A stretch of 64,000 nucleotides of DNA from Desulfobacteraceae bacterium (GTDB taxonomy: Bacteria > Desulfobacterota > Desulfobacteria > Desulfobacterales > SKZT01). The position numbers and the translations under genes were made by a program. Where the stretch lies: contig JAABTQ010000002.1 in assembly GCA_011389745.1 (NCBI GenBank), forward strand, positions 186,001-250,000, written 5' to 3'. This document shows, piece after piece, positions 1 through 64,000 of the stretch. Under the pieces are notes generated by a model. It was given only the letters and a program-made list of their open reading frames with translations, was not told where the DNA came from and searched no databases. Each line of letters starts with the position of its first letter. Position 1 is the first letter of the stretch.

Positions 1-419
1 TTGCTGAAAATATGCGATGCCGCCCGAAGCGCCTTTCGGTTTAATAAAAAACCAGGACCTGCTCGCAGATCTCTTCGCCTTTTTGTCGAATAAATGCCTT
101 GGAATACCACATATGGTATTTTTTGCCTCTGAGCGACATAAGGCCCCAGCATATCAGGAGCTTTATAATATGTATGGTAGGTCAGCCAAATATCAGGTAA
201 AAAGTTTTTGACCAATTTTTCAGCTCGCTGCTGTTCCATCAATATTGAAAACCATTTCCAGGGTTTCCAGTAAATCCATCGCGTTCGTAAAGGGCTTACG
301 GTTTTTATCTCATGGCCAAGATCAGCTAAAAATCCGTAAAGTCCTTTGGCAATAATTAAATCTCCCGATGGATTAGGGTGGGTAAGCGGTTTAAAGGGTG
401 CATAAAAACAGATTTTCAT
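1..419 (-). CDS. Glycosyltransferase, N-terminal part (runs off window)
   Basis: This gene is not in the ORF track because its 3' end lies outside the window. Reading the minus strand from ATG at 419 gives an open frame of about 139 codons beginning MKICFYAPFKPLTHPNPSGD and continuing through a GLYGFLADLGHE segment to base 1. The start, a beta strand then a Pro/Gly-rich nucleotide-loop-like turn and a helix, is typical of the first Rossmann half of GT4-family glycosyltransferases. Its ATG overlaps the TGA of the upstream glycosyltransferase (ATGA, 419-416), so the two are translationally coupled in one glycan-biosynthesis operon. The sugar and acceptor cannot be inferred. Confidence 0.75.
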   Translation of the reverse strand, partial: MKICFYAPFKPLTHPNPSGDLIIAKGLYGFLADLGHEIKTVSPLRTRWIYWKPWKWFSILMEQQRAEKLVKNFLPDIWLTYHTYYKAPDMLGPYVAQRQKIPYVVFQGIYSTKRRRDLRAGPGFLLNRKALRAASHIFS

Positions 420-1675
420 ATAGAAATATCTAAAACCCTCGCCAGATCCTGAATAAGCTTTCGGTTATCAAAAAATTTTGTAACTTTCTCCTTTGCCGCC
501 ACAATGATGCGATTTCGCAGGTTTTTATCCTGAAGAAGTCTGAGCATGGCATTGGCCAATGCTTCGGGACTTTCCGGAGGAACAAGGAGCCCTGTTTCTT
601 CATGCCTGATCAGTTCGGGTATGGCCGAAATATTTGTGCCCACCACCGGCACCCCCATGGCCATGCTTTCAACAAAAACATTGGGAATACCGTCACGATC
701 TCCATTTTCGGCAACTTCTGATCCTAAAACAAAAAGGTCGGCTTTTCGAAATTGTTCCAGGACAGTTTGATGCGGTCGGGTTCCCAGCCACTGCGAGACA
801 TCTTCTAATCCGAGAGTTTTGATCAGGGAAAGAATTTTTTGCCGCTCGTCTCCGTCTCCGATCAATGTGTGATGAAAGGAAAGACCTTTTGTTTTAAGTA
901 TGCGCAGTGCCTTGTAAATTGTCGTGAGCCCCTTTTTGGAGGTGATTCGGGCAACCGTCAAAAGTTGAAACGGTGGTGTGGGTTTTAGGTTTTTCTTGCT
1001 TTGGACGGCCTCGCTTGAAAAAAACTCCATATCGATCCCATGATAGATGCGATGAATCGGGGTTGCAACTGCTAACCGATCACCACGGGAAACTTGTTTT
1101 AGGTGTTTCCGATTGTATTCCGTGCAAGTTACCACAAACCTGGCCAACCCGATTTTTTCACGTAGCCGGCGGCTGTCTGATGTATAGATATCCTTTGCAT
1201 GGGCTGTGAAACTGAAGGGAATACCGCTTAAAAACGATGAAAACATCGCAACCGATGTGGGGGAATGGGCAAAATGGGCGTGAAAATGCCTCACTCCACT
1301 TGTCGGAAGAAATTTATTCACCAGATAGCCGGCCTGGAAAAGATGTTTTAACGTGGCGGATTTTTTTGTGCGCCTGAAGCGAATCACCGCTTTCCGAAAC
1401 GCTTCTGAGTAAAGCCGGGGTTGTTTTTTTGCTAATTGCATGTTGTGATATAAAAATTTTGGAAGAGGCTTTAACAGGGTTTCAGGAAGATAATCCACCT
1501 TCGCCCTGATTTTTTTGATGCTTTCATGGCAAAAACTCTCCCGGGGCTGTCTCATGGAAAAGATATGAATTTTAAAGCCGAGACGTTCCAACAGTAAAAT
1601 TTCATTAGAAATAAAGGTTTCGGAAATTCTGGGGTACCCTTTCAGGATCATTCCCAGTGTTGACGACCGGGTCAA
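416..1675 (-). CDS. GT4-family glycosyltransferase
   Basis: This is a retaining GT-B glycosyltransferase, probably cytoplasmic, adding a sugar to a surface polysaccharide or lipid carrier. The N-terminal half has MILKGYPRISETFISNE, typical of colanic-acid/exopolysaccharide GT4 enzymes, followed by HFHAHFAHSPTSVA and FTAHAKDIY. The C-terminal Glycos_transf_1 half has LLTVARITSKKGL and the donor-binding segment GIPNVFVESMAMGVPVVGT. The track starts at 1705, inside the upstream gene, but AGGAGG sits six bases before a TTG codon at 1675, two bases after the upstream TGA; I prefer that start (419 aa). It belongs to the minus-strand operon from 3471 to beyond base 1. Confidence 0.9.
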   Translation of the reverse strand: MTRSSTLGMILKGYPRISETFISNEILLLERLGFKIHIFSMRQPRESFCHESIKKIRAKVDYLPETLLKPLPKFLYHNMQLAKKQPRLYSEAFRKAVIRFRRTKKSATLKHLFQAGYLVNKFLPTSGVRHFHAHFAHSPTSVAMFSSFLSGIPFSFTAHAKDIYTSDSRRLREKIGLARFVVTCTEYNRKHLKQVSRGDRLAVATPIHRIYHGIDMEFFSSEAVQSKKNLKPTPPFQLLTVARITSKKGLTTIYKALRILKTKGLSFHHTLIGDGDERQKILSLIKTLGLEDVSQWLGTRPHQTVLEQFRKADLFVLGSEVAENGDRDGIPNVFVESMAMGVPVVGTNISAIPELIRHEETGLLVPPESPEALANAMLRLLQDKNLRNRIIVAAKEKVTKFFDNRKLIQDLARVLDISI

Positions 1676-1676
1676 A

Positions 1677-2918
1677 TCAGTCCTCCTTGTCTCTGAATAC
1701 ATCAAGACGTTTTCTCATGGCTCCGATTCCATTGAGAGAAAAAAGTGAAATAGCCTCCCAATATCTCTCGGGGGATTCAAGCATCATAAAAATTTTATCT
1801 TTCATGCTTTTAACCGTAAGATTACACCAGGGAATGTATTCCAGAAGATTGTGTGCCTGGAATGCTTTAGCACGGATAAGCTGTTCTTTTCTCGGAGTCT
1901 CGCGAGGAATAACCAGATTAATGGTCCCCTGGCTTAAAATTTCACACAGAGTGTTATAGCCTCCCATGCTGATGGCCATATCGGCTGCGGCTAGAAGTTT
2001 TTCCATTTGGCGATAAAAATGAAACGTTTGAATTCCCAATGCTCTCGCCCGTTTGAAAATCCTCTTTCTTTCCTCTTTTGGCATGAATGGACCGGTAATT
2101 AAAATACTTTTAAAAGGCAGCGGAGCGGACTCAAATTCCAGCATGGCCAAATAGGTGTCCATCACAGCCGAACCATCACCGCCCCCTCCTGTTGTGACCA
2201 CGACAAGCTTCTCACCTTTTTTGACACCCAAATCTTTTCGAAGTTTTCGAACCGCTTCTTTGCCCGGAATTTTTCTCGGAATATAGCCGGTAAACTGAAT
2301 CTTCTTGCTGGTTTCTTCCGGTATGGCATATTCCTTAATGGGATCATAAAAATCCTGCCTTCCATAAACCCAGATCTCCGTATAAAGTTTTTCCAGGCTG
2401 TCATAAACCCCTTTATCAGTCCAATCCTTCCTAACACTTTCAGCATCGTCCATAATATCCCGGAGTCCCAGAATTGTCTGCGTTTTGGGAAGACTCCGCC
2501 TGATCCATTTTAACGTCGGTAAAACCTCTTTTTTAAGTCCGAGGGGCTCTTTGTCCACGATGAAAAGATGGGGTTGAAAAGCTTTGGCGGTGGCTGTAAT
2601 AATTTTTTTCCGAATATCCAGTGCATGACGGGGATTAATTTTTATGGAGAGCGGCAAATATTCATCATTGGTCTTTTTGATCATGCCCGGAATCCTTACA
2701 AAGTCGATTTGTTCCGGGAATGAAAACCGCCCTGCGATGGGAGATCCAGTCAAAATCAGGATATTAATGTGAGGGCTTTTTAATTGAGAGGCGATAGCCA
2801 TGGTCCGTCGAATGTGACCTAGCCCATATGTGTCATGAGAATACATCAAGATGTTGTATGTGGAATTTCGACCCATGATTTTCGCTACCTTCCAGCTGAA
2901 ATTAAAACCATTTTTCAC
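1677..2918 (-). CDS. MurG-like predicted glycosyltransferase (COG4671 type)
   Basis: This GT-B fold protein resembles the COG4671 predicted glycosyltransferases and the GT28 C-terminal domain. MYSHDTYGLGHIRRTMAIA near residue 25 is the characteristic GHxRR N-terminal motif, and the C-terminal half carries TTGGGGDGS and SMGGYNTLCEILSQG, the MurG-type donor-binding glycine loops. The first ATG (2918) overlaps the 3' end of the acyltransferase by 17 bases with AGGGTG before it; an ATG at 2876 is the alternative. It sits between acyltransferase and GT4 genes in one operon, implying cooperation in one glycan or glycolipid pathway. The substrate is unknown. Confidence 0.85.
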   Translation of the reverse strand: MKNGFNFSWKVAKIMGRNSTYNILMYSHDTYGLGHIRRTMAIASQLKSPHINILILTGSPIAGRFSFPEQIDFVRIPGMIKKTNDEYLPLSIKINPRHALDIRKKIITATAKAFQPHLFIVDKEPLGLKKEVLPTLKWIRRSLPKTQTILGLRDIMDDAESVRKDWTDKGVYDSLEKLYTEIWVYGRQDFYDPIKEYAIPEETSKKIQFTGYIPRKIPGKEAVRKLRKDLGVKKGEKLVVVTTGGGGDGSAVMDTYLAMLEFESAPLPFKSILITGPFMPKEERKRIFKRARALGIQTFHFYRQMEKLLAAADMAISMGGYNTLCEILSQGTINLVIPRETPRKEQLIRAKAFQAHNLLEYIPWCNLTVKSMKDKIFMMLESPERYWEAISLFSLNGIGAMRKRLDVFRDKED

Positions 2919-3471
2919 CCTGAGATTTCAATGACTGTGAAAGTTGAAATTTTTCCTGGTCAATAATTTTTTTGACGGCGTCATTGTCGGCATCGTCCCG
3001 TTCTCCGATTTTTATGGCAGGAACTCCTGCCCATATTTCATAAGGCCCCGGATTCTGAGTTAAAACAGAGCCTGCTCCAATAATGACCCCATCCGGAATA
3101 TGCGTGACCTGATACAGCACGATAGCGCCGTCGTAAATACACACGTCGGAACCAATGTATTTATCCTGCCAGACAACACCATATTGCGTTTCTATGGCCA
3201 GAAGCGGTTGACGGCCTGCATGAATATGGTCATGGGTGTAGATACGGCATCGGGCGGTAATATTACACCATGGGCCAATATAAACAAAGCCTGTGCAATC
3301 AATCAAAGAAAAGCGGCTGATCAATAAATTTGTTTCATAATCATCGGACAGGAATGCCTCGGGAGAGATGATAAGGCTACCCTTGTGAACATTTGAATGC
3401 GGGTGTCGTATTGCATCAGAAAGGGCTTCTTTCAGCTCCTTCCGACTCATGGTTGTGGGACCGAATGACAT
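2902..3471 (-). CDS. Left-handed beta-helix (hexapeptide repeat) acyltransferase
   Basis: This 189-aa protein has hexapeptide-repeat signatures (GPWCNITARCRIYTHDH, then GSDVCIYDGAIVLY and IPDGVIIGAGSVLTQN) and the family's typical ending GPYEIWAGVPAIKIGER. Such LbH proteins are trimeric O- or N-acetyltransferases using acetyl-CoA, with the YTHDH histidine region in the active site. It is the first gene of the minus-strand glycan operon and overlaps the next by 17 bases. The probable role is acetylation of a sugar made by the neighbouring glycosyltransferases; this is inferred from context. Confidence 0.85.
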   Translation of the reverse strand: MSFGPTTMSRKELKEALSDAIRHPHSNVHKGSLIISPEAFLSDDYETNLLISRFSLIDCTGFVYIGPWCNITARCRIYTHDHIHAGRQPLLAIETQYGVVWQDKYIGSDVCIYDGAIVLYQVTHIPDGVIIGAGSVLTQNPGPYEIWAGVPAIKIGERDDADNDAVKKIIDQEKFQLSQSLKSQGEKWF

Positions 3472-3634
3472 ATGTGCAGGATAGTTATCGCAATATCTTA
3501 TAAGTTAAATTCATTTTTGAGCACCGCCAAAAAATGTTTGAACCTATTGATTGAAAAATTATTATCCTTTATATGGATAATCGGGTATGGAAAATCGATC
3601 TTTTATTATAATAACTCGACAGTCCAAAGTACTC

Positions 3635-3773
3635 CGTCATGCCGGACTTGATCCGGCATCCAGAAAAACCAGCTTCTTGAAACCACCTGGATTCCGGCCT
3701 CCGCCGAAATGACGATACAAAAAGATCGATAATGATTGATTCCAGGCATTTATAAAAACTTAAGGCTGTCAAG
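3635..3773. repeat. Palindromic REP/MITE family A copy (gene-free gap 3472-3800)
   Basis: This gap has no gene. It holds a palindromic element running from CGTCATGCCGGAC to CGCCGAAATGACG (3635-3714). The 3' flank GATACAAAAAGATCGATAATG plus AACTTAAG...TCAAG (to about 3773) recurs at 16866-16907, so more than the palindrome core was duplicated. Other family A copies lie at 5053-5184, 42885-42951, 50441-50579 and, degenerate, 60510-60566. Confidence 0.85.
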
Positions 3774-3800
3774 ATAATAAAAACAGCATCAGGAAAAATA

Positions 3801-4754
3801 ATGGCTAACTCAAAGGTACATCCCGTTCATCAATTCGAACCTTGGCAGATTTGGCCTGGTTCGTTCGGTAACCCTCCTACGGATGGCAATTACCCTTTTC
3901 CGGACAAAATTCCCCTGATTGTGACCCGATCGACTCCCATTGCCTCCTTGGGTTCATGTTTTGCCAGAGAAATCAAACGGCGTTTAATAAACAAACGTTT
4001 TAACTATATTACCGAAGAGACTCACCATCCCGCGTCCATTCATGCGAGTGCCGCATGGGAAAGGATATACAATACCTTTTCTATGCGGCAGGTTTTTGAA
4101 TACACGTTTGAAAGTTTCGATCCTCAAGTACGATGGTGGCAATCTCCTGAAACCTTTAGGATTCAAGACCCTTACCGACGAATAATCCTTTATGACTCCT
4201 ATGAAAAAGCCCAAGATGATTTTGATCGTCACATAACACACTCCAGAAAAGCTTTAACTTCCGCTCGACTTCTTATTATCACCCTCGGGCTTACCGAAAT
4301 CTGGGAAGACAGGTTGGACGGTTCCGTAATTTGTCTTCCCTCAGGCCCTTATGTCAATGAGGGCGGAGATATGAGCCGCTATCGCTTTCGCATAAGCCGC
4401 TACGCCGAAAATCTTGAAAACCTGGAACTTATGCATGAGATCATGTCCAAAAACAATCCTGATTGCATATTGATGGTAACTGTATCACCAGTCCATCTAT
4501 GGGCAACTTTCAGAAATGATGAAGATGTAATCACCGCATCCTGTAACTCCAAAAGCACCCTTCGTGCCGTTGCGGATGAATTTACGGCCCGACATGACAA
4601 TGTCTTTTATTTTCCGGCTTTTGAAATGGCAACCATTTATAGACCTTTTGTCGGGGAATCCATTTTTTCGGATGGAGCCGAAAATTTCCATGTGAATAAA
4701 GCAACCGTCAAGTTTATCATGAGTCAGTTTTTTAAAAATTATACCCGTGCTTAA
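3801..4754 (+). CDS. GSCFA domain protein
   Basis: This 317-aa protein carries the family-defining motif ASLGSCFAREIKRRL near residue 50, which places it in the GSCFA family (SGNH/GDSL-like esterase relatives whose exact reaction is poorly defined). Further segments fit the family: LLIITLGLTEIWED around residue 155, TVSPVHLWATF, and a C-terminal SDGAENFHVNKATVKFIMSQF holding the expected late histidine. No signal peptide is seen, so it is probably cytoplasmic. It stands alone between two repeat elements, downstream of and divergent from the glycan operon, and may modify a carbohydrate or fatty ester; that is inference. Confidence 0.85.
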   Translation: MANSKVHPVHQFEPWQIWPGSFGNPPTDGNYPFPDKIPLIVTRSTPIASLGSCFAREIKRRLINKRFNYITEETHHPASIHASAAWERIYNTFSMRQVFEYTFESFDPQVRWWQSPETFRIQDPYRRIILYDSYEKAQDDFDRHITHSRKALTSARLLIITLGLTEIWEDRLDGSVICLPSGPYVNEGGDMSRYRFRISRYAENLENLELMHEIMSKNNPDCILMVTVSPVHLWATFRNDEDVITASCNSKSTLRAVADEFTARHDNVFYFPAFEMATIYRPFVGESIFSDGAENFHVNKATVKFIMSQFFKNYTRA

Positions 4755-4844
4755 CTTGATCCGGCCATCAGGTTGTGGCAACTATATGGATATAACCTTG
4801 CTTAAGTCAAGATTTTTTCATGATTAATTTGGCTGACAATCGGA

Positions 4845-4871
4845 TTTCACACAAACAGGTTACACTCAAAT
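4845..4871. repeat. 27-nt exact repeat, also at 62650-62676
   Basis: TTTCACACAAACAGGTTACA followed by CTCAAAT is identical at 4845-4871 and 62650-62676, and both copies are followed within about 40 bases by a TTTTCACGA(A/G)G box. Each lies in non-coding DNA. The nature of the element is unknown. Confidence 0.7.
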
Positions 4872-5052
4872 CAAATTAAGCACATGAATATTTTCTGTTT
4901 CTTTACAGACTTTTCACGAAGGTCATTGATAATTTCTCTTTGAGCGTCGATTTCCCTCCGGATTGTTTTGCCCGGTGATCGTGTATTTTTTCGGTTTGTA
5001 AATATTAAATGATACTGTTGCATGAGGTCTGCATTTCTGGTAATTCTTGATC

Positions 5053-5184
5053 CTAAGTTGAGCGATTTCATTTTCTTCTAACGTCATACCGGCGCAGGCC
5101 GGAATCCAGATTGTTGGGTTCACCTACCGGATTCCGGCCTGCGCCGGAATGACGGTTATATGTCATCGGAATCACTCAACTTAG
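5053..5184. repeat. Complete family A MITE with terminal inverted repeats
   Basis: A 132-bp element is bounded by a perfect 10-bp inverted pair, CTAAGTTGAG at 5053-5062 and CTCAACTTAG at 5175-5184. Inside lies the large palindrome CGTCATACCGGCGCAGGCC ... GCGCCGGAATGACG (5082-5154). The nested outer and inner inverted repeats fit a non-autonomous miniature element. It fills most of the gene-free gap 4755-5302. Confidence 0.85.
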
Positions 5185-5220
5185 ATTGATGATTATTCTT
5201 AAAAATTTTCTGATTATAAA

Positions 5221-5275
5221 GGTTTCAGTGGTCTGGATTGGTCCCGGACGAATCGGTTTTATGAACACTGAAACC
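5221..5275. promoter_or_regulatory. Inverted repeat upstream of peroxiredoxin
   Basis: GGTTTCAGTG (5221-5230) and CACTGAAACC (5266-5275) form a perfect 10-bp inverted repeat with a 35-base spacer, ending 27 bases before the peroxiredoxin GTG. There is no T-run, so it is not a simple terminator. It could be an operator or a leader structure; function is inferred only from position. Confidence 0.4.
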
Positions 5276-5302
5276 AATTTACCTGGAAGAAAGGAATAGC
5301 CT

Positions 5303-5968
5303 GTGGAAACAACCAACAATGTCAAAACATCCTCCCAAATTCCCAGAATAGGCGATAAAGCACCCAATTTTGAAGCAGAAAGTACTTTCGGTCCTCTTCA
5401 ACTGGAAGATTTCAAAGGAAGCTGGCTTGTTTTTTTCTCTCACCCCGCGGATTTCACACCGGTCTGCACCACTGAGTTTATCGAGTTTGCAAAAAACTAT
5501 GAAAAACTCAGAAAACTCAATTGTGAACTCTTAGGCCTGAGCATCGACAGTATTTTCTCGCACATCAGCTGGGTAAGAAACATAGAGGAAAAATTCGGTG
5601 TTAAGATTCCTTTTCCGATCATTGTTGACCTTGATGCCTCTGTAGCTAACCTGTATGGGATGATCATGCCCGGCGACAGCAACACCGAAACATCACGCTG
5701 TGTTTTTGTAATTGATCCTGATGGTAAAATTCGTGCCATGATTTATTACCCTTTGACCACCGGACGTAATATTGATGAAATTATTCGCCTGGTTCAGGCA
5801 CTTCAAACCACCGATAAGCACACGGTAGCCACCCCTGCTAACTGGAGGCCGGGCGAAAAAGTGATTGTCCCACCGCCGAGATCTCAGGAAGCTGCTCAGG
5901 AACGAATGAACCAGGATTATGACTGCGTAGACTGGTACTTTTGCAAAAAATCCCTGGAGAAAGATTAA
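5303..5968 (+). CDS. Prx6-type peroxiredoxin
   Basis: This is a thiol peroxidase reducing H2O2 and organic hydroperoxides in the cytoplasm. The catalytic motif is SHPADFTPVCTTEF (residues about 50-63), with the peroxidatic Cys in PVCTTE. ISWVRNIEEKFGVKIPFPII and the long C-terminal arm match the archaeal/bacterial Prx6 group. The tail DYDCVDWYFCKK carries two further cysteines that can act as resolving thiols, as in archaeal homologues. Start is GTG at 5303 with an AAGGAA ribosome site. An inverted repeat ends 27 bases upstream, and a small winged-helix gene begins two bases after the stop. Confidence 0.93.
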   Translation: METTNNVKTSSQIPRIGDKAPNFEAESTFGPLQLEDFKGSWLVFFSHPADFTPVCTTEFIEFAKNYEKLRKLNCELLGLSIDSIFSHISWVRNIEEKFGVKIPFPIIVDLDASVANLYGMIMPGDSNTETSRCVFVIDPDGKIRAMIYYPLTTGRNIDEIIRLVQALQTTDKHTVATPANWRPGEKVIVPPPRSQEAAQERMNQDYDCVDWYFCKKSLEKD

Positions 5969-5970
5969 TC

Positions 5971-6204
5971 GTGGCTTGTATCGATAAAGACGGCAACATT
6001 ACCCGAAGTGCTGAACTTATGCTGCTTGCGGCAGTTGAACCTAATGATATTGAAACAATAATCAGGGAATGTGGGCTTGCTCCATTTCGGGTCAGAAGCG
6101 GTCTCAGAGAGCTTGAAAAAGTCGGCTTGATTCAAATGAAAGGTAATTTATATCAGGTCACACCCATGGGAATAGAAAAACTGGAGGGAAAGCTAAGTCA
6201 TTAA
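5971..6204 (+). CDS. Small winged-helix domain protein
   Basis: The track starts at TTG 5941 inside the peroxiredoxin gene, but GTG at 5971, right after its TAA and preceded by GGAGAAAG, is more plausible (77 aa). The protein reads as a winged-helix DNA-binding domain: helices around LMLLAAVEPNDI and IIRECG, a recognition-helix-like FRVRSGLRELEKVGLIQ, then a wing MKGNLYQVTPMGIEKL. It is almost certainly co-transcribed with the peroxiredoxin and could be its regulator. Whether it binds DNA or only has the fold is not visible from sequence. Confidence 0.65.
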   Translation: MACIDKDGNITRSAELMLLAAVEPNDIETIIRECGLAPFRVRSGLRELEKVGLIQMKGNLYQVTPMGIEKLEGKLSH

Positions 6205-6219
6205 TCCGGCCGTTTTTCC

Positions 6220-6618
6220 TCAACCTTCCCGGGTTGCCATTGTTTTCCCCCGTGCCTTAATCTCAGAAGCAAATATCGCCATTTGGGTAAAGGTTCCTTT
6301 TGCCACAAGTTTTTCAATACTTTTATTGCATGAAAAGATTTCCGATTCTGCAACTTTGATCTTTTTGCCGTTATTGATCACTTTAGCTTTGCAAATCACA
6401 AGGTCACCGGTGCAGGGTTTAAAGTAATTCATTTTAAATTCAATGGTCAAAATTCGATAGTTTTCTGAAACCGATGAGAAAGAAGCATACCCTGCTGTAT
6501 GGTCCGCAAGAGTTGCCAAAACACCTGCATGAACAAAACTGTCCTGTTGAAGATGTTCAGGACGTATAATAAATTTTGTATCCATTTCACCAAATTCGCC
6601 TTGACGGTATTTTTTCAA
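6220..6618 (-). CDS. PaaI-family hotdog thioesterase, possibly N-terminally truncated
   Basis: This is an acyl-CoA thioesterase of the PaaI/hotdog family. The core motif SFVHAGVLATLADHTAGYAS (around residues 25-45) holds the family's HAG and catalytic Asp/His positions; later strands are IEFKMNYFKPCTGDLVICKAKVI and SIEKLVAKGTFTQM. The residues before IRPEHLQQ are shorter than usual, and upstream in frame (SSVNRALKKY) does not look like the family N-terminus, abutting the hsdR fragment at about 6650. The start may therefore have been lost or replaced. TTG 6618 has no convincing ribosome site; ATG 6585 is an alternative. Confidence 0.8.
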   Translation of the reverse strand: MKKYRQGEFGEMDTKFIIRPEHLQQDSFVHAGVLATLADHTAGYASFSSVSENYRILTIEFKMNYFKPCTGDLVICKAKVINNGKKIKVAESEIFSCNKSIEKLVAKGTFTQMAIFASEIKARGKTMATREG

Positions 6619-6650
6619 TGCCCGGTTAACACTGCTTTTGGAAACACCAA

Positions 6651-7425
6651 ATGTTTTTAATATTCGAGGATTTCACGCCAGGCGGAATCTTCAGCCGCAC
6701 TTCCCCGGTGGCACTCGTCGATAATCACCAGGTCAAAAAAATCAGGGAGAATTGTTTGTAAATCTTGCGAAACTCTTCGGTGCCGCTGACCGCCTGGTAA
6801 AGGGCCAGATAAATTTCAAAGGCTTTGTTCACTTCCCGGTTTCTGATCTTGGTCATGGCGGTACCGAACGGTTTGAAATCGTTGACCCGGGTCTGATCCA
6901 CCAGGATGTTGCGGTCGGCTAAAAAAGAATCCGCTTTTTGGTGCGGGATTTCCACAAGCGCCAGATAATTTGGAACGCCGTGTAGGTTTTGCCTGTTCCG
7001 GTGGTCATGACCAGGAGAATGCGATCCTGGCCTCCAGCAATGGCCTCCAGGGTTCGGTTAATGGTTATCCTTTGATAATATCGGGGGGTTTTTCCTGAAA
7101 TAGCCGTGTGGTAATCCTGAGTGACAAGGGGTAACTTGTCATTTTCAATGTTTTTGTATGCACAATAGCGCTTCCACAATATTTCAGGTGACGGAAACCC
7201 GTTCAAATGAAGCTCCGTTTCCGTTTTGCTGCTAAGACCAGTCCGGTCATGGAATAAAAAAGCGTCCCCGTTGGAACTGAAAACAAAGGGGATGTCCAGA
7301 ATTTCGGCATATCCCAGAGCCTGCTGCATGCCGCTGCCGACTGAGTGGGTGTTATCCTTGGCCTCTATTATGGCCACCGGAATATTGGGACTGTAATGCA
7401 ACATCGCGGTTTGCTTTAACTAGTG
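6651..7425 (-). pseudogene. hsdR: Type I restriction enzyme R subunit fragment, frameshifted
   Basis: Three minus-strand frames read in succession give an HsdR core: IPVAIIEAKDNTHSVGSGMQ (nuclease-like N region), VMTTGTGKTYTAFQIIWRLW (Walker A of the SF2 helicase), FLADRNILVDQTRV, then [20 protein letters not shown] (DEAD/DECH box). The frame breaks at a T6 run (KKRIL to FLADR needs one more T) and again at a CCC run before [10 protein letters not shown]. The fragment ends at LEY-stop, so the rest of the motor and the C-terminus are missing, and its 5' end is joined to a methyltransferase gene at about 7415. It is non-functional. No hsdM or hsdS is in the window. Confidence 0.85.
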
Positions 7426-8038
7426 AAAGAATGTAACACTCGGGCTCATCGATGAATGTTTGAATATCGAAACCAAAAGGTCGAAACAAACTTTCAGCTT
7501 CCGACTGATCCGGAAATTCATCCAGAGGGTAAGGAGCATTGCGTTTTAATTTTTTTATGAAGGCTTTTCCCAGCGGATGGCTGATCACCATGCGGCCGCC
7601 TATTTTCATCATCCTGGCGATATTTTCAAATGCCCCTTCCTTGTCCGCGATATTCGGATAACAGGCGTTTATAAAAACAACATCAACAGTTGAATCGGGT
7701 AAATTGAGATCTTTTATGTCTGCTCTGAAAGTTTCCACTTCAGGATAGTTTTTTTTGATTTGCCCCAGCATGTTTTCCGAAAGATCACTGGCACAAATCC
7801 GGGAGGGATTGTATTTCCGAATGACTGGAACCAGGATGCCGGTACCGGAACCCACGTCCAGCAAAACATTTTCCTTTTCAATTTTTCCCTCAGCCACTAT
7901 TTTTTCCAGCCTTTCCGGGACTCCTTCGGGTAAAGGAGGTTCAAACATATGAAACAGCTCATTAAATTGCTGCTGTTGCAATCGGTTGATTCGTTCGATT
8001 TCTTTTGTAGTCGGTTTTTTAAAAGCCTTTGTCATCAT
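7352..8038 (-). CDS. SAM-dependent methyltransferase (class I), 3' end fused to hsdR remnant
   Basis: The protein has the class I methyltransferase core: VLLDVGSGTGILVPVIR (motif I), RICASDLSENML (motif II acidic turn), VDVVFINACYPN and IGGRMVISHPLG. Substrate is unknown. The track start at 8110 is unlikely; GGTGAG directly precedes a double ATG at 8038/8035 (MMTKAFKKP). After YILSLVKANRD the frame continues into the antisense-free hsdR fragment, so the last about 15 residues (ALQSQYSGGHNRGQG) are probably not native. A second copy with a large internal deletion lies at 11301-11530. Confidence 0.8.
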   Translation of the reverse strand: MMTKAFKKPTTKEIERINRLQQQQFNELFHMFEPPLPEGVPERLEKIVAEGKIEKENVLLDVGSGTGILVPVIRKYNPSRICASDLSENMLGQIKKNYPEVETFRADIKDLNLPDSTVDVVFINACYPNIADKEGAFENIARMMKIGGRMVISHPLGKAFIKKLKRNAPYPLDEFPDQSEAESLFRPFGFDIQTFIDEPECYILSLVKANRDVALQSQYSGGHNRGQG

Positions 8039-8645
8039 CTCACCGGTTATCGCGGTTATCCTGAAACTGAGCATCGCCTGGTGACTTTTTTTGTTAGAAA
8101 AATTGATCATTTCGGACTTTTTACGAGTTCATCAAACCATTAAACTATCTATTTCTATAACACCTGTAAAAAAAACTCAACTTTTCAATGAACTCACGAC
8201 ATCTTATGATTTTTACCTTTTGCTTTTTCCACTGTCCTCTCCTCAGAGTCAAACGCATGATAACTGATAAATTTTTTTTTTCCAGGGTGTAAAGAAAAAC
8301 ATTCGGTGCAACAGTTTGGAACCGACTTATTCAGCAATGAAAACAGTTAGTAACCAATATCCGTGCGGATGATTTTTGTATTCTCCACAATCTGAATCCA
8401 TGGCATGAACTTTGTACATACACAGATTGAAACTTTCGGAAGCAACCGGCTTGAAGCAAAGGCCATTCAAACTAAAATAAAATGTCCGTTCCGGCAAGAG
8501 GAAGTTTTAATTGTCCGGGGAAATATTAGCACCATAAGATAAAACAACCATCTTGATAAAAGGAGGGCATACCTTTAACCGTTCAAACACTGAACAATAC
8601 CAAAGCCAATAACCATATGTTTTGATAATTTAAGGAGAACAACTC
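8039..8645. other. Gene-free region before the receiver-CBS gene
   Basis: I see no coding frame here. A sigma-54-like sequence TGGCATGAACTTTGTA lies at 8401-8416, with GG-N10-GT spacing but an off-consensus -12 T, about 230 bases before the receiver-CBS start. It is too weak to call. AAGGAGGGCATACC at about 8560 looks like a ribosome site without a gene behind it. Confidence 0.4.
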
Positions 8646-9560
8646 ATGACGAAAAAAATAAAAGTGATGATGGTAGACGACGAAACAAGATTTCGTGAAG
8701 TGACCTCAACACTGCTGAACAAGAAAGGATTTGAAACCACCATCGCCGCAAGCGGTGAGGAGGCAATCAGTATTATAGAGAAAAATCCCCAGGATGTTGT
8801 TGTTCTGGATGTAAAAATGGGGGGCATGGATGGACACGCAGCCCTGGCGCAAATTAAAAAAATCGCTCCCGAAACTCAGGTGATCATGCTCACCGGGCAT
8901 GGGAATATCGAATCCGCCGTCAGTTCACGTGATCTGGCCGCATTTGATTATTTGAACAAACCCTGCGACATCGATCTCCTTTCCATAAAAATCAACGAAG
9001 CCTATGCCGTGCGCCAAAGCAAAGTGCACCGGCCTGAAAAAAAGGTCAAGGATATCATGACCAGCATCGAAAATTACTCGACCGTATCCGTAAACACCAC
9101 GGTCCGGGAAGCTATCGGCAAACTCATGAACTCCCTCAGCGAGCTTGTTTCCAGCAGCCGGATCCGGGAAGCCGGGCACAGGTCGCTGCTTGTTTTTGAT
9201 GAAAATAAAAATCTGCTCGGACTGCTGAGCATAAAGGATTTGATCAAAGGAGTAAGACCGTTTTATCTGGCACTTCCTCATTCCTCCATGGCTGAAAGTG
9301 TCCGGTTTTCCCATGTAATGACTAGTGGCTGGGACGAACTTTTTACCATTCAGTTAAAAGCTCTTGCTGATAAAAAAGTGGGAGAACTTACATTGGAACC
9401 TACACCCATGATCGATGAAGATTCAAACCTCATGGAGGTGGCTGAAATGCTTTTTAAATCAAAGCAGACACGCCTCATCGTCACCTCCGGGAAAAAAGCG
9501 GTCGGCATTTTGAGGGAACAGGATCTTTTCTTTGAAATCGTAAATATTATCACCAGATAA
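8646..9560 (+). CDS. Response regulator with tandem CBS domains
   Basis: Residues 1-120 form a receiver: KVMMVDDETRF (acid pocket), VVVLDVKMGGMDG (phosphoacceptor Asp near 55), VIMLTGHG and DYLNKPCD (switch Thr and Lys). It continues into a CBS pair: VKDIMTSIENYSTVSVNTTV, RSLLVFDENKNLLGLLSIKD, then LEPTPMIDEDSNLMEVAEML and RLIVTSGKKAVGILREQD. CBS domains usually bind adenine nucleotides, and there is no DNA-binding output. The gene sits 17 bases before a DASS transporter gene, so phosphorylation plus nucleotide sensing probably gates that transporter or a related step. The start has GGAGAA upstream. Confidence 0.92.
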   Translation: MTKKIKVMMVDDETRFREVTSTLLNKKGFETTIAASGEEAISIIEKNPQDVVVLDVKMGGMDGHAALAQIKKIAPETQVIMLTGHGNIESAVSSRDLAAFDYLNKPCDIDLLSIKINEAYAVRQSKVHRPEKKVKDIMTSIENYSTVSVNTTVREAIGKLMNSLSELVSSSRIREAGHRSLLVFDENKNLLGLLSIKDLIKGVRPFYLALPHSSMAESVRFSHVMTSGWDELFTIQLKALADKKVGELTLEPTPMIDEDSNLMEVAEMLFKSKQTRLIVTSGKKAVGILREQDLFFEIVNIITR

Positions 9561-9577
9561 TTTTTCAGGAGGACGAA

Positions 9578-11071
9578 ATGACTATAGATATGGATATTGC
9601 GAAACAGGCGGAAGAAGGCGGAGCTGAAAAAAGTCAGCAATACGTTATCAAATGGCTCATCATATCATTTGCTGTGGGTTTAATTATCTGGTTGCTTCCC
9701 ACTCCGGAAACACTGGGCGCGAGAGGACATGCCTTTCTCGCAATGCTGGCAACAGTGGTCATACTCTGGACAACAGAAGCCCTTCCCATTGGCGTCACTT
9801 CAATCGGGGTAGGGTGTGCACTGATCCTGTTCAACGTCCAGTCTGCCAAGAGTGCCTGGGAACCCTATGCCAACAGGTCCGTCGTGTTTGTATTTTTTAT
9901 CATCATGCTTGGAGTGATGCTTGGCCAGACCACTCTACCCCAGCGACTGATGAATTATATCCTGAAACTCGGCGGCCGGAATGTCATTCGACTCAGTTTT
10001 GTCCTTTGCATGGGAGCGACTTTTCTGGCGGCGTGGACCCATGATGCCACCATTACCATCATTCTTCTCTACGCCATTTTGCCCATGTTCCTGAAAATGG
10101 GCATTACACCGGATAAGAGCAACAATTTCGCCAAGCACTTCATGTTTATCATACCGATGGGCTCAGCCTGCGGAGGAGGTGCGACATTTCTCGGAAGCGG
10201 CCGGTCTCCGGCTTCGGCGGAAATGCTCGCCCAACTCACCGGCTACACCATCGGTTTTAATGAGTACATGCTCTACCAGTTCGTACCTTCAATGGCCCTT
10301 GGTGTGGCCACCTGGGTGACGTGTCTGATTATTTATCCGCCCAAGGTCAAGGAACTTCCGGGGGAAATAGCCATTGAAAAACTGCCGGCCATGACAAGGA
10401 ATGAGAAACTGCTCTCCTGGTTCCTTGTGGCGACATTTCTCATGTGGTTTATGACGGATTGGACCGGAATCCACGTGTCCGTCGCCGGCGGCCTTTTTAT
10501 CGTCGTATGCATGGCATTTAAGGTTGTGGACTGGAAAAGATGTCTGGCTGAATATCCCTGGAACCCCCTTATGGTATTCGGTGCAGGATTTTCTCTCGGT
10601 GTGGCCATGCTGGATAGCGGTGCAGGAAAGTGGATTGCCTCACAGATATTTCCGATCTTCGTCGGCTCCTCCTGGCCTGTGGTTGCAGCCGGAGCATCCT
10701 GGATCAGTGCCGTTATCACCAGTTTCATGGCCAATGCGGCAGCCACTACGTTGCTGGTTCCGGTAGTGGTGCCCATGGCGGATATGGCCGGAACTCCGGC
10801 AGTCCCCATTGCCATGGCCGTGCCCCTGGCCACCACCTTTGTCATGCTGGTCATAGGATGCCCGCCGACCCTTATTGCTTACGGGTTTGGATACTTCTCC
10901 CAGTGGGAGGCTTTCAAGCTCTTATTCGTCCGAACAATATTAGGAGTCATCGTTCTCTGTTTATGCATGGCCGTATGGTATCCCCTGGTCGGAATGCCGG
11001 GAAATATTGACATGATGAAAACGCCGGCCAAGCTGACCATGTCGGGATATGAGCTTATTGTTGAGAAATGA
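9578..11071 (+). CDS. DASS/SLC13-family anion (dicarboxylate/sulfate) transporter
   Basis: This 497-aa inner-membrane protein has about 11-12 hydrophobic helices. Family-typical segments are ILWTTEALPIGVTSIGVG near residue 65, FLAAWTHDATITIILL (the first SLC13 hairpin region, with W replacing the usual small residue), SACGGGATFLGSGRSP, and the second repeat SFMANAAATTLLVPVVVPMA then IGCPPTLIAYGFGYFS. It should import di/tricarboxylates or sulfate, driven by Na+ or H+; the substrate cannot be chosen from sequence. AGGAGG precedes the ATG. It forms an operon with the receiver-CBS gene and ends at a strong terminator. Confidence 0.92.
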   Translation: MTIDMDIAKQAEEGGAEKSQQYVIKWLIISFAVGLIIWLLPTPETLGARGHAFLAMLATVVILWTTEALPIGVTSIGVGCALILFNVQSAKSAWEPYANRSVVFVFFIIMLGVMLGQTTLPQRLMNYILKLGGRNVIRLSFVLCMGATFLAAWTHDATITIILLYAILPMFLKMGITPDKSNNFAKHFMFIIPMGSACGGGATFLGSGRSPASAEMLAQLTGYTIGFNEYMLYQFVPSMALGVATWVTCLIIYPPKVKELPGEIAIEKLPAMTRNEKLLSWFLVATFLMWFMTDWTGIHVSVAGGLFIVVCMAFKVVDWKRCLAEYPWNPLMVFGAGFSLGVAMLDSGAGKWIASQIFPIFVGSSWPVVAAGASWISAVITSFMANAAATTLLVPVVVPMADMAGTPAVPIAMAVPLATTFVMLVIGCPPTLIAYGFGYFSQWEAFKLLFVRTILGVIVLCLCMAVWYPLVGMPGNIDMMKTPAKLTMSGYELIVEK

Positions 11072-11154
11072 CCGACTTTGAAAAACAGAGCAAAGCTACG
11101 ACAACCGGTTCTTTCATATCCCTACCCGTAAATATTGCTATAGCATTAACAGCT

Positions 11155-11188
11155 CCGGCCGGAATGATTTCCGGCCGGCTTTTTTTTC
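11155..11188 (+). terminator. Rho-independent terminator of the DASS operon
   Basis: A perfect 10-bp stem CCGGCCGGAA / TTCCGGCCGG with a TGAT loop is followed after a C by a run of eight T, 83 bases past the transporter stop. Confidence 0.95.
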
Positions 11189-11300
11189 ATTCGAAAAATC
11201 ATTTTTTTAACACAACCCGATCTTTCGCTCATTTATCAGGGTTTGAAACTTGGTAGTGATTAACATGCAAGGTACAAAAAAATAAACTATCAGCCATTAA

Positions 11301-11530
11301 TCAATGCTTGTGTGTTTTTTTTCCTGGTTTGAACATGATAATTCCGAATATCAAAACAAGAATATAAAGCTCAGAATCATCGATGAATGTTTGAGTATCA
11401 AAACCAAAAGGTCGAAACAGATTTTTATCTCGATCAATTTCTTTCCGGGTCGGCTTTTTAAAAGTCATTGTCATCATCTCACCGGTTATCGCGGTTATCC
11501 TGAAATTGAGCATCGCCATGTGACTTTTTT
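11301..11530 (-). pseudogene. Internally deleted second copy of the methyltransferase
   Basis: Reading the minus strand gives FRITAITGEMMTMTFKKPTR directly joined to NLFRPFGFDTQTFIDDSELY. These match the N-terminal leader and the C-terminal end of the methyltransferase at 7352-8038, with the whole catalytic core missing. The ribosome site GGTGAG and its double ATG are kept, and the join is in frame, so a peptide of about 58 residues could still be made. Past YILVLI it differs from the 7.4-kb copy, and may show the native C-terminus lost there. Confidence 0.8.
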
Positions 11531-11714
11531 TTTGTTAGAATAATTGATTGGTCACCAAAAAACAGAGTATAACACCCGTCAAAAAATTACAAAAGGGTCA
11601 GATTTAACCATATGATCACATATGGACATTTTACCTGCATATTATTAATAAATCACCCCGCCCGCTTCGATGTAACATACAGTTATTATATGTTTATTTG
11701 ATTTTAAATCGATT

Positions 11715-11730
11715 TGGCATGACTGTTGCG
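11715..11730 (+). promoter_or_regulatory. Sigma-54 promoter upstream of the EAL gene
   Basis: TGGCATGACTGTTGCG matches the -24/-12 consensus TGGCAYG-N4-TTGC with exact GG-N10-GC spacing. It lies about 170 bases before the EAL gene ATG and needs an NtrC-type activator; one such regulator is encoded at 47.5 kb but its target is unknown. Confidence 0.75.
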
Positions 11731-11896
11731 TACGTTTTAGTTGTAAAATCCGGTTACAAACTCTAAGCAATTACTAACGTTTTTCTTTTTTAAAAAAGAT
11801 ATTTTCCCGGGTTACATATGAGGTTTCAATAATGGAAAATAAAAAAGAGGGTACGACAACAATATAGGAGAAGAAAAAAAATGGGAGGAAATTACA

Positions 11897-12538
11897 ATGA
11901 TCTTTTCATTTGCAAGGCAGGCGATTTACAACAATAAACATGATATCAAGGGGTACGAATTGCTCTATCGCTCATCGACAGTCAACCGGTTTCCGATGGT
12001 AGACGGCGATCAGGCAACCATGGATTTGCTGGCACATATTGCTCAAATCCTAAAATCGATCACTCATGGAAAATTGGCTTTCATCAATTACACTCGCAAT
12101 TTAATTCTGAAGGGAATACCTCTGGTTACACCAAACAGGACAACGGTGGTGGAAATCCTCGAAGATGTTCCTGCTGAATCTGATGTGGTAAAACAGTGTC
12201 AAAAACTGTCAGAAAAAGGCTATACAATTGCCCTGGATGACTTTACTTATCGTCGGGAGTTAGAGCCACTGATTTTACTGGCTGATATCATCAAAATCGA
12301 CTTTCAGAAGGCATCAGCCCATATCATCAAAAATGACATCAAAAAACTTCGGGCCTACGGGGTAAAGCTTTTGGCCGAAAAAGTGGAAACGCGGGAGGAA
12401 TCTGAAATCGCCTCGGAATCCGGTTTCGATTATTTTCAGGGTAATTTCTATTCCGAAGCTGAAATCGTCATAATGGAAGATAAGGCTATCCCCGATAGAA
12501 CCATGTCTTTGCAAAGACTTCCTCAATTACTGAATTAG
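11897..12538 (+). CDS. EAL-domain protein truncated before its HDOD half
   Basis: This 213-aa protein carries an EAL-type fold: KGYELLYRS (degenerate EAL), VVEILEDV, IALDDFTY, IIKIDFQK, LLAEKVET and YFQGNFYSE. The order and the ending SLQRLPQLLN match YuxH-like EAL-HDOD proteins, which are about 400 aa, but the frame stops at TAG where the HDOD domain would begin. The catalytic EAL is YELL and DDFG lacks the G, so hydrolysis of c-di-GMP is doubtful; it may be a c-di-GMP or protein-binding domain. GGGAGG precedes the start. A sigma-54 promoter lies upstream. Confidence 0.85.
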   Translation: MIFSFARQAIYNNKHDIKGYELLYRSSTVNRFPMVDGDQATMDLLAHIAQILKSITHGKLAFINYTRNLILKGIPLVTPNRTTVVEILEDVPAESDVVKQCQKLSEKGYTIALDDFTYRRELEPLILLADIIKIDFQKASAHIIKNDIKKLRAYGVKLLAEKVETREESEIASESGFDYFQGNFYSEAEIVIMEDKAIPDRTMSLQRLPQLLN

Positions 12539-12763
12539 GACATTCTAACCATACGCAACACAAATGTTGTATCAACCGGTTTGTTGACATTCAATCCACC
12601 CATTAATATTTTCTTTTCATTATTAAACGGCGATAGCATCCAATTTACTCCGATACAGGCCATCCGTTTTCGGGGATCTTGCATGTAATGATGATCTCCA
12701 AAACCCTCACATTAATGGAGATATTGGTTTATGTCATCCCGATTCAAATCATGAGGTGTGGCC

Positions 12764-14140
12764 ATGTCAAATGCATCACCATCCGAATCGGTGGAAAAAT
12801 CCGGAATATCTCAAAGGGCCGCTTCCTGGTGGAAAAAACTGACGGCTGTTGAGCGCAGTGAGTGGCGGCCGCTGTTGTGGTCATTCAGCTATTTTTTCGC
12901 CTTGCTTTGCGGATATTACATTATCCGCCCCATGCGCGATGAAATGGGGATTGCCGGTGGTGTGGAACATCTTCAATGGATGTTTACCGGCACTTTTCTG
13001 GTGATGCTCCTGGTGGTGCCACTTTTCGGGTGGCTGGCCAGGAGCTTTGCACCCCGACGGTTTCTTCCCTATGTTTATTACTTTTTCATCGGCAACCTGC
13101 TTTTGTTTTTCGCACTGTTTCGATCCGACCTTAATCATGTCTATGTGGCACGCGCATTTTTTATCTGGGCGAGTGTTTTCAATCTTTTCATCGTCTCCGT
13201 ATTCTGGAGCTTCATGGCGGATATATTTTCAAATACACAAGCCAAACGGTTGTTCGGGGTGATTGCTGCCGGCGGCACTACCGGGGCTTTGGTCGGCCCG
13301 GCACTGACCGCCATGCTGGTGCTTCCATTGGGGCCCACCAACCTGCTGTTGCTCTCCGCGGCATTCATGGGCTGGGCGGTATTGTGCATTCACCGCCTGG
13401 TCGCATGGCAACGGTCGTCGCCCTCAACATCTTCCAGGGATGATAATGCCGAAAAAACCAAAACGGGTGATCCCGACGACACTCCCATGGGTGGAGGTGT
13501 ACTGGCGGGGATACGCCTAATTTTCCAATCACCCTATCTGATCGGAATTTGTTTTTTGATGCTTCTGTTTACCACTCTGGCCACTTTTTTATATTTTCAA
13601 CAGGCTTTCATAATCCGGGAACACTTTGATGACCCATCCCAACGCACCGCGCTGTTTGCCGCCATGGATTTTTCAGTCAACGGCCTAACCCTTGCCACCC
13701 AGATTTTTCTGACCAGTCGCATTGTTCGTCGCTTTGGCCTCGGCTGGACTCTGGCCACTGTGCCTCTTTTGCTGGCGGCCGGCTTTATGGCCCTGGGTCT
13801 GATGTCTGCGCTATGGGTGATCGTTGCCGTACAGGTCCTGCGTCGGGCTGGGAACTACGCCATTATGCGCCCTGGACGCGAAATGCTTTATGTGGTCCTA
13901 AGCAAGGAAGAAAAGTATAAAGCTAAAAATTTCATCGATACGGTGATTTACCGGGGCGGCGATGCTGCCAGTGCATGGGTTTATTCCGGTATGCTGGCCA
14001 TAGGGCTTTCAGGAGCAGGAATCTCACTGGTGGCCGTGCCGATTGCCTTTATATGGGCATGGATTTCTTACAGGCTTGGAAAACATCAGGAACAAATCGC
14101 CGCTTTCAGCATAGCTGCTGAAACGTCGGAACATAAATAG
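12764..14140 (+). CDS. MFS-like transporter (NTP/NDP exchanger-like)
   Basis: This 458-aa inner-membrane protein has about 12 hydrophobic helices in two six-helix halves. LLWSFSYFFALLCGYYIIRP, a short cytosolic loop, then FGVIAAGGTTGALVGPALTA (motif A/C-like) and LRRAGNYAIMRPGREMLYVV resemble the MFS/ATP:ADP antiporter-like group found scattered in Proteobacteria. Substrate is unknown. The track start GTG 12758 is part of the ribosome site; GAGGTG precedes ATG 12764. A repeat element starts within five bases of its stop, and the Tat-exported reductase follows. Confidence 0.82.
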   Translation: MSNASPSESVEKSGISQRAASWWKKLTAVERSEWRPLLWSFSYFFALLCGYYIIRPMRDEMGIAGGVEHLQWMFTGTFLVMLLVVPLFGWLARSFAPRRFLPYVYYFFIGNLLLFFALFRSDLNHVYVARAFFIWASVFNLFIVSVFWSFMADIFSNTQAKRLFGVIAAGGTTGALVGPALTAMLVLPLGPTNLLLLSAAFMGWAVLCIHRLVAWQRSSPSTSSRDDNAEKTKTGDPDDTPMGGGVLAGIRLIFQSPYLIGICFLMLLFTTLATFLYFQQAFIIREHFDDPSQRTALFAAMDFSVNGLTLATQIFLTSRIVRRFGLGWTLATVPLLLAAGFMALGLMSALWVIVAVQVLRRAGNYAIMRPGREMLYVVLSKEEKYKAKNFIDTVIYRGGDAASAWVYSGMLAIGLSGAGISLVAVPIAFIWAWISYRLGKHQEQIAAFSIAAETSEHK

Positions 14141-14144
14141 CAGT

Positions 14145-14211
14145 GCCTGAACGGAACTTCCCTCTTAGTTGGAAGGGATTGGGGGAGGGAGAAAAAAGTT
14201 TTCGTTCAGGC
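14145..14211. repeat. Palindromic repeat family C copy
   Basis: GCCTGAACG (14145-14153) and CGTTCAGGC (14203-14211) enclose a C-rich then G-rich core (CCTCTTAGTTGGAAGG, GGGGGAGGG). A second copy with the same arms and core is at 38522-38589. Both sit immediately next to genes, so they may influence mRNA ends. Confidence 0.8.
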
Positions 14212-14233
14212 CCTAAATTAAGGAGGAAATATC

Positions 14234-15169
14234 ATGAACAACAATTCATTTCATTTGACACGTCGAAACTTTATTCTGAGTATGGGAGCATTTGCAGCCA
14301 CCATGGCGCTATCACCCCGGGACCTGATCGCCGAAATACGTCATCCGATTCAGCGCCCGATCCCTTCTTCGGGTGAGCTTCTTCCTGTCATGGGTATGGG
14401 AACATCTCGAACTTTCGATATCGGGAAAAATCAGGTCGTCAGAAACCAACTGACCGAAGTGGTGCAGGTATTTTTTGAAAACGGGGGCAAACTAATCGAT
14501 TCCTCCCCCATGTACGGTCGGTCGGAATCGGTTGTGGGAGACCTTCTCAAGGCAACCGGCAAGCAGGATGCAGTGTTTGCCGCTACAAAAGTCTGGATCG
14601 ACGGCCGGCAAAACGGCATCACACAAATGCAGGAATCTATGCAACGCATGGGGGTCGAGGTCATGGACCTGATGCAAATTCACAACCTGCGAGACTGGAA
14701 AATCCACCTGCCGGTTTTGAAAGAGTGGAAAGAACAAGGCATTATCCGGTACATCGGCATTACAACCTCTCACGGCCGAGAGCATGAAGCACTTGAGCGG
14801 ATTATGCAAATGGAAGACCTGGATTTCGTTCAGTTCACCTACAACCTGGAAGATCGCATCGTGGAGGATAGTCTTCTTCCTCTCGCGGCCGATCGGGGCA
14901 TCGCCACCCTGATCAACCGGCCCTTTCAGCGGGGCGATTTGTTTCGCAAGGTCAGGGGCATAGCACTTCCGGATTGGAGCACCGAACTGGGCTGCCAAAG
15001 CTGGGGCCAGTATTTCCTGAAATTCATCCTCGCCCATCCGGCTGTAACCTGCGTGATTCCGGCCACATCCAAGGTTCACCACATGGAGGATAATATGGGT
15101 GCCGGGTTCGGGCGTTTGCCGGATGCTACCATGCGGCAACGGATGCTGGCGCATTATGAATCACTATAG
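14234..15169 (+). CDS. Tat-exported aldo/keto reductase
   Basis: The N-terminus LTRRNFILSMGAFAATMALS is a twin-arginine signal (RRNFIL) followed by an h-region, so the enzyme is exported folded with its NADPH-like cofactor. The AKR tetrad is visible: Asp and Tyr in IDSSPMYGRSE, Lys in FAATKVWIDG and His in MQIHNLRDW. VTCVIPATSKVHHMEDNMGA is the C-terminal cofactor loop. It should reduce carbonyl substrates in the periplasm. GGAGG precedes the ATG. The gene converges on the DUF554 gene with a 22-base gap. Confidence 0.92.
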   Translation: MNNNSFHLTRRNFILSMGAFAATMALSPRDLIAEIRHPIQRPIPSSGELLPVMGMGTSRTFDIGKNQVVRNQLTEVVQVFFENGGKLIDSSPMYGRSESVVGDLLKATGKQDAVFAATKVWIDGRQNGITQMQESMQRMGVEVMDLMQIHNLRDWKIHLPVLKEWKEQGIIRYIGITTSHGREHEALERIMQMEDLDFVQFTYNLEDRIVEDSLLPLAADRGIATLINRPFQRGDLFRKVRGIALPDWSTELGCQSWGQYFLKFILAHPAVTCVIPATSKVHHMEDNMGAGFGRLPDATMRQRMLAHYESL

Positions 15170-15191
15170 GAGAACTTCGTGCATCATTTCA

Positions 15192-15908
15192 CTAATATAA
15201 AAGTATCGAGTGGAAATGTTTAAAAACCTGGTAAATAAGAGGGATGAATATTGCCGGAAGCATATTGCCGATCTTTATTTTCTTAATTTCCAAAAGGCCG
15301 ATTCCGATGGCGAAAATCAGCAGCCCCCCGACGGCAGACATCTGAGAAACCACTTCAGGCAGTAAAAGGTGTTTGATCGAAGATGCGGTTATTGTAATAA
15401 GTCCTTGATAAACAAAAACCGAGACAGCGGAAAAAAGTACGCCGATTCCAAGGGTGGATGCAAATATGACAGATCCAATCCCATCGATAACAGATTTTGC
15501 AAACAGTGTCTGGTGGTTTCCGGTCAGGCCGCTCTCCATGGAACCGACGATGGCCATCGCTCCCACACAATAAAGCAGGCTGGCGGTTACAAATCCTTTT
15601 GCGATCCCTGTGCTGTCTTTTGAAAGCCGCCTTCCTATCCAATTGCCGAGTTGATCCAGCCTGTCTTCGATTCGAATCAGCTCTCCTAAAAGACTTCCTG
15701 TGGCAAGACTTATGATGACCATCAGGATAGCATCTGTTTTAATCGCTGTTTGAATACCTATCAGCACAACCGCAAGGCCGATAGCATGCATGATGGTCTT
15801 GCTGTATTTTTCAGGTATACTGCCTTTAAAAAGTAAACCAATGAAGCTTCCAACGATAATGCTCAACGTATTGACGATGGTTCCGAGCAATTTTTCGGCT
15901 CCTCCCAT
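15192..15908 (-). CDS. DUF554-family membrane protein
   Basis: This 238-aa protein has about seven hydrophobic helices with the YqgA/YdfK (DUF554) pattern: LGTIVNTLSIIVGSFIGLLF at the start, KTIMHAIGLAVVLIGIQTAI, GSLLGELIRIEDRLDQLG (conserved acidic helix), FVTASLLYCVGAMAIVGSM and VIDGIGSVIFASTLGIGVLF. The family lies in the inner membrane; its transport or channel role is not established. It is monocistronic and convergent with the aldo/keto reductase. Confidence 0.92.
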   Translation of the reverse strand: MGGAEKLLGTIVNTLSIIVGSFIGLLFKGSIPEKYSKTIMHAIGLAVVLIGIQTAIKTDAILMVIISLATGSLLGELIRIEDRLDQLGNWIGRRLSKDSTGIAKGFVTASLLYCVGAMAIVGSMESGLTGNHQTLFAKSVIDGIGSVIFASTLGIGVLFSAVSVFVYQGLITITASSIKHLLLPEVVSQMSAVGGLLIFAIGIGLLEIKKIKIGNMLPAIFIPLIYQVFKHFHSILLY

Positions 15909-16081
15909 AAAAAATTTTTAAGAAAGACTCAAACTTATCTTTATCTTTAAGCCTTTGGCTTGATTGCCGCAAGAAAAACCGACATATGCATCGATTAACA
16001 TGATTATTGTGGAAGGTGAACTAATGGCATGAGGGGTGTTTCCTGGTAATCTGTGGGATTTGGTTTACCGGAGGTCGAATG

Positions 16082-16110
16082 AAAAAGGCGGACAGCTAAG
16101 GCCGTCCGCC
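16082..16110 (-). terminator. Terminator of the outer-membrane barrel gene
   Basis: On the minus strand, GGCGGAC, a ten-base loop and GTCCGCC form a perfect 7-bp stem followed by five T. It lies about 55 bases past the stop of the outer-membrane protein gene. Confidence 0.9.
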
Positions 16111-16165
16111 CTCCAAAATGTTAACGTATATTACCAAAGACCTTTTGCTCCTTTAAGTCCCCCCA

Positions 16166-16696
16166 TTACCATTTGTAACCGAGCCCTACCGTGTAAACAA
16201 AGCGGCCGTCGTCATAATTATCATCAATATCGCCGGTACTACTGAAAAGGAATCCATATTCCATCATTCCATATATAAAAGTGCTTTCGTTGGCGAAATA
16301 TTTGAGCCCAATTTCGGGACCCATAATAACCTGATCCTTGATATCATCGCCATACACCCATCCGATATTAGCGCCGATCAGCGGCTTGAACCTCCCTAAA
16401 TCAAAATTATAATCCACTCCGACGCGAGTGGATGCATTCCATGTACTGCCTCCCTCCAAGTCGGCAAAAGCGATGCCTTGCCGAATAAACGCTTCCCATG
16501 ATTCTGTCAAAAAGTAGCCGAGTGCAGCTTGAACTGAAATAGTGGTACCATCAAAATTCTCATCGTTTTGTCCACTTCCTGAGAGGGTAAACTCCATATT
16601 GCCGGGCACATACGGAAAGGTTTCCTGCTGAGCATCGGCGGTCAATGGACACAAAATCAAAAGGGCTCCCAATAAAACCATGGTAAATTTCTTCAT
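16166..16696 (-). CDS. Outer-membrane beta-barrel protein
   Basis: A signal peptide (MKKFTMVLLGALLILCPLTADA, cleavage at ADA-QQE) leads into a 155-aa domain of alternating amphipathic strands, and the chain ends in VGLGYKW, an aromatic-terminated beta-signal for BAM-dependent insertion. Length and pattern suggest a small 8-strand barrel (OmpW/OmpX-like or outer-membrane-protein beta-barrel domain). DNYDDGRF and GDDIKDQ are acidic loops. Its precise function is unknown. It is monocistronic with its own terminator. Confidence 0.88.
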   Translation of the reverse strand: MKKFTMVLLGALLILCPLTADAQQETFPYVPGNMEFTLSGSGQNDENFDGTTISVQAALGYFLTESWEAFIRQGIAFADLEGGSTWNASTRVGVDYNFDLGRFKPLIGANIGWVYGDDIKDQVIMGPEIGLKYFANESTFIYGMMEYGFLFSSTGDIDDNYDDGRFVYTVGLGYKW

Positions 16697-17712
16697 CTTG
16701 TCTCTCCTTATCTAATTTTTTGCAGATTAATACAGTTTCTTTTACCTAAACCTAAACCATCCATCAAACCATCAAAAATTCATAAAAAGGTTTTGACTGA
16801 TATCCACCTCCTTTCGAGTTTTCAGAGCGGGTTAGAGACACAACATTCCGGCCTCCGCCGGAATGACGATACAAAAAGATCGATAATGATTGAAAACTTA
16901 AGACTTTCAAGTTAAAAACTTACTACCCCTTATTATGCAAAGGGGGGTTGTGGAGCATTTTAACCTGTGTAAACCTTGAAAAATATTTTAAATCAATGCA
17001 TTGGATAGGCAAATGGCATTAAATAATTCTGTCACATCCCTTAAAAAAAGTCGAACATCTCCTGAACCGGCAGTCGTTGAATTTTATAAAAGCATAATCC
17101 ACGGATAAGGCAAAAACAATCAGGGAAAAACCTTATTTTGATTGGTTTTATGGAATACTCATTCCTGTAAAAACTTACTTTGGAAAAGTAGGTGATTGTC
17201 GGAGATTTTACCACCGGCGCAAAAATGTAATCATCGTAGTGAATCTGGTGGGTGGCAGCAGATGGGTGTACTTTTAAGGAAAGGTGATCATGTACCCGGC
17301 GCATTGGCTATGCAATTCATTGTATTGTTGATGCACGCTGCGATAGATTCTTATCAGCTATGTTTGTTATGGCATAAAACGATAATACCCGGTAATGGAA
17401 TACAAAAACAAGATATCTTAATCAGCAGAATTCGAAGGAATTTCAAGTATTTGACATTTTCTGAAAAAAATATCTGAAGTTATCAGAAACCAGGAACAAT
17501 AATTAATGAAAATATACTCTCTTTTTGAAACCGGAATACAGTATATAACGTATATTGAAGGGTCAAGGTAAGATCTATAATTTTTTATAAATCATGAGTA
17601 CCCTGATGAAACTCAAGCCATTTACAAGGTTGATTTGTAATCTCAGGTTTATTCCGAATTTTCAAAATTTGAAACAACCCGATGACAGAAAAAAACAAAA
17701 GGAGGAACAAAC
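16697..17712. other. Gene-free kilobase with a half family A repeat
   Basis: I find no convincing gene. At 16845-16907 half a family A palindrome (ATTCCGGCCTCCGCCGGAAT) is followed by GACGATACAAAAAGATCGAT and AACTTAAGACTTTCAAG, matching the flank at 3693-3773 apart from an internal gap of about 20 bases. The overlapping ORFs at 17041 and 17196 lack ribosome sites and recognisable domains. Confidence 0.5.
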
Positions 17713-18164
17713 ATGAAAATAATTATGGTATTATTTGCCTTGGTATCTATGGTTGGTTTTGCTTCCGAAGCACCCGCACAACGGGGGATGGATTGGAAAG
17801 GCGGAGGCGGATGGGGTCCTGATACACATTACCACAGGATGTACAACCCACAAACCATTGAAAACATCACTGGTGACGTTGTTGCGATTGATATGACACA
17901 CCCATGAAGGGCATGGGCTATGGTGTCCATATAATGGTTAAAACAGATCAGGAAACAATTTCTGTTCATTTAGGTCCTTCCTGGTATATTGAAAATCAGG
18001 ACATAAAAATTGAGGTGGGTGATAAAGTAGACGTGAAAGGCTCACGGATCATGTTCGATGATTCGCATAGCATGATCGCTGCGAAAGTGAAAAAAGGAGA
18101 CGAGACCTTAACACTTCGCGATGAAAATGGTTTTCCCGTTTGGAGTGGTTGGAGACGCAGGTAA
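17713..18164 (+). pseudogene. Frameshifted small periplasmic protein
   Basis: Two ORFs overlap by ATGA: 17713-17907 has a signal peptide (ALVSMVGFASEAPAQ), a Gly/Trp-rich linker and NITGDVVAIDMTHP. 17904-18164 continues with MKGMGYGVHIMVKTDQETIS, HLGPSWYIENQDIKIEVGDK and LRDENGFPVWSGWRRR. Joined through one missing base in the CCC run they give one 150-aa secreted beta-rich protein of a type I associate with deltaproteobacteria, usually unnamed. The second half alone lacks a signal. It is either a pseudogene, a sequencing error or a rare coupled pair. AAGGAGG precedes the first ATG. Confidence 0.75.
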
Positions 18165-18321
18165 GGAATTTTGACAGGCTGTGCAATAAAATAAGGGTCT
18201 CATATCGTTAGTATTGTCAAAATTAGAATTGCTGGTTTACTCTATTCTCCTTTGATTTTTGTCTTGGATTGTGTTTTACTGAACTTGATCTTTTTCCTAT
18301 GACCTCTTCGGGAGGATTTCC

Positions 18322-18615
18322 ATGACCGATAGTGAGAATGAAAAATTTGAATACGACAAGGAAAAAGTGGATGAGTTTGCTCTTGCGCTTATGCATCTTT
18401 CCACTTTTGAAGGCGAACTGGGATTGAAAGCATGGAAAAACCTGGATTTAGGCATTTTAACAAGACTTCATGAAAAAGGTTTAATCAGCAATCCCATAAC
18501 CAGTTCCAAGTCTGTAGCTATCAGTAAAGAGGCTTCTGAGCAGGCCGAACAACTTTTCAGAAAGCATTTCGTAATCCAAAAAGAAGAAGAAAAAAAATTA
18601 ATGCCGCCTGACTAA
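18322..18615 (+). CDS. DUF6429-like small protein
   Basis: This 97-aa acidic protein with helices VDEFALALMHLSTFEG, AWKNLDLGILTRLHEKGLIS and SEQAEQLFRKHF fits DUF6429, a short helical winged-helix-like family of unknown role. GGGAGG precedes the ATG. The TatD gene starts one base after its stop, so they are co-transcribed and probably coupled. Confidence 0.75.
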   Translation: MTDSENEKFEYDKEKVDEFALALMHLSTFEGELGLKAWKNLDLGILTRLHEKGLISNPITSSKSVAISKEASEQAEQLFRKHFVIQKEEEKKLMPPD

Positions 18616-18616
18616 C

Positions 18617-19351
18617 ATGAGAAATCTCATCGATGGCCATGCCCATTTAAATGCGATTATCCCCATTGGTCCTGCAATTGAAAGGGCTTGCTCGGTTGGG
18701 GTATCACGGATTATTGCTGTGGGCATGGATTTAGAATCCAACAAAAAAACACTGGAAATTGCCGGAAATTATCCGGGGTGCGTATTTCCAGCCATCGGCT
18801 ATCATCCATGGTCCATCCTGGAAAACGAAATCGAAAATAACCTTGCTTTTATCGAAAAACACATAGACCAGTGTGTTGCGGTGGGCGAAGTCGGTCTCGA
18901 CTATAAGATCAAAGTAAAAAAGGCACTTCAATGGAAAGTATTTTCCCGGGTTTTAAAAATTGCCGGCAAAAATGAAAAACCGGTGATTATCCATACCCGT
19001 TTTTCATACGAAAGGGCACACCGGATGGTGGTGGAAGCCGGCATTAAAAAAGCCGTATTCCACTGGTATAGCGGCCCGGAAAATGTTCTTTTCCGAATTA
19101 TCGAGGATGGTTATTTCGTATCGGCAACCCCTGCCCTTGTCTTTAGTAAAGCCCATCGTGAGGCCATAGCTAAAGCACCTTTGGAAAAAATCCTAATTGA
19201 AACCGACTCACCGGTCAAATATCGGTATAAAACCTCAGAACCCGCTGATTTGCTTGAAACCCTTCAACAGCTTGCTCGACTAAAAGAGATTTCCGAGGAC
19301 AAAGTTGCCCTTATTACCACTGAAAACAGCACACGACTTTACGGAATCTGA
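18617..19351 (+). CDS. TatD-family metal-dependent hydrolase
   Basis: This 244-aa TIM-barrel hydrolase shows all TatD metal ligands: DGHAHLN (HxH), GEVGLDYK (Glu), VIIHTRF (His), VFHWYSG (His) and LIETDSPV (Asp). Family members act as 3'-5' DNA/RNA exonucleases or D-aminoacyl-tRNA deacylase-like enzymes in the cytoplasm. It is a little shorter than E. coli TatD (about 260 aa). It is coupled to the upstream DUF6429 gene. Confidence 0.9.
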   Translation: MRNLIDGHAHLNAIIPIGPAIERACSVGVSRIIAVGMDLESNKKTLEIAGNYPGCVFPAIGYHPWSILENEIENNLAFIEKHIDQCVAVGEVGLDYKIKVKKALQWKVFSRVLKIAGKNEKPVIIHTRFSYERAHRMVVEAGIKKAVFHWYSGPENVLFRIIEDGYFVSATPALVFSKAHREAIAKAPLEKILIETDSPVKYRYKTSEPADLLETLQQLARLKEISEDKVALITTENSTRLYGI

Positions 19352-19483
19352 AAACCGTCATGCTGCTTGACTTTTGTTGGGTGTAACCATAAAGTTATTT
19401 TTAAATGAAAAACAAATCCTGGGCAAGTGTTAGGATTGTTTTATGATTAATACAGTAGGTATAAGGCGTGCAAGGAGTATTCT

Positions 19484-20236
19484 ATGAAATTAAAAAAATT
19501 GCTGGGATCTGCAATTCTGATATTTACACTGGTTTTTTTTAGCAATGTATTTGCGGAAAAACCCGAAGAAAAAACCAAATCTGAGGCATATTTTCCGGAA
19601 CAGACATTCACATTTGACAGGGTTTTAGAGGGAAGCCAGGTTATCCATGATTTTGTCATCAAAAATAAGGGAAATGGGCCTTTAGCAGTTGAAAGGGTTA
19701 AATCCTCCTGAGGTTGCGCGGCGGTCTCTTATACGAGACTCATTCCTCCGGATTCGGAAGGAAAAATTACAATCAAGGTCAACACCACGGGATATGGCGG
19801 AAAATTATTGAAAAAATCGGCAATAGTTGTCACCAATGATCCCAATACCCCTGAATTCGAGCTGACAATGCAGGGAGAGGTCGATGCTTTCGCAACCATT
19901 ACACCGGCTTACCTCAGACTATACGGTAATGCGGGTGAAAAAATTTCCGGTAAAGTGGTCATTTTGCTATCGGAAAAATATCCCTTCAATATCCTGGAGG
20001 CCAAAGCCCAGGACGGACAAAATATCAAATTCATCATTGAAAAGGATTTGAAAGGCAATGAACCGGGTTATACCCTGACCGTCGAAAATCTGATGGAACA
20101 AGAGGGACGATATTACGATACGATTCACCTCAAAACCGACAACAACATCAAACCGTTTATTACCGTCAAAGTTTACGGGAATATATTTGAAAAACCGGAT
20201 GACAAAAAAAAAACAAAACCGATCCAGAATAACTAA
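19484..20236 (+). CDS. DUF1573-family exported protein, probable selenoprotein (Sec at codon 76)
   Basis: The track shows two pieces, 19484-19711 and 19808-20236, but the same frame runs through both with one TGA (19709-19711). Read through, it gives a signal peptide (AILIFTLVFFSNVFA), FTFDRVLEGSQVIHDFVIKN and VKSS-TGA-GCAAVSYTRLIPP. DUF1573 proteins have SCGC at this exact spot, so TGA replaces the first Cys of the CGC motif. Homology continues through GKITIKVNTTGYGG to the end, with 175 further codons. This fits selenocysteine insertion rather than decay. AAGGAG precedes the ATG. The family is periplasmic with an Ig-like fold; the Cys pair may be redox or metal active. Confidence 0.82.
19712..19763 (+). 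promoter_or_regulatory. Candidate bacterial SECIS region after the in-frame TGA
   Basis: Two hairpins follow the TGA. GTCTC-TTATAC-GAGAC (19724-19739) puts the loop 17 bases after TGA, a usual distance, but lacks the favoured G at the loop start. TTCCTCCG-GATT-CGGAAGGAA (19743-19763, one bulged A) has a G-initial loop but sits 39 bases away. Either or both could be the element; neither is textbook. Confidence 0.5.
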
Positions 20237-20837
20237 GGTCGTTGCCTTTGACTGCGATGGAGTCATGTTTGACTCTGCAGAGGCGAACAAGGCTTACTAT
20301 AACCAGGTGTTAACCTATTTCAGCAAGCCTAAACTCACCCAGGAGCAATTTGCTTACACGCACATGCACACGGCAGATGAATCAATGGCTTTTCTGTTTG
20401 AGGATAAAGAATTCCTGGAAAAAGCCCAGGCTTTCAGAAAGCAGATGACTTATATGCCATTTATCCGGCACATGCAAATGGAGCCCCATTTAAAACCGTT
20501 ACTCTCCGGACTTAGGAATCACTATAAAATCGCGATTGCATCCAACCGTACCGACACCATGGACAAAGTCCTGGAAGTCCATGGTTTGGAAAATGACTTT
20601 GATTTTGTAGTGAGTGCCTTGGATGTGCCCCGACCCAAGCCTTACCCGGATCAGCTATTTAAAATCATGGATTATTTTAAAGTTGCCCCTGAAGAAATTA
20701 TTTATGTGGGAGACTCGGAAGTGGATGAAAAGGCGGCAGCCGCTGCCGGTGTTCCCCTGGTTGCTTACGACAATCCCGGACTTTCGGCTGAAATTCATAT
20801 CAAGTCCTTAAAAGAATTGGAAAATATTCTTCTATGA
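20199..20837 (+). CDS. HAD-superfamily phosphatase (phosphoglycolate phosphatase-like)
   Basis: All HAD motifs are present: FDCDGVMFDS (motif I nucleophile Asp and acid Asp), IAIASNRTD (II), RPKPYP (III Lys) and YVGDSEVDEKAA (IV), with a helical cap in between typical of subclass IA. It is a cytoplasmic Mg2+-dependent phosphatase for a small phosphometabolite. The track start TTG 20187 is unlikely; ATG 20199 (MTKKKQNRS) overlaps the DUF1573 3' end by 38 bases, so they share an operon. It overlaps the convergent AarF gene by six bases. Confidence 0.88.
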   Translation: MTKKKQNRSRITKVVAFDCDGVMFDSAEANKAYYNQVLTYFSKPKLTQEQFAYTHMHTADESMAFLFEDKEFLEKAQAFRKQMTYMPFIRHMQMEPHLKPLLSGLRNHYKIAIASNRTDTMDKVLEVHGLENDFDFVVSALDVPRPKPYPDQLFKIMDYFKVAPEEIIYVGDSEVDEKAAAAAGVPLVAYDNPGLSAEIHIKSLKELENILL

Positions 20838-22625
20838 CCAGTTCTTTTTTATACCCACCAAAAAAGCAAGTAAAGCGCATCCAAGAAGAGCCCAACCCAA
20901 TTCTGATTCCGGTTTATGCATATGGTAAAGGATTCCGGCTATAAGAAACCCTGAGGACATGACCATCCAACCGAGCCACCGAATCGACTTTTCCAGTTGA
21001 TGAATTTGTTTTTTTGTATCTGATGAAAATGAGTTTCGGACGGACATTTTCCCCTGACGAGCCAGGGTAAGCACCCGATCAAGCCGGCCTGGTAAATCCA
21101 ATACATGATAGACAATGGTCTCAACCTCCTGTTGCCAGCCCATCCACCCCTGATTCAGCTTGGCTTTTGCAAAGCGTTCGGCATAAGGAATAGTTTTTGT
21201 CCAGGGGTCAAAATCAGGATCCAGATGTGTGGCCAGCCCTGACAGAATTCCAACTGCTCGCATGACAAAAAGCATGTCCGCCTGAAACTGAAAGGGGGCA
21301 TCATAGATAACATCGCGATATTCTTTTAAAAAAAACTTCGCTTCCGAAACAGCCAGATTTCGGAACTGTCCGACCCGGACACCCCAAAGGCGATCAAACA
21401 AGGCCTCGTGCGCTTCTTCGATTCGATCGACTTTCTCATGGGCAGACAAGGCCCCGGCATTGATATAAGCCTGAACCATTTTATGGGCATCTTTGGTACC
21501 CAGTCCGATCACATAATCCCGGAGAGCTGTTCTGAGCCTTTCCGGTATAGTGACAGCCATGCCAAAGTCTACAAACACAATTTGAAAAGGCCTTCCGGAT
21601 TGGTAAGACACCGGATCATCGGGTGTAAATTCAACCACCCCTGCTTTGGATTCTTCAATTGTAGGCAACGGTTTTACAAAAAGGTTTCCCGGATGGGGAT
21701 CCACATGGACAAAAAAGGTTTCAAAGACCTGCTCCATATAAATCCGGTAAAGTTTATCAGCAACCTGAACACCGGATATGCCCGATTTTTCAATGGCTTC
21801 AAGATCGTCTATCTTGAAAAAATCAACCTTTTCCATGGTCAATGTATGGGGACTGCAAAAATCCCAGAAAATTTTCGGTATATACACATGGGGATTTTTT
21901 GAAAAAGTTTCATTCAACTGCTCCGCATTTTTTCCTTCGGCCACAAGATCCAGTTCTTTTCGGGTGACGGTGGTAAATTCATCAATGAGCCAGTCAAGAT
22001 CCACTCGTTCCCGAACTTTTTTGTATAATTTAAGCCATCCAACAGCTTTGCGGATAGCCGCAAGATCTGTTTCCACCAGAATATGAATTTGGGGCCGAAG
22101 CACTTTTGCAACCGCAGGGTTCCCCGAAGGAAGCACCACCTGATGGACCTGTGCCAGGGATGCAGCTCCGAGTGGTTCATGCTTAAAATCAGCGAAAATC
22201 TCGGACACAGGACGGCAGAAATCTGTTTCGATTTGTTTTATGATGATATCTGTAGGTGCTGCCGGAACATTGTCCTGGAGTCCTGACAATTCGAAAGTAA
22301 CTTCGGGTGGAAGAATATCAACTCGAATACTTAAAAATTGTCCCAACTTGATTAATACGCCTCCCATCTCAACGGCAAGCTTGCGATAGTCACGAGCGAG
22401 TTTTTGCCATCGCGCAAGCGGTGCCGTACGAAAAATTCTAAGAACCGGATAGGCAAAAAGAATATCCCAGAACAATAGATGAAGAAGTACTCTGAAAAAA
22501 AAGCGTCTCACCTTATGGTATCGCTTCTGGTCAATAGCAAATGCATGGTGAGTTGCAATTCCGTCGGCTTCAGTCCTCCGACAGTCCGGTCTGTTTTTTT
22601 GTGGTTCAGGGTCTGCAGGAGGCAT
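20832..22625 (-). CDS. AarF/ABC1/UbiB-family atypical kinase
   Basis: This 597-aa protein has the UbiB hallmarks: GGVLIKLGQFLSIRVDILPP (KxGQ motif), EPLGAASLAQVHQVVLPSG (Ala-rich nucleotide loop), AVAKVLRP (Lys), VDPHPGNLFVKPLP (catalytic region) and IVFVDFGMAVTIPE (DFG). The C-terminus ends with two hydrophobic helices (MVMSSGFLIAGILYH; GWALLGCALLAFLVGI), as in membrane-anchored family members. The family supports quinone and isoprenoid-lipid metabolism with ATPase-like activity. No quinone genes are nearby. It converges with the HAD gene. Confidence 0.92.
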   Translation of the reverse strand: MPPADPEPQKNRPDCRRTEADGIATHHAFAIDQKRYHKVRRFFFRVLLHLLFWDILFAYPVLRIFRTAPLARWQKLARDYRKLAVEMGGVLIKLGQFLSIRVDILPPEVTFELSGLQDNVPAAPTDIIIKQIETDFCRPVSEIFADFKHEPLGAASLAQVHQVVLPSGNPAVAKVLRPQIHILVETDLAAIRKAVGWLKLYKKVRERVDLDWLIDEFTTVTRKELDLVAEGKNAEQLNETFSKNPHVYIPKIFWDFCSPHTLTMEKVDFFKIDDLEAIEKSGISGVQVADKLYRIYMEQVFETFFVHVDPHPGNLFVKPLPTIEESKAGVVEFTPDDPVSYQSGRPFQIVFVDFGMAVTIPERLRTALRDYVIGLGTKDAHKMVQAYINAGALSAHEKVDRIEEAHEALFDRLWGVRVGQFRNLAVSEAKFFLKEYRDVIYDAPFQFQADMLFVMRAVGILSGLATHLDPDFDPWTKTIPYAERFAKAKLNQGWMGWQQEVETIVYHVLDLPGRLDRVLTLARQGKMSVRNSFSSDTKKQIHQLEKSIRWLGWMVMSSGFLIAGILYHMHKPESELGWALLGCALLAFLVGIKKNWS

Positions 22626-22812
22626 GAAAAGATTCCTTTAATTGGGGTGGTAATCAACAACTGTGAACATATTATTAAATAAGGCTATGCAAATTGTCAA
22701 ATATATGCATAAAAAATTGACAAAATCATTTGACATGGCCAGGGGAGGTTAATTATTTTAACAGACAGATATCGTTCAGATAATCATTAGTTTTAAAGGG
22801 CGCGATTTGTTG

Positions 22813-23487
22813 ATGGACACAATTTTAATTGTTGATCACAATAAAGATGTTTTAGATACCTTTACGGAAGGTCTCGAAATATATAAAAGTCAGTTTGAGG
22901 TTATAACAGCCTCAAACGGGTCGGAAGCTATAAACATTCTTAATGAGCATACTATTTCACTGGTTGTAACCGAATTAATGATGCCTGAGATCGGGGGCCT
23001 TCAACTTATTGCTTACATGACCAAAAACTTTCAGGCTATCCCGTGTGTTGTAATGGTTAGACCCGGGACTATAAAAACAGGCAGCACTTCGATTTGGGAA
23101 AGTGTATTGCGTTGCATTGAAAAGCCATTCAAAATTAAAGAGATCGCCGCGTTGATTATCGATGGCCTGGATTTGCTGGACGAAGGTGGAACACGCAACG
23201 GCATTGCCCTGAGCAGCTTTTTGCCTCTGATTGAAATGGAGCAAATGAGCTGCCTGGTAAAAGTCAGGTCTGCAACAAATGATAGTGGCTTGCTGTATTT
23301 TGAAAAAGGGATTATTTGGAATGTTTCCTATAGAGAATTAGAGCCAAACGAGGCCGTGATTGAAATGCTCACCTGGGATAAGGTGGAAATAAGTTTTATG
23401 GCGATGCCCGGGAAAAAATACGAGCAGCGCATATTTTCCGACCTGAAAGCCCTGATTGCAGAAGCCGGCAAAGGTCGGAAAAGTTAA
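22813..23487 (+). CDS. Pseudo-receiver plus PATAN (DUF4388) domain protein
   Basis: Residues 1-115 form a receiver fold, but VVTELMMPEIGG has Glu where the phosphoacceptor Asp should be, and ILIVDHNKD keeps only one acid of the usual pair. The Lys in CIEKPFK remains. A constitutive, phosphomimic-like state is plausible. The rest, LSSFLPLIEMEQMSCLVKVR through GLLYFEKGIIWNVSYRELEP, is a PATAN/DUF4388 domain typical of deltaproteobacterial signalling proteins. Start is ATG 22813 (track starts at TTG 22807). The hydrolase gene begins three bases after the stop, so they are co-transcribed. Confidence 0.85.
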   Translation: MDTILIVDHNKDVLDTFTEGLEIYKSQFEVITASNGSEAINILNEHTISLVVTELMMPEIGGLQLIAYMTKNFQAIPCVVMVRPGTIKTGSTSIWESVLRCIEKPFKIKEIAALIIDGLDLLDEGGTRNGIALSSFLPLIEMEQMSCLVKVRSATNDSGLLYFEKGIIWNVSYRELEPNEAVIEMLTWDKVEISFMAMPGKKYEQRIFSDLKALIAEAGKGRKS

Positions 23488-23490
23488 ATA

Positions 23491-24312
23491 ATGCTTAAAA
23501 TACTCACATGGGTTTTAATTTTTTACTTTTCATACTGTGGTTTTCTGTTTGCATTTCAGCGTCAGATCCTGTTCCCGAGACATCACACAATTCCAATGCC
23601 TCAGGTGGCTGAAAAAATTCCAGGACTTGAAAAAATCTGGTTGGAGTTGAGTTTCGGAAAAGTTGAATCGTGGTTTTTACCTCCGGTCTGCGCTGAAACA
23701 AAATGTCCGGTCTTAATTTTTGCTCATGGAAATGCCGAGTTGATTGAGCATTGGCCGGAATTTTTTCTGCCCTTGACCCGCTCCGGAATCGGGGTTTATC
23801 TTGTGGAGTATCCGGGTTATGGTCGTTCTCAGGGACTGCCTTCCCAGAAGACCATCCTTGAAACTTTTATGGCAGCCTACGATCATATAATTGATCGTCC
23901 TGATGTTGATTCCAACGGCGTGGTTTTTTTCGGAAGAAGTATCGGCGGTGGCGCTGTATGTGCCCTGGCCGAAAAACGAAAACCAGCGGCGATTATTCTG
24001 ATGTCAACTTTTACCAGTGTTTCCAGGATGGCCCGGAAATTCGGAGTTCCGGGAATTTTCATACGAGATCCTTTTGATAATTTAAGAACCATGGAATCAT
24101 TTGATGGACCTTTGCTGGTGATTCATGGAAAACATGATGAAATTATTCCTTATTCCCACGGTATAAAACTCTCCAAAGCAGCATCCCGGGGAAAACTGAT
24201 TACATACGAGTGTGGCCATAATGATTGCCCTCCCGACAGGGATGTCTTTTATGAGGATTTCATAACATTTTTGATAAAATCAGGGGTGCACAATGGGAAA
24301 AATTTCAAGTGA
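23491..24312 (+). CDS. Membrane-anchored alpha/beta hydrolase (BEM46/ABHD-like)
   Basis: An N-terminal hydrophobic helix (ILTWVLIFYFSYCGFLFAF) anchors an alpha/beta hydrolase facing the periplasm. VLIFAHGNAELIEHW gives the oxyanion HGN, VVFFGRSIGGGAVCALA the nucleophile Ser, LLVIHGKHDEIIPYSHG the Asp, and YECGHNDCP the His. Similar proteins (ABHD12/13, YqkD, BEM46) act on lipids or peptides; the substrate is unknown. It follows the pseudo-receiver gene by three bases. Confidence 0.9.
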   Translation: MLKILTWVLIFYFSYCGFLFAFQRQILFPRHHTIPMPQVAEKIPGLEKIWLELSFGKVESWFLPPVCAETKCPVLIFAHGNAELIEHWPEFFLPLTRSGIGVYLVEYPGYGRSQGLPSQKTILETFMAAYDHIIDRPDVDSNGVVFFGRSIGGGAVCALAEKRKPAAIILMSTFTSVSRMARKFGVPGIFIRDPFDNLRTMESFDGPLLVIHGKHDEIIPYSHGIKLSKAASRGKLITYECGHNDCPPDRDVFYEDFITFLIKSGVHNGKNFK

Positions 24313-24548
24313 CCACTTGTTTATGATGTGAGAAACAACTATGGAATATCCCTCGCCTTATCCCGTCCAAAATTGAAAAACAAACATTAGAATGGAGAGA
24401 CCTTTTTAAATACAATCTAATTGAAATGTTATCATTTTGTAATTATTGTAAAAGATGATAATCTTAGATGGATTATTTGGCAAAGTTCTGAACGAAATTA
24501 TCGGGTATTTCTACACACGGTAACCGACTGCGAAAGGAACTGTTAATC

Positions 24549-26024
24549 ATGGTGACAGATGCCAATAAATCAAGTTTCTCCGAAAAGAAATACCAGAGAT
24601 GGATATTCAGCATTTTTACAGTCTTTATCACGGGAATTTTAACTCTGATTTTATTTGGCTGCGCCGGTCCATCTGAGAAACGTGCAGAGCAGGAATCATT
24701 CGAGCAATGGTTACAAAAAGACAATGAGTTGTATTCCGGACGGAACATTAATCTGCAAAAGGCGGTCCAGCCACGCCAACATAACGAACCGGCCCCTCTC
24801 TTTTCCGAAGATGCGACTTTTGATGACTATGTGCGATATGCGGTGCGGCACAATCCGGGTTTGGAAGCTGCTTTCTATCGATGGCGGGCCGCTCTGGAAC
24901 GTGTGCCCCAGGTGAAGACACTACCTGATCCTCAGGCATCATTCGGAATCGTGATCGATCAGGTGGATGGAAGTTCGGAATACATGGGAGAGCGTTACTC
25001 GATTTCACAAATGTTTCCCTGGTTTGGCAGGCTAAAACTCCGTGGTGATGTTGCCCTGGAAGAAGCGCATGCCGAAGCAAGGCAATTTGAGGCTGCTCGA
25101 TTGGAGCTGATTGACCAGGTCAGCCGGACATATTTCGAATATGCTTACCTTCATCAAGCCATCGCGATTGCGCGTGAGAACCTGGACCTGCTCATCCGCA
25201 TGGAATCAGTCGCCAGAGCCATGTATCGTGCGGGAGGTGCGAGCCTTTCCGATGTTAATCGTGCCCAGGTCGAAATCGGCCGTGTTGAAGATCAGGTTCG
25301 TTCCCTCGAGGATATACTCGGGGTGGCGACTTCCGAACTGAATACGGCACTAGGCAGGCCCGCACATGCCTACCTTCCGCCTGTGCCCGCTGGTTCATCG
25401 GCTAAAACGGTCACCGATTTGCCCGACTATTCCGACGAACAGTGGATAACTTTAGCCAAAGAGAGTAATCCCGAACTTGCCGCCGCCCGGCATGATGCGG
25501 CAAGACAGGGTCATGCGATTGAACTGGCGCGGAAAGACTATTTTCCGGACTTCACGTTTGGAGCCGAGTATGCCCGTGACGGCAGCGCACGCATGGCGAT
25601 GATGGATGGTGGTGGTTCGGACATGCTCGCACTGACGGTATCGATCAACCTTCCGATCCGGCGGGAAAAGTACGAGGCGGGTACCCGTGAAATGACAGCA
25701 CGCTTTGGCGAGGCGACCCGACAGATACGGAGTCGGGAGGACAAATTGGAAGCCGAACTCAAACGGGCACTCTTCAACTACCGGGACAGCCGTCGTAAGG
25801 TCGAACTGTATGGCGGCACCTTATTGCCCAAAGCCGGTGAATCATTGAGGATCACAGAAGCGGCATACCGCGCGGGCGATAACGGATTTATCGACCTGAT
25901 TGATGCGCAACGTGTTCTGCTCGAGTTCGCACTGGCTCACCAACGCGCGGCCGCCGACGGCGCCCAGGCGTTCACACGAGTTCAGACCCTGGTTGGTCAT
26001 GAGACGGGTTTTGTGAACCAATGA
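24549..26024 (+). CDS. TolC-family outer-membrane efflux lipoprotein (CusC-like)
   Basis: The signal peptide ends in a lipobox, LILFGCAGPSEK, so this is a lipid-anchored outer-membrane factor. Two TolC repeats are seen: FDDYVRYAVRHNPGLEAAFY ... AYLHQAIAIARENLDLLIRM and WITLAKESNPELAAARHDAA ... YRAGDNGFIDLIDAQRVLLE. The protein should form the trimeric outer-membrane channel of the tripartite metal pump encoded by the next two genes. AAAGGAA precedes the ATG. The operon's GC-rich codon use differs from its flanks, hinting at later acquisition. Confidence 0.93.
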   Translation: MVTDANKSSFSEKKYQRWIFSIFTVFITGILTLILFGCAGPSEKRAEQESFEQWLQKDNELYSGRNINLQKAVQPRQHNEPAPLFSEDATFDDYVRYAVRHNPGLEAAFYRWRAALERVPQVKTLPDPQASFGIVIDQVDGSSEYMGERYSISQMFPWFGRLKLRGDVALEEAHAEARQFEAARLELIDQVSRTYFEYAYLHQAIAIARENLDLLIRMESVARAMYRAGGASLSDVNRAQVEIGRVEDQVRSLEDILGVATSELNTALGRPAHAYLPPVPAGSSAKTVTDLPDYSDEQWITLAKESNPELAAARHDAARQGHAIELARKDYFPDFTFGAEYARDGSARMAMMDGGGSDMLALTVSINLPIRREKYEAGTREMTARFGEATRQIRSREDKLEAELKRALFNYRDSRRKVELYGGTLLPKAGESLRITEAAYRAGDNGFIDLIDAQRVLLEFALAHQRAAADGAQAFTRVQTLVGHETGFVNQ

Positions 26025-26087
26025 TGACTTTCGGACCTTGAAAACCGAATTTGTAAGATTTCAACTATTCAATGGAAGGATAGAACC

Positions 26088-28055
26088 ATGACCTTATCAA
26101 ATAGTCGTTGGAAAAAATCAGCATTGTGGACCGCCCCGGTCGTGATTGGCCTGGTTGGATTTTTTCTGGGTTGGCTGATTTTTGGTACAGGCAATCACAG
26201 CCAGGTAGATCCGACGATAAGTACGACGGAAGCTCGATCTGCAGAGCAAGGCGTCCAACAGATGTACACCTGCTCCATGCATCCGCAAATCAGATCGCCC
26301 AACCCCGATGATAAATGCCCCATCTGTGGAATGGACCTGATTCCCGTTCCTGCTGATGAGGACCCGGACATGGAAAGTGAACTTCCCCGGCTTCGTCTAA
26401 CAGACCGAGCCGTTGGCCTGATGCAGATTCAGGTGTGGCCGGTTGAAGGACGTCAGATGTCTGTACCGGTGAGACTTTACGGTCGGCTCGGCTATGATGA
26501 GACTCGTCTTCGGACAATCGCTGCCTGGGTACCCGGACGATTGGACCGGCTTTATGTTGATTTTACCGGTACTTTGGTTCGAAAAGGGCAGCCGATGGTT
26601 GAAATTTACAGCCCCAGGTTGATTGCGGCCCAGGAAGAGTTGCTGCAAACCATTCGAAGTGCTCAGGAACTGAAAAAGAGTGGACGCGGCCTGGTTCTTG
26701 ATAAAACGCTTCTGACAGTTGATGCTTCCTATGACCGGCTTCGCCTTCTGGGTCTTGGTGAAGATCAGATCAAGCGCATTGAAAAGCAAGGACATGTTGA
26801 TGATCATCTGGTGATTCCTGCCCCCTCAGGTGGGATAGTTATCGAAAGGCTGGCCTCTACAGGAGACTATGTGGAAACCGGCCAACCGATCTACCGGCTG
26901 GCTGATCTGTCCCATCTGTGGGTTCAGCTGGAGGTTTACGAGTCCGACCTGCAATGGCTGGAATTGGGGCAGAAAGCGATTTTCAACACACAAAGCCACC
27001 CTGGAAAAAATTTCGAGGGAACCGTTTCGTTTATCGATCCTGTTTTAAATGATCGTACAAGAACCCTTCGTGTCCGGGTTGATATTCCGAATCCTGACGA
27101 TCTTCTTAAACCGGGTATGTTTGTCCGGGGTTTTATTGAAGCAGGTCTGGAAGGGTATCAGGCCCGTAGTCAATCAAAAGTTGAACAAGAAAATCATCAG
27201 GGTCAGGTGACCACCCATGAGAAAAGACCAGCAATGCAGGCCGGTGATATGCCGCTGGTTATCCCGGCCACTGCACCTCTGGTCACCGGTGAACGGGCGG
27301 TGGTGTATGTGCAGCTTCCCAAAACGGAAAAACCGACCTTTGAGCCTCGTGATATTGTTCTGGGGCCTAAGGTAGGGGCATGGTATATTGTGCATGAGGG
27401 GTTGAGTGAAGGCGAATTGGTCGTCACTAATGGAAGTTTCAAGATCGATTCGGAGCTTCAAATCCGTGGGCGGCCAAGCATGATGCAGCCTGAAGGAGGG
27501 GCTCCTCCGGTGCATGATCATGGCGGCTCTGCGGCTCAGGCAGCCGAACCTCCGAAACAAACCAGGTCTGAACCGTTTCGGGCACCTTCAGCATTCAGGG
27601 CACAACTTGGCCGGCTTGTGCTCGCCAATTTCGAGCTTGTGAATGCCCTGGCCTCGGATAATCTTCAAGAGGCGCATCAGGCCGCTCAAAAAGCTGACGG
27701 AATGATTGATCAGATCGAACAGGATAAACTCAGCAGTGATCGCGAACGGCAACAATGGAATCTTTTAGCCAAAAGCCTTCATAACTCATTAGTTGCAGTG
27801 ATGGAAGCCGATGATTTGTCTTCCCAGCGTCAGCATTTTGAGTCTTTTAGCGACACACTGACAGAGGCAGTTCGGGCCTTTGGCGTTGAGCAGACAGGTC
27901 CAGTCCACAGAGCTGTGTGTCCTATGGTTCAGGGCCGAAAGGGCTACTGGCTTCAGCCGCAAAGGGATATTACGAATCCCTATTTCGGAGCCGTGATGCT
28001 CACTTGCGGAGAAATCGATGAAACACTTGTTGAACCTGATACCCACGATCATTGA
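26088..28055 (+). CDS. CusB-like RND periplasmic adaptor with metal-binding and DUF3347 domains
   Basis: This 655-aa adaptor has an N-terminal membrane anchor (VVIGLVGFFLGWLIFG), then a heavy-metal-binding domain YTCSMHPQIRSPNPDDKCPI (CxMH and CPxCGM), the CusB hairpin/lipoyl/barrel parts (YGRLGYDETRLRTIAAWVPG, LVIPAPSGGIVIE, LAKESL-like helices) and HlyD_D23 features. The C-terminus carries DUF3347 (LVLANFELVNALASDN ... RAVCPMVQGRKGYWLQ ... YFGAVMLTCGE) with CPM and CGE motifs suited to copper binding. It bridges pump and channel and may hand Cu(I)/Ag(I) to the pump. Confidence 0.93.
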   Translation: MTLSNSRWKKSALWTAPVVIGLVGFFLGWLIFGTGNHSQVDPTISTTEARSAEQGVQQMYTCSMHPQIRSPNPDDKCPICGMDLIPVPADEDPDMESELPRLRLTDRAVGLMQIQVWPVEGRQMSVPVRLYGRLGYDETRLRTIAAWVPGRLDRLYVDFTGTLVRKGQPMVEIYSPRLIAAQEELLQTIRSAQELKKSGRGLVLDKTLLTVDASYDRLRLLGLGEDQIKRIEKQGHVDDHLVIPAPSGGIVIERLASTGDYVETGQPIYRLADLSHLWVQLEVYESDLQWLELGQKAIFNTQSHPGKNFEGTVSFIDPVLNDRTRTLRVRVDIPNPDDLLKPGMFVRGFIEAGLEGYQARSQSKVEQENHQGQVTTHEKRPAMQAGDMPLVIPATAPLVTGERAVVYVQLPKTEKPTFEPRDIVLGPKVGAWYIVHEGLSEGELVVTNGSFKIDSELQIRGRPSMMQPEGGAPPVHDHGGSAAQAAEPPKQTRSEPFRAPSAFRAQLGRLVLANFELVNALASDNLQEAHQAAQKADGMIDQIEQDKLSSDRERQQWNLLAKSLHNSLVAVMEADDLSSQRQHFESFSDTLTEAVRAFGVEQTGPVHRAVCPMVQGRKGYWLQPQRDITNPYFGAVMLTCGEIDETLVEPDTHDH

Positions 28056-28066
28056 AAAGAAAACAG

Positions 28067-31000
28067 ATGAACAATCAACGTTCCTTTTTAGATGGCATCA
28101 TCCGCTTCTTTCTCGAACAGAAACTGGTGGTGATTCTTCTGGTACTGCTGATCGGCTTTGCCGGTGTGGCGGTTGCGCCGTTCGACTGGCGGATCGACTG
28201 GCTTCCGCGAAGCCCTGTTCCGGTCGATGCGATTCCAAACCTCGGTGAAAACCAGCAGATCATTTTTACCGAGTGGACCGGTCGATCACCGCAAGATGTT
28301 GAGGATCAGGTCACCTACCCCCTGACCGTATCACTGCTGGGCGTGCCGGGAGTCAGGGAGGTCCGGAGTCTGTCGAGTTTCGGATTCTCAATGATCTTTC
28401 TGATCTTCGAAGATGGGACCGAATTCTATTGGTCACGTTCGCGTATTCTCGAAAAACTTAACAGTTTGCCATCAGGGTTGCTTCCTGAAGGTGTTCAACC
28501 TGCTTTGGGGCCGGATGCTACTGCGCTGGGTCAGATATTCTGGTACACACTTGAGGGAAGGGATCCGCAAGGATTGCCTGTCGGAGGCTGGGATCTTCAC
28601 GAAATACGCAGTGTCCAGGACTGGTATGTCCGCTACGGTCTTCTGGCTGCTGCGGGGATTAGCGAAGTTGCCTCGATCGGCGGATATGTGCAGGAGTACC
28701 AGATCGATGTTGACCCGGATGCCATGCGCGCCTATGGTGTCACGCTAGATCAGATTTTCTCGGCTATAGCAAAAAGTAATCTCGATGTCGGTGCCGGGGT
28801 GACGGAAATCAACCGTGTTGAGTACATATTGCGAGGCGTGGGGTTCATTAAAGAACTTGCAGATATAGAAGAAGCTGTTGTTGATGTTGGTTCTGATCGT
28901 ATACCGATCCGAATTCGAGATGTGGCAATGGTAACCCTGGGGCCGGCAGAGCGACGGGGGGTGCTTACCCAGATGGGAGCCGAAGCCGTTGGAGGGGTGG
29001 TCGTTGTGCGGGAAGGTTTCAACCCCCTGGAGGCCATCAACAATGTAAAGGAAAAAATCTCCGAAATCTCACCCGGCTTGCCCTCAAAAGTCATAATTGA
29101 CTGGACTCGAACAAGCACTGCCGACATCGAAAAATTTGCACGGAATAACGGCTTTGATGCTTTTGCAGTTGCTGATTCCCCTATCCTTAACCACGAGGAA
29201 TGGCTCAATTGGTTGAGGGCAAATTCCCCGGAAGTTTGGCCGGAATGGGTTACTGTCAGTCAACTTAAGGTCGTTCCCTTCTATGACCGAACCGGTCTGA
29301 TCCATGAAACTCTGGGTACTCTGAACGACGCCCTGCTCCAGCAAATACTGGTTACCATCATTGTTGTTATTGTGATGGTTCTTCACCTGCGCGGTTCAGT
29401 GGTCATCAGCGCCATGCTGCCGCTGGCGGTGCTGATGTGCTTTATTTTCATGAAACTGTTCGGCATAGACAGCAATGTCGTGTCCCTGGCAGGTATTGCC
29501 ATTGCCATCGGCACGATCGTGGACATGGGCATCATCGTGACTGAAAACGTGCTCAAGCATCTGAAGGAAGCACCCGGGGATGAACCTCGCATCGAGGTTG
29601 TTTACCGGGCGACAAGCGAGGTAAGTTCGGCCATTCTCACCGCGATCAGCACCACCGTGATCAGTTTCCTTGCCGTATTTACCATGACGGGCGCCGAAGG
29701 CAAGATGTTCACTCCGCTGGCCTTCACAAAAACATTTGTTCTGATCGGAGCGGTGATTGCCGCACTGACCGTGGTTCCGGCGGCTATTCATGTGCTGGTG
29801 GCAGGCCGGATTAATTGGCGGCAGTCCCGCCGGATGCTGCTTTTCGGATTGGCTTTGGCAGCGGTGCTGGTGACGGTTATAGGTATCGGACAGAGGTGGA
29901 CGATGGTGTGGATCTCCGGCCTTATCCTTTTGATGATCATATTTGTTCATCTGTACCGGGACTATCTGCCAATGAGGTATCGGATGATCCTCGAACGAAT
30001 CGATGGTTCCGCCGCAAGCCTTACCGGAATTGCACCCTGGATCGCCAGTGCCGTCGCTGTGCTTGCTATCGGCTGGCTGCTCACGACGGTATGGGAGCCC
30101 CTGGGCCCTGAACGCGGCTTTATCCGAAATGCCATTTTCGTGACGGTTTTGGTCGGAGGTCTTCTCGGCGTATTTTTCGCATTCCAATACGTCTATGCCC
30201 CGATTCTCCGATTCTGCCTTGACCATAAGGTAATATTTTTGATGTTTCCCATTGTGTTGGTGTTCCTGGGCGCAAGTGTCTGGGTAGGGTTTGACCGCAT
30301 GTTTGGTTTTATTCCTGCGACAGCCAAGCGGGTAGGGATGGATCCGCAAACCATCCGCACCAGTCCGCCCTGGGTGTGGGCCTCCCATGAGTTGCCCGGC
30401 CTGGGCCGCGAGTTCATGCCGCCATTGGATGAGGGCTCTTTTCTGTGGATGCCGACAACCATGCCTCACGCGTCGCTGGGAGAAGCACTCGAGGTGCTTC
30501 AGTATCAGGACATGGCCATTGCCTCCGTTCCGGAAGTGGAAAATGTTACCGGTAAGATCGGTCGGGCCGAGAGCCCACTGGACCCGGCTCCGGTTTCAAT
30601 GATCGAGACCATAATCGATTATAAATCCGAATATATTACCGATGAAGCCGGACGACGTATTAATTTCAGATATGACAAAAAAGGTGATGAGTTTGTTTAC
30701 GATGATAATGGTCAACTGATCCCGGATCCATCAGGCCGCCCCTTCCGGCAATGGCGTGATCATATCCGCACCCCGCAGGACATCTGGGATGAAATTGTCA
30801 AAGCAGCACATATTCCGGGCACTACCAGCGCTCCGAAGCTGCAGCCCATTGAAACCCGCCTTGTCATGCTGCAGACAGGCATGCGCGCCCCCATTGGAAT
30901 CAAGCTTCGCGCCCCCGACCTGAATACTCTGGACAGAGTGGCCGTGGAGATTGAAGGTCTCGTACGACAGGTTCCATCGGTAAATACCGCCACGGTAAAT

Positions 31001-32086
31001 GCAGACCGGGTGGTCGGCAAACCTTACTTTGAAATCGAGATTGATCGTACAGCCATTGCCCGATACGGACTGAATATCACGGATGTGCAGGATGTGATCA
31101 CGGTGGCTATTGGTGGCAGAACCATCACCACGACCGTCGAGGGAAGGGAACGCTACCCTGTGCGTGTTCGTTATCCGCGTGAACTGCGCGGTGATCCGGA
31201 TGCTATCAGACGTGTCCTTGTATCCGCAAAAGACGGGACCCAGATTCCACTTGGGGAAGTAGCGGACATTCGCTATACGCGAGGCCCTCAAATGATCCGC
31301 AGTGAAGATACTTTCCTGACCGCCTACATCACGTTTGGTCCGCGACCCGGTCTTGCGGAGGTGGAGGTGGTCGAGCAGGTTCGGGACTTTCTCAATGCCG
31401 GGATTGATTCGGGTGAATTGATCGTTCCCTCGGGTGTCAGCTGGCGTTTCGCCGGTACTTACGAGCACCAGCTTCGGGCGGCCCGCACACTTAAAATTGT
31501 ATTGCCGGTGTCGATGATGATCATATTCCTGATCCTCTACTTTCAGTTCAGGTCGGTGGCCACAACATTAATCGTTTTCAGCGGGATCGCCGTAGCCTGG
31601 GCCGGTGGGTTTGTCATGATTTATTTTTATGGTCAGGACTGGTTCGGCAATTTCGAAATCTTTGGCGTTAACATGCGTCAACTTTTCCAGCTTCATGCCA
31701 TCAATCTAAGTGTCGCGGTTTGGGTCGGTTTTCTGGCGTTATTCGGTATCGCCACCGACGACGGCGTGGTGATCGCTACCTACCTCAAGCAAAGTTTTGA
31801 TAAACGACGCACTGAAACCGTGGCTGAACTTCGGTCCGCCACCATCGCAGCCGGCCTGCGCCGTGTCCGTCCCTGCCTGATGACCAGTGCCACGACCATT
31901 CTTGCCCTGTTGCCCGTACTTACCTCTACGGGTCGGGGTGCCGACATCATGATCCCCATGGCCATTCCCAGTGTCGGCGGCATGAGCCTGGTGCTGCTGA
32001 CCATGTTCACCGTGCCTGTATTGTTTTGTCTGGTAGAAGAAATCAAGCTGAAACTGCGTATCGGAGAATACCGAAACCCGGTGTAG
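28067..32086 (+). CDS. CusA/CzcA-type RND heavy-metal efflux pump, long variant
   Basis: This is the inner-membrane proton-driven pump. RND hallmarks are VDAIPNLGENQQIIFTEW, GIAIAIGTIVDMGIIVTENV (TM4 acid), LDEGSFLWMPTTMPHASLGE and FLALFGIATDDGVVIATYLK. Methionines in MPPLDEGSFLWMP and RLVMLQTGMRAPIGIK fit the CusA copper relay, so Cu(I)/Ag(I) is likely. At 1,339 aa it is about 300 aa longer than E. coli CusA: a loop of about 45 residues precedes VVPFYDRTGLI, and several extra hydrophobic helices lie after AIHVLVAGRINW. I prefer ATG 28067 to the overlapping TTG 28052. Confidence 0.92.
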   Translation: MNNQRSFLDGIIRFFLEQKLVVILLVLLIGFAGVAVAPFDWRIDWLPRSPVPVDAIPNLGENQQIIFTEWTGRSPQDVEDQVTYPLTVSLLGVPGVREVRSLSSFGFSMIFLIFEDGTEFYWSRSRILEKLNSLPSGLLPEGVQPALGPDATALGQIFWYTLEGRDPQGLPVGGWDLHEIRSVQDWYVRYGLLAAAGISEVASIGGYVQEYQIDVDPDAMRAYGVTLDQIFSAIAKSNLDVGAGVTEINRVEYILRGVGFIKELADIEEAVVDVGSDRIPIRIRDVAMVTLGPAERRGVLTQMGAEAVGGVVVVREGFNPLEAINNVKEKISEISPGLPSKVIIDWTRTSTADIEKFARNNGFDAFAVADSPILNHEEWLNWLRANSPEVWPEWVTVSQLKVVPFYDRTGLIHETLGTLNDALLQQILVTIIVVIVMVLHLRGSVVISAMLPLAVLMCFIFMKLFGIDSNVVSLAGIAIAIGTIVDMGIIVTENVLKHLKEAPGDEPRIEVVYRATSEVSSAILTAISTTVISFLAVFTMTGAEGKMFTPLAFTKTFVLIGAVIAALTVVPAAIHVLVAGRINWRQSRRMLLFGLALAAVLVTVIGIGQRWTMVWISGLILLMIIFVHLYRDYLPMRYRMILERIDGSAASLTGIAPWIASAVAVLAIGWLLTTVWEPLGPERGFIRNAIFVTVLVGGLLGVFFAFQYVYAPILRFCLDHKVIFLMFPIVLVFLGASVWVGFDRMFGFIPATAKRVGMDPQTIRTSPPWVWASHELPGLGREFMPPLDEGSFLWMPTTMPHASLGEALEVLQYQDMAIASVPEVENVTGKIGRAESPLDPAPVSMIETIIDYKSEYITDEAGRRINFRYDKKGDEFVYDDNGQLIPDPSGRPFRQWRDHIRTPQDIWDEIVKAAHIPGTTSAPKLQPIETRLVMLQTGMRAPIGIKLRAPDLNTLDRVAVEIEGLVRQVPSVNTATVNADRVVGKPYFEIEIDRTAIARYGLNITDVQDVITVAIGGRTITTTVEGRERYPVRVRYPRELRGDPDAIRRVLVSAKDGTQIPLGEVADIRYTRGPQMIRSEDTFLTAYITFGPRPGLAEVEVVEQVRDFLNAGIDSGELIVPSGVSWRFAGTYEHQLRAARTLKIVLPVSMMIIFLILYFQFRSVATTLIVFSGIAVAWAGGFVMIYFYGQDWFGNFEIFGVNMRQLFQLHAINLSVAVWVGFLALFGIATDDGVVIATYLKQSFDKRRTETVAELRSATIAAGLRRVRPCLMTSATTILALLPVLTSTGRGADIMIPMAIPSVGGMSLVLLTMFTVPVLFCLVEEIKLKLRIGEYRNPV

Positions 32087-32120
32087 CTCATGGATAAAAT
32101 TCAGGCATGGAAGCTTTGTT

Positions 32121-34019
32121 TCAGGATTTCGGTTTTGGTGAACCATCGATTACGCTCCGAAACCCAACCTTTTCAAATGCCTCCCAGGGATAGCGACTAA
32201 GTGGAGTCGGAAATCCGGTGCCCCTGGCTTTTTCTCTGAATATCTCACCAAGAAGGACATAGTCTGCTCCCGCGTTTTCCTCGGCTCCGCTGACATGCCT
32301 TATCCCCCATTCGCCGATATTGGCGTTTAAGCCCCTGATGCCCAGGGCATTGGGCTGGTATACCATGACCGGAGAAATAATCGGCAAGGATTTATCTGAT
32401 TCCAGAGAAGCCGATCCATCCTCGGCTAAAGATTTCACAGTCCTGAGCGCATAATACCATTCGATATCGGTCGGAAGGCGCTTGTTATAATAACGGGCGT
32501 ATGCCGCCGCACCGTATCCGGTCACCCGGAGTACCGGACATGTCGCATGATGGGCGGCTTTCACATGGAAATCGCCGTCTCTGTATTCGATGGGCTCATA
32601 ACCCGCTATCACTTCACCCAGTATCAACCAGATAATTCCGTCTCCTTTGACCACCCCATTATCCACCGTAATTCTTGTCAGTACCTGGTTCAGGTATTCG
32701 ACATACTGGTGATTGGTCACGGGAAATATATCCATATAAAAAGAATCGACCCGGACCTGCCTTGATCCCTCCGGCTGAAAATTTTCCGGAAGAATGACCT
32801 CACCTCCCGGAATAAGATTCAACATGCCTTCATCCTCTCCTTTAATGCTCACAGGCATGTCCGATGGCCAGATGACCACCGGCTTCTGTGATGAGGACCG
32901 ATCGGGGTCACGGGAGGTTTCGAAATTTTTTTGATCAGTCATGGCCGGAACGGATATATCGCCGGTTTTTTCCCCTCTTCGTTCGCCCAAAACAAAAACG
33001 CCCGCAGCTCCTGCAACCGCGACAACGACCATAACGGTGAAGAGTATGATCCACTTATTTAATTGTGATGAACCTTTTGGCGCAACCACCTCCGATCCGT
33101 CGGTTTCAATTCGTCCGGCAGGTGGTTTTGGTATATGGTCTTTGAGTACCTGGCCCACCGCGTGGCTCATTTCTTCCGTTGCCGGGAGCCGCTCAATTTT
33201 ATCTTCCGCCGTGGCATGCCGGATAATTTGGTTTAATCCGTTAAAAAGCGTTCCTTTGGAATTTTTTAACTGAACCTGTTTGAAGGGGATGTGCTCCGAT
33301 GTCATTTTTCCGTCAAGTGCTTCGTACAGGATCTTTCCAAGCGCATAAACATCGGCCCGATGGTCGGTTCGTCGCATATCCATGAACTGCTCCTGGGGCA
33401 TGTAAGGAGGAGTTCCCATCATGTGAACGGAGCGAGTAATCGGTTTAAGAGCACATGAACTTGCCAACCCGAAATCGGCTATTTTAGGAGTATTGCCGGC
33501 AAGAAGCACGTTTTCCGGCTTCAGGTCCCGGTGTACGATGCCGCATTCATGGAGTACCCGCACACCGTCAAGCAATGGCAGAAAGTAAGTGGTAAGCCAT
33601 TCCACTGTCAGATCTTCCTCGGGATAAAACCCTTCCTCTGACATTGTGGCTCGCAAGGTTGAACCCGGAACATATTCCATGGCAATGTATTCGACGACAT
33701 GCTCTGTTTCGTCTCTTCGGATCTTTGCGGAACCCTGGTCGAAAATCTGCAAAACATTGGGATGCTGTATCTGCGCCATGACTTGAACTTCTCTGTGAAA
33801 TCTCTCCAGGGAATTTTCCAGTTCCTCAGTGTCACAATCAAAGGAGTTCAACCACTCCTGGGAGATGATTTTGATGGCGGCATCCCGTTTGAGGTTGAGC
33901 TGATGGGCTCGATAAACTTCACCCATCCCACCCTTTCCGATAAACTCGAGAATAACCCATTTATCGTCGAGCACCATGCCCACCCGGAGTGTTGCTTTGT
34001 CACGATCAGTCATAGTCAC
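32121..34019 (-). CDS. Membrane Ser/Thr kinase with extracytoplasmic SUMF1 (FGE-fold) domain
   Basis: Residues about 20-290 are a Hanks-type kinase: GKGGMGEVYRAH, AAIKII (Lys), GIVHRDLKPENVLL and IADFGLAS; the APE motif is altered to PQE. A transmembrane helix (IILFTVMVVVAVAGAAGVFV, about 322-345) leads to an outside SUMF1 domain from about 400: VDSFYMDIFPVTNHQYVEYL, KRLPTDIEWYYA, and WEAFEKVGFRSV. FGE enzymes end in GFRC with catalytic Cys; here it is GFRS, so the domain probably binds a ligand. Start GTG 34019 overlaps the preceding gene's TGA (GTGA). Last gene of the PP2C-SUMF1-kinase operon. Confidence 0.93.
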   Translation of the reverse strand: MTMTDRDKATLRVGMVLDDKWVILEFIGKGGMGEVYRAHQLNLKRDAAIKIISQEWLNSFDCDTEELENSLERFHREVQVMAQIQHPNVLQIFDQGSAKIRRDETEHVVEYIAMEYVPGSTLRATMSEEGFYPEEDLTVEWLTTYFLPLLDGVRVLHECGIVHRDLKPENVLLAGNTPKIADFGLASSCALKPITRSVHMMGTPPYMPQEQFMDMRRTDHRADVYALGKILYEALDGKMTSEHIPFKQVQLKNSKGTLFNGLNQIIRHATAEDKIERLPATEEMSHAVGQVLKDHIPKPPAGRIETDGSEVVAPKGSSQLNKWIILFTVMVVVAVAGAAGVFVLGERRGEKTGDISVPAMTDQKNFETSRDPDRSSSQKPVVIWPSDMPVSIKGEDEGMLNLIPGGEVILPENFQPEGSRQVRVDSFYMDIFPVTNHQYVEYLNQVLTRITVDNGVVKGDGIIWLILGEVIAGYEPIEYRDGDFHVKAAHHATCPVLRVTGYGAAAYARYYNKRLPTDIEWYYALRTVKSLAEDGSASLESDKSLPIISPVMVYQPNALGIRGLNANIGEWGIRHVSGAEENAGADYVLLGEIFREKARGTGFPTPLSRYPWEAFEKVGFRSVIDGSPKPKS

Positions 34020-35071
34020 TGTTGCTGAACATCCAAAACGGTTCGAAATCCAACTTCTGCAAAAGCTTCCCAGGGATAGCGGTGGAGCCCGGAGGCAACC
34101 TCATTTTGCAGCGAAGGACCACCGGGCATTCCTCCCAGCACGACATACATCGTATCACTAAATTCTCCAGTGTCTGCATCATCGATTTGCAGACCCCACT
34201 CGCCGATGTTTGAATTTATTGCCCGAATTCCAAATTCATTTGCCTGGTAAAGCAGGACCGGTGACGGCACCGGCAACTTGGTCGGCACCGTATCACCATT
34301 GATGACGGCATGCATCCATTCGGCTTCCGTGAGCAGCCTTTTCCCATGGAATCCGGCATAAGCCGATGCGCCGTGCCCTGTTACACGCAATACCGCACAG
34401 GCGGCATGATGAACGCCATTGACACTGAAATTGCCATCCTTAAAGATGATAGGCTCATAAGCTTCTTTCACTACGCCGAGGAGCAGCCAAATCTCGTCGT
34501 TTCCGCGAACAATGCCGTTTTCCACCTCAATAACCGACAGGTTCTTATTCAGGAACTCCACATATTGATGATTGGTTACGGGAGTTTCATCAAGATAAAA
34601 GGCATTCACTGTAATTTGTTTTATTTCCGTGGTTCCACGGATTCGCGGCAAGTCTATCCGCCCTTCCGGAATCAGGCGCATGATCATATCATCATGCCAG
34701 GGCAGCACTGCTTTTTCGCCCGCCGGCAAAGGAAACCCCGGTGAGCCATGTTCGTCATGCACCGCCTTTTCGGGTGGCGACTCGGGTGATTCGGCGGCTG
34801 GCGTCCCCACATCGCTCGTCCGGTTTTGCTCAGGTGGTGTTGCTTTTTCCTGATAATGGCTGTGGGGCAGTTCTCCGCCATCATGACTGTGGTAATATTC
34901 TCCGTGTCGATGTTCGGGTTGCCGTTCCTCGACACCTGGGCCCTGCTGTTGCAGCGGCTTTTCCGTATCCTTTTCGCCATGCATATGGCCGCTCCTGTGC
35001 ATCATGGCCAAAGCCGGCAGGGTCAAAAAAATCAAACTAAGCAATAGTATCATTATTAATTGTTTTTTCAT
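34016..35071 (-). CDS. Secreted His-rich SUMF1-domain protein
   Basis: True start is ATG 35071 (MKKQLIMILLLSLIF), giving a signal peptide to ALA-MMHRSGH. A linker rich in His (HRSGHMHGE, EHRHGEYYHSHDGG, ELPHSHYQE) and Pro/Glu follows, then a SUMF1 domain related to those of the two kinases (VNAFYLDETPVTNHQYVEFL, GFHGKRLLTEAEWMHAVING, WEAFAEVGFRTVLD). It has no kinase domain and GFRT replaces the catalytic GFRC. It is probably periplasmic, with the His clusters able to bind metal such as Cu, Zn or Ni. It overlaps the PP2C gene by 35 bases and the kinase gene by four. Confidence 0.88.
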   Translation of the reverse strand: MKKQLIMILLLSLIFLTLPALAMMHRSGHMHGEKDTEKPLQQQGPGVEERQPEHRHGEYYHSHDGGELPHSHYQEKATPPEQNRTSDVGTPAAESPESPPEKAVHDEHGSPGFPLPAGEKAVLPWHDDMIMRLIPEGRIDLPRIRGTTEIKQITVNAFYLDETPVTNHQYVEFLNKNLSVIEVENGIVRGNDEIWLLLGVVKEAYEPIIFKDGNFSVNGVHHAACAVLRVTGHGASAYAGFHGKRLLTEAEWMHAVINGDTVPTKLPVPSPVLLYQANEFGIRAINSNIGEWGLQIDDADTGEFSDTMYVVLGGMPGGPSLQNEVASGLHRYPWEAFAEVGFRTVLDVQQQ

Positions 35072-35936
35072 ATATCTTATACCGTTTTGAATATCGTTTT
35101 TCCCGGGACTCTCCCAAAAAAAGAGCGCTTTGGACCACAATAACCGTCACATTGTCCTTTCCACCGTTTTCAATGGCTTTTTCGACAAGGCGGTCGACTA
35201 TTTTTCGAGGATCTGCCTTATTTCCCAGCACTTCGATGATCGTCTTGTCGGACACCATGTTGGTTAGCCCGTCGGAACATAAAAGAAATCTGTCCCCCGG
35301 CTCAACCGGCACTACATCAGAGAAAACCGTCTTCAGGGGTTCTTCGGTTCCCAGCGCCTGTGTTAGCATATTGCGCAGGGGGTGGGTCCCGACGTCATCC
35401 TCAGTCATCTCCCCCTCGTCGATCATCTCCTGGACAAAAGTGTGATCCGGTGTTAACCGGGTCAGTTCTCTGCCTCTGAGCTTGTAAATCCGACTGTCTC
35501 CCACATGAGACAATACCGCCTGCCCCTTCAACAACACCATGGCAGACAGGGTGGTTCCCATGTCGTCCAAGGTTTCATCGCTATGCGATTTAATCCGAAT
35601 ATCCTCGTCGATTTTGTGGAAAATGGAGGTCAGGGACTTTTGGTGCGCCTGGGTCGACGGTTGCTTACGCTCATTATTGTTCAAATGCACCATGTGTTCA
35701 TAGTAGGACAGAATACCGTCGCATGCCATCCGGCTAGCGATATCGCCTCCCCTGTGGCCCCCGAGACCATCGGCCACCGCAAACATCATCCCCAGCCTGC
35801 CGATGTCATCTCCTCCTCTCGAACCATCTGCTATCACCCAACTGTCCTCGTTTACGGCACGTTTCAGCCCGATATCCGTCCGGACAGCATACCGTATCCG
35901 GTCGAACCAATTTTTGGGAAAATTTTCTGTTGACAT
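35037..35936 (-). CDS. PP2C-family Ser/Thr protein phosphatase
   Basis: The metal-ligand motifs of bacterial PP2C/Stp enzymes are all present: RTDIGLKRAVNEDSW, FAVADGLGGHRGGDIAS, LSHVGDSRIYKLR, FLLCSDGLTNMVSD and GGKDNVTVIVVQ. It is soluble and cytoplasmic and should dephosphorylate targets of the neighbouring kinases. It is first in the operon PP2C-SUMF1-kinase, with AAAGGAAT before the ATG. A short hydrophilic C-terminal tail (about 25 aa) follows the domain. Confidence 0.95.
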   Translation of the reverse strand: MSTENFPKNWFDRIRYAVRTDIGLKRAVNEDSWVIADGSRGGDDIGRLGMMFAVADGLGGHRGGDIASRMACDGILSYYEHMVHLNNNERKQPSTQAHQKSLTSIFHKIDEDIRIKSHSDETLDDMGTTLSAMVLLKGQAVLSHVGDSRIYKLRGRELTRLTPDHTFVQEMIDEGEMTEDDVGTHPLRNMLTQALGTEEPLKTVFSDVVPVEPGDRFLLCSDGLTNMVSDKTIIEVLGNKADPRKIVDRLVEKAIENGGKDNVTVIVVQSALFLGESREKRYSKRYKIYEKTINNDTIA

Positions 35937-36206
35937 GAAATTCCTTTACCTTCTTTTTTTTTATTCATGTAATTTCAATCGAATATTAAAAATATAATAC
36001 CTGAATATCTAAAAATCCATGCAAGAGAGCCTTTTATGCATGTTCGTCATCTTTACATTCCCCCTACCTGCCATTGACATGACCAGCTAGGATCTTTAGT
36101 TTAACAGATAATGATACTTGATATGCATATTATTCACTGCCTGAAACATCAGCAAAAAAATTGTCCAATAATGCAACCAGGCTTGAAAATAAAAGAGGAG
36201 GAAATC

Positions 36207-36371
36207 TTGAGTATTCATGTTGGACTTGTCAGGCAAATAAAAGAAACCGGCTTGGCTGAGGTGCAAACCGACAGGCAAAATGCCTGCGGAGGTTGTCAAT
36301 CCTCTGATGGCTGTCGTGCTTGTCTTTCAGGAGGAGGGAAACTGTTAAAGAAACAATCCTGCTGCGGATAA
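36207..36371 (+). CDS. Mini RseC-like Cys-rich protein
   Basis: The track starts at 36111, but GAGGAGG is placed five bases before TTG 36207, which gives a 54-residue protein: IHVGLVRQIKETGLAEVQTD, then RQNACGGCQSSDGCRACLSG and KKQSCCG. The CGGC-x5-C pattern matches the N-terminal part of RseC/MucC, whose membrane helices are absent here. It may bind an Fe-S cluster or metal. It sits just ahead of the second kinase gene and could be co-transcribed with it. Confidence 0.65.
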   Translation: MSIHVGLVRQIKETGLAEVQTDRQNACGGCQSSDGCRACLSGGGKLLKKQSCCG

Positions 36372-36410
36372 TCGAATATTAACGATGACGGTAACGCAAA
36401 CAGAGGGGAT

Positions 36411-38231
36411 ATGAACGAAACCGCCAAAAACACATTGAACGTGGGAACGATTCTGAATGAAAAATGGGTCATTCTGGAGTTTATTGGCAGAGGCGGTATG
36501 GGAGAGGTTTATCGGGCTCATCAGATCATCCTGAAAAGGGATGTTGCTATCAAGGTTATTTCTAGGGAGTGGCTTTCATGTATCACCGACGATGAACAAG
36601 AAGTGGAAACCGCGCTGCAACGATTCGAGCGTGAGGTTCGTGCAATGGCCCAGATACGCCATCCCAACATAGTTCAAATTTTCGACTACGGCATGGATTC
36701 GATCCATTACGACGGAGAAAATAATACAATTCATTACATTGTCATGGAATATATTCCCGGCAATACTTTACGGGAGACAATGTCCGAGCAGGGGTTCGAA
36801 CCCGAGGAAGACTTAATACGCGAATGGCTGACCCGGTATTTTCTTCCCATTCTCGATGGTATCGAAGCCATACACAAAGCCGATATGGTGCACCGGGACC
36901 TGAAGCCGGAGAATTTTCTCATAAGTGGCGATATTCCTAAAATTGCCGATTTTGGGATCGCAAGATCTTGCCGGTGGCGGGCGGTAACCAATTCGATTGA
37001 TATAAAAGGTACCATCATGTATATGGCACCCGAGCAGTTTATGGATTTCCGGCGAACCGACCACCGGGCCGATATCTATTCCCTGGGAAAAATTCTCTAC
37101 GAAGCTATCAGCGGAAAGATGGGCTCGCAAAACAAGCATATCCATTTCAAGTCGGTAGGCCTCGAAAACGCAGGAACTCCTTTTTTCAAAGAACTGGATA
37201 AAGCTATTTACATGGCAACCGCCGAGGAAAAAGAGGAGCGGTTGGATTCCATTGAACAACTTCGAAGCAAGATTCTACATGCCCTTACCTTGACCGAAAA
37301 ATCAGGTAAAACGACTTCAGATGGTTCGGCAAAAGAAATGCGTTTTCCCTTCCTTCATAGGGCTGCATGGATCTGGGCCGGTGTTGCGGTGGCGGTGTTG
37401 TCGATGGGTCTGATGACGCTATGGCACCTTTTAGGAGAACCAGGAGGGGGTTTCGATATAAGGCCGGAAGAGAAACTGAAAGTACATGAAAAGCAGATTA
37501 CCCCGCAATCCCGGATAACTCCTGACCTTTTAGGTAAATCCATAACCACGGAAGATGGTTCCACCATGTTTTACATAGACGGTGGAAAAGTTACCCTTCC
37601 AAAAACAAACGGGGAAAAAATCACGGTCGATCCTTTTTATATGGATGAAAATCCTGTAACCAACCAACAGTATGTCAAATTCCTTAACGAGGTCTCCGCA
37701 AAACCGGGCGTTGCAAACAATGTGGTTCTCGGCGATGGCAATATCTGGTTTTTTCTGGGAGAGGTCATGGAAGGCTATGATCCCATTTCCTATCGGGATG
37801 GAAAATTTTTCATCACCCATTCCGGACACTCAGCATGCCCCGTATTGCGGGTGACGGCTTTCGGAGCGGAAGCATATGCCGAATTTTACGACAAACGCCT
37901 TCCCACCGAGGCAGAATGGCTTTATGCCTACCGAAATGGGACTGACGCCGGCGGAGATGACTCCGGCTTTTTTCCTATTCCAACCCCGGTAATCCTTTTG
38001 GACAAAAACCGCTTTGGCATTCGCGGCCTCAACCAGAGTATCAACGAATGGGTCTTCCGGTCCGAATCAAAAGATACTGAAACCCCGGTTTTGGAACCTG
38101 AATACATGATCGTTGGAAACATTGGTGTGGAAAAAAGCGAAAAAGCAACATTGTCTTTATTGAAACGACTCCCTTGGGAGGCCTTCGAGACAGTGGGATT
38201 TCGAGGTGCTAAAGATGTTTCAGAAAAATAA
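36411..38231 (+). CDS. Membrane Ser/Thr kinase with SUMF1 domain (second copy)
   Basis: This 606-aa protein is the divergent homologue of the kinase at 32121-34019: GRGGMGEVYRAH, VAIKVI, DMVHRDLKPENFLI, IADFGIARS and an intact MYMAPEQF. A transmembrane helix (WIWAGVAVAVLSMGLMTLWH, about 322-342) precedes the outer SUMF1 domain (VDPFYMDENPVTNQQYVKFL, DKRLPTEAEWLYAYRNG, WEAFETVGFRGAKD). The catalytic FGE cysteine is again missing. GAGGGG precedes the ATG. Both kinases flank the phosphatase gene, giving two sensors with one eraser. Confidence 0.94.
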   Translation: MNETAKNTLNVGTILNEKWVILEFIGRGGMGEVYRAHQIILKRDVAIKVISREWLSCITDDEQEVETALQRFEREVRAMAQIRHPNIVQIFDYGMDSIHYDGENNTIHYIVMEYIPGNTLRETMSEQGFEPEEDLIREWLTRYFLPILDGIEAIHKADMVHRDLKPENFLISGDIPKIADFGIARSCRWRAVTNSIDIKGTIMYMAPEQFMDFRRTDHRADIYSLGKILYEAISGKMGSQNKHIHFKSVGLENAGTPFFKELDKAIYMATAEEKEERLDSIEQLRSKILHALTLTEKSGKTTSDGSAKEMRFPFLHRAAWIWAGVAVAVLSMGLMTLWHLLGEPGGGFDIRPEEKLKVHEKQITPQSRITPDLLGKSITTEDGSTMFYIDGGKVTLPKTNGEKITVDPFYMDENPVTNQQYVKFLNEVSAKPGVANNVVLGDGNIWFFLGEVMEGYDPISYRDGKFFITHSGHSACPVLRVTAFGAEAYAEFYDKRLPTEAEWLYAYRNGTDAGGDDSGFFPIPTPVILLDKNRFGIRGLNQSINEWVFRSESKDTETPVLEPEYMIVGNIGVEKSEKATLSLLKRLPWEAFETVGFRGAKDVSEK

Positions 38232-38520
38232 TATCCCATTAAAAAACCGTCCAGATAAGAGGAATGAGACAGAGGCCTTTTTTCGATCGCAACGTCCCCA
38301 CAAAAGCACCATACGAAAAGGGTAAAAACTCCAGGCCATAAAAAGATAACAAGAGCCCCACCTGAAGGTCTCCGGCTAGAATCCGGCAGCAAGCTGGAAA
38401 GTCAAAATAACGTGGTCACGAACATTCCGGCTGGGAATTTCATCCTTCTGATCCACAAACGTGAATTCTACGCTGACTTTGTTTGCCTGTCCTTTGATGA
38501 AATAGTTCAAGCCGAAATAG

Positions 38521-38590
38521 TGCCTGAACGAAAACTCCCCTCCCAGTGGGAAAGGCTGGGGGAGGGAATAATTGACTTTTCGTTCAGGCA
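38521..38590. repeat. Palindromic repeat family C copy (gap 38232-38634)
   Basis: TGCCTGAACG ... CGTTCAGGCA encloses CTCCCCTCCCAGTGGGAAAGG and GGGGGAGGG, the same design as the copy at 14145-14211. The rest of this 400-base gap shows no gene. Confidence 0.8.
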
Positions 38591-38634
38591 CCAAATATGG
38601 TTTTTTTGTTTCGTACCTAACCAGTGCTGTCAAA

Positions 38635-39711
38635 TCAAAGATTCTCCAGGTACAGTGTGATTATCTCCCCATGCTTTAATACTACAAAAGCATCTGAATC
38701 GAGTCCGGCATTCTCTGTGGCTTTGGCCAGCCTTTTGGGGGGCTCATCAGGAGGCTCATCAGTAAGAATGAATGTGCCCCAGTGGATTCCTACCGATTTT
38801 TCGGCATTGATATCCTGATGAACCCTGACGGATTCTTCAGGCGATATATGGTATTTCGACATAAACCATCGGGGTTCATAAGCGCCTATGGGTATGGCGG
38901 CCAGATCAATCTTACCGAACTTTTGGCCGATTTGTTTAAAGTGCGGACAATATCCGGAATCTCCCGCAAAAAAGAATCTAAAATCCGGAACTTCTATAAC
39001 CCACCCGGCCCAAAGGGTTCTATTTTTTGAAAAAAGGCTCCTTTTGCTCCAGTGCTGAACCGGCACTGCCGTGATGGAAAAATTTTCCATCTGGGTATTT
39101 TCCCACCAGTCCAACTCGAATACTTTAGTGATACCTCGCTTGTTAAACCATTGCTTCAGGCCGAGAGGCACGAAAAAAACAGTGTCTTCTCCTCCGGGTC
39201 GTTGGAAAAGATTCATGACAGACCCCTCGTCCAGGGCATCATAGTGATCATGTGAAATCAATACCATGTGAATGGGAGGAAGGTTTTCCATGGAAACACC
39301 TGGCGGAACCAGTCGTTTGGGCCCCGCCCATTGAACCGGTGAAGTCCTTTGGGAAAATAAAGGGTCGGTCAGGATATTTTTACCATCCAATTGCAGCAAT
39401 ACGGTTGCATGGCCGATCCAGGTCAAAGTGGTTTGATCGTCCTCGGAATGAATAAATTTCGGATTATTTTTCACCACCTCAAACTGGTAAGTTTCCGGCC
39501 CGGGAATGTCTTTAAAAAATCTTTGCCATCGCCACTTGAGAAAATCCAAAAAAGATTTTTCATCACTGACATATACATTCCTGAACCCATTGTGGGTATG
39601 GTGAGACTTTGGCATTCCAACCGGTTGGGCGGCACATCCGAACATAAAAAAAAATCCTAATGTGACAAAAAGATTTTTATACAAGTTCAATGATTTTGTA
39701 TTTGTATTCAT
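38635..39711 (-). CDS. NAPE-PLD-like metallo-beta-lactamase-fold lipoprotein
   Basis: The N-terminus has a lipobox (FFFMFGCAAQ), so the protein is lipid-anchored. The domain shows TLTWIGHATVLLQLDGKNIL, MVLISHDHYDALDEGS (the HxHxDH-type motif seen as HDHYD), FFFAGDSGYCPHF and SVGIHWGTF, an arrangement typical of NAPE-hydrolysing phospholipase D and UlaG-like enzymes. It probably hydrolyses a phosphodiester of N-acyl lipids at the envelope; the substrate is inference. It is monocistronic and divergent from the hybrid kinase. Confidence 0.9.
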   Translation of the reverse strand: MNTNTKSLNLYKNLFVTLGFFFMFGCAAQPVGMPKSHHTHNGFRNVYVSDEKSFLDFLKWRWQRFFKDIPGPETYQFEVVKNNPKFIHSEDDQTTLTWIGHATVLLQLDGKNILTDPLFSQRTSPVQWAGPKRLVPPGVSMENLPPIHMVLISHDHYDALDEGSVMNLFQRPGGEDTVFFVPLGLKQWFNKRGITKVFELDWWENTQMENFSITAVPVQHWSKRSLFSKNRTLWAGWVIEVPDFRFFFAGDSGYCPHFKQIGQKFGKIDLAAIPIGAYEPRWFMSKYHISPEESVRVHQDINAEKSVGIHWGTFILTDEPPDEPPKRLAKATENAGLDSDAFVVLKHGEIITLYLENL

Positions 39712-39892
39712 AAATTACTCCATTGGTGCCGGATCTCTCGTTTTTGCAAGCATGGTATGTCTTATTGGGCCATTAAAAGTAAAAAATAGGGAAAAAAGAA
39801 AAAAAATCAAGGTGTTCCTTTTGCCGGTATGTCATATATTTGGCTCAGTTAAATATTGAAAAAATCTTATAGGATAGATATAATCGGATAAC

Positions 39893-41506
39893 TTGGAATT
39901 ACAATCAGATTTTTTTGATTTCACAGGGGCCTTCCAATGTTTTTTTGGCAAAGTTAAGGATATCAATTTTTTGGACTTCAAAAAAAATAGAAACCATGCG
40001 AAACAACTATGCCTGATGGAGGCTGTTGAACAGACCTCCGAGGGTATTTTAATTGCGGATTCAAACCGTGTGGTTCGCTATGTTAATCCGGCTTTTGAGA
40101 AAATGAGCGGATTTTTGCACGATGAGCTTGTCGGCAAAAATGCTGATAAGATCTGGAGTGAGTATAATGAGAAATGTTTTCCGGATAACCTTTGGAGCAA
40201 CCTGAACCAGGGTAATTCCTGGGAAGGGCGGATGACAAACAGAAGAAAAGACGGAAGCCTCTATGAATCGGAAACCAAAATTTCCGTTGTCCGTGGTCGA
40301 AACGGAAACCTTAGTCATTTCGTGAATGTCAACCGGGACTTGACCCGTGAGGCACGCTTGGAAAAACAATTAATCCGGGCCCAAAAAATGCAAGCCATCG
40401 GCACTCTTGCCGGAGGAATTGCTCACGATTTCAACAATATACTTTCCGCCATCATGGGATATACGGAAATTTGTATGCTTCAGGCTCCCAAAGATACCCA
40501 AATTCCAAGATGGCTAGAGAGGGTTATGCTGGCTTGCGATCGGGCCAAGGACCTGGTCAAACAAATTTTGACTTTCAGCCGGCAAACCAAGCAGGAGTAT
40601 AACAAAGTCCAAATTCATCTGATTGTTAAAGAGGCATTGAAGCTTCTCAGAGCCTCTCTTCCATCTACCATCGAAATCCGGCAGGAGATTCTTACAGACT
40701 CCAGCTATGTTATGGCCGACCCTGCGCAGATACACCAAATTTTAGTGAACCTTTGCACAAACGCTGCTCAAGCCATGCATGAAAATGGGGGAAAACTGTC
40801 TGTTAAACTTGACGATTTGAACCTGGACCCAAAAGATAAAAAAAAATTTTCAGCCATTACAGCCGGTGCTTATGTTCGGCTGACCGTCAGCGATACCGGA
40901 CATGGAATGGACAGGGAAACCATAGAACATATCTTTGACCCGTTTTTTACTACAAAAAAAAACGGTGAGAGTGCGGGCATGGGATTGGCAGTAGTACAGA
41001 GCATTGTCGGAGATCATGGGGGAGCTCTTTTTGTTAACAGCGAACCTGAAAATGGTTCTACATTTGAAGTCTTATTTCCGAAAACCACCATCGAACCCGC
41101 TTTGGAAAAACAATCCCCGGCAAACCTTCCTCGTGGAAACGAACGTATTCTTTTGGTCGACGATGAAGAATTTATTGTGGATATTGCAAAAGAAATGCTC
41201 GAAATTCTGGGATACAACATCACAACCACTGGTGGCAGTCCTGAGGCCCTTAAATGGTTCGATCAGGCCCCGGATAATTTTGACCTGGTCATTACCGACC
41301 AAACCATGCCCAAAATGACCGGGACTGATTTGGCTGAAAGAATAAAAAATATAAGACCCGACATTCCAATCATTTTATGCACCGGTTACAGTGAAGAGAT
41401 TATCGCCGAAAAAAACGAATCCCGAAATATTAAGGCTGTCATCATGAAACCCTTTATTATCCAGGAAATGGCTTTGACTGTCAGAAAAGTTTTAGACGGT
41501 CAATGA
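39893..41506 (+). CDS. Hybrid sensor histidine kinase (PAS-HisKA-HATPase-REC)
   Basis: There is one PAS domain (about 42-155: VEQTSEGILIADSNRVVRYV), then HisKA with GGIAHDFNNILSAIMGYTEI (His in HDFNN, the NtrB-like class), HATPase with NLCTNAAQAM (N-box), DTGHGM (G1) and GMGLAVV (G2), and a C-terminal receiver ERILLVDDEEF ... LVITDQTMPKM. It has no transmembrane helix and is cytoplasmic. The start is a TTG without a strong ribosome site and the N-terminus is short, so the true start is uncertain. It is followed after 40 bases by a SpoIIE phosphatase, so both may form one unit. Confidence 0.92.
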   Translation: MELQSDFFDFTGAFQCFFGKVKDINFLDFKKNRNHAKQLCLMEAVEQTSEGILIADSNRVVRYVNPAFEKMSGFLHDELVGKNADKIWSEYNEKCFPDNLWSNLNQGNSWEGRMTNRRKDGSLYESETKISVVRGRNGNLSHFVNVNRDLTREARLEKQLIRAQKMQAIGTLAGGIAHDFNNILSAIMGYTEICMLQAPKDTQIPRWLERVMLACDRAKDLVKQILTFSRQTKQEYNKVQIHLIVKEALKLLRASLPSTIEIRQEILTDSSYVMADPAQIHQILVNLCTNAAQAMHENGGKLSVKLDDLNLDPKDKKKFSAITAGAYVRLTVSDTGHGMDRETIEHIFDPFFTTKKNGESAGMGLAVVQSIVGDHGGALFVNSEPENGSTFEVLFPKTTIEPALEKQSPANLPRGNERILLVDDEEFIVDIAKEMLEILGYNITTTGGSPEALKWFDQAPDNFDLVITDQTMPKMTGTDLAERIKNIRPDIPIILCTGYSEEIIAEKNESRNIKAVIMKPFIIQEMALTVRKVLDGQ

Positions 41507-41546
41507 TCCCTTATTGTTTATCATCACAGAGTTTAACTTTATCCAT

Positions 41547-42764
41547 ATGACAACTGATTTAAAAGACCTAAAGGAATCCAACGAGTTTTTAAACCTTTTG
41601 TTGGACAATATTGACTCAGCGGTTTTGATCGCCGATGAAAATTTTCAGATTTTCCAGGTCAACAATTTTTTTCTCGAACTCTTTGACAGTGCCACAGAAT
41701 CCGTAGTGGACAAAAAGTTCGGGGCTGTTTCCGGATGTGTTCACTCGATTACGGAAAACATGCCCTGTGGAGAAACATCAGAGTGTAAAAACTGTGTATT
41801 AAGACATTCAATCATGCAGACGCTTCTGGAAAAGGTCCCCGTCGACCGGGTGTCGCTTAACAGGGTTTTTTATATCAATAACCGTCCGGTGGAAAAATTT
41901 ATGCAGTTCAGTACCCGGTTCATCAAATTTCACGGACGGAAAATGATTCTTGTGCTCATTTATGATGTGACCGACCTTGAAATTCAAAAAATAGAATTGC
42001 AGAAAAAACAGGAGCAACTCGATATTGACCTTGCTGCTGCCGCTGAAATTCAGAAAAGTCTGCTTCCGGATGTTGTCCCGACTTCCGGACGGATGAAAAT
42101 GGCCTGGAAATTCGAGCCTTCCGGAAAAATCGGGGGTGACATTTTCAATATTCATTACCCGGAAAAAAACAAAATCGGACTCTATATGCTTGATGTCTGT
42201 GGTCATGGAGTCTCCGCCGCACTCATCGCCGTGGCAGTTTCTCAGTTCTTTACAAGCAAGACAAATCTTTTGGGAGAAAAATCAACCATCGAGGCTCCCG
42301 GAAAAGTTTTATGCAACTTAAACCAGGTTTTCCCGTTTGAGCGATTTGACAGCTTTTTTACCATTATCTATATGACCATCGATAACCTGTCCGGTCTTTT
42401 GACCTATAGCTGTGCCGGGCACCCGCCACCCATTATTGTTCACACGGACAATAATGTCGAAATTCTTGACAAACATGGTTCTGTCATTGGTGCTGAAAAA
42501 AACCAGATCTACGGGCAAGAGCAAAAACAGCTTCATGCAGGAGATAAAATTGTCCTTTACACCGACGGAATTCTGGAATTGTGTGACAAGGATGGCGAAT
42601 TTTTCGGGAAAAAACGATTCCGGCAAATATTGGAAACACATGGGCCAAAGACACCGGATCAACTCGTGGAAAACATATATTCCGAAGCAAAAACCTACTG
42701 CGACGGCAAGGAAATCGATGACGACATCTCCATTCTGGTGGTGGAGTATAATGGTGGACCATAA
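41547..42764 (+). CDS. PAS-domain SpoIIE/RsbU-type serine phosphatase
   Basis: ATG 41547 (MTTDLKDLKES) is preferred to the track start. The N-terminal PAS (LDNIDSAVLIADENFQIFQV) has an inserted Cys cluster, CVHSITENMPCGETSECKNC, possibly redox or metal-binding. The C-terminal PPM module has AAAEIQKSLLPDVVP, KIGGDIFNIHYP, LDVCGHGVSAALIAV, IVLYTDGILELCD and DDDISILVVEY, all RsbU/SpoIIE motifs. It likely dephosphorylates an anti-sigma-antagonist-like partner, none of which is seen here. It probably takes its input from the upstream hybrid kinase. Confidence 0.92.
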   Translation: MTTDLKDLKESNEFLNLLLDNIDSAVLIADENFQIFQVNNFFLELFDSATESVVDKKFGAVSGCVHSITENMPCGETSECKNCVLRHSIMQTLLEKVPVDRVSLNRVFYINNRPVEKFMQFSTRFIKFHGRKMILVLIYDVTDLEIQKIELQKKQEQLDIDLAAAAEIQKSLLPDVVPTSGRMKMAWKFEPSGKIGGDIFNIHYPEKNKIGLYMLDVCGHGVSAALIAVAVSQFFTSKTNLLGEKSTIEAPGKVLCNLNQVFPFERFDSFFTIIYMTIDNLSGLLTYSCAGHPPPIIVHTDNNVEILDKHGSVIGAEKNQIYGQEQKQLHAGDKIVLYTDGILELCDKDGEFFGKKRFRQILETHGPKTPDQLVENIYSEAKTYCDGKEIDDDISILVVEYNGGP

Positions 42765-42884
42765 CTTTGTGGTATGATGGCCATGTCACAGAACTATTTC
42801 TTTGAGCGATTTTATCATCAACCCGGTATCATTCCGGCAAAAGCCCAAAGCGTCAACTTATGGTTGGGATCAAATCTTATAATC

Positions 42885-42985
42885 CGTCATTCCAAGGAGT
42901 CCGACTCTGTTGGGTTCACCTCCTGGATTCCAGCCTCCGCTGGAATGACGGATAGCTGCTGACAAAATCGCTTCATTTAGGTTAT
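42885..42985. repeat. Family A MITE copy (gene-free gap 42765-43260)
   Basis: CGTCATTCCAAGGAGTCC ... CCTCCGCTGGAATGACG (42885-42950), followed by GATAGCTGCTGACAAAATCG and CTTCATTTAGG. The reverse complement of this flank occurs at 50441-50468, so the two copies are inverted relative to each other. At 43133-43165 a partial family B repeat (GTCATTCTGAGGGAGC) also occurs. No gene is seen in this gap. Confidence 0.8.
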
Positions 42986-43260
42986 TGATTAGTTTAGGAT
43001 AAAAGTCTTTCCATATCAAATAAAATACGCCAATATAAAAAGTCAAAATTGCTTTTAATCAGTGCCCGAACGAAATTGAAGCTTTTTTCGAATACGGGTA
43101 TCAAGGTTCGGGATTCATTCTTTGCCTGTCATTCTGAGGGAGCCACTCGCAGCAGGTTGATGGCTGTTAAGACCATAATACCTGGTCCGCTCCTTAAGTA
43201 AGCTCGTATGGGGGTTGGGAGAGGAAACAGTGATATCAATCGAAGCAAGAGGATATTCTC

Positions 43261-46230
43261 ATGTCTGGTAATAGGTCTGAATCCAAATCAGCGGCTCGCC
43301 TGGTCTTACTCATTGCCGTATTTGTGTTTTTGGGTGAGACATTGGTCATGATTTTTATGCCTTTGGTACCGTTTCACTCCCCTTTTCTTTCGGCTCTGAT
43401 CGATTCTTCAATGCTGATCCTTATCCTATCTCCCGCCCTGTATTTCGGGCTGTTCCGGTCATTGGTCCAAATTATCGAACACCGCAGGCAGGCTGAAGCG
43501 GAACTCAGAGAACACCATGATCATCTGGAAGAAATTGTCAAAGAGAGAACAACCGAAATCTCCGCATTGCTTGAGGGTTCGAGGGCCGTGCTCAAACATC
43601 GGGATTTTGAAACATCGGCCCGCCTCATTTTTGAAAAATGTAAAGAGACCATCGGGGCACAGGCGGGCTACATTGCCCTGGTGAACAGAGCCGGAACCGA
43701 AAACGAAATCTGGTACCTGAATTCGGGAGGGGTGACGTGTTCGGTTGATCCGTCGCTTTCCATGCCCATCAGAGGTTTTCGAAAAGTGGCTTTTGAAAAA
43801 GGAAGAGCTGTCTATGAAAATCATTTTTCTGACAGTCAGTGGCAGCAGCTTATGCCCCCGGGACATGTTTTATGTGAAAATGTTTTGTTTGCGCCGTTGA
43901 TAATCGATGAAAAACCTATCGGCCTGCTGGGCCTGGCAAACAAACCTTCAGGGTTTAATGATAATGATCTGCGCATTGCAACAGCCTTTAGTGAGCTTGC
44001 TTCCATTTCACTGCTTAACAGTCGCACACTGGAATCCTTAACCACCAGCGAGGAACGTTTAAGGTCGGTGGTGGAAACCGCCATGGATGCCATTGTTGCG
44101 GTGGACAGTCAGGGACATGTCATTTTTTGGAACCGGAGCGCAGAAAAAATGTTTGGTTATTCACCGGTTGAAATCATCGGTAAATCCGTTTGTCAAATCA
44201 TACCTCATCAATATCGTGATGCCCACAGTGCTTCATTTAAGCAGGTCATTGCCACAGGGCAATCGAATCTTGCCGGTAAAATTCATCGTTTTAACGGCTT
44301 AAAAAAAGATAACAGAGAATTCCCTCTGGAACTGACGGTTGCTTCCTGGAAAACCACGGAAGGTCTGTTTTTCACGGCCATTATTCGGGATATTTCCAGG
44401 CAAATCCAGATCGAAAACGGTCTTAAATGGGAACTGGATATCAATGCCGCGCTTTCGGCCCTTTATGAGCCGTTGATTACTCCATCGTCCTGTATCGGAG
44501 AGATCGCCGCAACTGTCCTGGAAAAAGCAAAACAGGTGACAAAGAGTGAACACGGGTATGTGTCTTCCATAAATCCGGTCACTGGTAACGCGGATATTCA
44601 TAACTACAGTGCCATGATGGACGAGGGGTGTCGTATAACACCGGAAAAAACGATTGCGTTTACCACAACTGAGGATGGACACTACGGGGGACTGTGGGGG
44701 TATGCGTTGAATACCCTGGAGCCTTTTTATACGAATGAGCCGCAAAACCACCCGTCTTCTGAAGGTCTTCCGGACGGGCATATCCCTATTAAGCGTTTTC
44801 TCGGGGTACCGGTCAAGTTGGGCCAAAAACCGGTGGGCCAGATTGCCCTTGCCAACAAGATTGGAGATTATACGGATCTTGATTTGGAGGCCATTGTTCG
44901 TGTGGCTAATTTTTATGCATTGGCTATCCAGAAACATACGACCGATGAGGCGTTGCAAAAGGCCAAGGATGAACTGGAAAAGCGGGTGGAAGAACGCACC
45001 CAGAAATTGTTGCTGGCTAATTTAAATCTGGAAAACGAAATCGAAGAACGCAAACTTGCGGAAGCAGAACTGAAAAAAAACAAAGGCATGCTTCGGGCAA
45101 CATTTGACGGCATTTCAGAGCCGCTGATTCTGGTAGATAGGCAGATGCGTGTTAAAATCATGAACAAGGGCGCGGAAAAATATTACGGGATAACCGATTT
45201 TAATGATATCTACGGGAAGTTTTGTTATGAGGCGGCTGGAAAATCGGGCCCATGTGATGCATGTCAGATTCCTTCGGTGGTTTCAGAAGGCAAAGGGATC
45301 ACTTTTGAACGAAAAAATCCGGATAATCCCGAAAGACTGGAACAGATCGTCATCTATCCGATAAAAGATGACAATGATGAAACCGGAGACGCCATCATTC
45401 GCGTTACCGATATTACGGAGGCTAAACAATTTGAAAGGATGCTCATTCAAAGCGAAAAAATGGCCTCCCTGGGGGTGCTGGTCTCCAGTGTCGCTCATGA
45501 AATCAATAACCCCAACAATTTCGTTACGTTTAATATCCCCATTTTAAGAGATTATGTCCAGGAAATGCTTCCCATCATGGACACTTATGCGGAAAAACAC
45601 CCTGAACTGGAATTGTGTCATATGCCGTACCCGCAATTTCGTCGGGATATTTTCAAGCTGCTGGAGAATGTTGAACACGGTTCCGGACGTATCAGTTCCT
45701 TTGTGTCCAATCTGAGGGAATTTGCCCAGAGCGGCGGTTTGAAACCATTCAGCTGGGTTGATCTTCCAGCCTTGGCTGACAAGGTCTTGTCCATATGTCA
45801 AAACAAAATACGAAAAACCGTTAAATCCTTAATTAAAGACGTTCCCGGGGGATTGCCCAAAATATACTCCGATCCCTACACCCTGGAGCAGGTTTTGATA
45901 AATCTGCTGATCAATGCGGCCCAGGCCGCTGATAAACCGGATTCCTGGGTGAAACTGACCGTCGCGGTCAATGATGAATGGAAAAATCATACCATTATAC
46001 AGGTCAGTGACAATGGATGCGGAATTGACCATAAGAACCGTTTGAATATTTTTGATCCTTTTTTCACCACCAAAGCGTCTCTGGAAGGCACGGGATTGGG
46101 GTTGTATGTTTGTCATAATCTGGTGGAGGGTCTGGGCGGGAGGATCGAGGTGGAAAGCAAACCCGGGGAGGGGAGCACGTTTACGGTGATCCTGCCGGAT
46201 AAGGAACGGAGGCAAAAACCGAGAGTCTGA
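43261..46230 (+). CDS. Large membrane multi-sensor histidine kinase (GAF-PAS-GAF-PAS-HisKA)
   Basis: Two N-terminal helices (ARLVLLIAVFVFLGETLVMI; SALIDSSMLILILSPALYFG) and a coiled coil precede a GAF domain, a PAS (VETAMDAIVAVDSQGHVIFW), a second GAF (VTKSEHGYVSSI), a coiled coil (KAKDELEKRVEERTQKLLLA) and a third PAS (PLILVDRQMRVKIMNKGAEK) with PCDACQIP. The kinase core has SVAHEINNPNNFVTFNI, NLLINAAQAAD, DNGCGID and GLGLYVCHNL. It should signal to the NtrC-like regulator at 47513, now separated by a toxin-antitoxin pair and repeats. Confidence 0.92.
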   Translation: MSGNRSESKSAARLVLLIAVFVFLGETLVMIFMPLVPFHSPFLSALIDSSMLILILSPALYFGLFRSLVQIIEHRRQAEAELREHHDHLEEIVKERTTEISALLEGSRAVLKHRDFETSARLIFEKCKETIGAQAGYIALVNRAGTENEIWYLNSGGVTCSVDPSLSMPIRGFRKVAFEKGRAVYENHFSDSQWQQLMPPGHVLCENVLFAPLIIDEKPIGLLGLANKPSGFNDNDLRIATAFSELASISLLNSRTLESLTTSEERLRSVVETAMDAIVAVDSQGHVIFWNRSAEKMFGYSPVEIIGKSVCQIIPHQYRDAHSASFKQVIATGQSNLAGKIHRFNGLKKDNREFPLELTVASWKTTEGLFFTAIIRDISRQIQIENGLKWELDINAALSALYEPLITPSSCIGEIAATVLEKAKQVTKSEHGYVSSINPVTGNADIHNYSAMMDEGCRITPEKTIAFTTTEDGHYGGLWGYALNTLEPFYTNEPQNHPSSEGLPDGHIPIKRFLGVPVKLGQKPVGQIALANKIGDYTDLDLEAIVRVANFYALAIQKHTTDEALQKAKDELEKRVEERTQKLLLANLNLENEIEERKLAEAELKKNKGMLRATFDGISEPLILVDRQMRVKIMNKGAEKYYGITDFNDIYGKFCYEAAGKSGPCDACQIPSVVSEGKGITFERKNPDNPERLEQIVIYPIKDDNDETGDAIIRVTDITEAKQFERMLIQSEKMASLGVLVSSVAHEINNPNNFVTFNIPILRDYVQEMLPIMDTYAEKHPELELCHMPYPQFRRDIFKLLENVEHGSGRISSFVSNLREFAQSGGLKPFSWVDLPALADKVLSICQNKIRKTVKSLIKDVPGGLPKIYSDPYTLEQVLINLLINAAQAADKPDSWVKLTVAVNDEWKNHTIIQVSDNGCGIDHKNRLNIFDPFFTTKASLEGTGLGLYVCHNLVEGLGGRIEVESKPGEGSTFTVILPDKERRQKPRV

Positions 46231-46350
46231 TGAGCAACCCGGTTTTTTGATGTAAAAAATACGGTGTTCAGAGTTCGCGAGTCAGGTGTTCAGTATTCAG
46301 TGTTCAGTGTTCAGAAAAACGAAAGGTTTCAGGGAATGTGCACGGGACTT

Positions 46351-46675
46351 GTCATTCTGAGGGAGCGACTCGCAGGGGCTTGATGGCTGAAAAGAAAATA
46401 TTTTCCGGTGCGCAGCTTGAAACCATGGCGACCGAAGAATCTCGGGTTGCAAGTTGGCAGGGTGAGATTCTTCGTCGGCCGGAAAATCAGTGCCGACTGA
46501 CAGAGGGTATCGTTGGCCTCCTCAGAATGACATTGTCGGAGAATTTGTCATTCTGAGGGAGCAACTCGCAGTGGATCTATGACTAAATCGAAGATATTTT
46601 CCAAAATACTGATTGAAATCCTGGCGACCGAAGAATCTTCAGACTCAGTACTCTGGAACGAAAGATTCTTCCAAA
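46351..46675. repeat. Family B MITE array, one full and one partial copy
   Basis: 46351-46531 is a 181-bp element bounded by perfect 12-bp inverted ends, GTCATTCTGAGG and CCTCAGAATGAC, with inner GGCGACCGAAGAATCT. A spacer ATTGTCGGAGAATTT leads into a second, 3'-truncated copy (46547-46675). The same design, same spacer, recurs at 48892-49174. The rest of the gap 46231-46756 holds no gene. Confidence 0.88.
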
Positions 46676-46756
46676 TGAAATCGCTCACTTTAGTTGCATA
46701 TAGCCATAATGATGTCTATAATATTGAAGGCGATACAATTTAAACAAGGAGTAGCC

Positions 46757-47047
46757 ATGATACTTCAGAAAGAATATTCAATTGCTGAAGCAAAAAATAA
46801 GCTTCCATCCATTATCCATAATGTTGAAACCGGTGGTTCGGTAAAATTGACCCGCTATGGCAAGCCGGTGGCTGTTTTACTATCCATGCGGGAATATGAG
46901 AAACTCCGAAAAAGCACCAAAGGATTTTGGAAAGCTCTTTTGGAATTTCGGATCAATCTAATTGGAGAAAATATCGACATTTCCGATTCCGATTTTGAAA
47001 ATCTGCGGGATAATTCGGAGGGAAGAAAGGTTTCCTTTTTACAATGA
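46757..47047 (+). CDS. Phd/YefM-family antitoxin
   Basis: ATG 46757, five bases after AAGGAG, gives a 96-aa protein: SIAEAKNKLPSIIHNVETGG, VKLTRYGKPVAVLLSMREYEKL is the Phd/YefM DNA-binding module, and the acidic C-terminus (ENIDISDSDFENLRDN) should wrap the toxin. Its final codons overlap the toxin start (ATGA), the usual coupling of type II modules. It represses its own promoter in known systems. Confidence 0.9.
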   Translation: MILQKEYSIAEAKNKLPSIIHNVETGGSVKLTRYGKPVAVLLSMREYEKLRKSTKGFWKALLEFRINLIGENIDISDSDFENLRDNSEGRKVSFLQ

Positions 47048-47466
47048 GGTATTTATTGGATACGAATGTCATTTCGGAATCGGTAAAAACAATGCCTAAT
47101 GAGGTTGTATTGACTTTACTGGAAAAACATCAAAATGAAATCGCTTTAGCCGCTCCGGTATGGCATGAACTTAATTTTGGCTGTGAGCGTCTATCCACCT
47201 CCCGTAAACGAAGACTCATTGAAACTTTTCTGGATGATGTTATCAGACCCAACATTGTTATTTTGCCCTATGATGATAGAGCTGCCCGGTGGCATGCAAT
47301 TGAGTGTGCCCGATTGGTCGGCCTGGGTTTAACACCATCTTTCATCGAAGGTCAAATAGCTGCCGTTTCCATTGTCAACAACCTTATTCTGGTGACGAGA
47401 AATGTACAGGATTATACGGTATTTACGGGGTTAAAGATTGAAAATTGGCATACTCAACAAATCTGA
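47044..47466 (+). CDS. PIN-domain toxin (VapC-like)
   Basis: This 140-aa PIN-domain ribonuclease has MRYLLDTNVISE (first acid), VWHELNFGCERL (Glu), and YDDRAARWHAIECARL with SFIEGQIAAVSIVNNLILVT, where a D/E-rich catalytic set is expected. The third acid, normally Asp in D.QIAA, is Glu here (EGQIAA), a conservative change. Targets of VapC toxins are tRNA or rRNA. The pair with the Phd-type antitoxin is a type II system, bracketed by family B repeats. Confidence 0.88.
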   Translation: MRYLLDTNVISESVKTMPNEVVLTLLEKHQNEIALAAPVWHELNFGCERLSTSRKRRLIETFLDDVIRPNIVILPYDDRAARWHAIECARLVGLGLTPSFIEGQIAAVSIVNNLILVTRNVQDYTVFTGLKIENWHTQQI

Positions 47467-47512
47467 AAACGTTTCTATTTGAGAAACTTATATATCAGGG
47501 AGAAAAACCGGA

Positions 47513-48886
47513 ATGAAAAACAGCATCATTGTGATTGATGATGAACGCGATTTTCTGGAAAGTGTGCAACGGGGGTTGATTACATCCGGCTTTAAAAATT
47601 TGAAAACCGAGGTCAATCCCCTTGAAGCCTTATCCCGGTTTGAAAACGGGGAAGAATTTCATATTGCCCTGATCGATATTACCATGCCGGGCATGGACGG
47701 CATGGAATTGCTCGAAAAGATAAAAAATACCAGCCCGAAAACCGAATGTATCATGATTACCGCTGTGGATGAAGCCCGGGTGGCGGTGCAATGTCTTCGA
47801 AAAGGGGCCTATGATTATCTGGTCAAACCGATTTCAAAGGAAGATCTGATACTTTCCATGAACCGGGCCCTGGAGAGAAAACGGTTGATGGATATCCTGG
47901 ATCTGGGAAAAAAGAAACTAGTTCCCGGGGTGGAAAATGAGAAAGCTTTTAAATCCATCATCACAAAATCGGAAAATATATTAAGGATTTTAAAGGAGGC
48001 TGAACTTCATGCGGCCAGTGATGTGCCGGTTTTGATTACCGGAGAGACCGGCACCGGAAAGGAAATGCTGGCCAGGGCCGTTCATGCTGCCAGTTATCGG
48101 GCCGATTTTCTCTTTACCCCCATCAATATGGATGCCATCAGCAGCACCTTGTTTGATGCCGAATTTTTTGGGCATACCAAAGGCGCTTTTACCGGAGCGG
48201 CCCAGGATCGTGCCGGCTATCTGGAAACCACCAACAAAGGTACGCTTCTTCTGGATGAAATCGGGAGTATGCCCCTGGATCTTCAGGGAAAATTGCTAAG
48301 GGTGCTTCAGGACGGCGAGTATATCAAGATCGGCACCAGCGTTACCCGCAGGACGGACGTGCGTATCCTTGCAGCCACCAACCAGGACTTGGAAAAGATG
48401 ATGGCCAGAAAGCTGTTTCGAAAAGACCTGTTTTACCGCCTCCGGGGCGGTTGGCTGCACCTTCCGCCCCTGAAAGAAAGAAAAGATGACATCCCTCTGC
48501 TGATCGGCAAATTCCATGAAGAATATTGCGGTACTCCGGATTTGGATATTTCGGAAAACGCCATGTGGCTGCTGATGGAATATAACTATCCCGGCAATAT
48601 CCGGGAACTGAAAACCATCATTCAATCGGCGGTCAACCTTGCCCAGGGAAAAACCATCACCGCAGAACATCTTCCTGCAAATGTATCCGGATGCAGGGAA
48701 TCAGGCAAAAACAGTGGCGATTTGAATTCAGGTGCACTTCAGGTCAAACCTCTTGCGGCTGTGGAAAAAGAGTATGTCCTTAAAGTGTATGAGCAGACCG
48801 GAAGAAACAAGGCCCAAACCTCCAAGCTGCTGGGTATCGGGTTAAATACCCTTAGGCGAAGGCTGGATGACTATAATGTTTCATGA
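47513..48886 (+). CDS. NtrC-family sigma-54-dependent response regulator
   Basis: A receiver (IIVIDDERDFL ... ALIDITMPGMDGM, KPIS) is followed by an AAA+ domain with GETGTGKEMLARAVH (Walker A), GAFTGAAQD (sigma-54 contact), GTLLLDEIGSMPLDLQGKLL (Walker B region) and RDLFYRLRGGW, then a Fis-type helix-turn-helix GRNKAQTSKLLGIGLNTLRR. It activates sigma-54 promoters and is the only such activator in the window, where three good -24/-12 sites occur. Its ribosome site is GGGAG. The likely partner kinase is at 43261. Confidence 0.95.
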   Translation: MKNSIIVIDDERDFLESVQRGLITSGFKNLKTEVNPLEALSRFENGEEFHIALIDITMPGMDGMELLEKIKNTSPKTECIMITAVDEARVAVQCLRKGAYDYLVKPISKEDLILSMNRALERKRLMDILDLGKKKLVPGVENEKAFKSIITKSENILRILKEAELHAASDVPVLITGETGTGKEMLARAVHAASYRADFLFTPINMDAISSTLFDAEFFGHTKGAFTGAAQDRAGYLETTNKGTLLLDEIGSMPLDLQGKLLRVLQDGEYIKIGTSVTRRTDVRILAATNQDLEKMMARKLFRKDLFYRLRGGWLHLPPLKERKDDIPLLIGKFHEEYCGTPDLDISENAMWLLMEYNYPGNIRELKTIIQSAVNLAQGKTITAEHLPANVSGCRESGKNSGDLNSGALQVKPLAAVEKEYVLKVYEQTGRNKAQTSKLLGIGLNTLRRRLDDYNVS

Positions 48887-48891
48887 TTTTC

Positions 48892-49174
48892 GGATGCAAG
48901 TTGTCAACGAAAGATTCTTCGTCGGCCAAATATGAGGTGCCGGACAGCAACTTAAGGTGTCGGCCTCCTCAGAATGACATCGTCGGAGAATTTGTCATTC
49001 TGAGGGAGCGACCAGCAGTAACATGATGGCTGGAAAGAAAACATTTTCCGATATGTTGATTCAAACCACGGCGACCGAAGAATCTCCGGTTGCAAGTTGT
49101 CAGCGAAAGATTCTTCGTCGGCCAAATATGAAATGCCGGACAGCAACTTAAAGTGTCGGTCTCCTCAGAATGAC
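48892..49174. repeat. Family B MITE array, one partial and one full copy
   Basis: A 5'-truncated copy (48892-48978) ends in CCTCAGAATGAC; spacer ATCGTCGGAGAATTT; then a full 181-bp copy (48994-49174) from GTCATTCTGAGG to CCTCAGAATGAC with inner inverted AAGAATCT/AGATTCTT. This mirrors the array at 46351-46675 on the other side of the toxin-antitoxin/regulator block. A fragment occurs at 49770-49790, and the remainder up to 49820 has no gene. Confidence 0.88.
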
Positions 49175-49637
49175 AACGTAAGACGATAGAAAGAAAGACT
49201 AAATTCAATCCTGCCTCTTCATAGTTTTATCTATCCAAAAACAACCGCTCCAAATTGGAAATCCTGCTTTAACATTCTGAATTAAAATAATATTTCATTT
49301 CAACACGTCCCAAAGTGGACTGCCGGCACTTCAAATTCCCCTGATGGGTCATGACAATATGCCTGATGTAATGATCTGTTCATCAACAGGTGTATTGGTT
49401 GTAGCATAAAAATCCACTCGGCGGACTCTGCGTAAAAATCTGCGTGGCTCTACGAGGAATAAATTCCCGGTATCTTGAAAGCACGGTATTTAATCTCGCT
49501 GATTTCCACTGAGATATTCGCTGAGTTTCGCAGTTGTTTTTTTTGAAAAATTGTGATTAAATAAAGCATCGTGGCTAAAAATATTGTAGCAAATCAAAGG
49601 GCTTATCCAGCCGTGTGCAGAGAGCCGGCTTTTCTGA

Positions 49638-49653
49638 TGGCATAGTACTTGCT
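49638..49653 (+). promoter_or_regulatory. Sigma-54 promoter upstream of the PilZ gene
   Basis: TGGCATAGTACTTGCT matches TGGCAY-N5-TTGCW with exact GG-N10-GC spacing. It lies about 190 bases before ATG 49830 and points toward it. Confidence 0.72.
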
Positions 49654-49829
49654 ATCTATTGTGGAACATGAATATAAGGATTAAGAATATTTAATTGTCC
49701 TTAAATTAAGAGTGCAAAAATCACATTTTGCAAAAGGATGCAACGGCTTCAGCACTCCTTCAATTGTTGCCATTCTGAGGCAGCGACTCGCGACATCTTG
49801 ATGTTAACTTCTGTGGGTGAATGATTATT

Positions 49830-50195
49830 ATGGCTGAGTCCGGCATAGAGCGAAGAAAATCCAAACGTCATCCGGTTTCGGAAGGCAACCTGTTTGTCTG
49901 CAGCCACGGGTCGGATAATCCTTTGGCCGTGAAAGATATCAGCAGCCATGGGCTCCAGTTTGTCTATTTTCCTGATATTTGTGCTGCCCCGGATTATCAT
50001 CTGATCGATATTATGCAACATTCTCGTGCCTATTTTTGTATGGCCGGCGTTTGCTGCCAAACCGTTTATGATATCCCCTCCCTTTCGGAACATCTTTCCT
50101 TCAGCGGAGTCCGCACACGGGTCGCAGGGGTGGAATTTGCCGATCTTACCGAAGAGCAACAGGTAAAGCTTTCCGGCCTGCTTACTGCCTTGTAA
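49830..50195 (+). CDS. PilZ-domain c-di-GMP-binding protein
   Basis: ERRKSKRHPVSEG near the N-terminus is the RxxxR c-di-GMP-binding loop, and VKDISSHGLQFV is the following (D/N)xSxxG strand. The rest is short beta-rich PilZ (about 121 aa), with RVAGVEFADLTEEQQ at the end. It should sense c-di-GMP in the cytoplasm. I prefer ATG 49830 over 49821, which lies directly on the ribosome site GGGTGA. It stands alone between repeats with a sigma-54 promoter. Confidence 0.88.
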   Translation: MAESGIERRKSKRHPVSEGNLFVCSHGSDNPLAVKDISSHGLQFVYFPDICAAPDYHLIDIMQHSRAYFCMAGVCCQTVYDIPSLSEHLSFSGVRTRVAGVEFADLTEEQQVKLSGLLTAL

Positions 50196-51058
50196 AATTC
50201 TATGTTTTTCAGCTTTATTATTCTTCAAAGTAACTTTCCACAAGTCCTCTTCTGAAAAGCAACACCCGGAAGTGCCCCATTGAAAAGGGGAAATTTGGGG
50301 GGATTTTTAAAACTTTTTTATGTCATCCCGGGATTATCCGAAAGGGATATAAAGATTGCAGTGAACACACCAATCCTGACAGGACTGATCGAATAAAAAT
50401 GTCCAAATTCCCATGTCACGTCAGGGACAAGATATTTATACTAAATGAAGCGATTTGTCAGCAGCTATCCGTCATTCCAGCGGAGGTTGGAATCCAGGAG
50501 ATGAACCCAACAACCTGGATACCGGCCTTCGCCCGTATGACGTTAAACTCTTCCTCGAAATTGGATCGCTTATTTTAGGTTATAGCCAAGCCGGTATAAA
50601 AAAATCATAAGTCCCGCAGGGACGACATATTACAGTTCATCTAAAAGTCTAAGCCCTTTTTATCTTGTCTTTCAAACCCGGTTCCTCCGGCCCCAGTGTA
50701 CATTGAATCAAATGTGGATCTGGTGCCATAAACGGTCATTCTGAGGAGGACAACGACACCGTTTGTTCGTTGGTGAAAAATACTTGTCCGACGAAGAATC
50801 TTGTTTCTTCAGCGATCATCATTTTTTGGCGGAACATTCCTCAGCCGGTTTCAAAAAAAATCCAAAAAGAAACGTTCTAAATTGGCATCTATTCTATAAG
50901 TTCTTGAATCTCAATCAAATTATAAAATTAACATTCCAAATTGGTATGAAGGGGCATCCGGCTGTTGGTGGACAGAACCGCATCCAATGCAACGCTATAG
51001 AGGCATAATGCGTTGAAATTATAATAATTAATTTTATTTCCAATCCGTTTTTGGACAG
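50196..51058. other. Gene-free region with MITEs before the oxidase operon
   Basis: 50441-50579 is a complete family A element bounded by CTAAATGAAGCG and CGCTTATTTTAG arms with inner CGTCATTCCAGCGGAGG and GCCTTCGCCCGTATGACG. Partial family B pieces (GTCATTCTGAGGAGG, 50736 onward) are also present. No protein is encoded convincingly. Confidence 0.75.
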
Positions 51059-51074
51059 TGGCACATTAGTTGCC
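51059..51074 (+). promoter_or_regulatory. Sigma-54 promoter of the multicopper oxidase operon
   Basis: TGGCACATTAGTTGCC matches the -24/-12 consensus TGGCAC-N5-TTGC exactly, with GG-N10-GC spacing. It lies about 157 bases before the oxidase ATG at 51231. Confidence 0.8.
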
Positions 51075-51230
51075 ATTAACGACTTTGCAGGCAAACATAA
51101 ATGATAAAAAACCAACAAAATCATTTTATTTCAAAAAGGAGCGAAAAATAAAAATATAAAGGATTCAAATGTAAGGACAAAGGTTTTTTTTAATGCACTT
51201 GTATCAAAAATTTATACAAGGAGAAATGAA

Positions 51231-54200
51231 ATGAGCAAAAATAAAAAATGGATATTCATGACTATGGCAATGGTGGTGGTGATTTTTGCCTGGGGGCTTT
51301 ACCCGGCAGGAGCGAAAAACACCAAAACACCACCGGGACAAGAAAAAAAAGCGGCAAAAGTAACCCAAGCCGAAAGAGATGCTGCGGCTGCCCGGGCGTT
51401 GCAGGATGGCAAACTAAACCCGCTGATGGTGGACATGCAGACGACGCCGGAAGAGCCGGGCGAAGCACCGCGGTACTTCAGCCACCCCAACTACGCCAAT
51501 AGCCCTCTGCCTGAGATTTCAGGCGCGACCATCTCGGTCGGCAACCCGTTGATCGATCGGCAATACGCCTCTGATTACCCGGTGGACGTGGGCGAGTTGG
51601 CCCCAGTCTTCGTGGTCCTACCGGCTCCATTGCCCGATGGAATGATCCAGTCATTCCAAACCTGGAACCAGGCGGATAGGGGCGCGAGTCCGTTTCCATC
51701 GGCGGGCAATGTGTTCCATGCCTACGTGCTGCGCCCGACTGGTAACGCCAACGAGTTCACCGTAGTATTCGATAGCGGTTTGCTCACCGTACCAGATTTG
51801 ACGGACCCGGCTGCAAGCCAGATCGCTACGTTCGGCGTGGCCAACCTGGCTGTCCAGGCCGGCGACCTGCTCGCTTTCTATGGGCAGGGCATCCCGGTTG
51901 ACGCAGACGGGGGGCCAGACGTCCTGCACTACCCTGCCGCCCAACCGCTGCAAGGTAAGAACATCACCCTCGGCAGCGCCAATTATCCGGTCTTCCCCCA
52001 GGCGCGCACCTATTCCTTCGGGGCGCAGGTGCTCGATATGGCGAACCCGATCATCACGGGCGGCATTCGCAAGTTCGTCGATGGATTGTCCGGGTTAGGT
52101 GCCGGCGCGATGAACAACCTCGATCAGTACATCCCGGTGGCGGTTCCCGACACGACCACCTACTCCGGCTCGGACTATTATGTTATCGAACTGGGAGAGT
52201 ACACCGAGCAGATGCATTCCGATCTGGAACCGACCACCCTGCGCGGCTACCGCCAGGAAGGCGGTGACTACCACTACCTGGGGCCCGCCATCGTGGCCGA
52301 GAAAGACCGCCCCGTGCGCATCCTGTTCCGCAACCTGCTGCCGTCCGGCGCAGCGGGCAACCTGTTTATCCCGGTGGACACCACCGTGATGGGCTCGGGC
52401 ATGACCGCTACGGGTCACGTGATGGACCCCACGATGGTCGACCCGCAGGTTCCCATGTGCAACGAGCCGGATCCAATGATGAAGGCGCAGATGGTGGCCG
52501 ACGGCCGCTGCTACGCCGAAAACCGCGCCACCCTGCACCTTCACGGCGGGATCACTCCCTGGATCTCCGACGGCACGCCCCACCAGTGGATCACGCCTGG
52601 GGATCAGTCCACTCCTTACCCGGAGGGCGTCAGTGTGGTGCCTGTGCCCGACATGGACCCCCCGGCTGACGGTGAAATGACCTTCTTCTACACCAACCAG
52701 CAGAGCGCCCGGTTGATGTTCTACCACGACCACGCCTGGGGCATCACCCGCCTGAACGTTTACGCCGGCGAGGCAGCGCCTTATATTGTTACCGATGCTA
52801 CCGAGAAGGCGCTGATCGACGAGGGATTAATCCCCGGACCGGATGACACCATCCCGCTGGTGGTCCAGGACAAGACCTTCGTGCCGCCTTTGGCCCAACT
52901 CATGGAACAGGATGAGACCTGGGACATGGACCGCTGGGGCGGCGAAGGCAGCCTGTGGCTGCCCCACGTCTACTCCCCGGCCCAGAACCCGGGCGACGCC
53001 TCGGGCGTCAACGAGTACGGCCGCTGGGCCTACGGCCCCTGGTTCTGGCCGCCCACAAGCAGCATCGAATACGGGCCGATCGACAACCCCTACTATGACG
53101 AGGACTGCAACCCTGACATTGAATGGTGCGAGCCGCCGCTGATGCCGGGCACGCCATTCAACTCAATGGGCATGGAAGCGTTCATGGATACGCCCGTGGT
53201 GAACGGTACGGCCTACCCGACCCTCACCGTGGACCCGAAGGCCTACCGCTTCCGCGTGCTGAACGCGGCCAACGATCGCTTTTTCAACTTGTCGCTTTAC
53301 GTGGCTGTCGACGCCAACGGTAACCCGTGCGATGCCGCCAACAACAATCCGGTGCCCGAATCCACCGGCGTGGCCTGCACCGAGGTGATGCTGAACCCTG
53401 CTGAGGTGGCGGCTGCCCTGGAAGATTCGACTATTTTCCCGACTCCTGTGGTTGGGACCGAGGGGCCGGACTGGATTGCGATCGGCACCGAGGGCGGCTT
53501 CCTGCCGGCTCCGGTCGTCATCCCGGCCCAGCCCACAACCTGGGTCAACGATCCGACCCTGTTCAACGCTGGTAACGTGGACAAACACTCGCTGCTGGCC
53601 GCCCCGGCCGAGCGGCATGACGTGATCGTGGATTTCTCCCAGTTCGCCGGTTACACACTGATCCTGTACAATGACGCCCCGGCAGCTTTTCCGGCGCGCG
53701 ACCCGCGCTACGACTACTACACGGGTGACGGAGATTACCGCGACACGGGCGGCACGCAGTCCACTCTGCCCGGCTACGGGCCGAACATCCGCACCGTCAT
53801 GCAGATCAAGGTCAATAGCGGGGCAGGTGTGAGTTTCAACCTTGCTGCGCTGCAAAACGCCTTCAGGTCCGAGAACCTGGGTGGAATGGGCGTGTTCGAA
53901 TCCGGCCAGAAGCCGATTATCGTGGGGCAGGCAGAGTACAACGCTGCCTATGGCACATCTTTTACAACCAATGGTCCTCGCAACGGGACCGCGCAGATAT
54001 ACGATACGTCGCTGACCTTCGACACCCTCAGTGGCAATGAGCTTACCATCGATTTAAAACCCAAGATGATCCAGGACGAGATGGGTGAGGCGTTCGACTT
54101 GGAGTACGGGCGCATGAGCGGATTTTTAGGAGTGGAGACGCCCAACGCCCAGGCCGGTCTGCAGAACATGATACTGTACGGTTACACATTCCCGCCCACT

Positions 54201-55424
54201 GAGGTCATTAAGGGTATCGAGTTGCCGCCGGGCATGGAAGTGGAGCCGATTTTGGCCGCCGACGACGGGACGCAGATCTGGAAGATCACCCATAACGGAG
54301 TGGATACACACCCCATCCACTGGCACCTGTACGACGTTCAGGTGCTGAACAGGGTCGGCTGGGACGGCATTATCCGCAAGCCCGAGGCCAACGAACTGGG
54401 CTGGAAGGATACGGTGCGGGTCAGCCCGCTCGAGGACACCATTGTCGCGCTGCGGCCGATCATACCGAATATACCCGAAGCGTGGGGCGGACTGCCCAAT
54501 AGCATCCGCCTGCTCGACCCTTCCATGCCGGAGGGGGAGTACCTGATGGGCGGAAACACCACCCAGCGTGAGGCCGGGGGCATGGTGGTCCTGGCCTTCA
54601 GCCCGGAAACCGGCGAGCCGATCGACGTGGTCAACCACTTCGTGAACTTCGGCTGGGAGTACGTTCTCCACTGCCATATCCTGAGCCATGAGGAGATGGA
54701 CATGATGCGGGCGCAGGTCGTCGGAGTGGCGCCCGCGGAACCGACGTTCCTGTCGGCGGTCCGAACCGGAAACGGCAATAATCGTCGCTACACCGTGACC
54801 TGGATGGACAACTCGAAGAACGAGACCGCCTTCGTTATCGAGCGTCGGGTGGCCGGCTCGACCGGCGCCTGGACGACCATTGCAACGGTGCCATCCACAA
54901 CGCTTGGTGTCGTCCCGTTCGCAGGCGTCGGCAATGCTCCGTTGACCGGCCAGCGGACGCACATCGACCCGATCGGCAACACCAACACGCTATACGAGTA
55001 CGATGTGTACGCGATCAATGTGGTCGGGGACATCTGGGATTACTCGGACCCTGCACTCAACAACCTTCTGCCGGGCGGCGGATTTCCGACCCTGACGCTC
55101 AGTTCCCGCGATGGGGAAACGACGGTGCCCAGCGGAATTCCGGCCCCAACGAAATTGGATGGAGCGGCTGTGCCCAAGAACAAGAACTCGGCGACCGTAA
55201 CCCTTAACTGGACGGACAATGCCACGAACGAGACGGGATTTTTGATCCAGCGGGCCTACAACATTGGCTTTACCTCGGGCGTGGTCAATGCCACGGTGAA
55301 AAGCGATGTCACCTCGTTTAGCCAGACGGTGGCGCGTGGCACCACCTTCTTCTACCGGGTGCATGCCTTCACCGCCACGTCCCAGTCCGGGTGGTCGAAT
55401 ATCGTAAACGTAGTCACGCCGTAA
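51231..55424 (+). CDS. Giant multicopper oxidase with C-terminal fibronectin type III domains
   Basis: A signal peptide (FMTMAMVVVIFAWGLYPAGA) exports this 1,397-aa enzyme. All copper motifs are present in order: LHLHGGITPWI (about 433), MFYHDHAWGITR (about 495), HPIHWHLYD (about 1025) and HCHILSHEEMDMM (about 1147; type 1 Cu with axial Met). Most MCOs are 400-700 aa, so long inserts separate the cupredoxins. After about 1165 come two FN3-like units (RYTVTWMDNSKNETAFVIER, VTLNWTDNATNETGFLIQRA). Codon use is visibly GC-richer than all neighbours, suggesting recent transfer. AAGGAG precedes the ATG. It oxidises metal ions or phenolics with O2; a diheme peroxidase gene follows. Confidence 0.92.
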   Translation: MSKNKKWIFMTMAMVVVIFAWGLYPAGAKNTKTPPGQEKKAAKVTQAERDAAAARALQDGKLNPLMVDMQTTPEEPGEAPRYFSHPNYANSPLPEISGATISVGNPLIDRQYASDYPVDVGELAPVFVVLPAPLPDGMIQSFQTWNQADRGASPFPSAGNVFHAYVLRPTGNANEFTVVFDSGLLTVPDLTDPAASQIATFGVANLAVQAGDLLAFYGQGIPVDADGGPDVLHYPAAQPLQGKNITLGSANYPVFPQARTYSFGAQVLDMANPIITGGIRKFVDGLSGLGAGAMNNLDQYIPVAVPDTTTYSGSDYYVIELGEYTEQMHSDLEPTTLRGYRQEGGDYHYLGPAIVAEKDRPVRILFRNLLPSGAAGNLFIPVDTTVMGSGMTATGHVMDPTMVDPQVPMCNEPDPMMKAQMVADGRCYAENRATLHLHGGITPWISDGTPHQWITPGDQSTPYPEGVSVVPVPDMDPPADGEMTFFYTNQQSARLMFYHDHAWGITRLNVYAGEAAPYIVTDATEKALIDEGLIPGPDDTIPLVVQDKTFVPPLAQLMEQDETWDMDRWGGEGSLWLPHVYSPAQNPGDASGVNEYGRWAYGPWFWPPTSSIEYGPIDNPYYDEDCNPDIEWCEPPLMPGTPFNSMGMEAFMDTPVVNGTAYPTLTVDPKAYRFRVLNAANDRFFNLSLYVAVDANGNPCDAANNNPVPESTGVACTEVMLNPAEVAAALEDSTIFPTPVVGTEGPDWIAIGTEGGFLPAPVVIPAQPTTWVNDPTLFNAGNVDKHSLLAAPAERHDVIVDFSQFAGYTLILYNDAPAAFPARDPRYDYYTGDGDYRDTGGTQSTLPGYGPNIRTVMQIKVNSGAGVSFNLAALQNAFRSENLGGMGVFESGQKPIIVGQAEYNAAYGTSFTTNGPRNGTAQIYDTSLTFDTLSGNELTIDLKPKMIQDEMGEAFDLEYGRMSGFLGVETPNAQAGLQNMILYGYTFPPTEVIKGIELPPGMEVEPILAADDGTQIWKITHNGVDTHPIHWHLYDVQVLNRVGWDGIIRKPEANELGWKDTVRVSPLEDTIVALRPIIPNIPEAWGGLPNSIRLLDPSMPEGEYLMGGNTTQREAGGMVVLAFSPETGEPIDVVNHFVNFGWEYVLHCHILSHEEMDMMRAQVVGVAPAEPTFLSAVRTGNGNNRRYTVTWMDNSKNETAFVIERRVAGSTGAWTTIATVPSTTLGVVPFAGVGNAPLTGQRTHIDPIGNTNTLYEYDVYAINVVGDIWDYSDPALNNLLPGGGFPTLTLSSRDGETTVPSGIPAPTKLDGAAVPKNKNSATVTLNWTDNATNETGFLIQRAYNIGFTSGVVNATVKSDVTSFSQTVARGTTFFYRVHAFTATSQSGWSNIVNVVTP

Positions 55425-55506
55425 CCTGCGGTTCTAAAGATACTAATGAGAAGGGAGCGATCTCTTCCCCAAACCTTAAACATACACTATCCTTCAAACA
55501 TTCATC

Positions 55507-55533
55507 CGGCGCCATGCAAGACAGGTGGCGCCG
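55507..55533 (+). other. Hairpin between the oxidase and peroxidase genes
   Basis: CGGCGCCA and TGGCGCCG form a perfect 8-bp stem with an 11-base loop. No T-run follows, so it is more likely an mRNA-stability or partial-termination element than a terminator. Confidence 0.55.
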
Positions 55534-55561
55534 CAATTTGTCATTAAAAAGGAGGTTTCAG

Positions 55562-57007
55562 ATGAAAAGAATCAACCGTCATTTCCTGGTTTTTATGCTG
55601 GGAATAGCTCTGTGCGGTCTGACAGCCCCATTTTTTGCGTTTGCCCAGGACTCGGTCATGGATCTAAGCCTTGTTGAGACGCTGGGCAAGGCCATCTTTT
55701 TTGATACCAACCTTTCAACACCTCCCGGGCAGTCCTGCGCCAGTTGTCATGACCCTGTTGTGGGGTTCACCGTACCTGATTCAGGAATAAATGCACTCGG
55801 AGCGGTTGAACCGGGCGCAGTGCCCACACGCTTTGGAAATCGAAAACCGCCCACAGCCGCCTATGACGGTGAAAGCCCGTTGCTTTTCCATGATGAAACA
55901 TACGACGGGGGAAAAGGCTCCTGGATCGGAGGCATGTTCTGGGATGGTCGGGCAACAGGTTGGATATTAGGAGACCCGCTGGCGGAACAGGCCATTGGGC
56001 CTTTTCTGAATCCTCTGGAGATGAATATGTCTTCCGAAAAGCAGGTGTGCTTAAGAGTGGCCAAATCGGATTATGCCGGACTTTTTGAAGAAGTTTGGGG
56101 GACCGGGTCACTCGACTGCGTGAAAAAACCGGAGGATGCATATGTATTGATAGCCGTTTCCATTGCCGCATATGAAAGAAGCTCGGAGGTCAATCCCTAT
56201 AGCTCTAAATTTGATTTGTTCTGGGATAACGCTAAAGCCGCAGGCAAGGATGTGAGCCAAATACAGTGCCCAGGGATGGGGATGGGTTGTGGCATGCCGG
56301 GCATGGGCGCGGGCGGTGGAGGTATGGTCAAAAGGCCGAATCGGTGGACCAATTACCGCAACCTCGGCCTGACCGACGAGGAGTTGATCGGCCTGGCTGT
56401 CTTCAACGACCCCAGCCGAGGGAATTGTGCGTCCTGCCATTCGATCAAAGTTGAGGAAGGCTCAGACAGTCGTCCGCTGTTCACTGATTTCAGCTACCAC
56501 AACCTCGGTATCCCCAAAAACCCCGACAACCCATATTACTCCATGCCTAAAAAGTGGAATCCGGACGGTGCTGACTGGATCGATTACGGGCTGGGCGGCT
56601 TTCTCATGAATGCGGGAAATGAACCGGAAATTTATGAACCGGAAATGGGAAAATTCAAAACGCCCACAGTTCGCAACGTGGACCTTCGTCCTGATCCTGG
56701 TTTCGTGAAAGCCTATGGTCACAATGGTTTTTTTAAGAACCTGGACGAGATGGACGGTATCATCCACTTTTATGCCTGGCGGGCCATGATGGATACCGGA
56801 AGCATGGGAGGTGGCGGCATGGGTCCGGGCCCAGGTGGTGGAAATGGAATGGGAGGCGGTGGTATGGATAGCCCGAATCCCGACATATTCCCGCCTCCGG
56901 AATTCGATGAGAACCGGATCATCATGCAACCATTCAATTTCATGATGAACGGGCCACACATCATGGCCTTTCTGAGAACACTGTCTGATGGCTACGAAGC
57001 GGAATAG
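55562..57007 (+). CDS. Diheme cytochrome c peroxidase (MauG/CCP family), Gly/Met-rich
   Basis: Start is ATG 55562 after AAGGAGG (track starts upstream at 55391). A signal peptide (MLGIALCGLTAPFFAFA) is followed by the first heme site QSCASCHDP (about 58), GMFWDGRATGWILGDP (family motif), and the second heme site GNCASCHSIKV (about 288). Two Gly/Met-rich insertions, PGMGMGCGMPGMGAGGGGM and GSMGGGGMGPGPGGGNGMGG, are unusual in CCP and could bind Cu(I) or other soft metals. It is periplasmic and reduces H2O2 or modifies a partner. It shares the sigma-54 promoter region with the oxidase. Confidence 0.92.
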   Translation: MKRINRHFLVFMLGIALCGLTAPFFAFAQDSVMDLSLVETLGKAIFFDTNLSTPPGQSCASCHDPVVGFTVPDSGINALGAVEPGAVPTRFGNRKPPTAAYDGESPLLFHDETYDGGKGSWIGGMFWDGRATGWILGDPLAEQAIGPFLNPLEMNMSSEKQVCLRVAKSDYAGLFEEVWGTGSLDCVKKPEDAYVLIAVSIAAYERSSEVNPYSSKFDLFWDNAKAAGKDVSQIQCPGMGMGCGMPGMGAGGGGMVKRPNRWTNYRNLGLTDEELIGLAVFNDPSRGNCASCHSIKVEEGSDSRPLFTDFSYHNLGIPKNPDNPYYSMPKKWNPDGADWIDYGLGGFLMNAGNEPEIYEPEMGKFKTPTVRNVDLRPDPGFVKAYGHNGFFKNLDEMDGIIHFYAWRAMMDTGSMGGGGMGPGPGGGNGMGGGGMDSPNPDIFPPPEFDENRIIMQPFNFMMNGPHIMAFLRTLSDGYEAE

Positions 57008-57394
57008 GTAAATTAGGCTCTTGCTCAACTAAACCTATACGATCGATATTTTTCTGCCATTGCGAGACAAGGCAGAAGCAGTCTCGTAAAAAAAGGATTG
57101 CTTCGTACCAATTCTCGCTATGGCAATTCGGCATGGCAGATTGATAGTGCCCCGAGGTTTTGACAAAACGACAGCTTCTCACGATATCGCCGTATGGGGC
57201 GCTGCTTCAAATGATGATAATTTTACGGCCGCACAGGACCTGATTTCCTATCGGGTAAATGTGACAGGCAGCCCGCAGGCCGTTGACTGTATCGATCGAC
57301 TTCTATATCAGGCCTTGTCCTATCCTTTTGCAGACAACTTGAGGCAGGATGAACCGAGCTTACCGATCGTTTCCTGGGTCAATAGGATCTTTCC

Positions 57395-57428
57395 AAAAAA
57401 ACACCCGGGCTGGTACCCAAGCCCAGGT
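57395..57428 (-). terminator. Minus-strand terminator without an obvious gene
   Basis: On the minus strand, ACCTGGGCT, loop TGGGTACC and AGCCCGGGT form a 9-bp stem followed by G and seven T. No minus-strand gene reads into it: the next one ends at 58750. It may end a small RNA or mark a lost gene. Confidence 0.6.
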
Positions 57429-57573
57429 AATAGTTCGGTAGGGCCGGCGGAAGGAGGAAAAGGCAAGAATAAATAATAGTTATTGACGAAACCATTAAAA
57501 CTGGGCATCAATGAACATAGAGGGTTCTGATGCCCTGTTTGCTCAGATGCATTACCTGAAATAAACGCATGTC

Positions 57574-57690
57574 TGTCATTCTGAGGGAGCAATAGCAGCA
57601 GGTCGAAGCCTTCGCGGAAAATATGATCTGAAATGCAGCCTGGTGCCACGGCGACCGAAGAATCTCCGGTCTCAAGCCGGCAGGATTAAA
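57574..57690. repeat. Degenerate family B repeat (gap 57008-58118)
   Basis: TGTCATTCTGAGGGAGCAAT ... GGCGACCGAAGAATCTCCGG matches the first half of family B. Nearby, CATTGCGAGACAAGG ... GCAGTCTCG (about 57059-57090) is another inverted repeat. The gap contains only weak ORFs. Confidence 0.7.
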
Positions 57691-57722
57691 TCTATAGATA
57701 TCAAACAGGAAAGAGTGACAAT

Positions 57723-57884
57723 ATGCTCAACATCAAAAAATCTTTGGCATTGGCGGGAAATAGCCTGTGCGTTTTATCAAATGATATTGTCATGGCCGAA
57801 GTCGAAATGACCGTGCAGCAGATTTTCAATCTGGAATCCAAACCGGTGTATGTCAATAACGTATCGTCAGAACCGCAGCTTTGA
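57723..57884 (+). CDS. Small ORF of unknown function
   Basis: ATG at 57723, preceded by AGGA at a long spacing, opens a 53-codon frame with a weak hydrophobic start (KKSLALAGNSLCVLS) and a hydrophilic remainder (MAEVEMTVQQIFNLESKPVY). I recognise no family. It may be the residue of a periplasmic protein gene; the stop is followed by no further coding signal. Confidence 0.3.
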   Translation: MLNIKKSLALAGNSLCVLSNDIVMAEVEMTVQQIFNLESKPVYVNNVSSEPQL

Positions 57885-58118
57885 AAATTTCCGACAGATG
57901 ATCGACAAGGAGCTTGACAATCCAAAAGCACCAGCAAGTGAGTTGAGAAAATGGCCTTCAAAGGGAGTGTGTCACAGCTTAAGGTTTTTCAAAATACGAG
58001 CCACAAGGTTAGGGAGTCAAATCCATGCTAGTGGTACCAGTGCTGTATTGTGCCGTTAAGGAACATCAGTTGAAATAGAATATTTGAAAACAAATCGCTG
58101 TTATAATGGAAATTAATT

Positions 58119-58604
58119 ATGAAAAATCAATATCGTTTGGGGTGCCTGTTTATTCTTTTATTCCTTTACTTTTTCTCACCTTTTCCTTTGTATGCTGATG
58201 AGAAAATCGAACTTTCGACCGCGCAGACAATTTATGTGCCTGCCTATTCACATATTTACAGCGGCAATAATGAAAGACCTTTTTTATTGACCGTGATATT
58301 AAGCATCAGAAACATTGACCCTGAGCACCAAATCGAGATTACCAAAGTCGATTATTATGAGACCCAGGGAGTAATTTTAAAAAATTTCATTAATAAGCCG
58401 GTCAGTTTAAAACCTTTGGAGTCATCCCGATATATCATACCTGAAAGAGACAAAAGCGGAGGGTCGGGCGCTAATTTTATTGTTGAATGGAAATCCGACA
58501 GATTGGTCAATCCTCCTATTGTTGAATCCATCATGATCGGAACACAAACTCAGCAAGGAATTTCTTTTACATCTCGCGGCCGGGTGATCTTCGTATCCAA
58601 ATAA
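58119..58604 (+). CDS. DUF3124-family exported protein
   Basis: A signal peptide (GCLFILLFLYFFSPFPLYA) is followed by AQTIYVPAYSHIYSGNNERP, LTVILSIRNIDPEHQIEITK and GGSGANFIVEWKSDRLVNPP, all typical of DUF3124, a periplasmic beta-rich family of unknown role. At 161 aa it has the usual family length. It is monocistronic. The next gene, a K+ channel, faces it on the other strand. Confidence 0.85.
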   Translation: MKNQYRLGCLFILLFLYFFSPFPLYADEKIELSTAQTIYVPAYSHIYSGNNERPFLLTVILSIRNIDPEHQIEITKVDYYETQGVILKNFINKPVSLKPLESSRYIIPERDKSGGSGANFIVEWKSDRLVNPPIVESIMIGTQTQQGISFTSRGRVIFVSK

Positions 58605-58749
58605 ACCCCGTAGCTGCATACCCGGATGAAATTAAAGCGTATAAATTACAGACGGGCAACCCATTGACAGCGGAAAAAAGCAAACAATCCAAAGATAATA
58701 AACTACCCGAAGAGTTGATAAACATGGGGAACGCCGGGAACCGTCCAGC

Positions 58750-59739
58750 CTATAAAATACTTTGCATTCGCAACATTTCATCTTTTTTACCGATCACGAC
58801 AATCACATCTCCCTGTTCTAGTTTTTCTGAAGGCATTGGATTGAAAACCATTTCACCGTGTTGTTTTTTAATGGCCACAATGATGACTCCGTAGTTTTGC
58901 CTCAAATTGCTTTCGATTATGGTCTGTCCTATTAAACCGGAAGTCCGGCCCACTGTTGCCTCCTCCATCATCAGACCCATCTTGTTGCCCATGGTTGCAA
59001 TATCAATAAAATCGACTACTGTCGGACGTTTTAACACCTGAGCCATACGCCTGCCACCAATAAGGTAAGGTGAAACGACATGTGATGCACCTGCCCGGAT
59101 AAGCTTTGACTCATTTTTCTCATCAGAAGATCTTGCCAATATAAAAATATCCGGCCTGAATCCTTTGGCCGTAAGGGTAATGAAAACATTGTCCGCATCG
59201 GAAGAAACCGCCGTAACAAGTCCTCGGGCTTTCATAATACCGGCTTCTATCAAAGCTTCATCCGAGGTGGCATTCATGGGAATGAACAGTATCTCTTTTC
59301 TTTCCAGCTCTTCTGCAACTGACAGGTCTTCTTCGATAATGACAAAATCGATGTTATCGGCCTGCAATTCGTCACAGATAATTTTACCGATCCGACCAAA
59401 TCCGCAAACGATAAAATGATCTTTTAAATCCGCAATCTGTTTTGCCAACTTTTTTCTCCCAAAAAATTTGCCGAGTTCACCTTCTACTAATATTCCGACC
59501 AGTTGACCGAGGGAATACGTCACGGTACCAATTCCTGTGACAATAATAAATATGGTGATCGTGCGACCTTCAATCGATAAAGGTTTAATCTCGGAAAATC
59601 CAACCGTCGTAATAGTGATAATAGTCTGATAAAAGGAATCAAAAAAAGTCATGTCTTCAAAATAATGATATCCAAGAGTTCCGAATGCGATCACGCTTAT
59701 TAATAACAGCAGGGATAAATATAGCTTTTTAATGTCCAT
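58750..59739 (-). CDS. Two-TM potassium channel with RCK (TrkA-N/TrkA-C) domains
   Basis: Two helices (LYLSLLLLISVIAFGTLGYH; GRTITIFIIVTGIGTVTYSL) flank the pore QTIITITTVGFSEIKPL; the filter is TVGFS rather than TVGYG. A Rossmann RCK domain follows (HFIVCGFGRIGKIICDEL, with an acidic strand end FVIIEEDLS), then a TrkA-C domain (TVGRTSGLIGQTIIESNLRQ, EQGDVIVVIGKKDEM). It resembles MthK-type ligand-gated channels with four subunits and Ca2+ or nucleotide control. It is monocistronic in the inner membrane. Confidence 0.93.
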   Translation of the reverse strand: MDIKKLYLSLLLLISVIAFGTLGYHYFEDMTFFDSFYQTIITITTVGFSEIKPLSIEGRTITIFIIVTGIGTVTYSLGQLVGILVEGELGKFFGRKKLAKQIADLKDHFIVCGFGRIGKIICDELQADNIDFVIIEEDLSVAEELERKEILFIPMNATSDEALIEAGIMKARGLVTAVSSDADNVFITLTAKGFRPDIFILARSSDEKNESKLIRAGASHVVSPYLIGGRRMAQVLKRPTVVDFIDIATMGNKMGLMMEEATVGRTSGLIGQTIIESNLRQNYGVIIVAIKKQHGEMVFNPMPSEKLEQGDVIVVIGKKDEMLRMQSIL

Positions 59740-60737
59740 CTATCGATGATTTTGCCGCATAACTTTTGGTTTATCCTTCGCAGAATAAGTCTCAGGTGTG
59801 TTGCATAATTATTTTATGCTGTTTCCATTAGCTTGAATCAAAAGATTAACACTGAATTTTTTCGTAAAGTCAACTGTTTATTGTCAAAACATGGAATTGC
59901 ATGAAGATACAAGCCAATCGATATATGAACTAGGTCGTTGACAGTTTCATGGCTATGACCTGAATCAGTAGCATGCAACTTGCTTAGTAAAAATTTTTAG
60001 AAAATTCAAATGCGCATTCAGGCTGACAGGTGACTTTTGCCTCTAAATTTTACTGAAAAATTGAATGCCACTGCTAATTTACGTGTATTCGGGCGCACTT
60101 CCACCACGATTCGTTTTAGCTGGGTTAAAGACTCTTTGAAAACAAAAAACGGCCTCTACAAAGAGTTGCCCCGGAGCCGGCAATATATTTTCTCCGCCAA
60201 TCCGACGCTGATCACACCGATCATGGAAAGAATTATTTACGAATGGGAAAAATCCGGATCGACACAATGGACGTTCGCCAATCTGTCGAGTCGGTCTCTT
60301 AGATTCGCGGCTTCAGTTAATACGCCGATATTGATCAATCCGCCATGGCTTGCCGGTTTTTACATACTGCTTTTGATACTGATTGACTTGCATAAGGTTT
60401 CACCCCCCGAAGTGATCGTTATTTAGGAGACTTGTCATAAATAAGATTTTAAAATCAATATGTTATTATGTGTTCAGCAATTTTACGCCACTGATTCAGG
60501 AATATTATAACGTCATACCGGCGAAGGCCGGTACCCAGTTGGGTGGATCTACCTTCCGTGGAAATGAGGTTTGGCAAAAAAGTGATTTTTGTACTTCTGG
60601 AATCCGAAACCTGACACCATGGAAAAAGTTTTGGTAACCAACTGAGTTGCTCTTTAATACCGTCTTAACCATCCAAATCCGGAAAATTCCCTGAGGTTTC
60701 TATAGATGAGGCGGACCGGAGTCCTCCTCAGAGCTGA
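59740..60737. other. Gap with one unassigned ORF and a decayed family A repeat
   Basis: An ORF of 129 codons (60037-60426, + strand) has a Trp/Ser-rich middle and a late hydrophobic segment (LAGFYILLLILIDLH) but no family match I can make, and no clear ribosome site. 60510-60566 (CGTCATACCGGCGAAGGCCGG) is a degenerate family A copy. Nothing else is recognised. Confidence 0.45.
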
Positions 60738-60938
60738 CTATTTTGGAAAACCTTCAATATGTGCTTGTACAAAAACATAAGCACTTGTACCTATCTCACT
60801 TCCCAAATGCCGCATGTTGTCAATAGAATCCTGAAAGTGAACCCCACCCCAAAAGCGTGAGTTTCCGCCAATACCAGAGGGGGTCTCTTTGTTTTCTGAC
60901 AGATCGTTGGGATTTAGATCTTGTTTCTTTTTAGACAT
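60738..60938 (-). pseudogene. C-terminal fragment of a vanadium haloperoxidase/PAP2-type protein
   Basis: The 66-codon frame ends with SRFWGGVHFQDSIDNMRHLG and SEIGTSAYVFVQAHIEG. GGxHF with its His, then an A/S-rich GxxIG helix, is the C-terminal vanadate/phosphate-binding end of vanadium-dependent haloperoxidases of the PAP2 superfamily. These enzymes are usually over 400 aa, so the body of the gene is missing and the upstream frame is closed. AGGGG before the ATG may be chance. Confidence 0.65.
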
Positions 60939-61043
60939 AGTTAGCCCCTAAGATAATTTTGTCAATGTAGAGAATTAAAAAATTGTCCGGAGTGGTAGCA
61001 CATGATCTGTCCGGTTTATTATGTATTGATGGAGGTGATGTAG

Positions 61044-61140
61044 ATGAAGCGGACACACCTGTTACAAAAGATCCGGAAGATGAGGTTTGAGAAGCTTATT
61101 ATGGTTGGACACAGAAGCGTTTAAGGCTGGGGCTGGTTGG
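61044..61140 (+). pseudogene. Transposase N-terminal remnant (ISNCY/IS1202-like)
   Basis: ATG 61044, preceded by GGAGGTGATG, encodes MKRTHLLQKIRKMRFEKLIM then stops after 26 codons. Shifting frame inside the AAGCTTATTATGG stretch gives EAYYGWTQKRL. LQ(E)IRKMRFE and (G)W..KRL match the beginning of ISNCY-type transposases, so the rest of the element is deleted. It lies in the scarred region between the haloperoxidase fragment and the flavin reductase. Confidence 0.6.
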
Positions 61141-61146
61141 ACTGTT

Positions 61147-61734
61147 TTATGCCTTATCTTTGTGTTGAACCAGCTCTTTACCAATTGAAAATGCCTCACC
61201 AATGAGAGTGCCTAATCCGTAGTAAAGACCTGAATCGGGCATAAATAGGATTGGATCAAGCTGTTCAATGTTCACCCGGCGTTTATTGGTGACAAGCATT
61301 TTATCTACTTTGACATCCATTACTTCACCAATAAACTGTGTATGAAGTCCAAGCTCATGGATAGCTACAAGTCGGCATTCGAGAACGAGTGGAAACTCGT
61401 TAACGTATGGTGCGTCTACCAAAGTACTGGCCACAGGTGTCAGACCCAATTCTTCAAATTTATTATGATTATGTCCAGAAACCAGGCCAATGTAGTCCGC
61501 TTGGGCAGCATAGGCCCGAGAGGGCAAACTAATGGTGAATGCTTTCCGAGATACAATATATGCATGTGAGGCTGTTGCTGAACGCAAAGAAATCGATATG
61601 CACGGTGGCCGTGAACACGCAATACCTCCCCAGGCTGCGGTCATCACATTAGCCTGACCCTGTTCGTTGTACGTGCCCACAACCATAACAGGAGCGGGAT
61701 AGAGAAGTGTTTTTGCGCCCAAAGAAGTCTTCAT
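61147..61734 (-). CDS. Flavin reductase-like (flavoredoxin) FMN-binding protein
   Basis: This 195-aa protein has the split-barrel flavin-reductase pattern: VMVVGTYNEQGQANVMTAAW, ACSRPPCISISLRSATASHA, AFTISLPSRAYAAQADYIGL and LHTQFIGEVMDVKVDKMLV. The family reduces or binds FMN and serves as flavoredoxin in sulfate reducers, or as the reductase of two-component monooxygenases. GGAGAT precedes the ATG. It is monocistronic next to gene fragments, but its reading frame is intact. Confidence 0.88.
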   Translation of the reverse strand: MKTSLGAKTLLYPAPVMVVGTYNEQGQANVMTAAWGGIACSRPPCISISLRSATASHAYIVSRKAFTISLPSRAYAAQADYIGLVSGHNHNKFEELGLTPVASTLVDAPYVNEFPLVLECRLVAIHELGLHTQFIGEVMDVKVDKMLVTNKRRVNIEQLDPILFMPDSGLYYGLGTLIGEAFSIGKELVQHKDKA

Positions 61735-62155
61735 GCAATCTCCTTAATATTACGATGTCTTGGATAAACCAGATGACGAAAATTATGTGTTCAAACGATT
61801 CGGTCGGTAGCCCAACAATTATAAAATATCCGCACAAAACGCGGAATTCCGGTATTCTGTCCGTATAAAACGACTTTGTAGCAGTGCCTACCAAAACAAT
61901 ATAACCATACCTATCAGACATTTTCTTCTTTTGGAATGTTTTATCACGTCGTCTTATATGGATCGGCATAAAAACCCACTTGCATACTATTGCAATAAAT
62001 TTTCGATTAATTCAAGTTTCGAATTGAAAAGGTATCCTTGAATTTTCCGATCCGGGAATATTCGAGTTTCGGATAATTATGGTTGAACGCAAAAGTTAGC
62101 GGCGATTGAAAACTGGAGTGATTTCGGAACACTTTTTTCCAATTGGAGCACCGGG
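61735..62155. other. Gene-free region
   Basis: No convincing gene is seen. Short minus-strand ORFs (61649-61969, 62007-62234) have biased composition and no recognisable domains or ribosome sites. Confidence 0.4.
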
Positions 62156-62605
62156 TTATGATGTTAAATGTTTTATTTTTAGGCCATTTCCATTTATTTT
62201 TTTTACCCCCAGTGCCACAATTTTTCGATGACAAATCTTAAAATCCTTTTCAAAACACATCAGTGCTATGTTTCTACCTTCACATAGCACCTGGTTTATT
62301 TCTTGAAGCTGCTCTTTATGATTTAAAACAGTTTGGGCCATTTCTTTAAAAAATGTATTATAATCACCACTTTCTTTGAGTTTGTTCCGTAGCTTTTTAT
62401 CAGCACCGAGCTCACGATAATTTATATAATCAATATTTTTGCCGGATAAAAATTCAGACAGGGAAGTTTTGGAGAAACCTTTTTTTCTGCTCAAAGGAAG
62501 ATATCTGACATCAGCAACAACTGAAATATTATTCCTTTTCAGACAGTTAAAAAATTCTTTCTGATTTATACCTTCATAGCCTATTGTATATAGAACTGTT
62601 TCCAT
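62156..62605 (-). CDS. DUF488-family protein
   Basis: ATG 62605 (METVLYTIGYEG), preceded by AGGTGA, is better than the track start, which reads into the 27-nt repeat. TIGYEGINQKEFFNCLKRNN, VADVRYLPLSRKKGFSKTSL and FKICHRKIVALGV match DUF488: the YTIGY start, VDVR.P.SR strand and CHR near the end. The biochemical role is unknown. Its length (149 aa) is normal. It is followed downstream by no partner on the same strand. Confidence 0.87.
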   Translation of the reverse strand: METVLYTIGYEGINQKEFFNCLKRNNISVVADVRYLPLSRKKGFSKTSLSEFLSGKNIDYINYRELGADKKLRNKLKESGDYNTFFKEMAQTVLNHKEQLQEINQVLCEGRNIALMCFEKDFKICHRKIVALGVKKINGNGLKIKHLTS

Positions 62606-62731
62606 TTTATCACCTATAATATTTAAAACAAATATATCTGCCTGTTTCTTTTCACACAAACAGGTTACACTCAAATAATTTAAATATGCAAATTATTTTC
62701 ATACGTTTTCACGAGGAAGCAACATTTATCA

Positions 62732-63166
62732 TTATTGAATTAATTTTATGCCATTATTTGAAACAATCCGGGGGTATTCTGTACCATCAAGTGGTATTAC
62801 TTTTTTCCTGATTTTTCTTATTTCAAATAACCAATCATCTCCAAAATCAAAAAGATAATAAAGCTTTAAGCCTTTTAGAGGATATATGTTTTTTAAAAGG
62901 GTAGTTTCATAATCTCCACCATCGATAGGATTGCCCGGATTTCCGTAAAATACAATTTTTCGATTTCGATCATTTCTGCCCGCATAGAATTCAAACAAAT
63001 GATCATTATCGAAATTTACGATTTTTTGAATAAAAAGATGCAAGTCAAATAAAGAGCAAATATCCGGCACCTCAATATTAGCTTCCCAGAAATTTTTATT
63101 ATAGGCCGGGTCCCAGAGGTTATAAACATTTAATGCGAACAGTTCAAATTTTGCCTTTGTAACCAT
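62732..63166 (-). CDS. Plasmid pRiA4b ORF-3-like protein
   Basis: ATG 63166 (MVTKAKFELFALNV) follows AAGG at nine bases. KIVNFDNDHLFEFYAGRNDR, LLKNIYPLKGLKLYYLFDFG and DDWLFEIRKIRKK are the core of the pRiA4b ORF-3/IS1096 passenger family (PF07929), in which FxYxFDFGDxWxH is the hallmark; here the His is Phe-Glu. Function is unknown, and the family is frequent near mobile elements. At 144 aa it is slightly short. Confidence 0.85.
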   Translation of the reverse strand: MVTKAKFELFALNVYNLWDPAYNKNFWEANIEVPDICSLFDLHLFIQKIVNFDNDHLFEFYAGRNDRNRKIVFYGNPGNPIDGGDYETTLLKNIYPLKGLKLYYLFDFGDDWLFEIRKIRKKVIPLDGTEYPRIVSNNGIKLIQ

Positions 63167-63210
63167 AATATTCAACCTTGTTAATGTTTGAATTGAGCAC
63201 CGCCGTAGAA

Positions 63211-63380
63211 GGGTTTGCGAAACGTGTCAGATTGATCCGTGGGATAGCGGAGCAGTCCAAAAATGGCATGCCGATGACGACCGCTTGATTTTGTCTCTGT
63301 CTTTTGACGGAAAGAAAATAAATGCAAAATGGATGGACCTGAAACAATATATAGAATCTACCAAGCCAGACGAATCGTAA
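63211..63380 (+). pseudogene. Remnant of an unidentified gene (C-terminal part)
   Basis: On the plus strand, IDPWDSGAVQKWHADDDRLI and LSLSFDGKKINAKWMDLKQY run to a stop at 63378-63380. The composition and helix/strand pattern look protein-coding, but the frame has no start or ribosome site and no upstream continuation, so this seems to be a leftover 3' end. The family is unrecognised. Confidence 0.35.
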
Positions 63381-63453
63381 AGGCAGTTTCCAGCATTCTG
63401 TTCCATGCGATATCTCAAATGTCCGGTTTTTCCGGGCGCGCCCCCAAATAATA

Positions 63454-64000
63454 TCAACCATTTTTTCCGTCCTTGATTATCTCATCAGCTTCCTCAATAT
63501 CGTCTCCTTCAGGGCTTTTTTCATCCTGCTCATGTTCTGCTTCCGGTTCATAACTCAGATGGACACACACAGGAAAATGATCCGAACCAAAATTCGGGAG
63601 AATTTCCAGCTTTATCAGCTTAAAATGATTTGAATGAAAAACGTGATCAAGCGGCCATCTTAATAGAGGAATTTTAGCATTATAAGTAGTGTAAAAACCT
63701 CTACCTACCCGGGGATCCAATAATCCACTTATTCTCTGAAACAACCGGGTGGTATGGGACCAGGCTACATCATTCAGATCTCCTGCAACTATGGTGGGAC
63801 CATCAAAATTTTTTGCTTGCTTTCCCACCAGGATTAATTCCGCATCTCTTTCGGTTGAAGTGGTAGATTCACTCGGTACCGGCGGTTTCGGATGAACAGC
63901 AGATAATTTTACTATCAATCCTGATTTTAATTTTACCTTGGAGTGGATCGAAGGAACATCTTTTTCAATTAGAAATTTTACCTCCGGATCGATCAATTCT
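63454..64000 (-). CDS. Endonuclease/exonuclease/phosphatase-family protein, C-terminal part (runs off window)
   Basis: The open frame continues past the window edge, so the N-terminus is missing. Present are VKLSAVHPKPPVPS, FDGPTIVAGDLNDVAWSHTT (N/D catalytic strand), PLDHVFHSNHFKLIKLEILP and FGSDHFPVCVHLSY (final SDH), all of the EEP fold. The chain ends in a strongly acidic tail (EQDEKSPEGDDIEEADEIIK). It hydrolyses a phosphodiester or phosphate in DNA, lipid or a small molecule; the target is unknown. Confidence 0.85.
   Translation of the reverse strand, partial: ELIDPEVKFLIEKDVPSIHSKVKLKSGLIVKLSAVHPKPPVPSESTTSTERDAELILVGKQAKNFDGPTIVAGDLNDVAWSHTTRLFQRISGLLDPRVGRGFYTTYNAKIPLLRWPLDHVFHSNHFKLIKLEILPNFGSDHFPVCVHLSYEPEAEHEQDEKSPEGDDIEEADEIIKDGKNG

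Follow-up and report, generated by a model that had tools for sequence, protein, structure and literature searches.

A candidate copper- or silver-responsive receptor Ser/Thr kinase module with FGE-fold outer domains and a PP2C phosphatase in a Desulfobacteraceae bacterium

Four genes in the analysed window, a stretch of 64,000 nucleotides of DNA from a Desulfobacteraceae bacterium of the sulfate-reducer type, appear to encode a receptor Ser/Thr kinase module, with a PP2C phosphatase, that responds to a transition metal, most likely Cu+/Ag+. We give this reading a probability of about 0.58. The wider proposal, which we hold at somewhat less than even odds, is that the module may represent an undescribed class of Cu/Ag sensor in which Hanks-type receptor kinases and PP2C would detect Cu+ in the periplasm by way of an inactivated FGE fold with a Met/His-rich loop, the segment having moved to a secreted co-receptor in a minority of lineages, including the source of the window. 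The preliminary description of this DNA, which proposed ligand-sensing pairs in which the free SUMF1 protein would compete or assemble with the receptor ectodomains and one phosphatase would reset both, is partly supported as a whole. Two things escaped it, the setting among metal-resistance genes and the conserved Met/His-rich segments, and these provide a concrete candidate for the ligand that it left unnamed. The candidate ligand is a toxic metal outside the cell membrane, probably copper, since comparison with relatives reveals both metal-gene linkage and Met/His segments.

The four genes were confirmed at their coordinates, and all of their domains score well over the Pfam cut-offs:

35037 to 35936, minus strand: PP2C-type Ser/Thr phosphatase of the Stp1/IreP family (Pfam PP2C_2, 78 bits; NCBIfam NF033484)
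34016 to 35071, minus strand: S, a secreted FGE/SUMF1-fold protein (Pfam FGE-sulfatase, 56 bits; signal peptide read from sequence; homologues at loci L001 and L002)
34016 to 34720, minus strand: FGE-fold domain of S, without the catalytic Cys pair (alignment)
32121 to 34019, minus strand: K1, a Hanks-type Ser/Thr kinase with one transmembrane helix and an FGE-fold outer domain (Pfam Pkinase, 136 bits; FGE-sulfatase, 69 bits)
33108 to 33953, minus strand: kinase domain of K1 (Pfam Pkinase, residues 23-304)
32988 to 33053, minus strand: transmembrane helix of K1 (hydrophobic stretch WIILFTVMVVVAVAGAAGVFVL; hydropathy)
32121 to 32864, minus strand: outer FGE-fold domain of K1 (Pfam; AlphaFold model with FGE structures as top matches)
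36411 to 38231, plus strand: K2, a divergent kinase-transmembrane-FGE receptor (Pfam Pkinase, 139 bits; FGE, 62 bits; FGE domain 37521-38231; transmembrane helix about 37362-37436)

The three minus-strand genes overlap successively, with the stop of PP2C inside S and the stop of S (TGA, 34018-34016) overlapping the GTG start of K1, which bears out the coupled operon that had been described. The S gene also stands, but its listed start, a TTG within PP2C, does not: translation probably begins at ATG 35071, where a signal peptide (MKKQLIMILLLSLIFLTLPALA) starts. The PP2C scores 234.1 bits against NF033484 (Stp1/IreP), over the cut-off of 230. Both K1 and K2 exhibit intact VAIK, HRDxKPxN and DFG motifs and a single transmembrane helix ahead of the outer domain (sequence and hydropathy). 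K1 has HRDLKPEN and DFG intact and PQE where APE is expected. Among family kinases, the HRDxKPxN pattern is matched in 80 of 87 and the DFG pattern in 82 of 87. K1 and K2 fit Hanks-type Ser/Thr receptor kinases by motifs and topology, and Ser/Thr phosphorylation is predicted for both. PASTA domains were absent from both in the domain search, and NF033483 scored 201-224 bits against a cut-off of 450, over the kinase part only.

The K1 gene is convergent with a CusA gene, and a gap of 34 bp separates its end from that gene, which belongs to the following set:

24549 to 26024, plus strand: CusC/TolC-like outer-membrane channel
26088 to 28055, plus strand: CusB-like adaptor with heavy-metal-binding domain and DUF3347
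28052 to 32086, plus strand: CusA-type heavy-metal RND pump (TIGR00914, 753 bits, over the cut-off; alignment to E. coli CusA)

The best PDB match of the pump is E. coli CusA with 614 bits, against 366 bits for the CzcA-like ZneA. The CusA triad M573/M623/M672 is Met at all positions of the aligned window pump, and the adaptor exhibits a CusB fold plus the heavy-metal-binding domain. These sequence features assign the pump to the Cu/Ag type, CusCBA. Against the Cu+/Ag+ reading, an FGE-kinase adjoins only 4 of about 24 copies among the orthologues of this pump.

The comparison set consists of about 90 relatives (90 FGE domains, 89 loci, and 87 kinases). The linkage test covered 85 kinase loci in 74 genomes and the genes within 10 kb of them. 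CopA-type ATPases were found at 15 loci against 0.93 expected (p 1e-13, about 16-fold) and CusA at 11 loci against 0.52 expected (p 1e-11, about 21-fold). Copper genes are therefore linked to the kinases across lineages, as expected of a copper sensor. At least one metal-resistance gene is nearby in 50 of the 89 loci, and in 21 of the 29 loci where the flank reaches at least 6 kb on each side. These genes encode Cus pump parts, P1B ATPases, multicopper oxidases, and Metal_resist proteins. Five loci (L012, L016, L098, L105, and L113) have the kinase on the pump strand, 13-64 bp from a pump gene or joined to it via PP2C, and L102 has a gap of 247 bp between the two genes. The other family member of the source genome adjoins a CopA ATPase and a multicopper oxidase. 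With the second half of a split gene set aside, 13 RND ORFs lie nearby and 11 of them keep the tested Met positions of CusA, and most nearby ATPases have the CopA-type motif ACPCALGLA. The metal may differ between loci, since some neighbouring ATPases have SCPCALV or other motifs instead of the copper motif. Also against the Cu+/Ag+ reading, the available flank is free of metal genes in 39 of 89 loci, including L001 and L002, which both bear S, histidine kinases are frequent neighbours too, and metal-resistance islands are rich in regulators.

In many members, one particular loop of the FGE domain is Met/His-rich (for example GHMHMMDMNP, HTHMMHQND, MHMMQMDSHMMQMD, and DMNMHTQMHS). A Met/His run with p<0.05 was identified in 26 of 90 members, against 4.5 expected from composition-preserving shuffles. 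Met-rich loops are typical of Cu+/Ag+ sites, and the FGE fold is the fold of a Cu+-dependent enzyme. The loop is absent from K1 and K2, which counts against the reading. Two such segments are found on S:

34976 to 35005, minus strand: Met/His-rich mature N-terminus, MMHRSGHMHG, straight after the signal peptide (conserved in S of L001 and L002)
34856 to 34912, minus strand: His-rich motif (HRHGEYYHSHDGGELPHSH), near-identical across three families despite a diverging linker on its flanks

The conserved patterns are MMH/Q..G(H/Q)MHG and HRHGxYYHSHxGGxLPHSH. The composition test on the window S alone was not significant, and the Met/His-rich tail of S has no relative in PDB.

In the proposed mechanism, periplasmic metal would be bound by Met/His-rich segments on catalytically dead FGE-fold domains. 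The segment is a loop in the kinase's own outer domain in many relatives, and lies on secreted S in the source genome and two other families. Once loaded with metal, S may bind the homologous K1 outer domain, and perhaps that of K2, and alter receptor pairing. The altered pairing would activate or inactivate the cytoplasmic kinase, and efflux and detoxification would be adjusted through its putative phosphorylated targets. The Stp1-type PP2C would then reset the phosphorylation. This co-receptor arrangement predicts a metal-dependent interaction between S and K1.

The module may instead sense transition metals generally, or zinc, cadmium, or lead, as a ZraPSR-like monitor of envelope metal stress. 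We regard this as a distinctly less probable reading. In its favour, at least four neighbouring P1B ATPases have SCPCALV and not ACPCALGLA, the frequent neighbours include Metal_resist (ZraP/CpxP-like) proteins, ZraS-like histidine kinases, and sigma-54 regulators, and S combines His with Met in its motif. However, the Cu/Ag Met triad of the window CusA, the Met positions kept in most nearby RND ORFs, the mostly CopA-like ATPases, and the richness of the loop in Met, as typical of Cu+/Ag+ sites, argue for copper or silver.

Slightly less probable again, and unlikely in our view, is the generic model of the preliminary description, in which the FGE domains would bind some organic compound or peptide, with the metal genes nearby being incidental. 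Known enzymes with FGE-like folds (EgtB, SenA, and PvdO) act on a variety of small molecules, and these enzymes are among the structural matches of our FGE-fold models. The lack of the loop in K1 and K2 and the loci without a metal gene also fit this model. It nevertheless needs a coincidence of metal-gene linkage, same-strand Cus clusters, and conserved Met/His segments.

As had been described, the receptor kinases have outer domains of inactive FGE fold and a PP2C of their own, and PP2C lies near 44 of 89 family loci. The trio of secreted FGE protein, kinase, and PP2C also occurs in Desulfocapsaceae (L001) and Syntrophobacteraceae (L002) in another gene order, and S was found at three loci only (the window, L001, and L002). 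The tree groups the S proteins in a single clade and the K1 kinases in a second one, and the S-K1 pairing is thus conserved. K2 belongs to a clade apart from K1 that is present at other loci, which argues against K2 as a fixed member of the module. The recurrent neighbourhood is that of the trio without K2, and a second locus with all four genes was not found. The phylogeny suggested earlier for the three SUMF1 domains places them in three separate clades, and their recent tandem duplication was rejected. Plasmid-borne resistance was also rejected, since the S domain has no plasmid match. Loci L012 and L016 belong to members of another phylum.

An origin as variable proteins of a diversity-generating retroelement, for which kinase and C-type-lectin proteins and their paralogues are known in cyanobacteria (PMC7517822), is very improbable and was rejected, since none of the three RVT_1 matches of the source genome lies on the window's contig and the domain C-terminus, the expected variable-region site, is conserved in the family (RxPWEaFxxVGFR).

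The FGE fold of the window domains is indicated by Pfam PF03781 (55.7-69.4 bits against a cut-off of 23.3). The top Foldseek matches of the modelled domains are FGEs, yet with TM-scores of just 0.31-0.49. The models reached a middling confidence, pLDDT 67 and 62, and were poor over the K1 domain's C-terminal third and over the L016 Met-rich loop, so they were not used to place a metal site. The catalytic, copper-binding Cys pair C-x4-C, C336/C341 in human FGE, occurs in 0 of 90 family domains, including all three window domains, and Cys is wholly absent from 32 of the 90. The window domains do end GFR(S/T/G), but this ending, earlier taken as proof of inactivity, is not diagnostic: 41 of 90 relatives end GFRC, none with the pair, and GFRC was rejected as a marker of activity. 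The domains are still judged inactive, on the ground that the pair is absent from all 90. A role as active FGE-type maturases, fused to kinases and acting on sulfatases or other periplasmic proteins, would fit the Pfam FGE-sulfatase membership and the FGE-like fold, and is practically dismissed by the missing pair and the domains without any Cys.

Both the family profile and the models have among their best PDB matches the FGE paralogue SUMF2/pFGE (PDB 1y4j), which is likewise without formylglycine activity. Unlike the module, it is a eukaryotic ER protein with no kinase and is not a receptor domain. The chlamydial Pkn1-type kinase has a C-terminal NirV/DUF323 (FGE-like) domain, and both it and the module fuse a Ser/Thr kinase to an FGE-like domain (PMC1262709). 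PP2C, metal-resistance linkage, and Met/His-rich segments are found here, whereas the portions of that source cited here do not describe them for Pkn1-type kinases. The same portions give the signals of kinase/FGE-like fusions as unknown at their cataloguing in 2005. The module also resembles PknB/StkP with Stp1/IreP, in having a Hanks kinase, one transmembrane helix, an extracytoplasmic sensor, and an adjacent PP2C of the same NCBIfam, and differs from PknB/StkP in its lack of PASTA, its FGE-fold sensor, its Gram-negative periplasm, and its metal islands.

In the Gram-negative systems covered by PMC7763554, periplasmic copper sensing falls to two-component systems, and Met133, Met135, and His145 in a loop of CusS are extra metal sites. 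The proposed likeness to CusS/CopS is periplasmic Cu+/Ag+ sensing beside efflux and oxidase genes (PMC7763554). CusS/CopS have a histidine kinase and a response regulator, whereas the module has a Hanks-type kinase, PP2C, and the FGE fold, and the sensor domains are unrelated. A literature search for Ser/Thr kinases that sense copper or other metals returned nothing relevant and no paper describing such a module, and a scan for promoters yielded no more than shuffled sequences did. A Ser/Thr kinase/phosphatase route, if true, would be a new way of regulating the response to metal stress in Desulfobacterota, and would provide a concrete ligand for receptor kinases with FGE-like outer domains. 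Just upstream of K2, a 54-residue Cys-rich truncated RseC-like ORF is located at 36207 to 36371 on the plus strand (RseC_MucC, 20.9 bits, under the cut-off of 24.4).

The PP2C, S, K1, and K2 genes are present in the window, on contig C12 of the 3.6 Mb source genome, as the preliminary description had stated. S is a secreted FGE-fold protein, while K1 and K2 are kinase-TM-FGE receptors.

24549-32086, OMF-MFP-RND pump cluster, convergent with K1 (34 bp gap)
32121-34019, leftward, K1
34016-35071 (from the likely ATG), leftward, S
35037-35936, leftward, PP2C (passes the Stp1/IreP cut-off)
36207-36371, 54-aa Cys-rich RseC-like ORF directly upstream of K2
36411-38231, rightward, K2, from a 5' region shared with the leftward genes
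51231-55424 and 55391-57007, 1397-aa multicopper-oxidase-domain protein, then a MauG-like di-haem peroxidase

The ends of PP2C, S, and K1 overlap. Both K1 and K2 have intact HRDLKPEN and DFG motifs. In the activation segment, PQE or AQE replaces APE in K1 and its two orthologues (the L001 and L002 kinases), and APE is kept in K2. The 54-aa ORF exhibits the Cys pattern CGGC..C..C..CC and is similar to the RseC N-terminus, and RseC-like genes lie near about 10 other family loci.

Nearly all family members exhibit the kinase-TM-FGE fusion. The 20 loci from the genome scan are all labelled Desulfobacterota or Deltaproteobacteria, and the tree tool placed L012 and L016 in Myxococcota. The domain profile (A1) identified members in 71/390 genomes of the order and 28/395 across the phylum. 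Among the family loci found, the window, L001, and L002 alone yielded free S proteins. These three S proteins form one clade (support 99/94) and their partner kinases (window K1, L001, and L002) form a separate clade (support 99/84). Read from these matching clades, the S-K1-PP2C trio is therefore an old association that spans three families, with differing gene order. K2 belongs to a third clade whose members occur at other loci; it is not a fixed partner. Two kinase-FGE genes also lie close together at L060, L092, and L127, thus paired receptors recur outside the window.

For two AlphaFold models (pLDDT 67 and 62), FGEs rank first in structural comparison (E 1e-4 to 1e-6, TM 0.31-0.49), which supports FGE fold membership of the modelled outer domains. 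Modelling is poor for the C-terminal part and for the Met loop, and a metal site is not readable from these structures. FGE catalysis requires a copper-binding C-x4-C pair, whose spacing follows from two mutants, C336S and C341S, that appear as structural matches. This pair is absent from the C-terminal part of all family domains (0/90), and 32/90 contain no Cys at all. Judged from sequence, the FGE domains of the family are catalytically dead. The inactivity claimed earlier thus stands, but not its reasoning from a missing GFRC terminus: 41/90 domains do end in GFRC, which leaves the terminal residue without diagnostic value for activity.

A PP2C gene is nearby at 44 of the 89 family loci and at least one metal gene at 50 (21/29 where loci have at least 6 kb of flank on both sides). 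The neighbouring clusters include P1B ATPases (22 loci), multicopper oxidases (14 loci), Metal_resist proteins (13 and 7 loci), and Cus components. CopA lies within 10 kb at 15/85 loci against 0.93 expected from genome size. CusA does so at 11 of 85 against 0.52 expected on the same basis, with the window pump, absent among the matches listed, entered by hand. The kinase is on the pump strand at L012, L016, L098, L105, and L113, 13-64 bp from a pump gene or joined to it through PP2C; the gap at L102 is 247 bp.

The window RND protein passes the CusA/CzcA cut-off and is far closer to E. coli CusA than to ZneA, a zinc pump; in the alignment, the three Cu/Ag methionines (M573, M623, and M672) are all conserved. 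Its adaptor combines the CusB fold with a heavy-metal-binding domain and DUF3347. Relatives of this pump occur in 23 sampled genomes, mostly with no neighbouring FGE-kinase, therefore the pump-kinase link is frequent but optional. The long CusA subfamily (~1300 aa; window 28052-32086, L104, L105, and L113) has extra sequence compared with E. coli CusA, and its other members are 51-59% identical to the window pump.

Many family members have a Met/His run at the same position, in the loop after the EW.yA helix. Against ectodomain shuffles, the run has p<0.05 in 26/90 domains (4.5 expected) and p<0.01 in 10/90 (0.9 expected). This test errs on the conservative side for Met-rich proteins, but the sequences, being related, are not independent. 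Outer-loop Met133, Met135, and His145 are metal sites of the copper-sensing histidine kinase CusS (PMC7763554) and are a precedent for this loop. K1, K2, and the L001 and L002 partner kinases do not have the run. The S proteins instead exhibit MMH/Q..G(H/Q)MHG at the mature N-terminus and a nearly unchanged HRHG(E/D)YYHSH(E/D)GG(E/N)LPHSH beside a diverging linker. We infer from these three cases that a putative metal site was relocated from kinase to S. No S lies near the other loop-less clades (K2-like, and the f146 group of L095-L103), therefore loop loss with S is not a rule.

The sequences establish topology, dead FGE domains, PP2C partnership, metal context, and conserved Met/His segments. 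In the proposed mechanism, Cu+/Ag+ or another transition metal would bind the Met/His segment of S, which would dock on the homologous K1 outer domain. The altered receptor pairing would raise or lower kinase activity. The kinase would phosphorylate its targets, perhaps nearby ZraR-like regulators or the pump itself, and PP2C would reset them.

Known kinase and FGE-like fusions include chlamydial kinases with a NirV/DUF323 domain (PMC1262709). Known copper-sensing receptor kinases are histidine kinases, whereas the window receptors are Ser/Thr kinases. The chlamydial fusion is named Pkn1. A Ser/Thr kinase proposed as copper sensor was not found in the literature searched, most subscription papers being outside its reach, and the receptors are a plausible candidate for a new sensor class.

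The multicopper-oxidase protein followed by the MauG-like peroxidase lies ~13 kb from K2 and possibly belongs to the same metal region. Another kinase-FGE paralogue of the source genome (contig C9, L111, 8193-10382) has CopA ATPase and multicopper oxidase genes beside it; in the assembly, the paralogue's frame is split into three pieces, therefore it is a pseudogene or reflects assembly errors.
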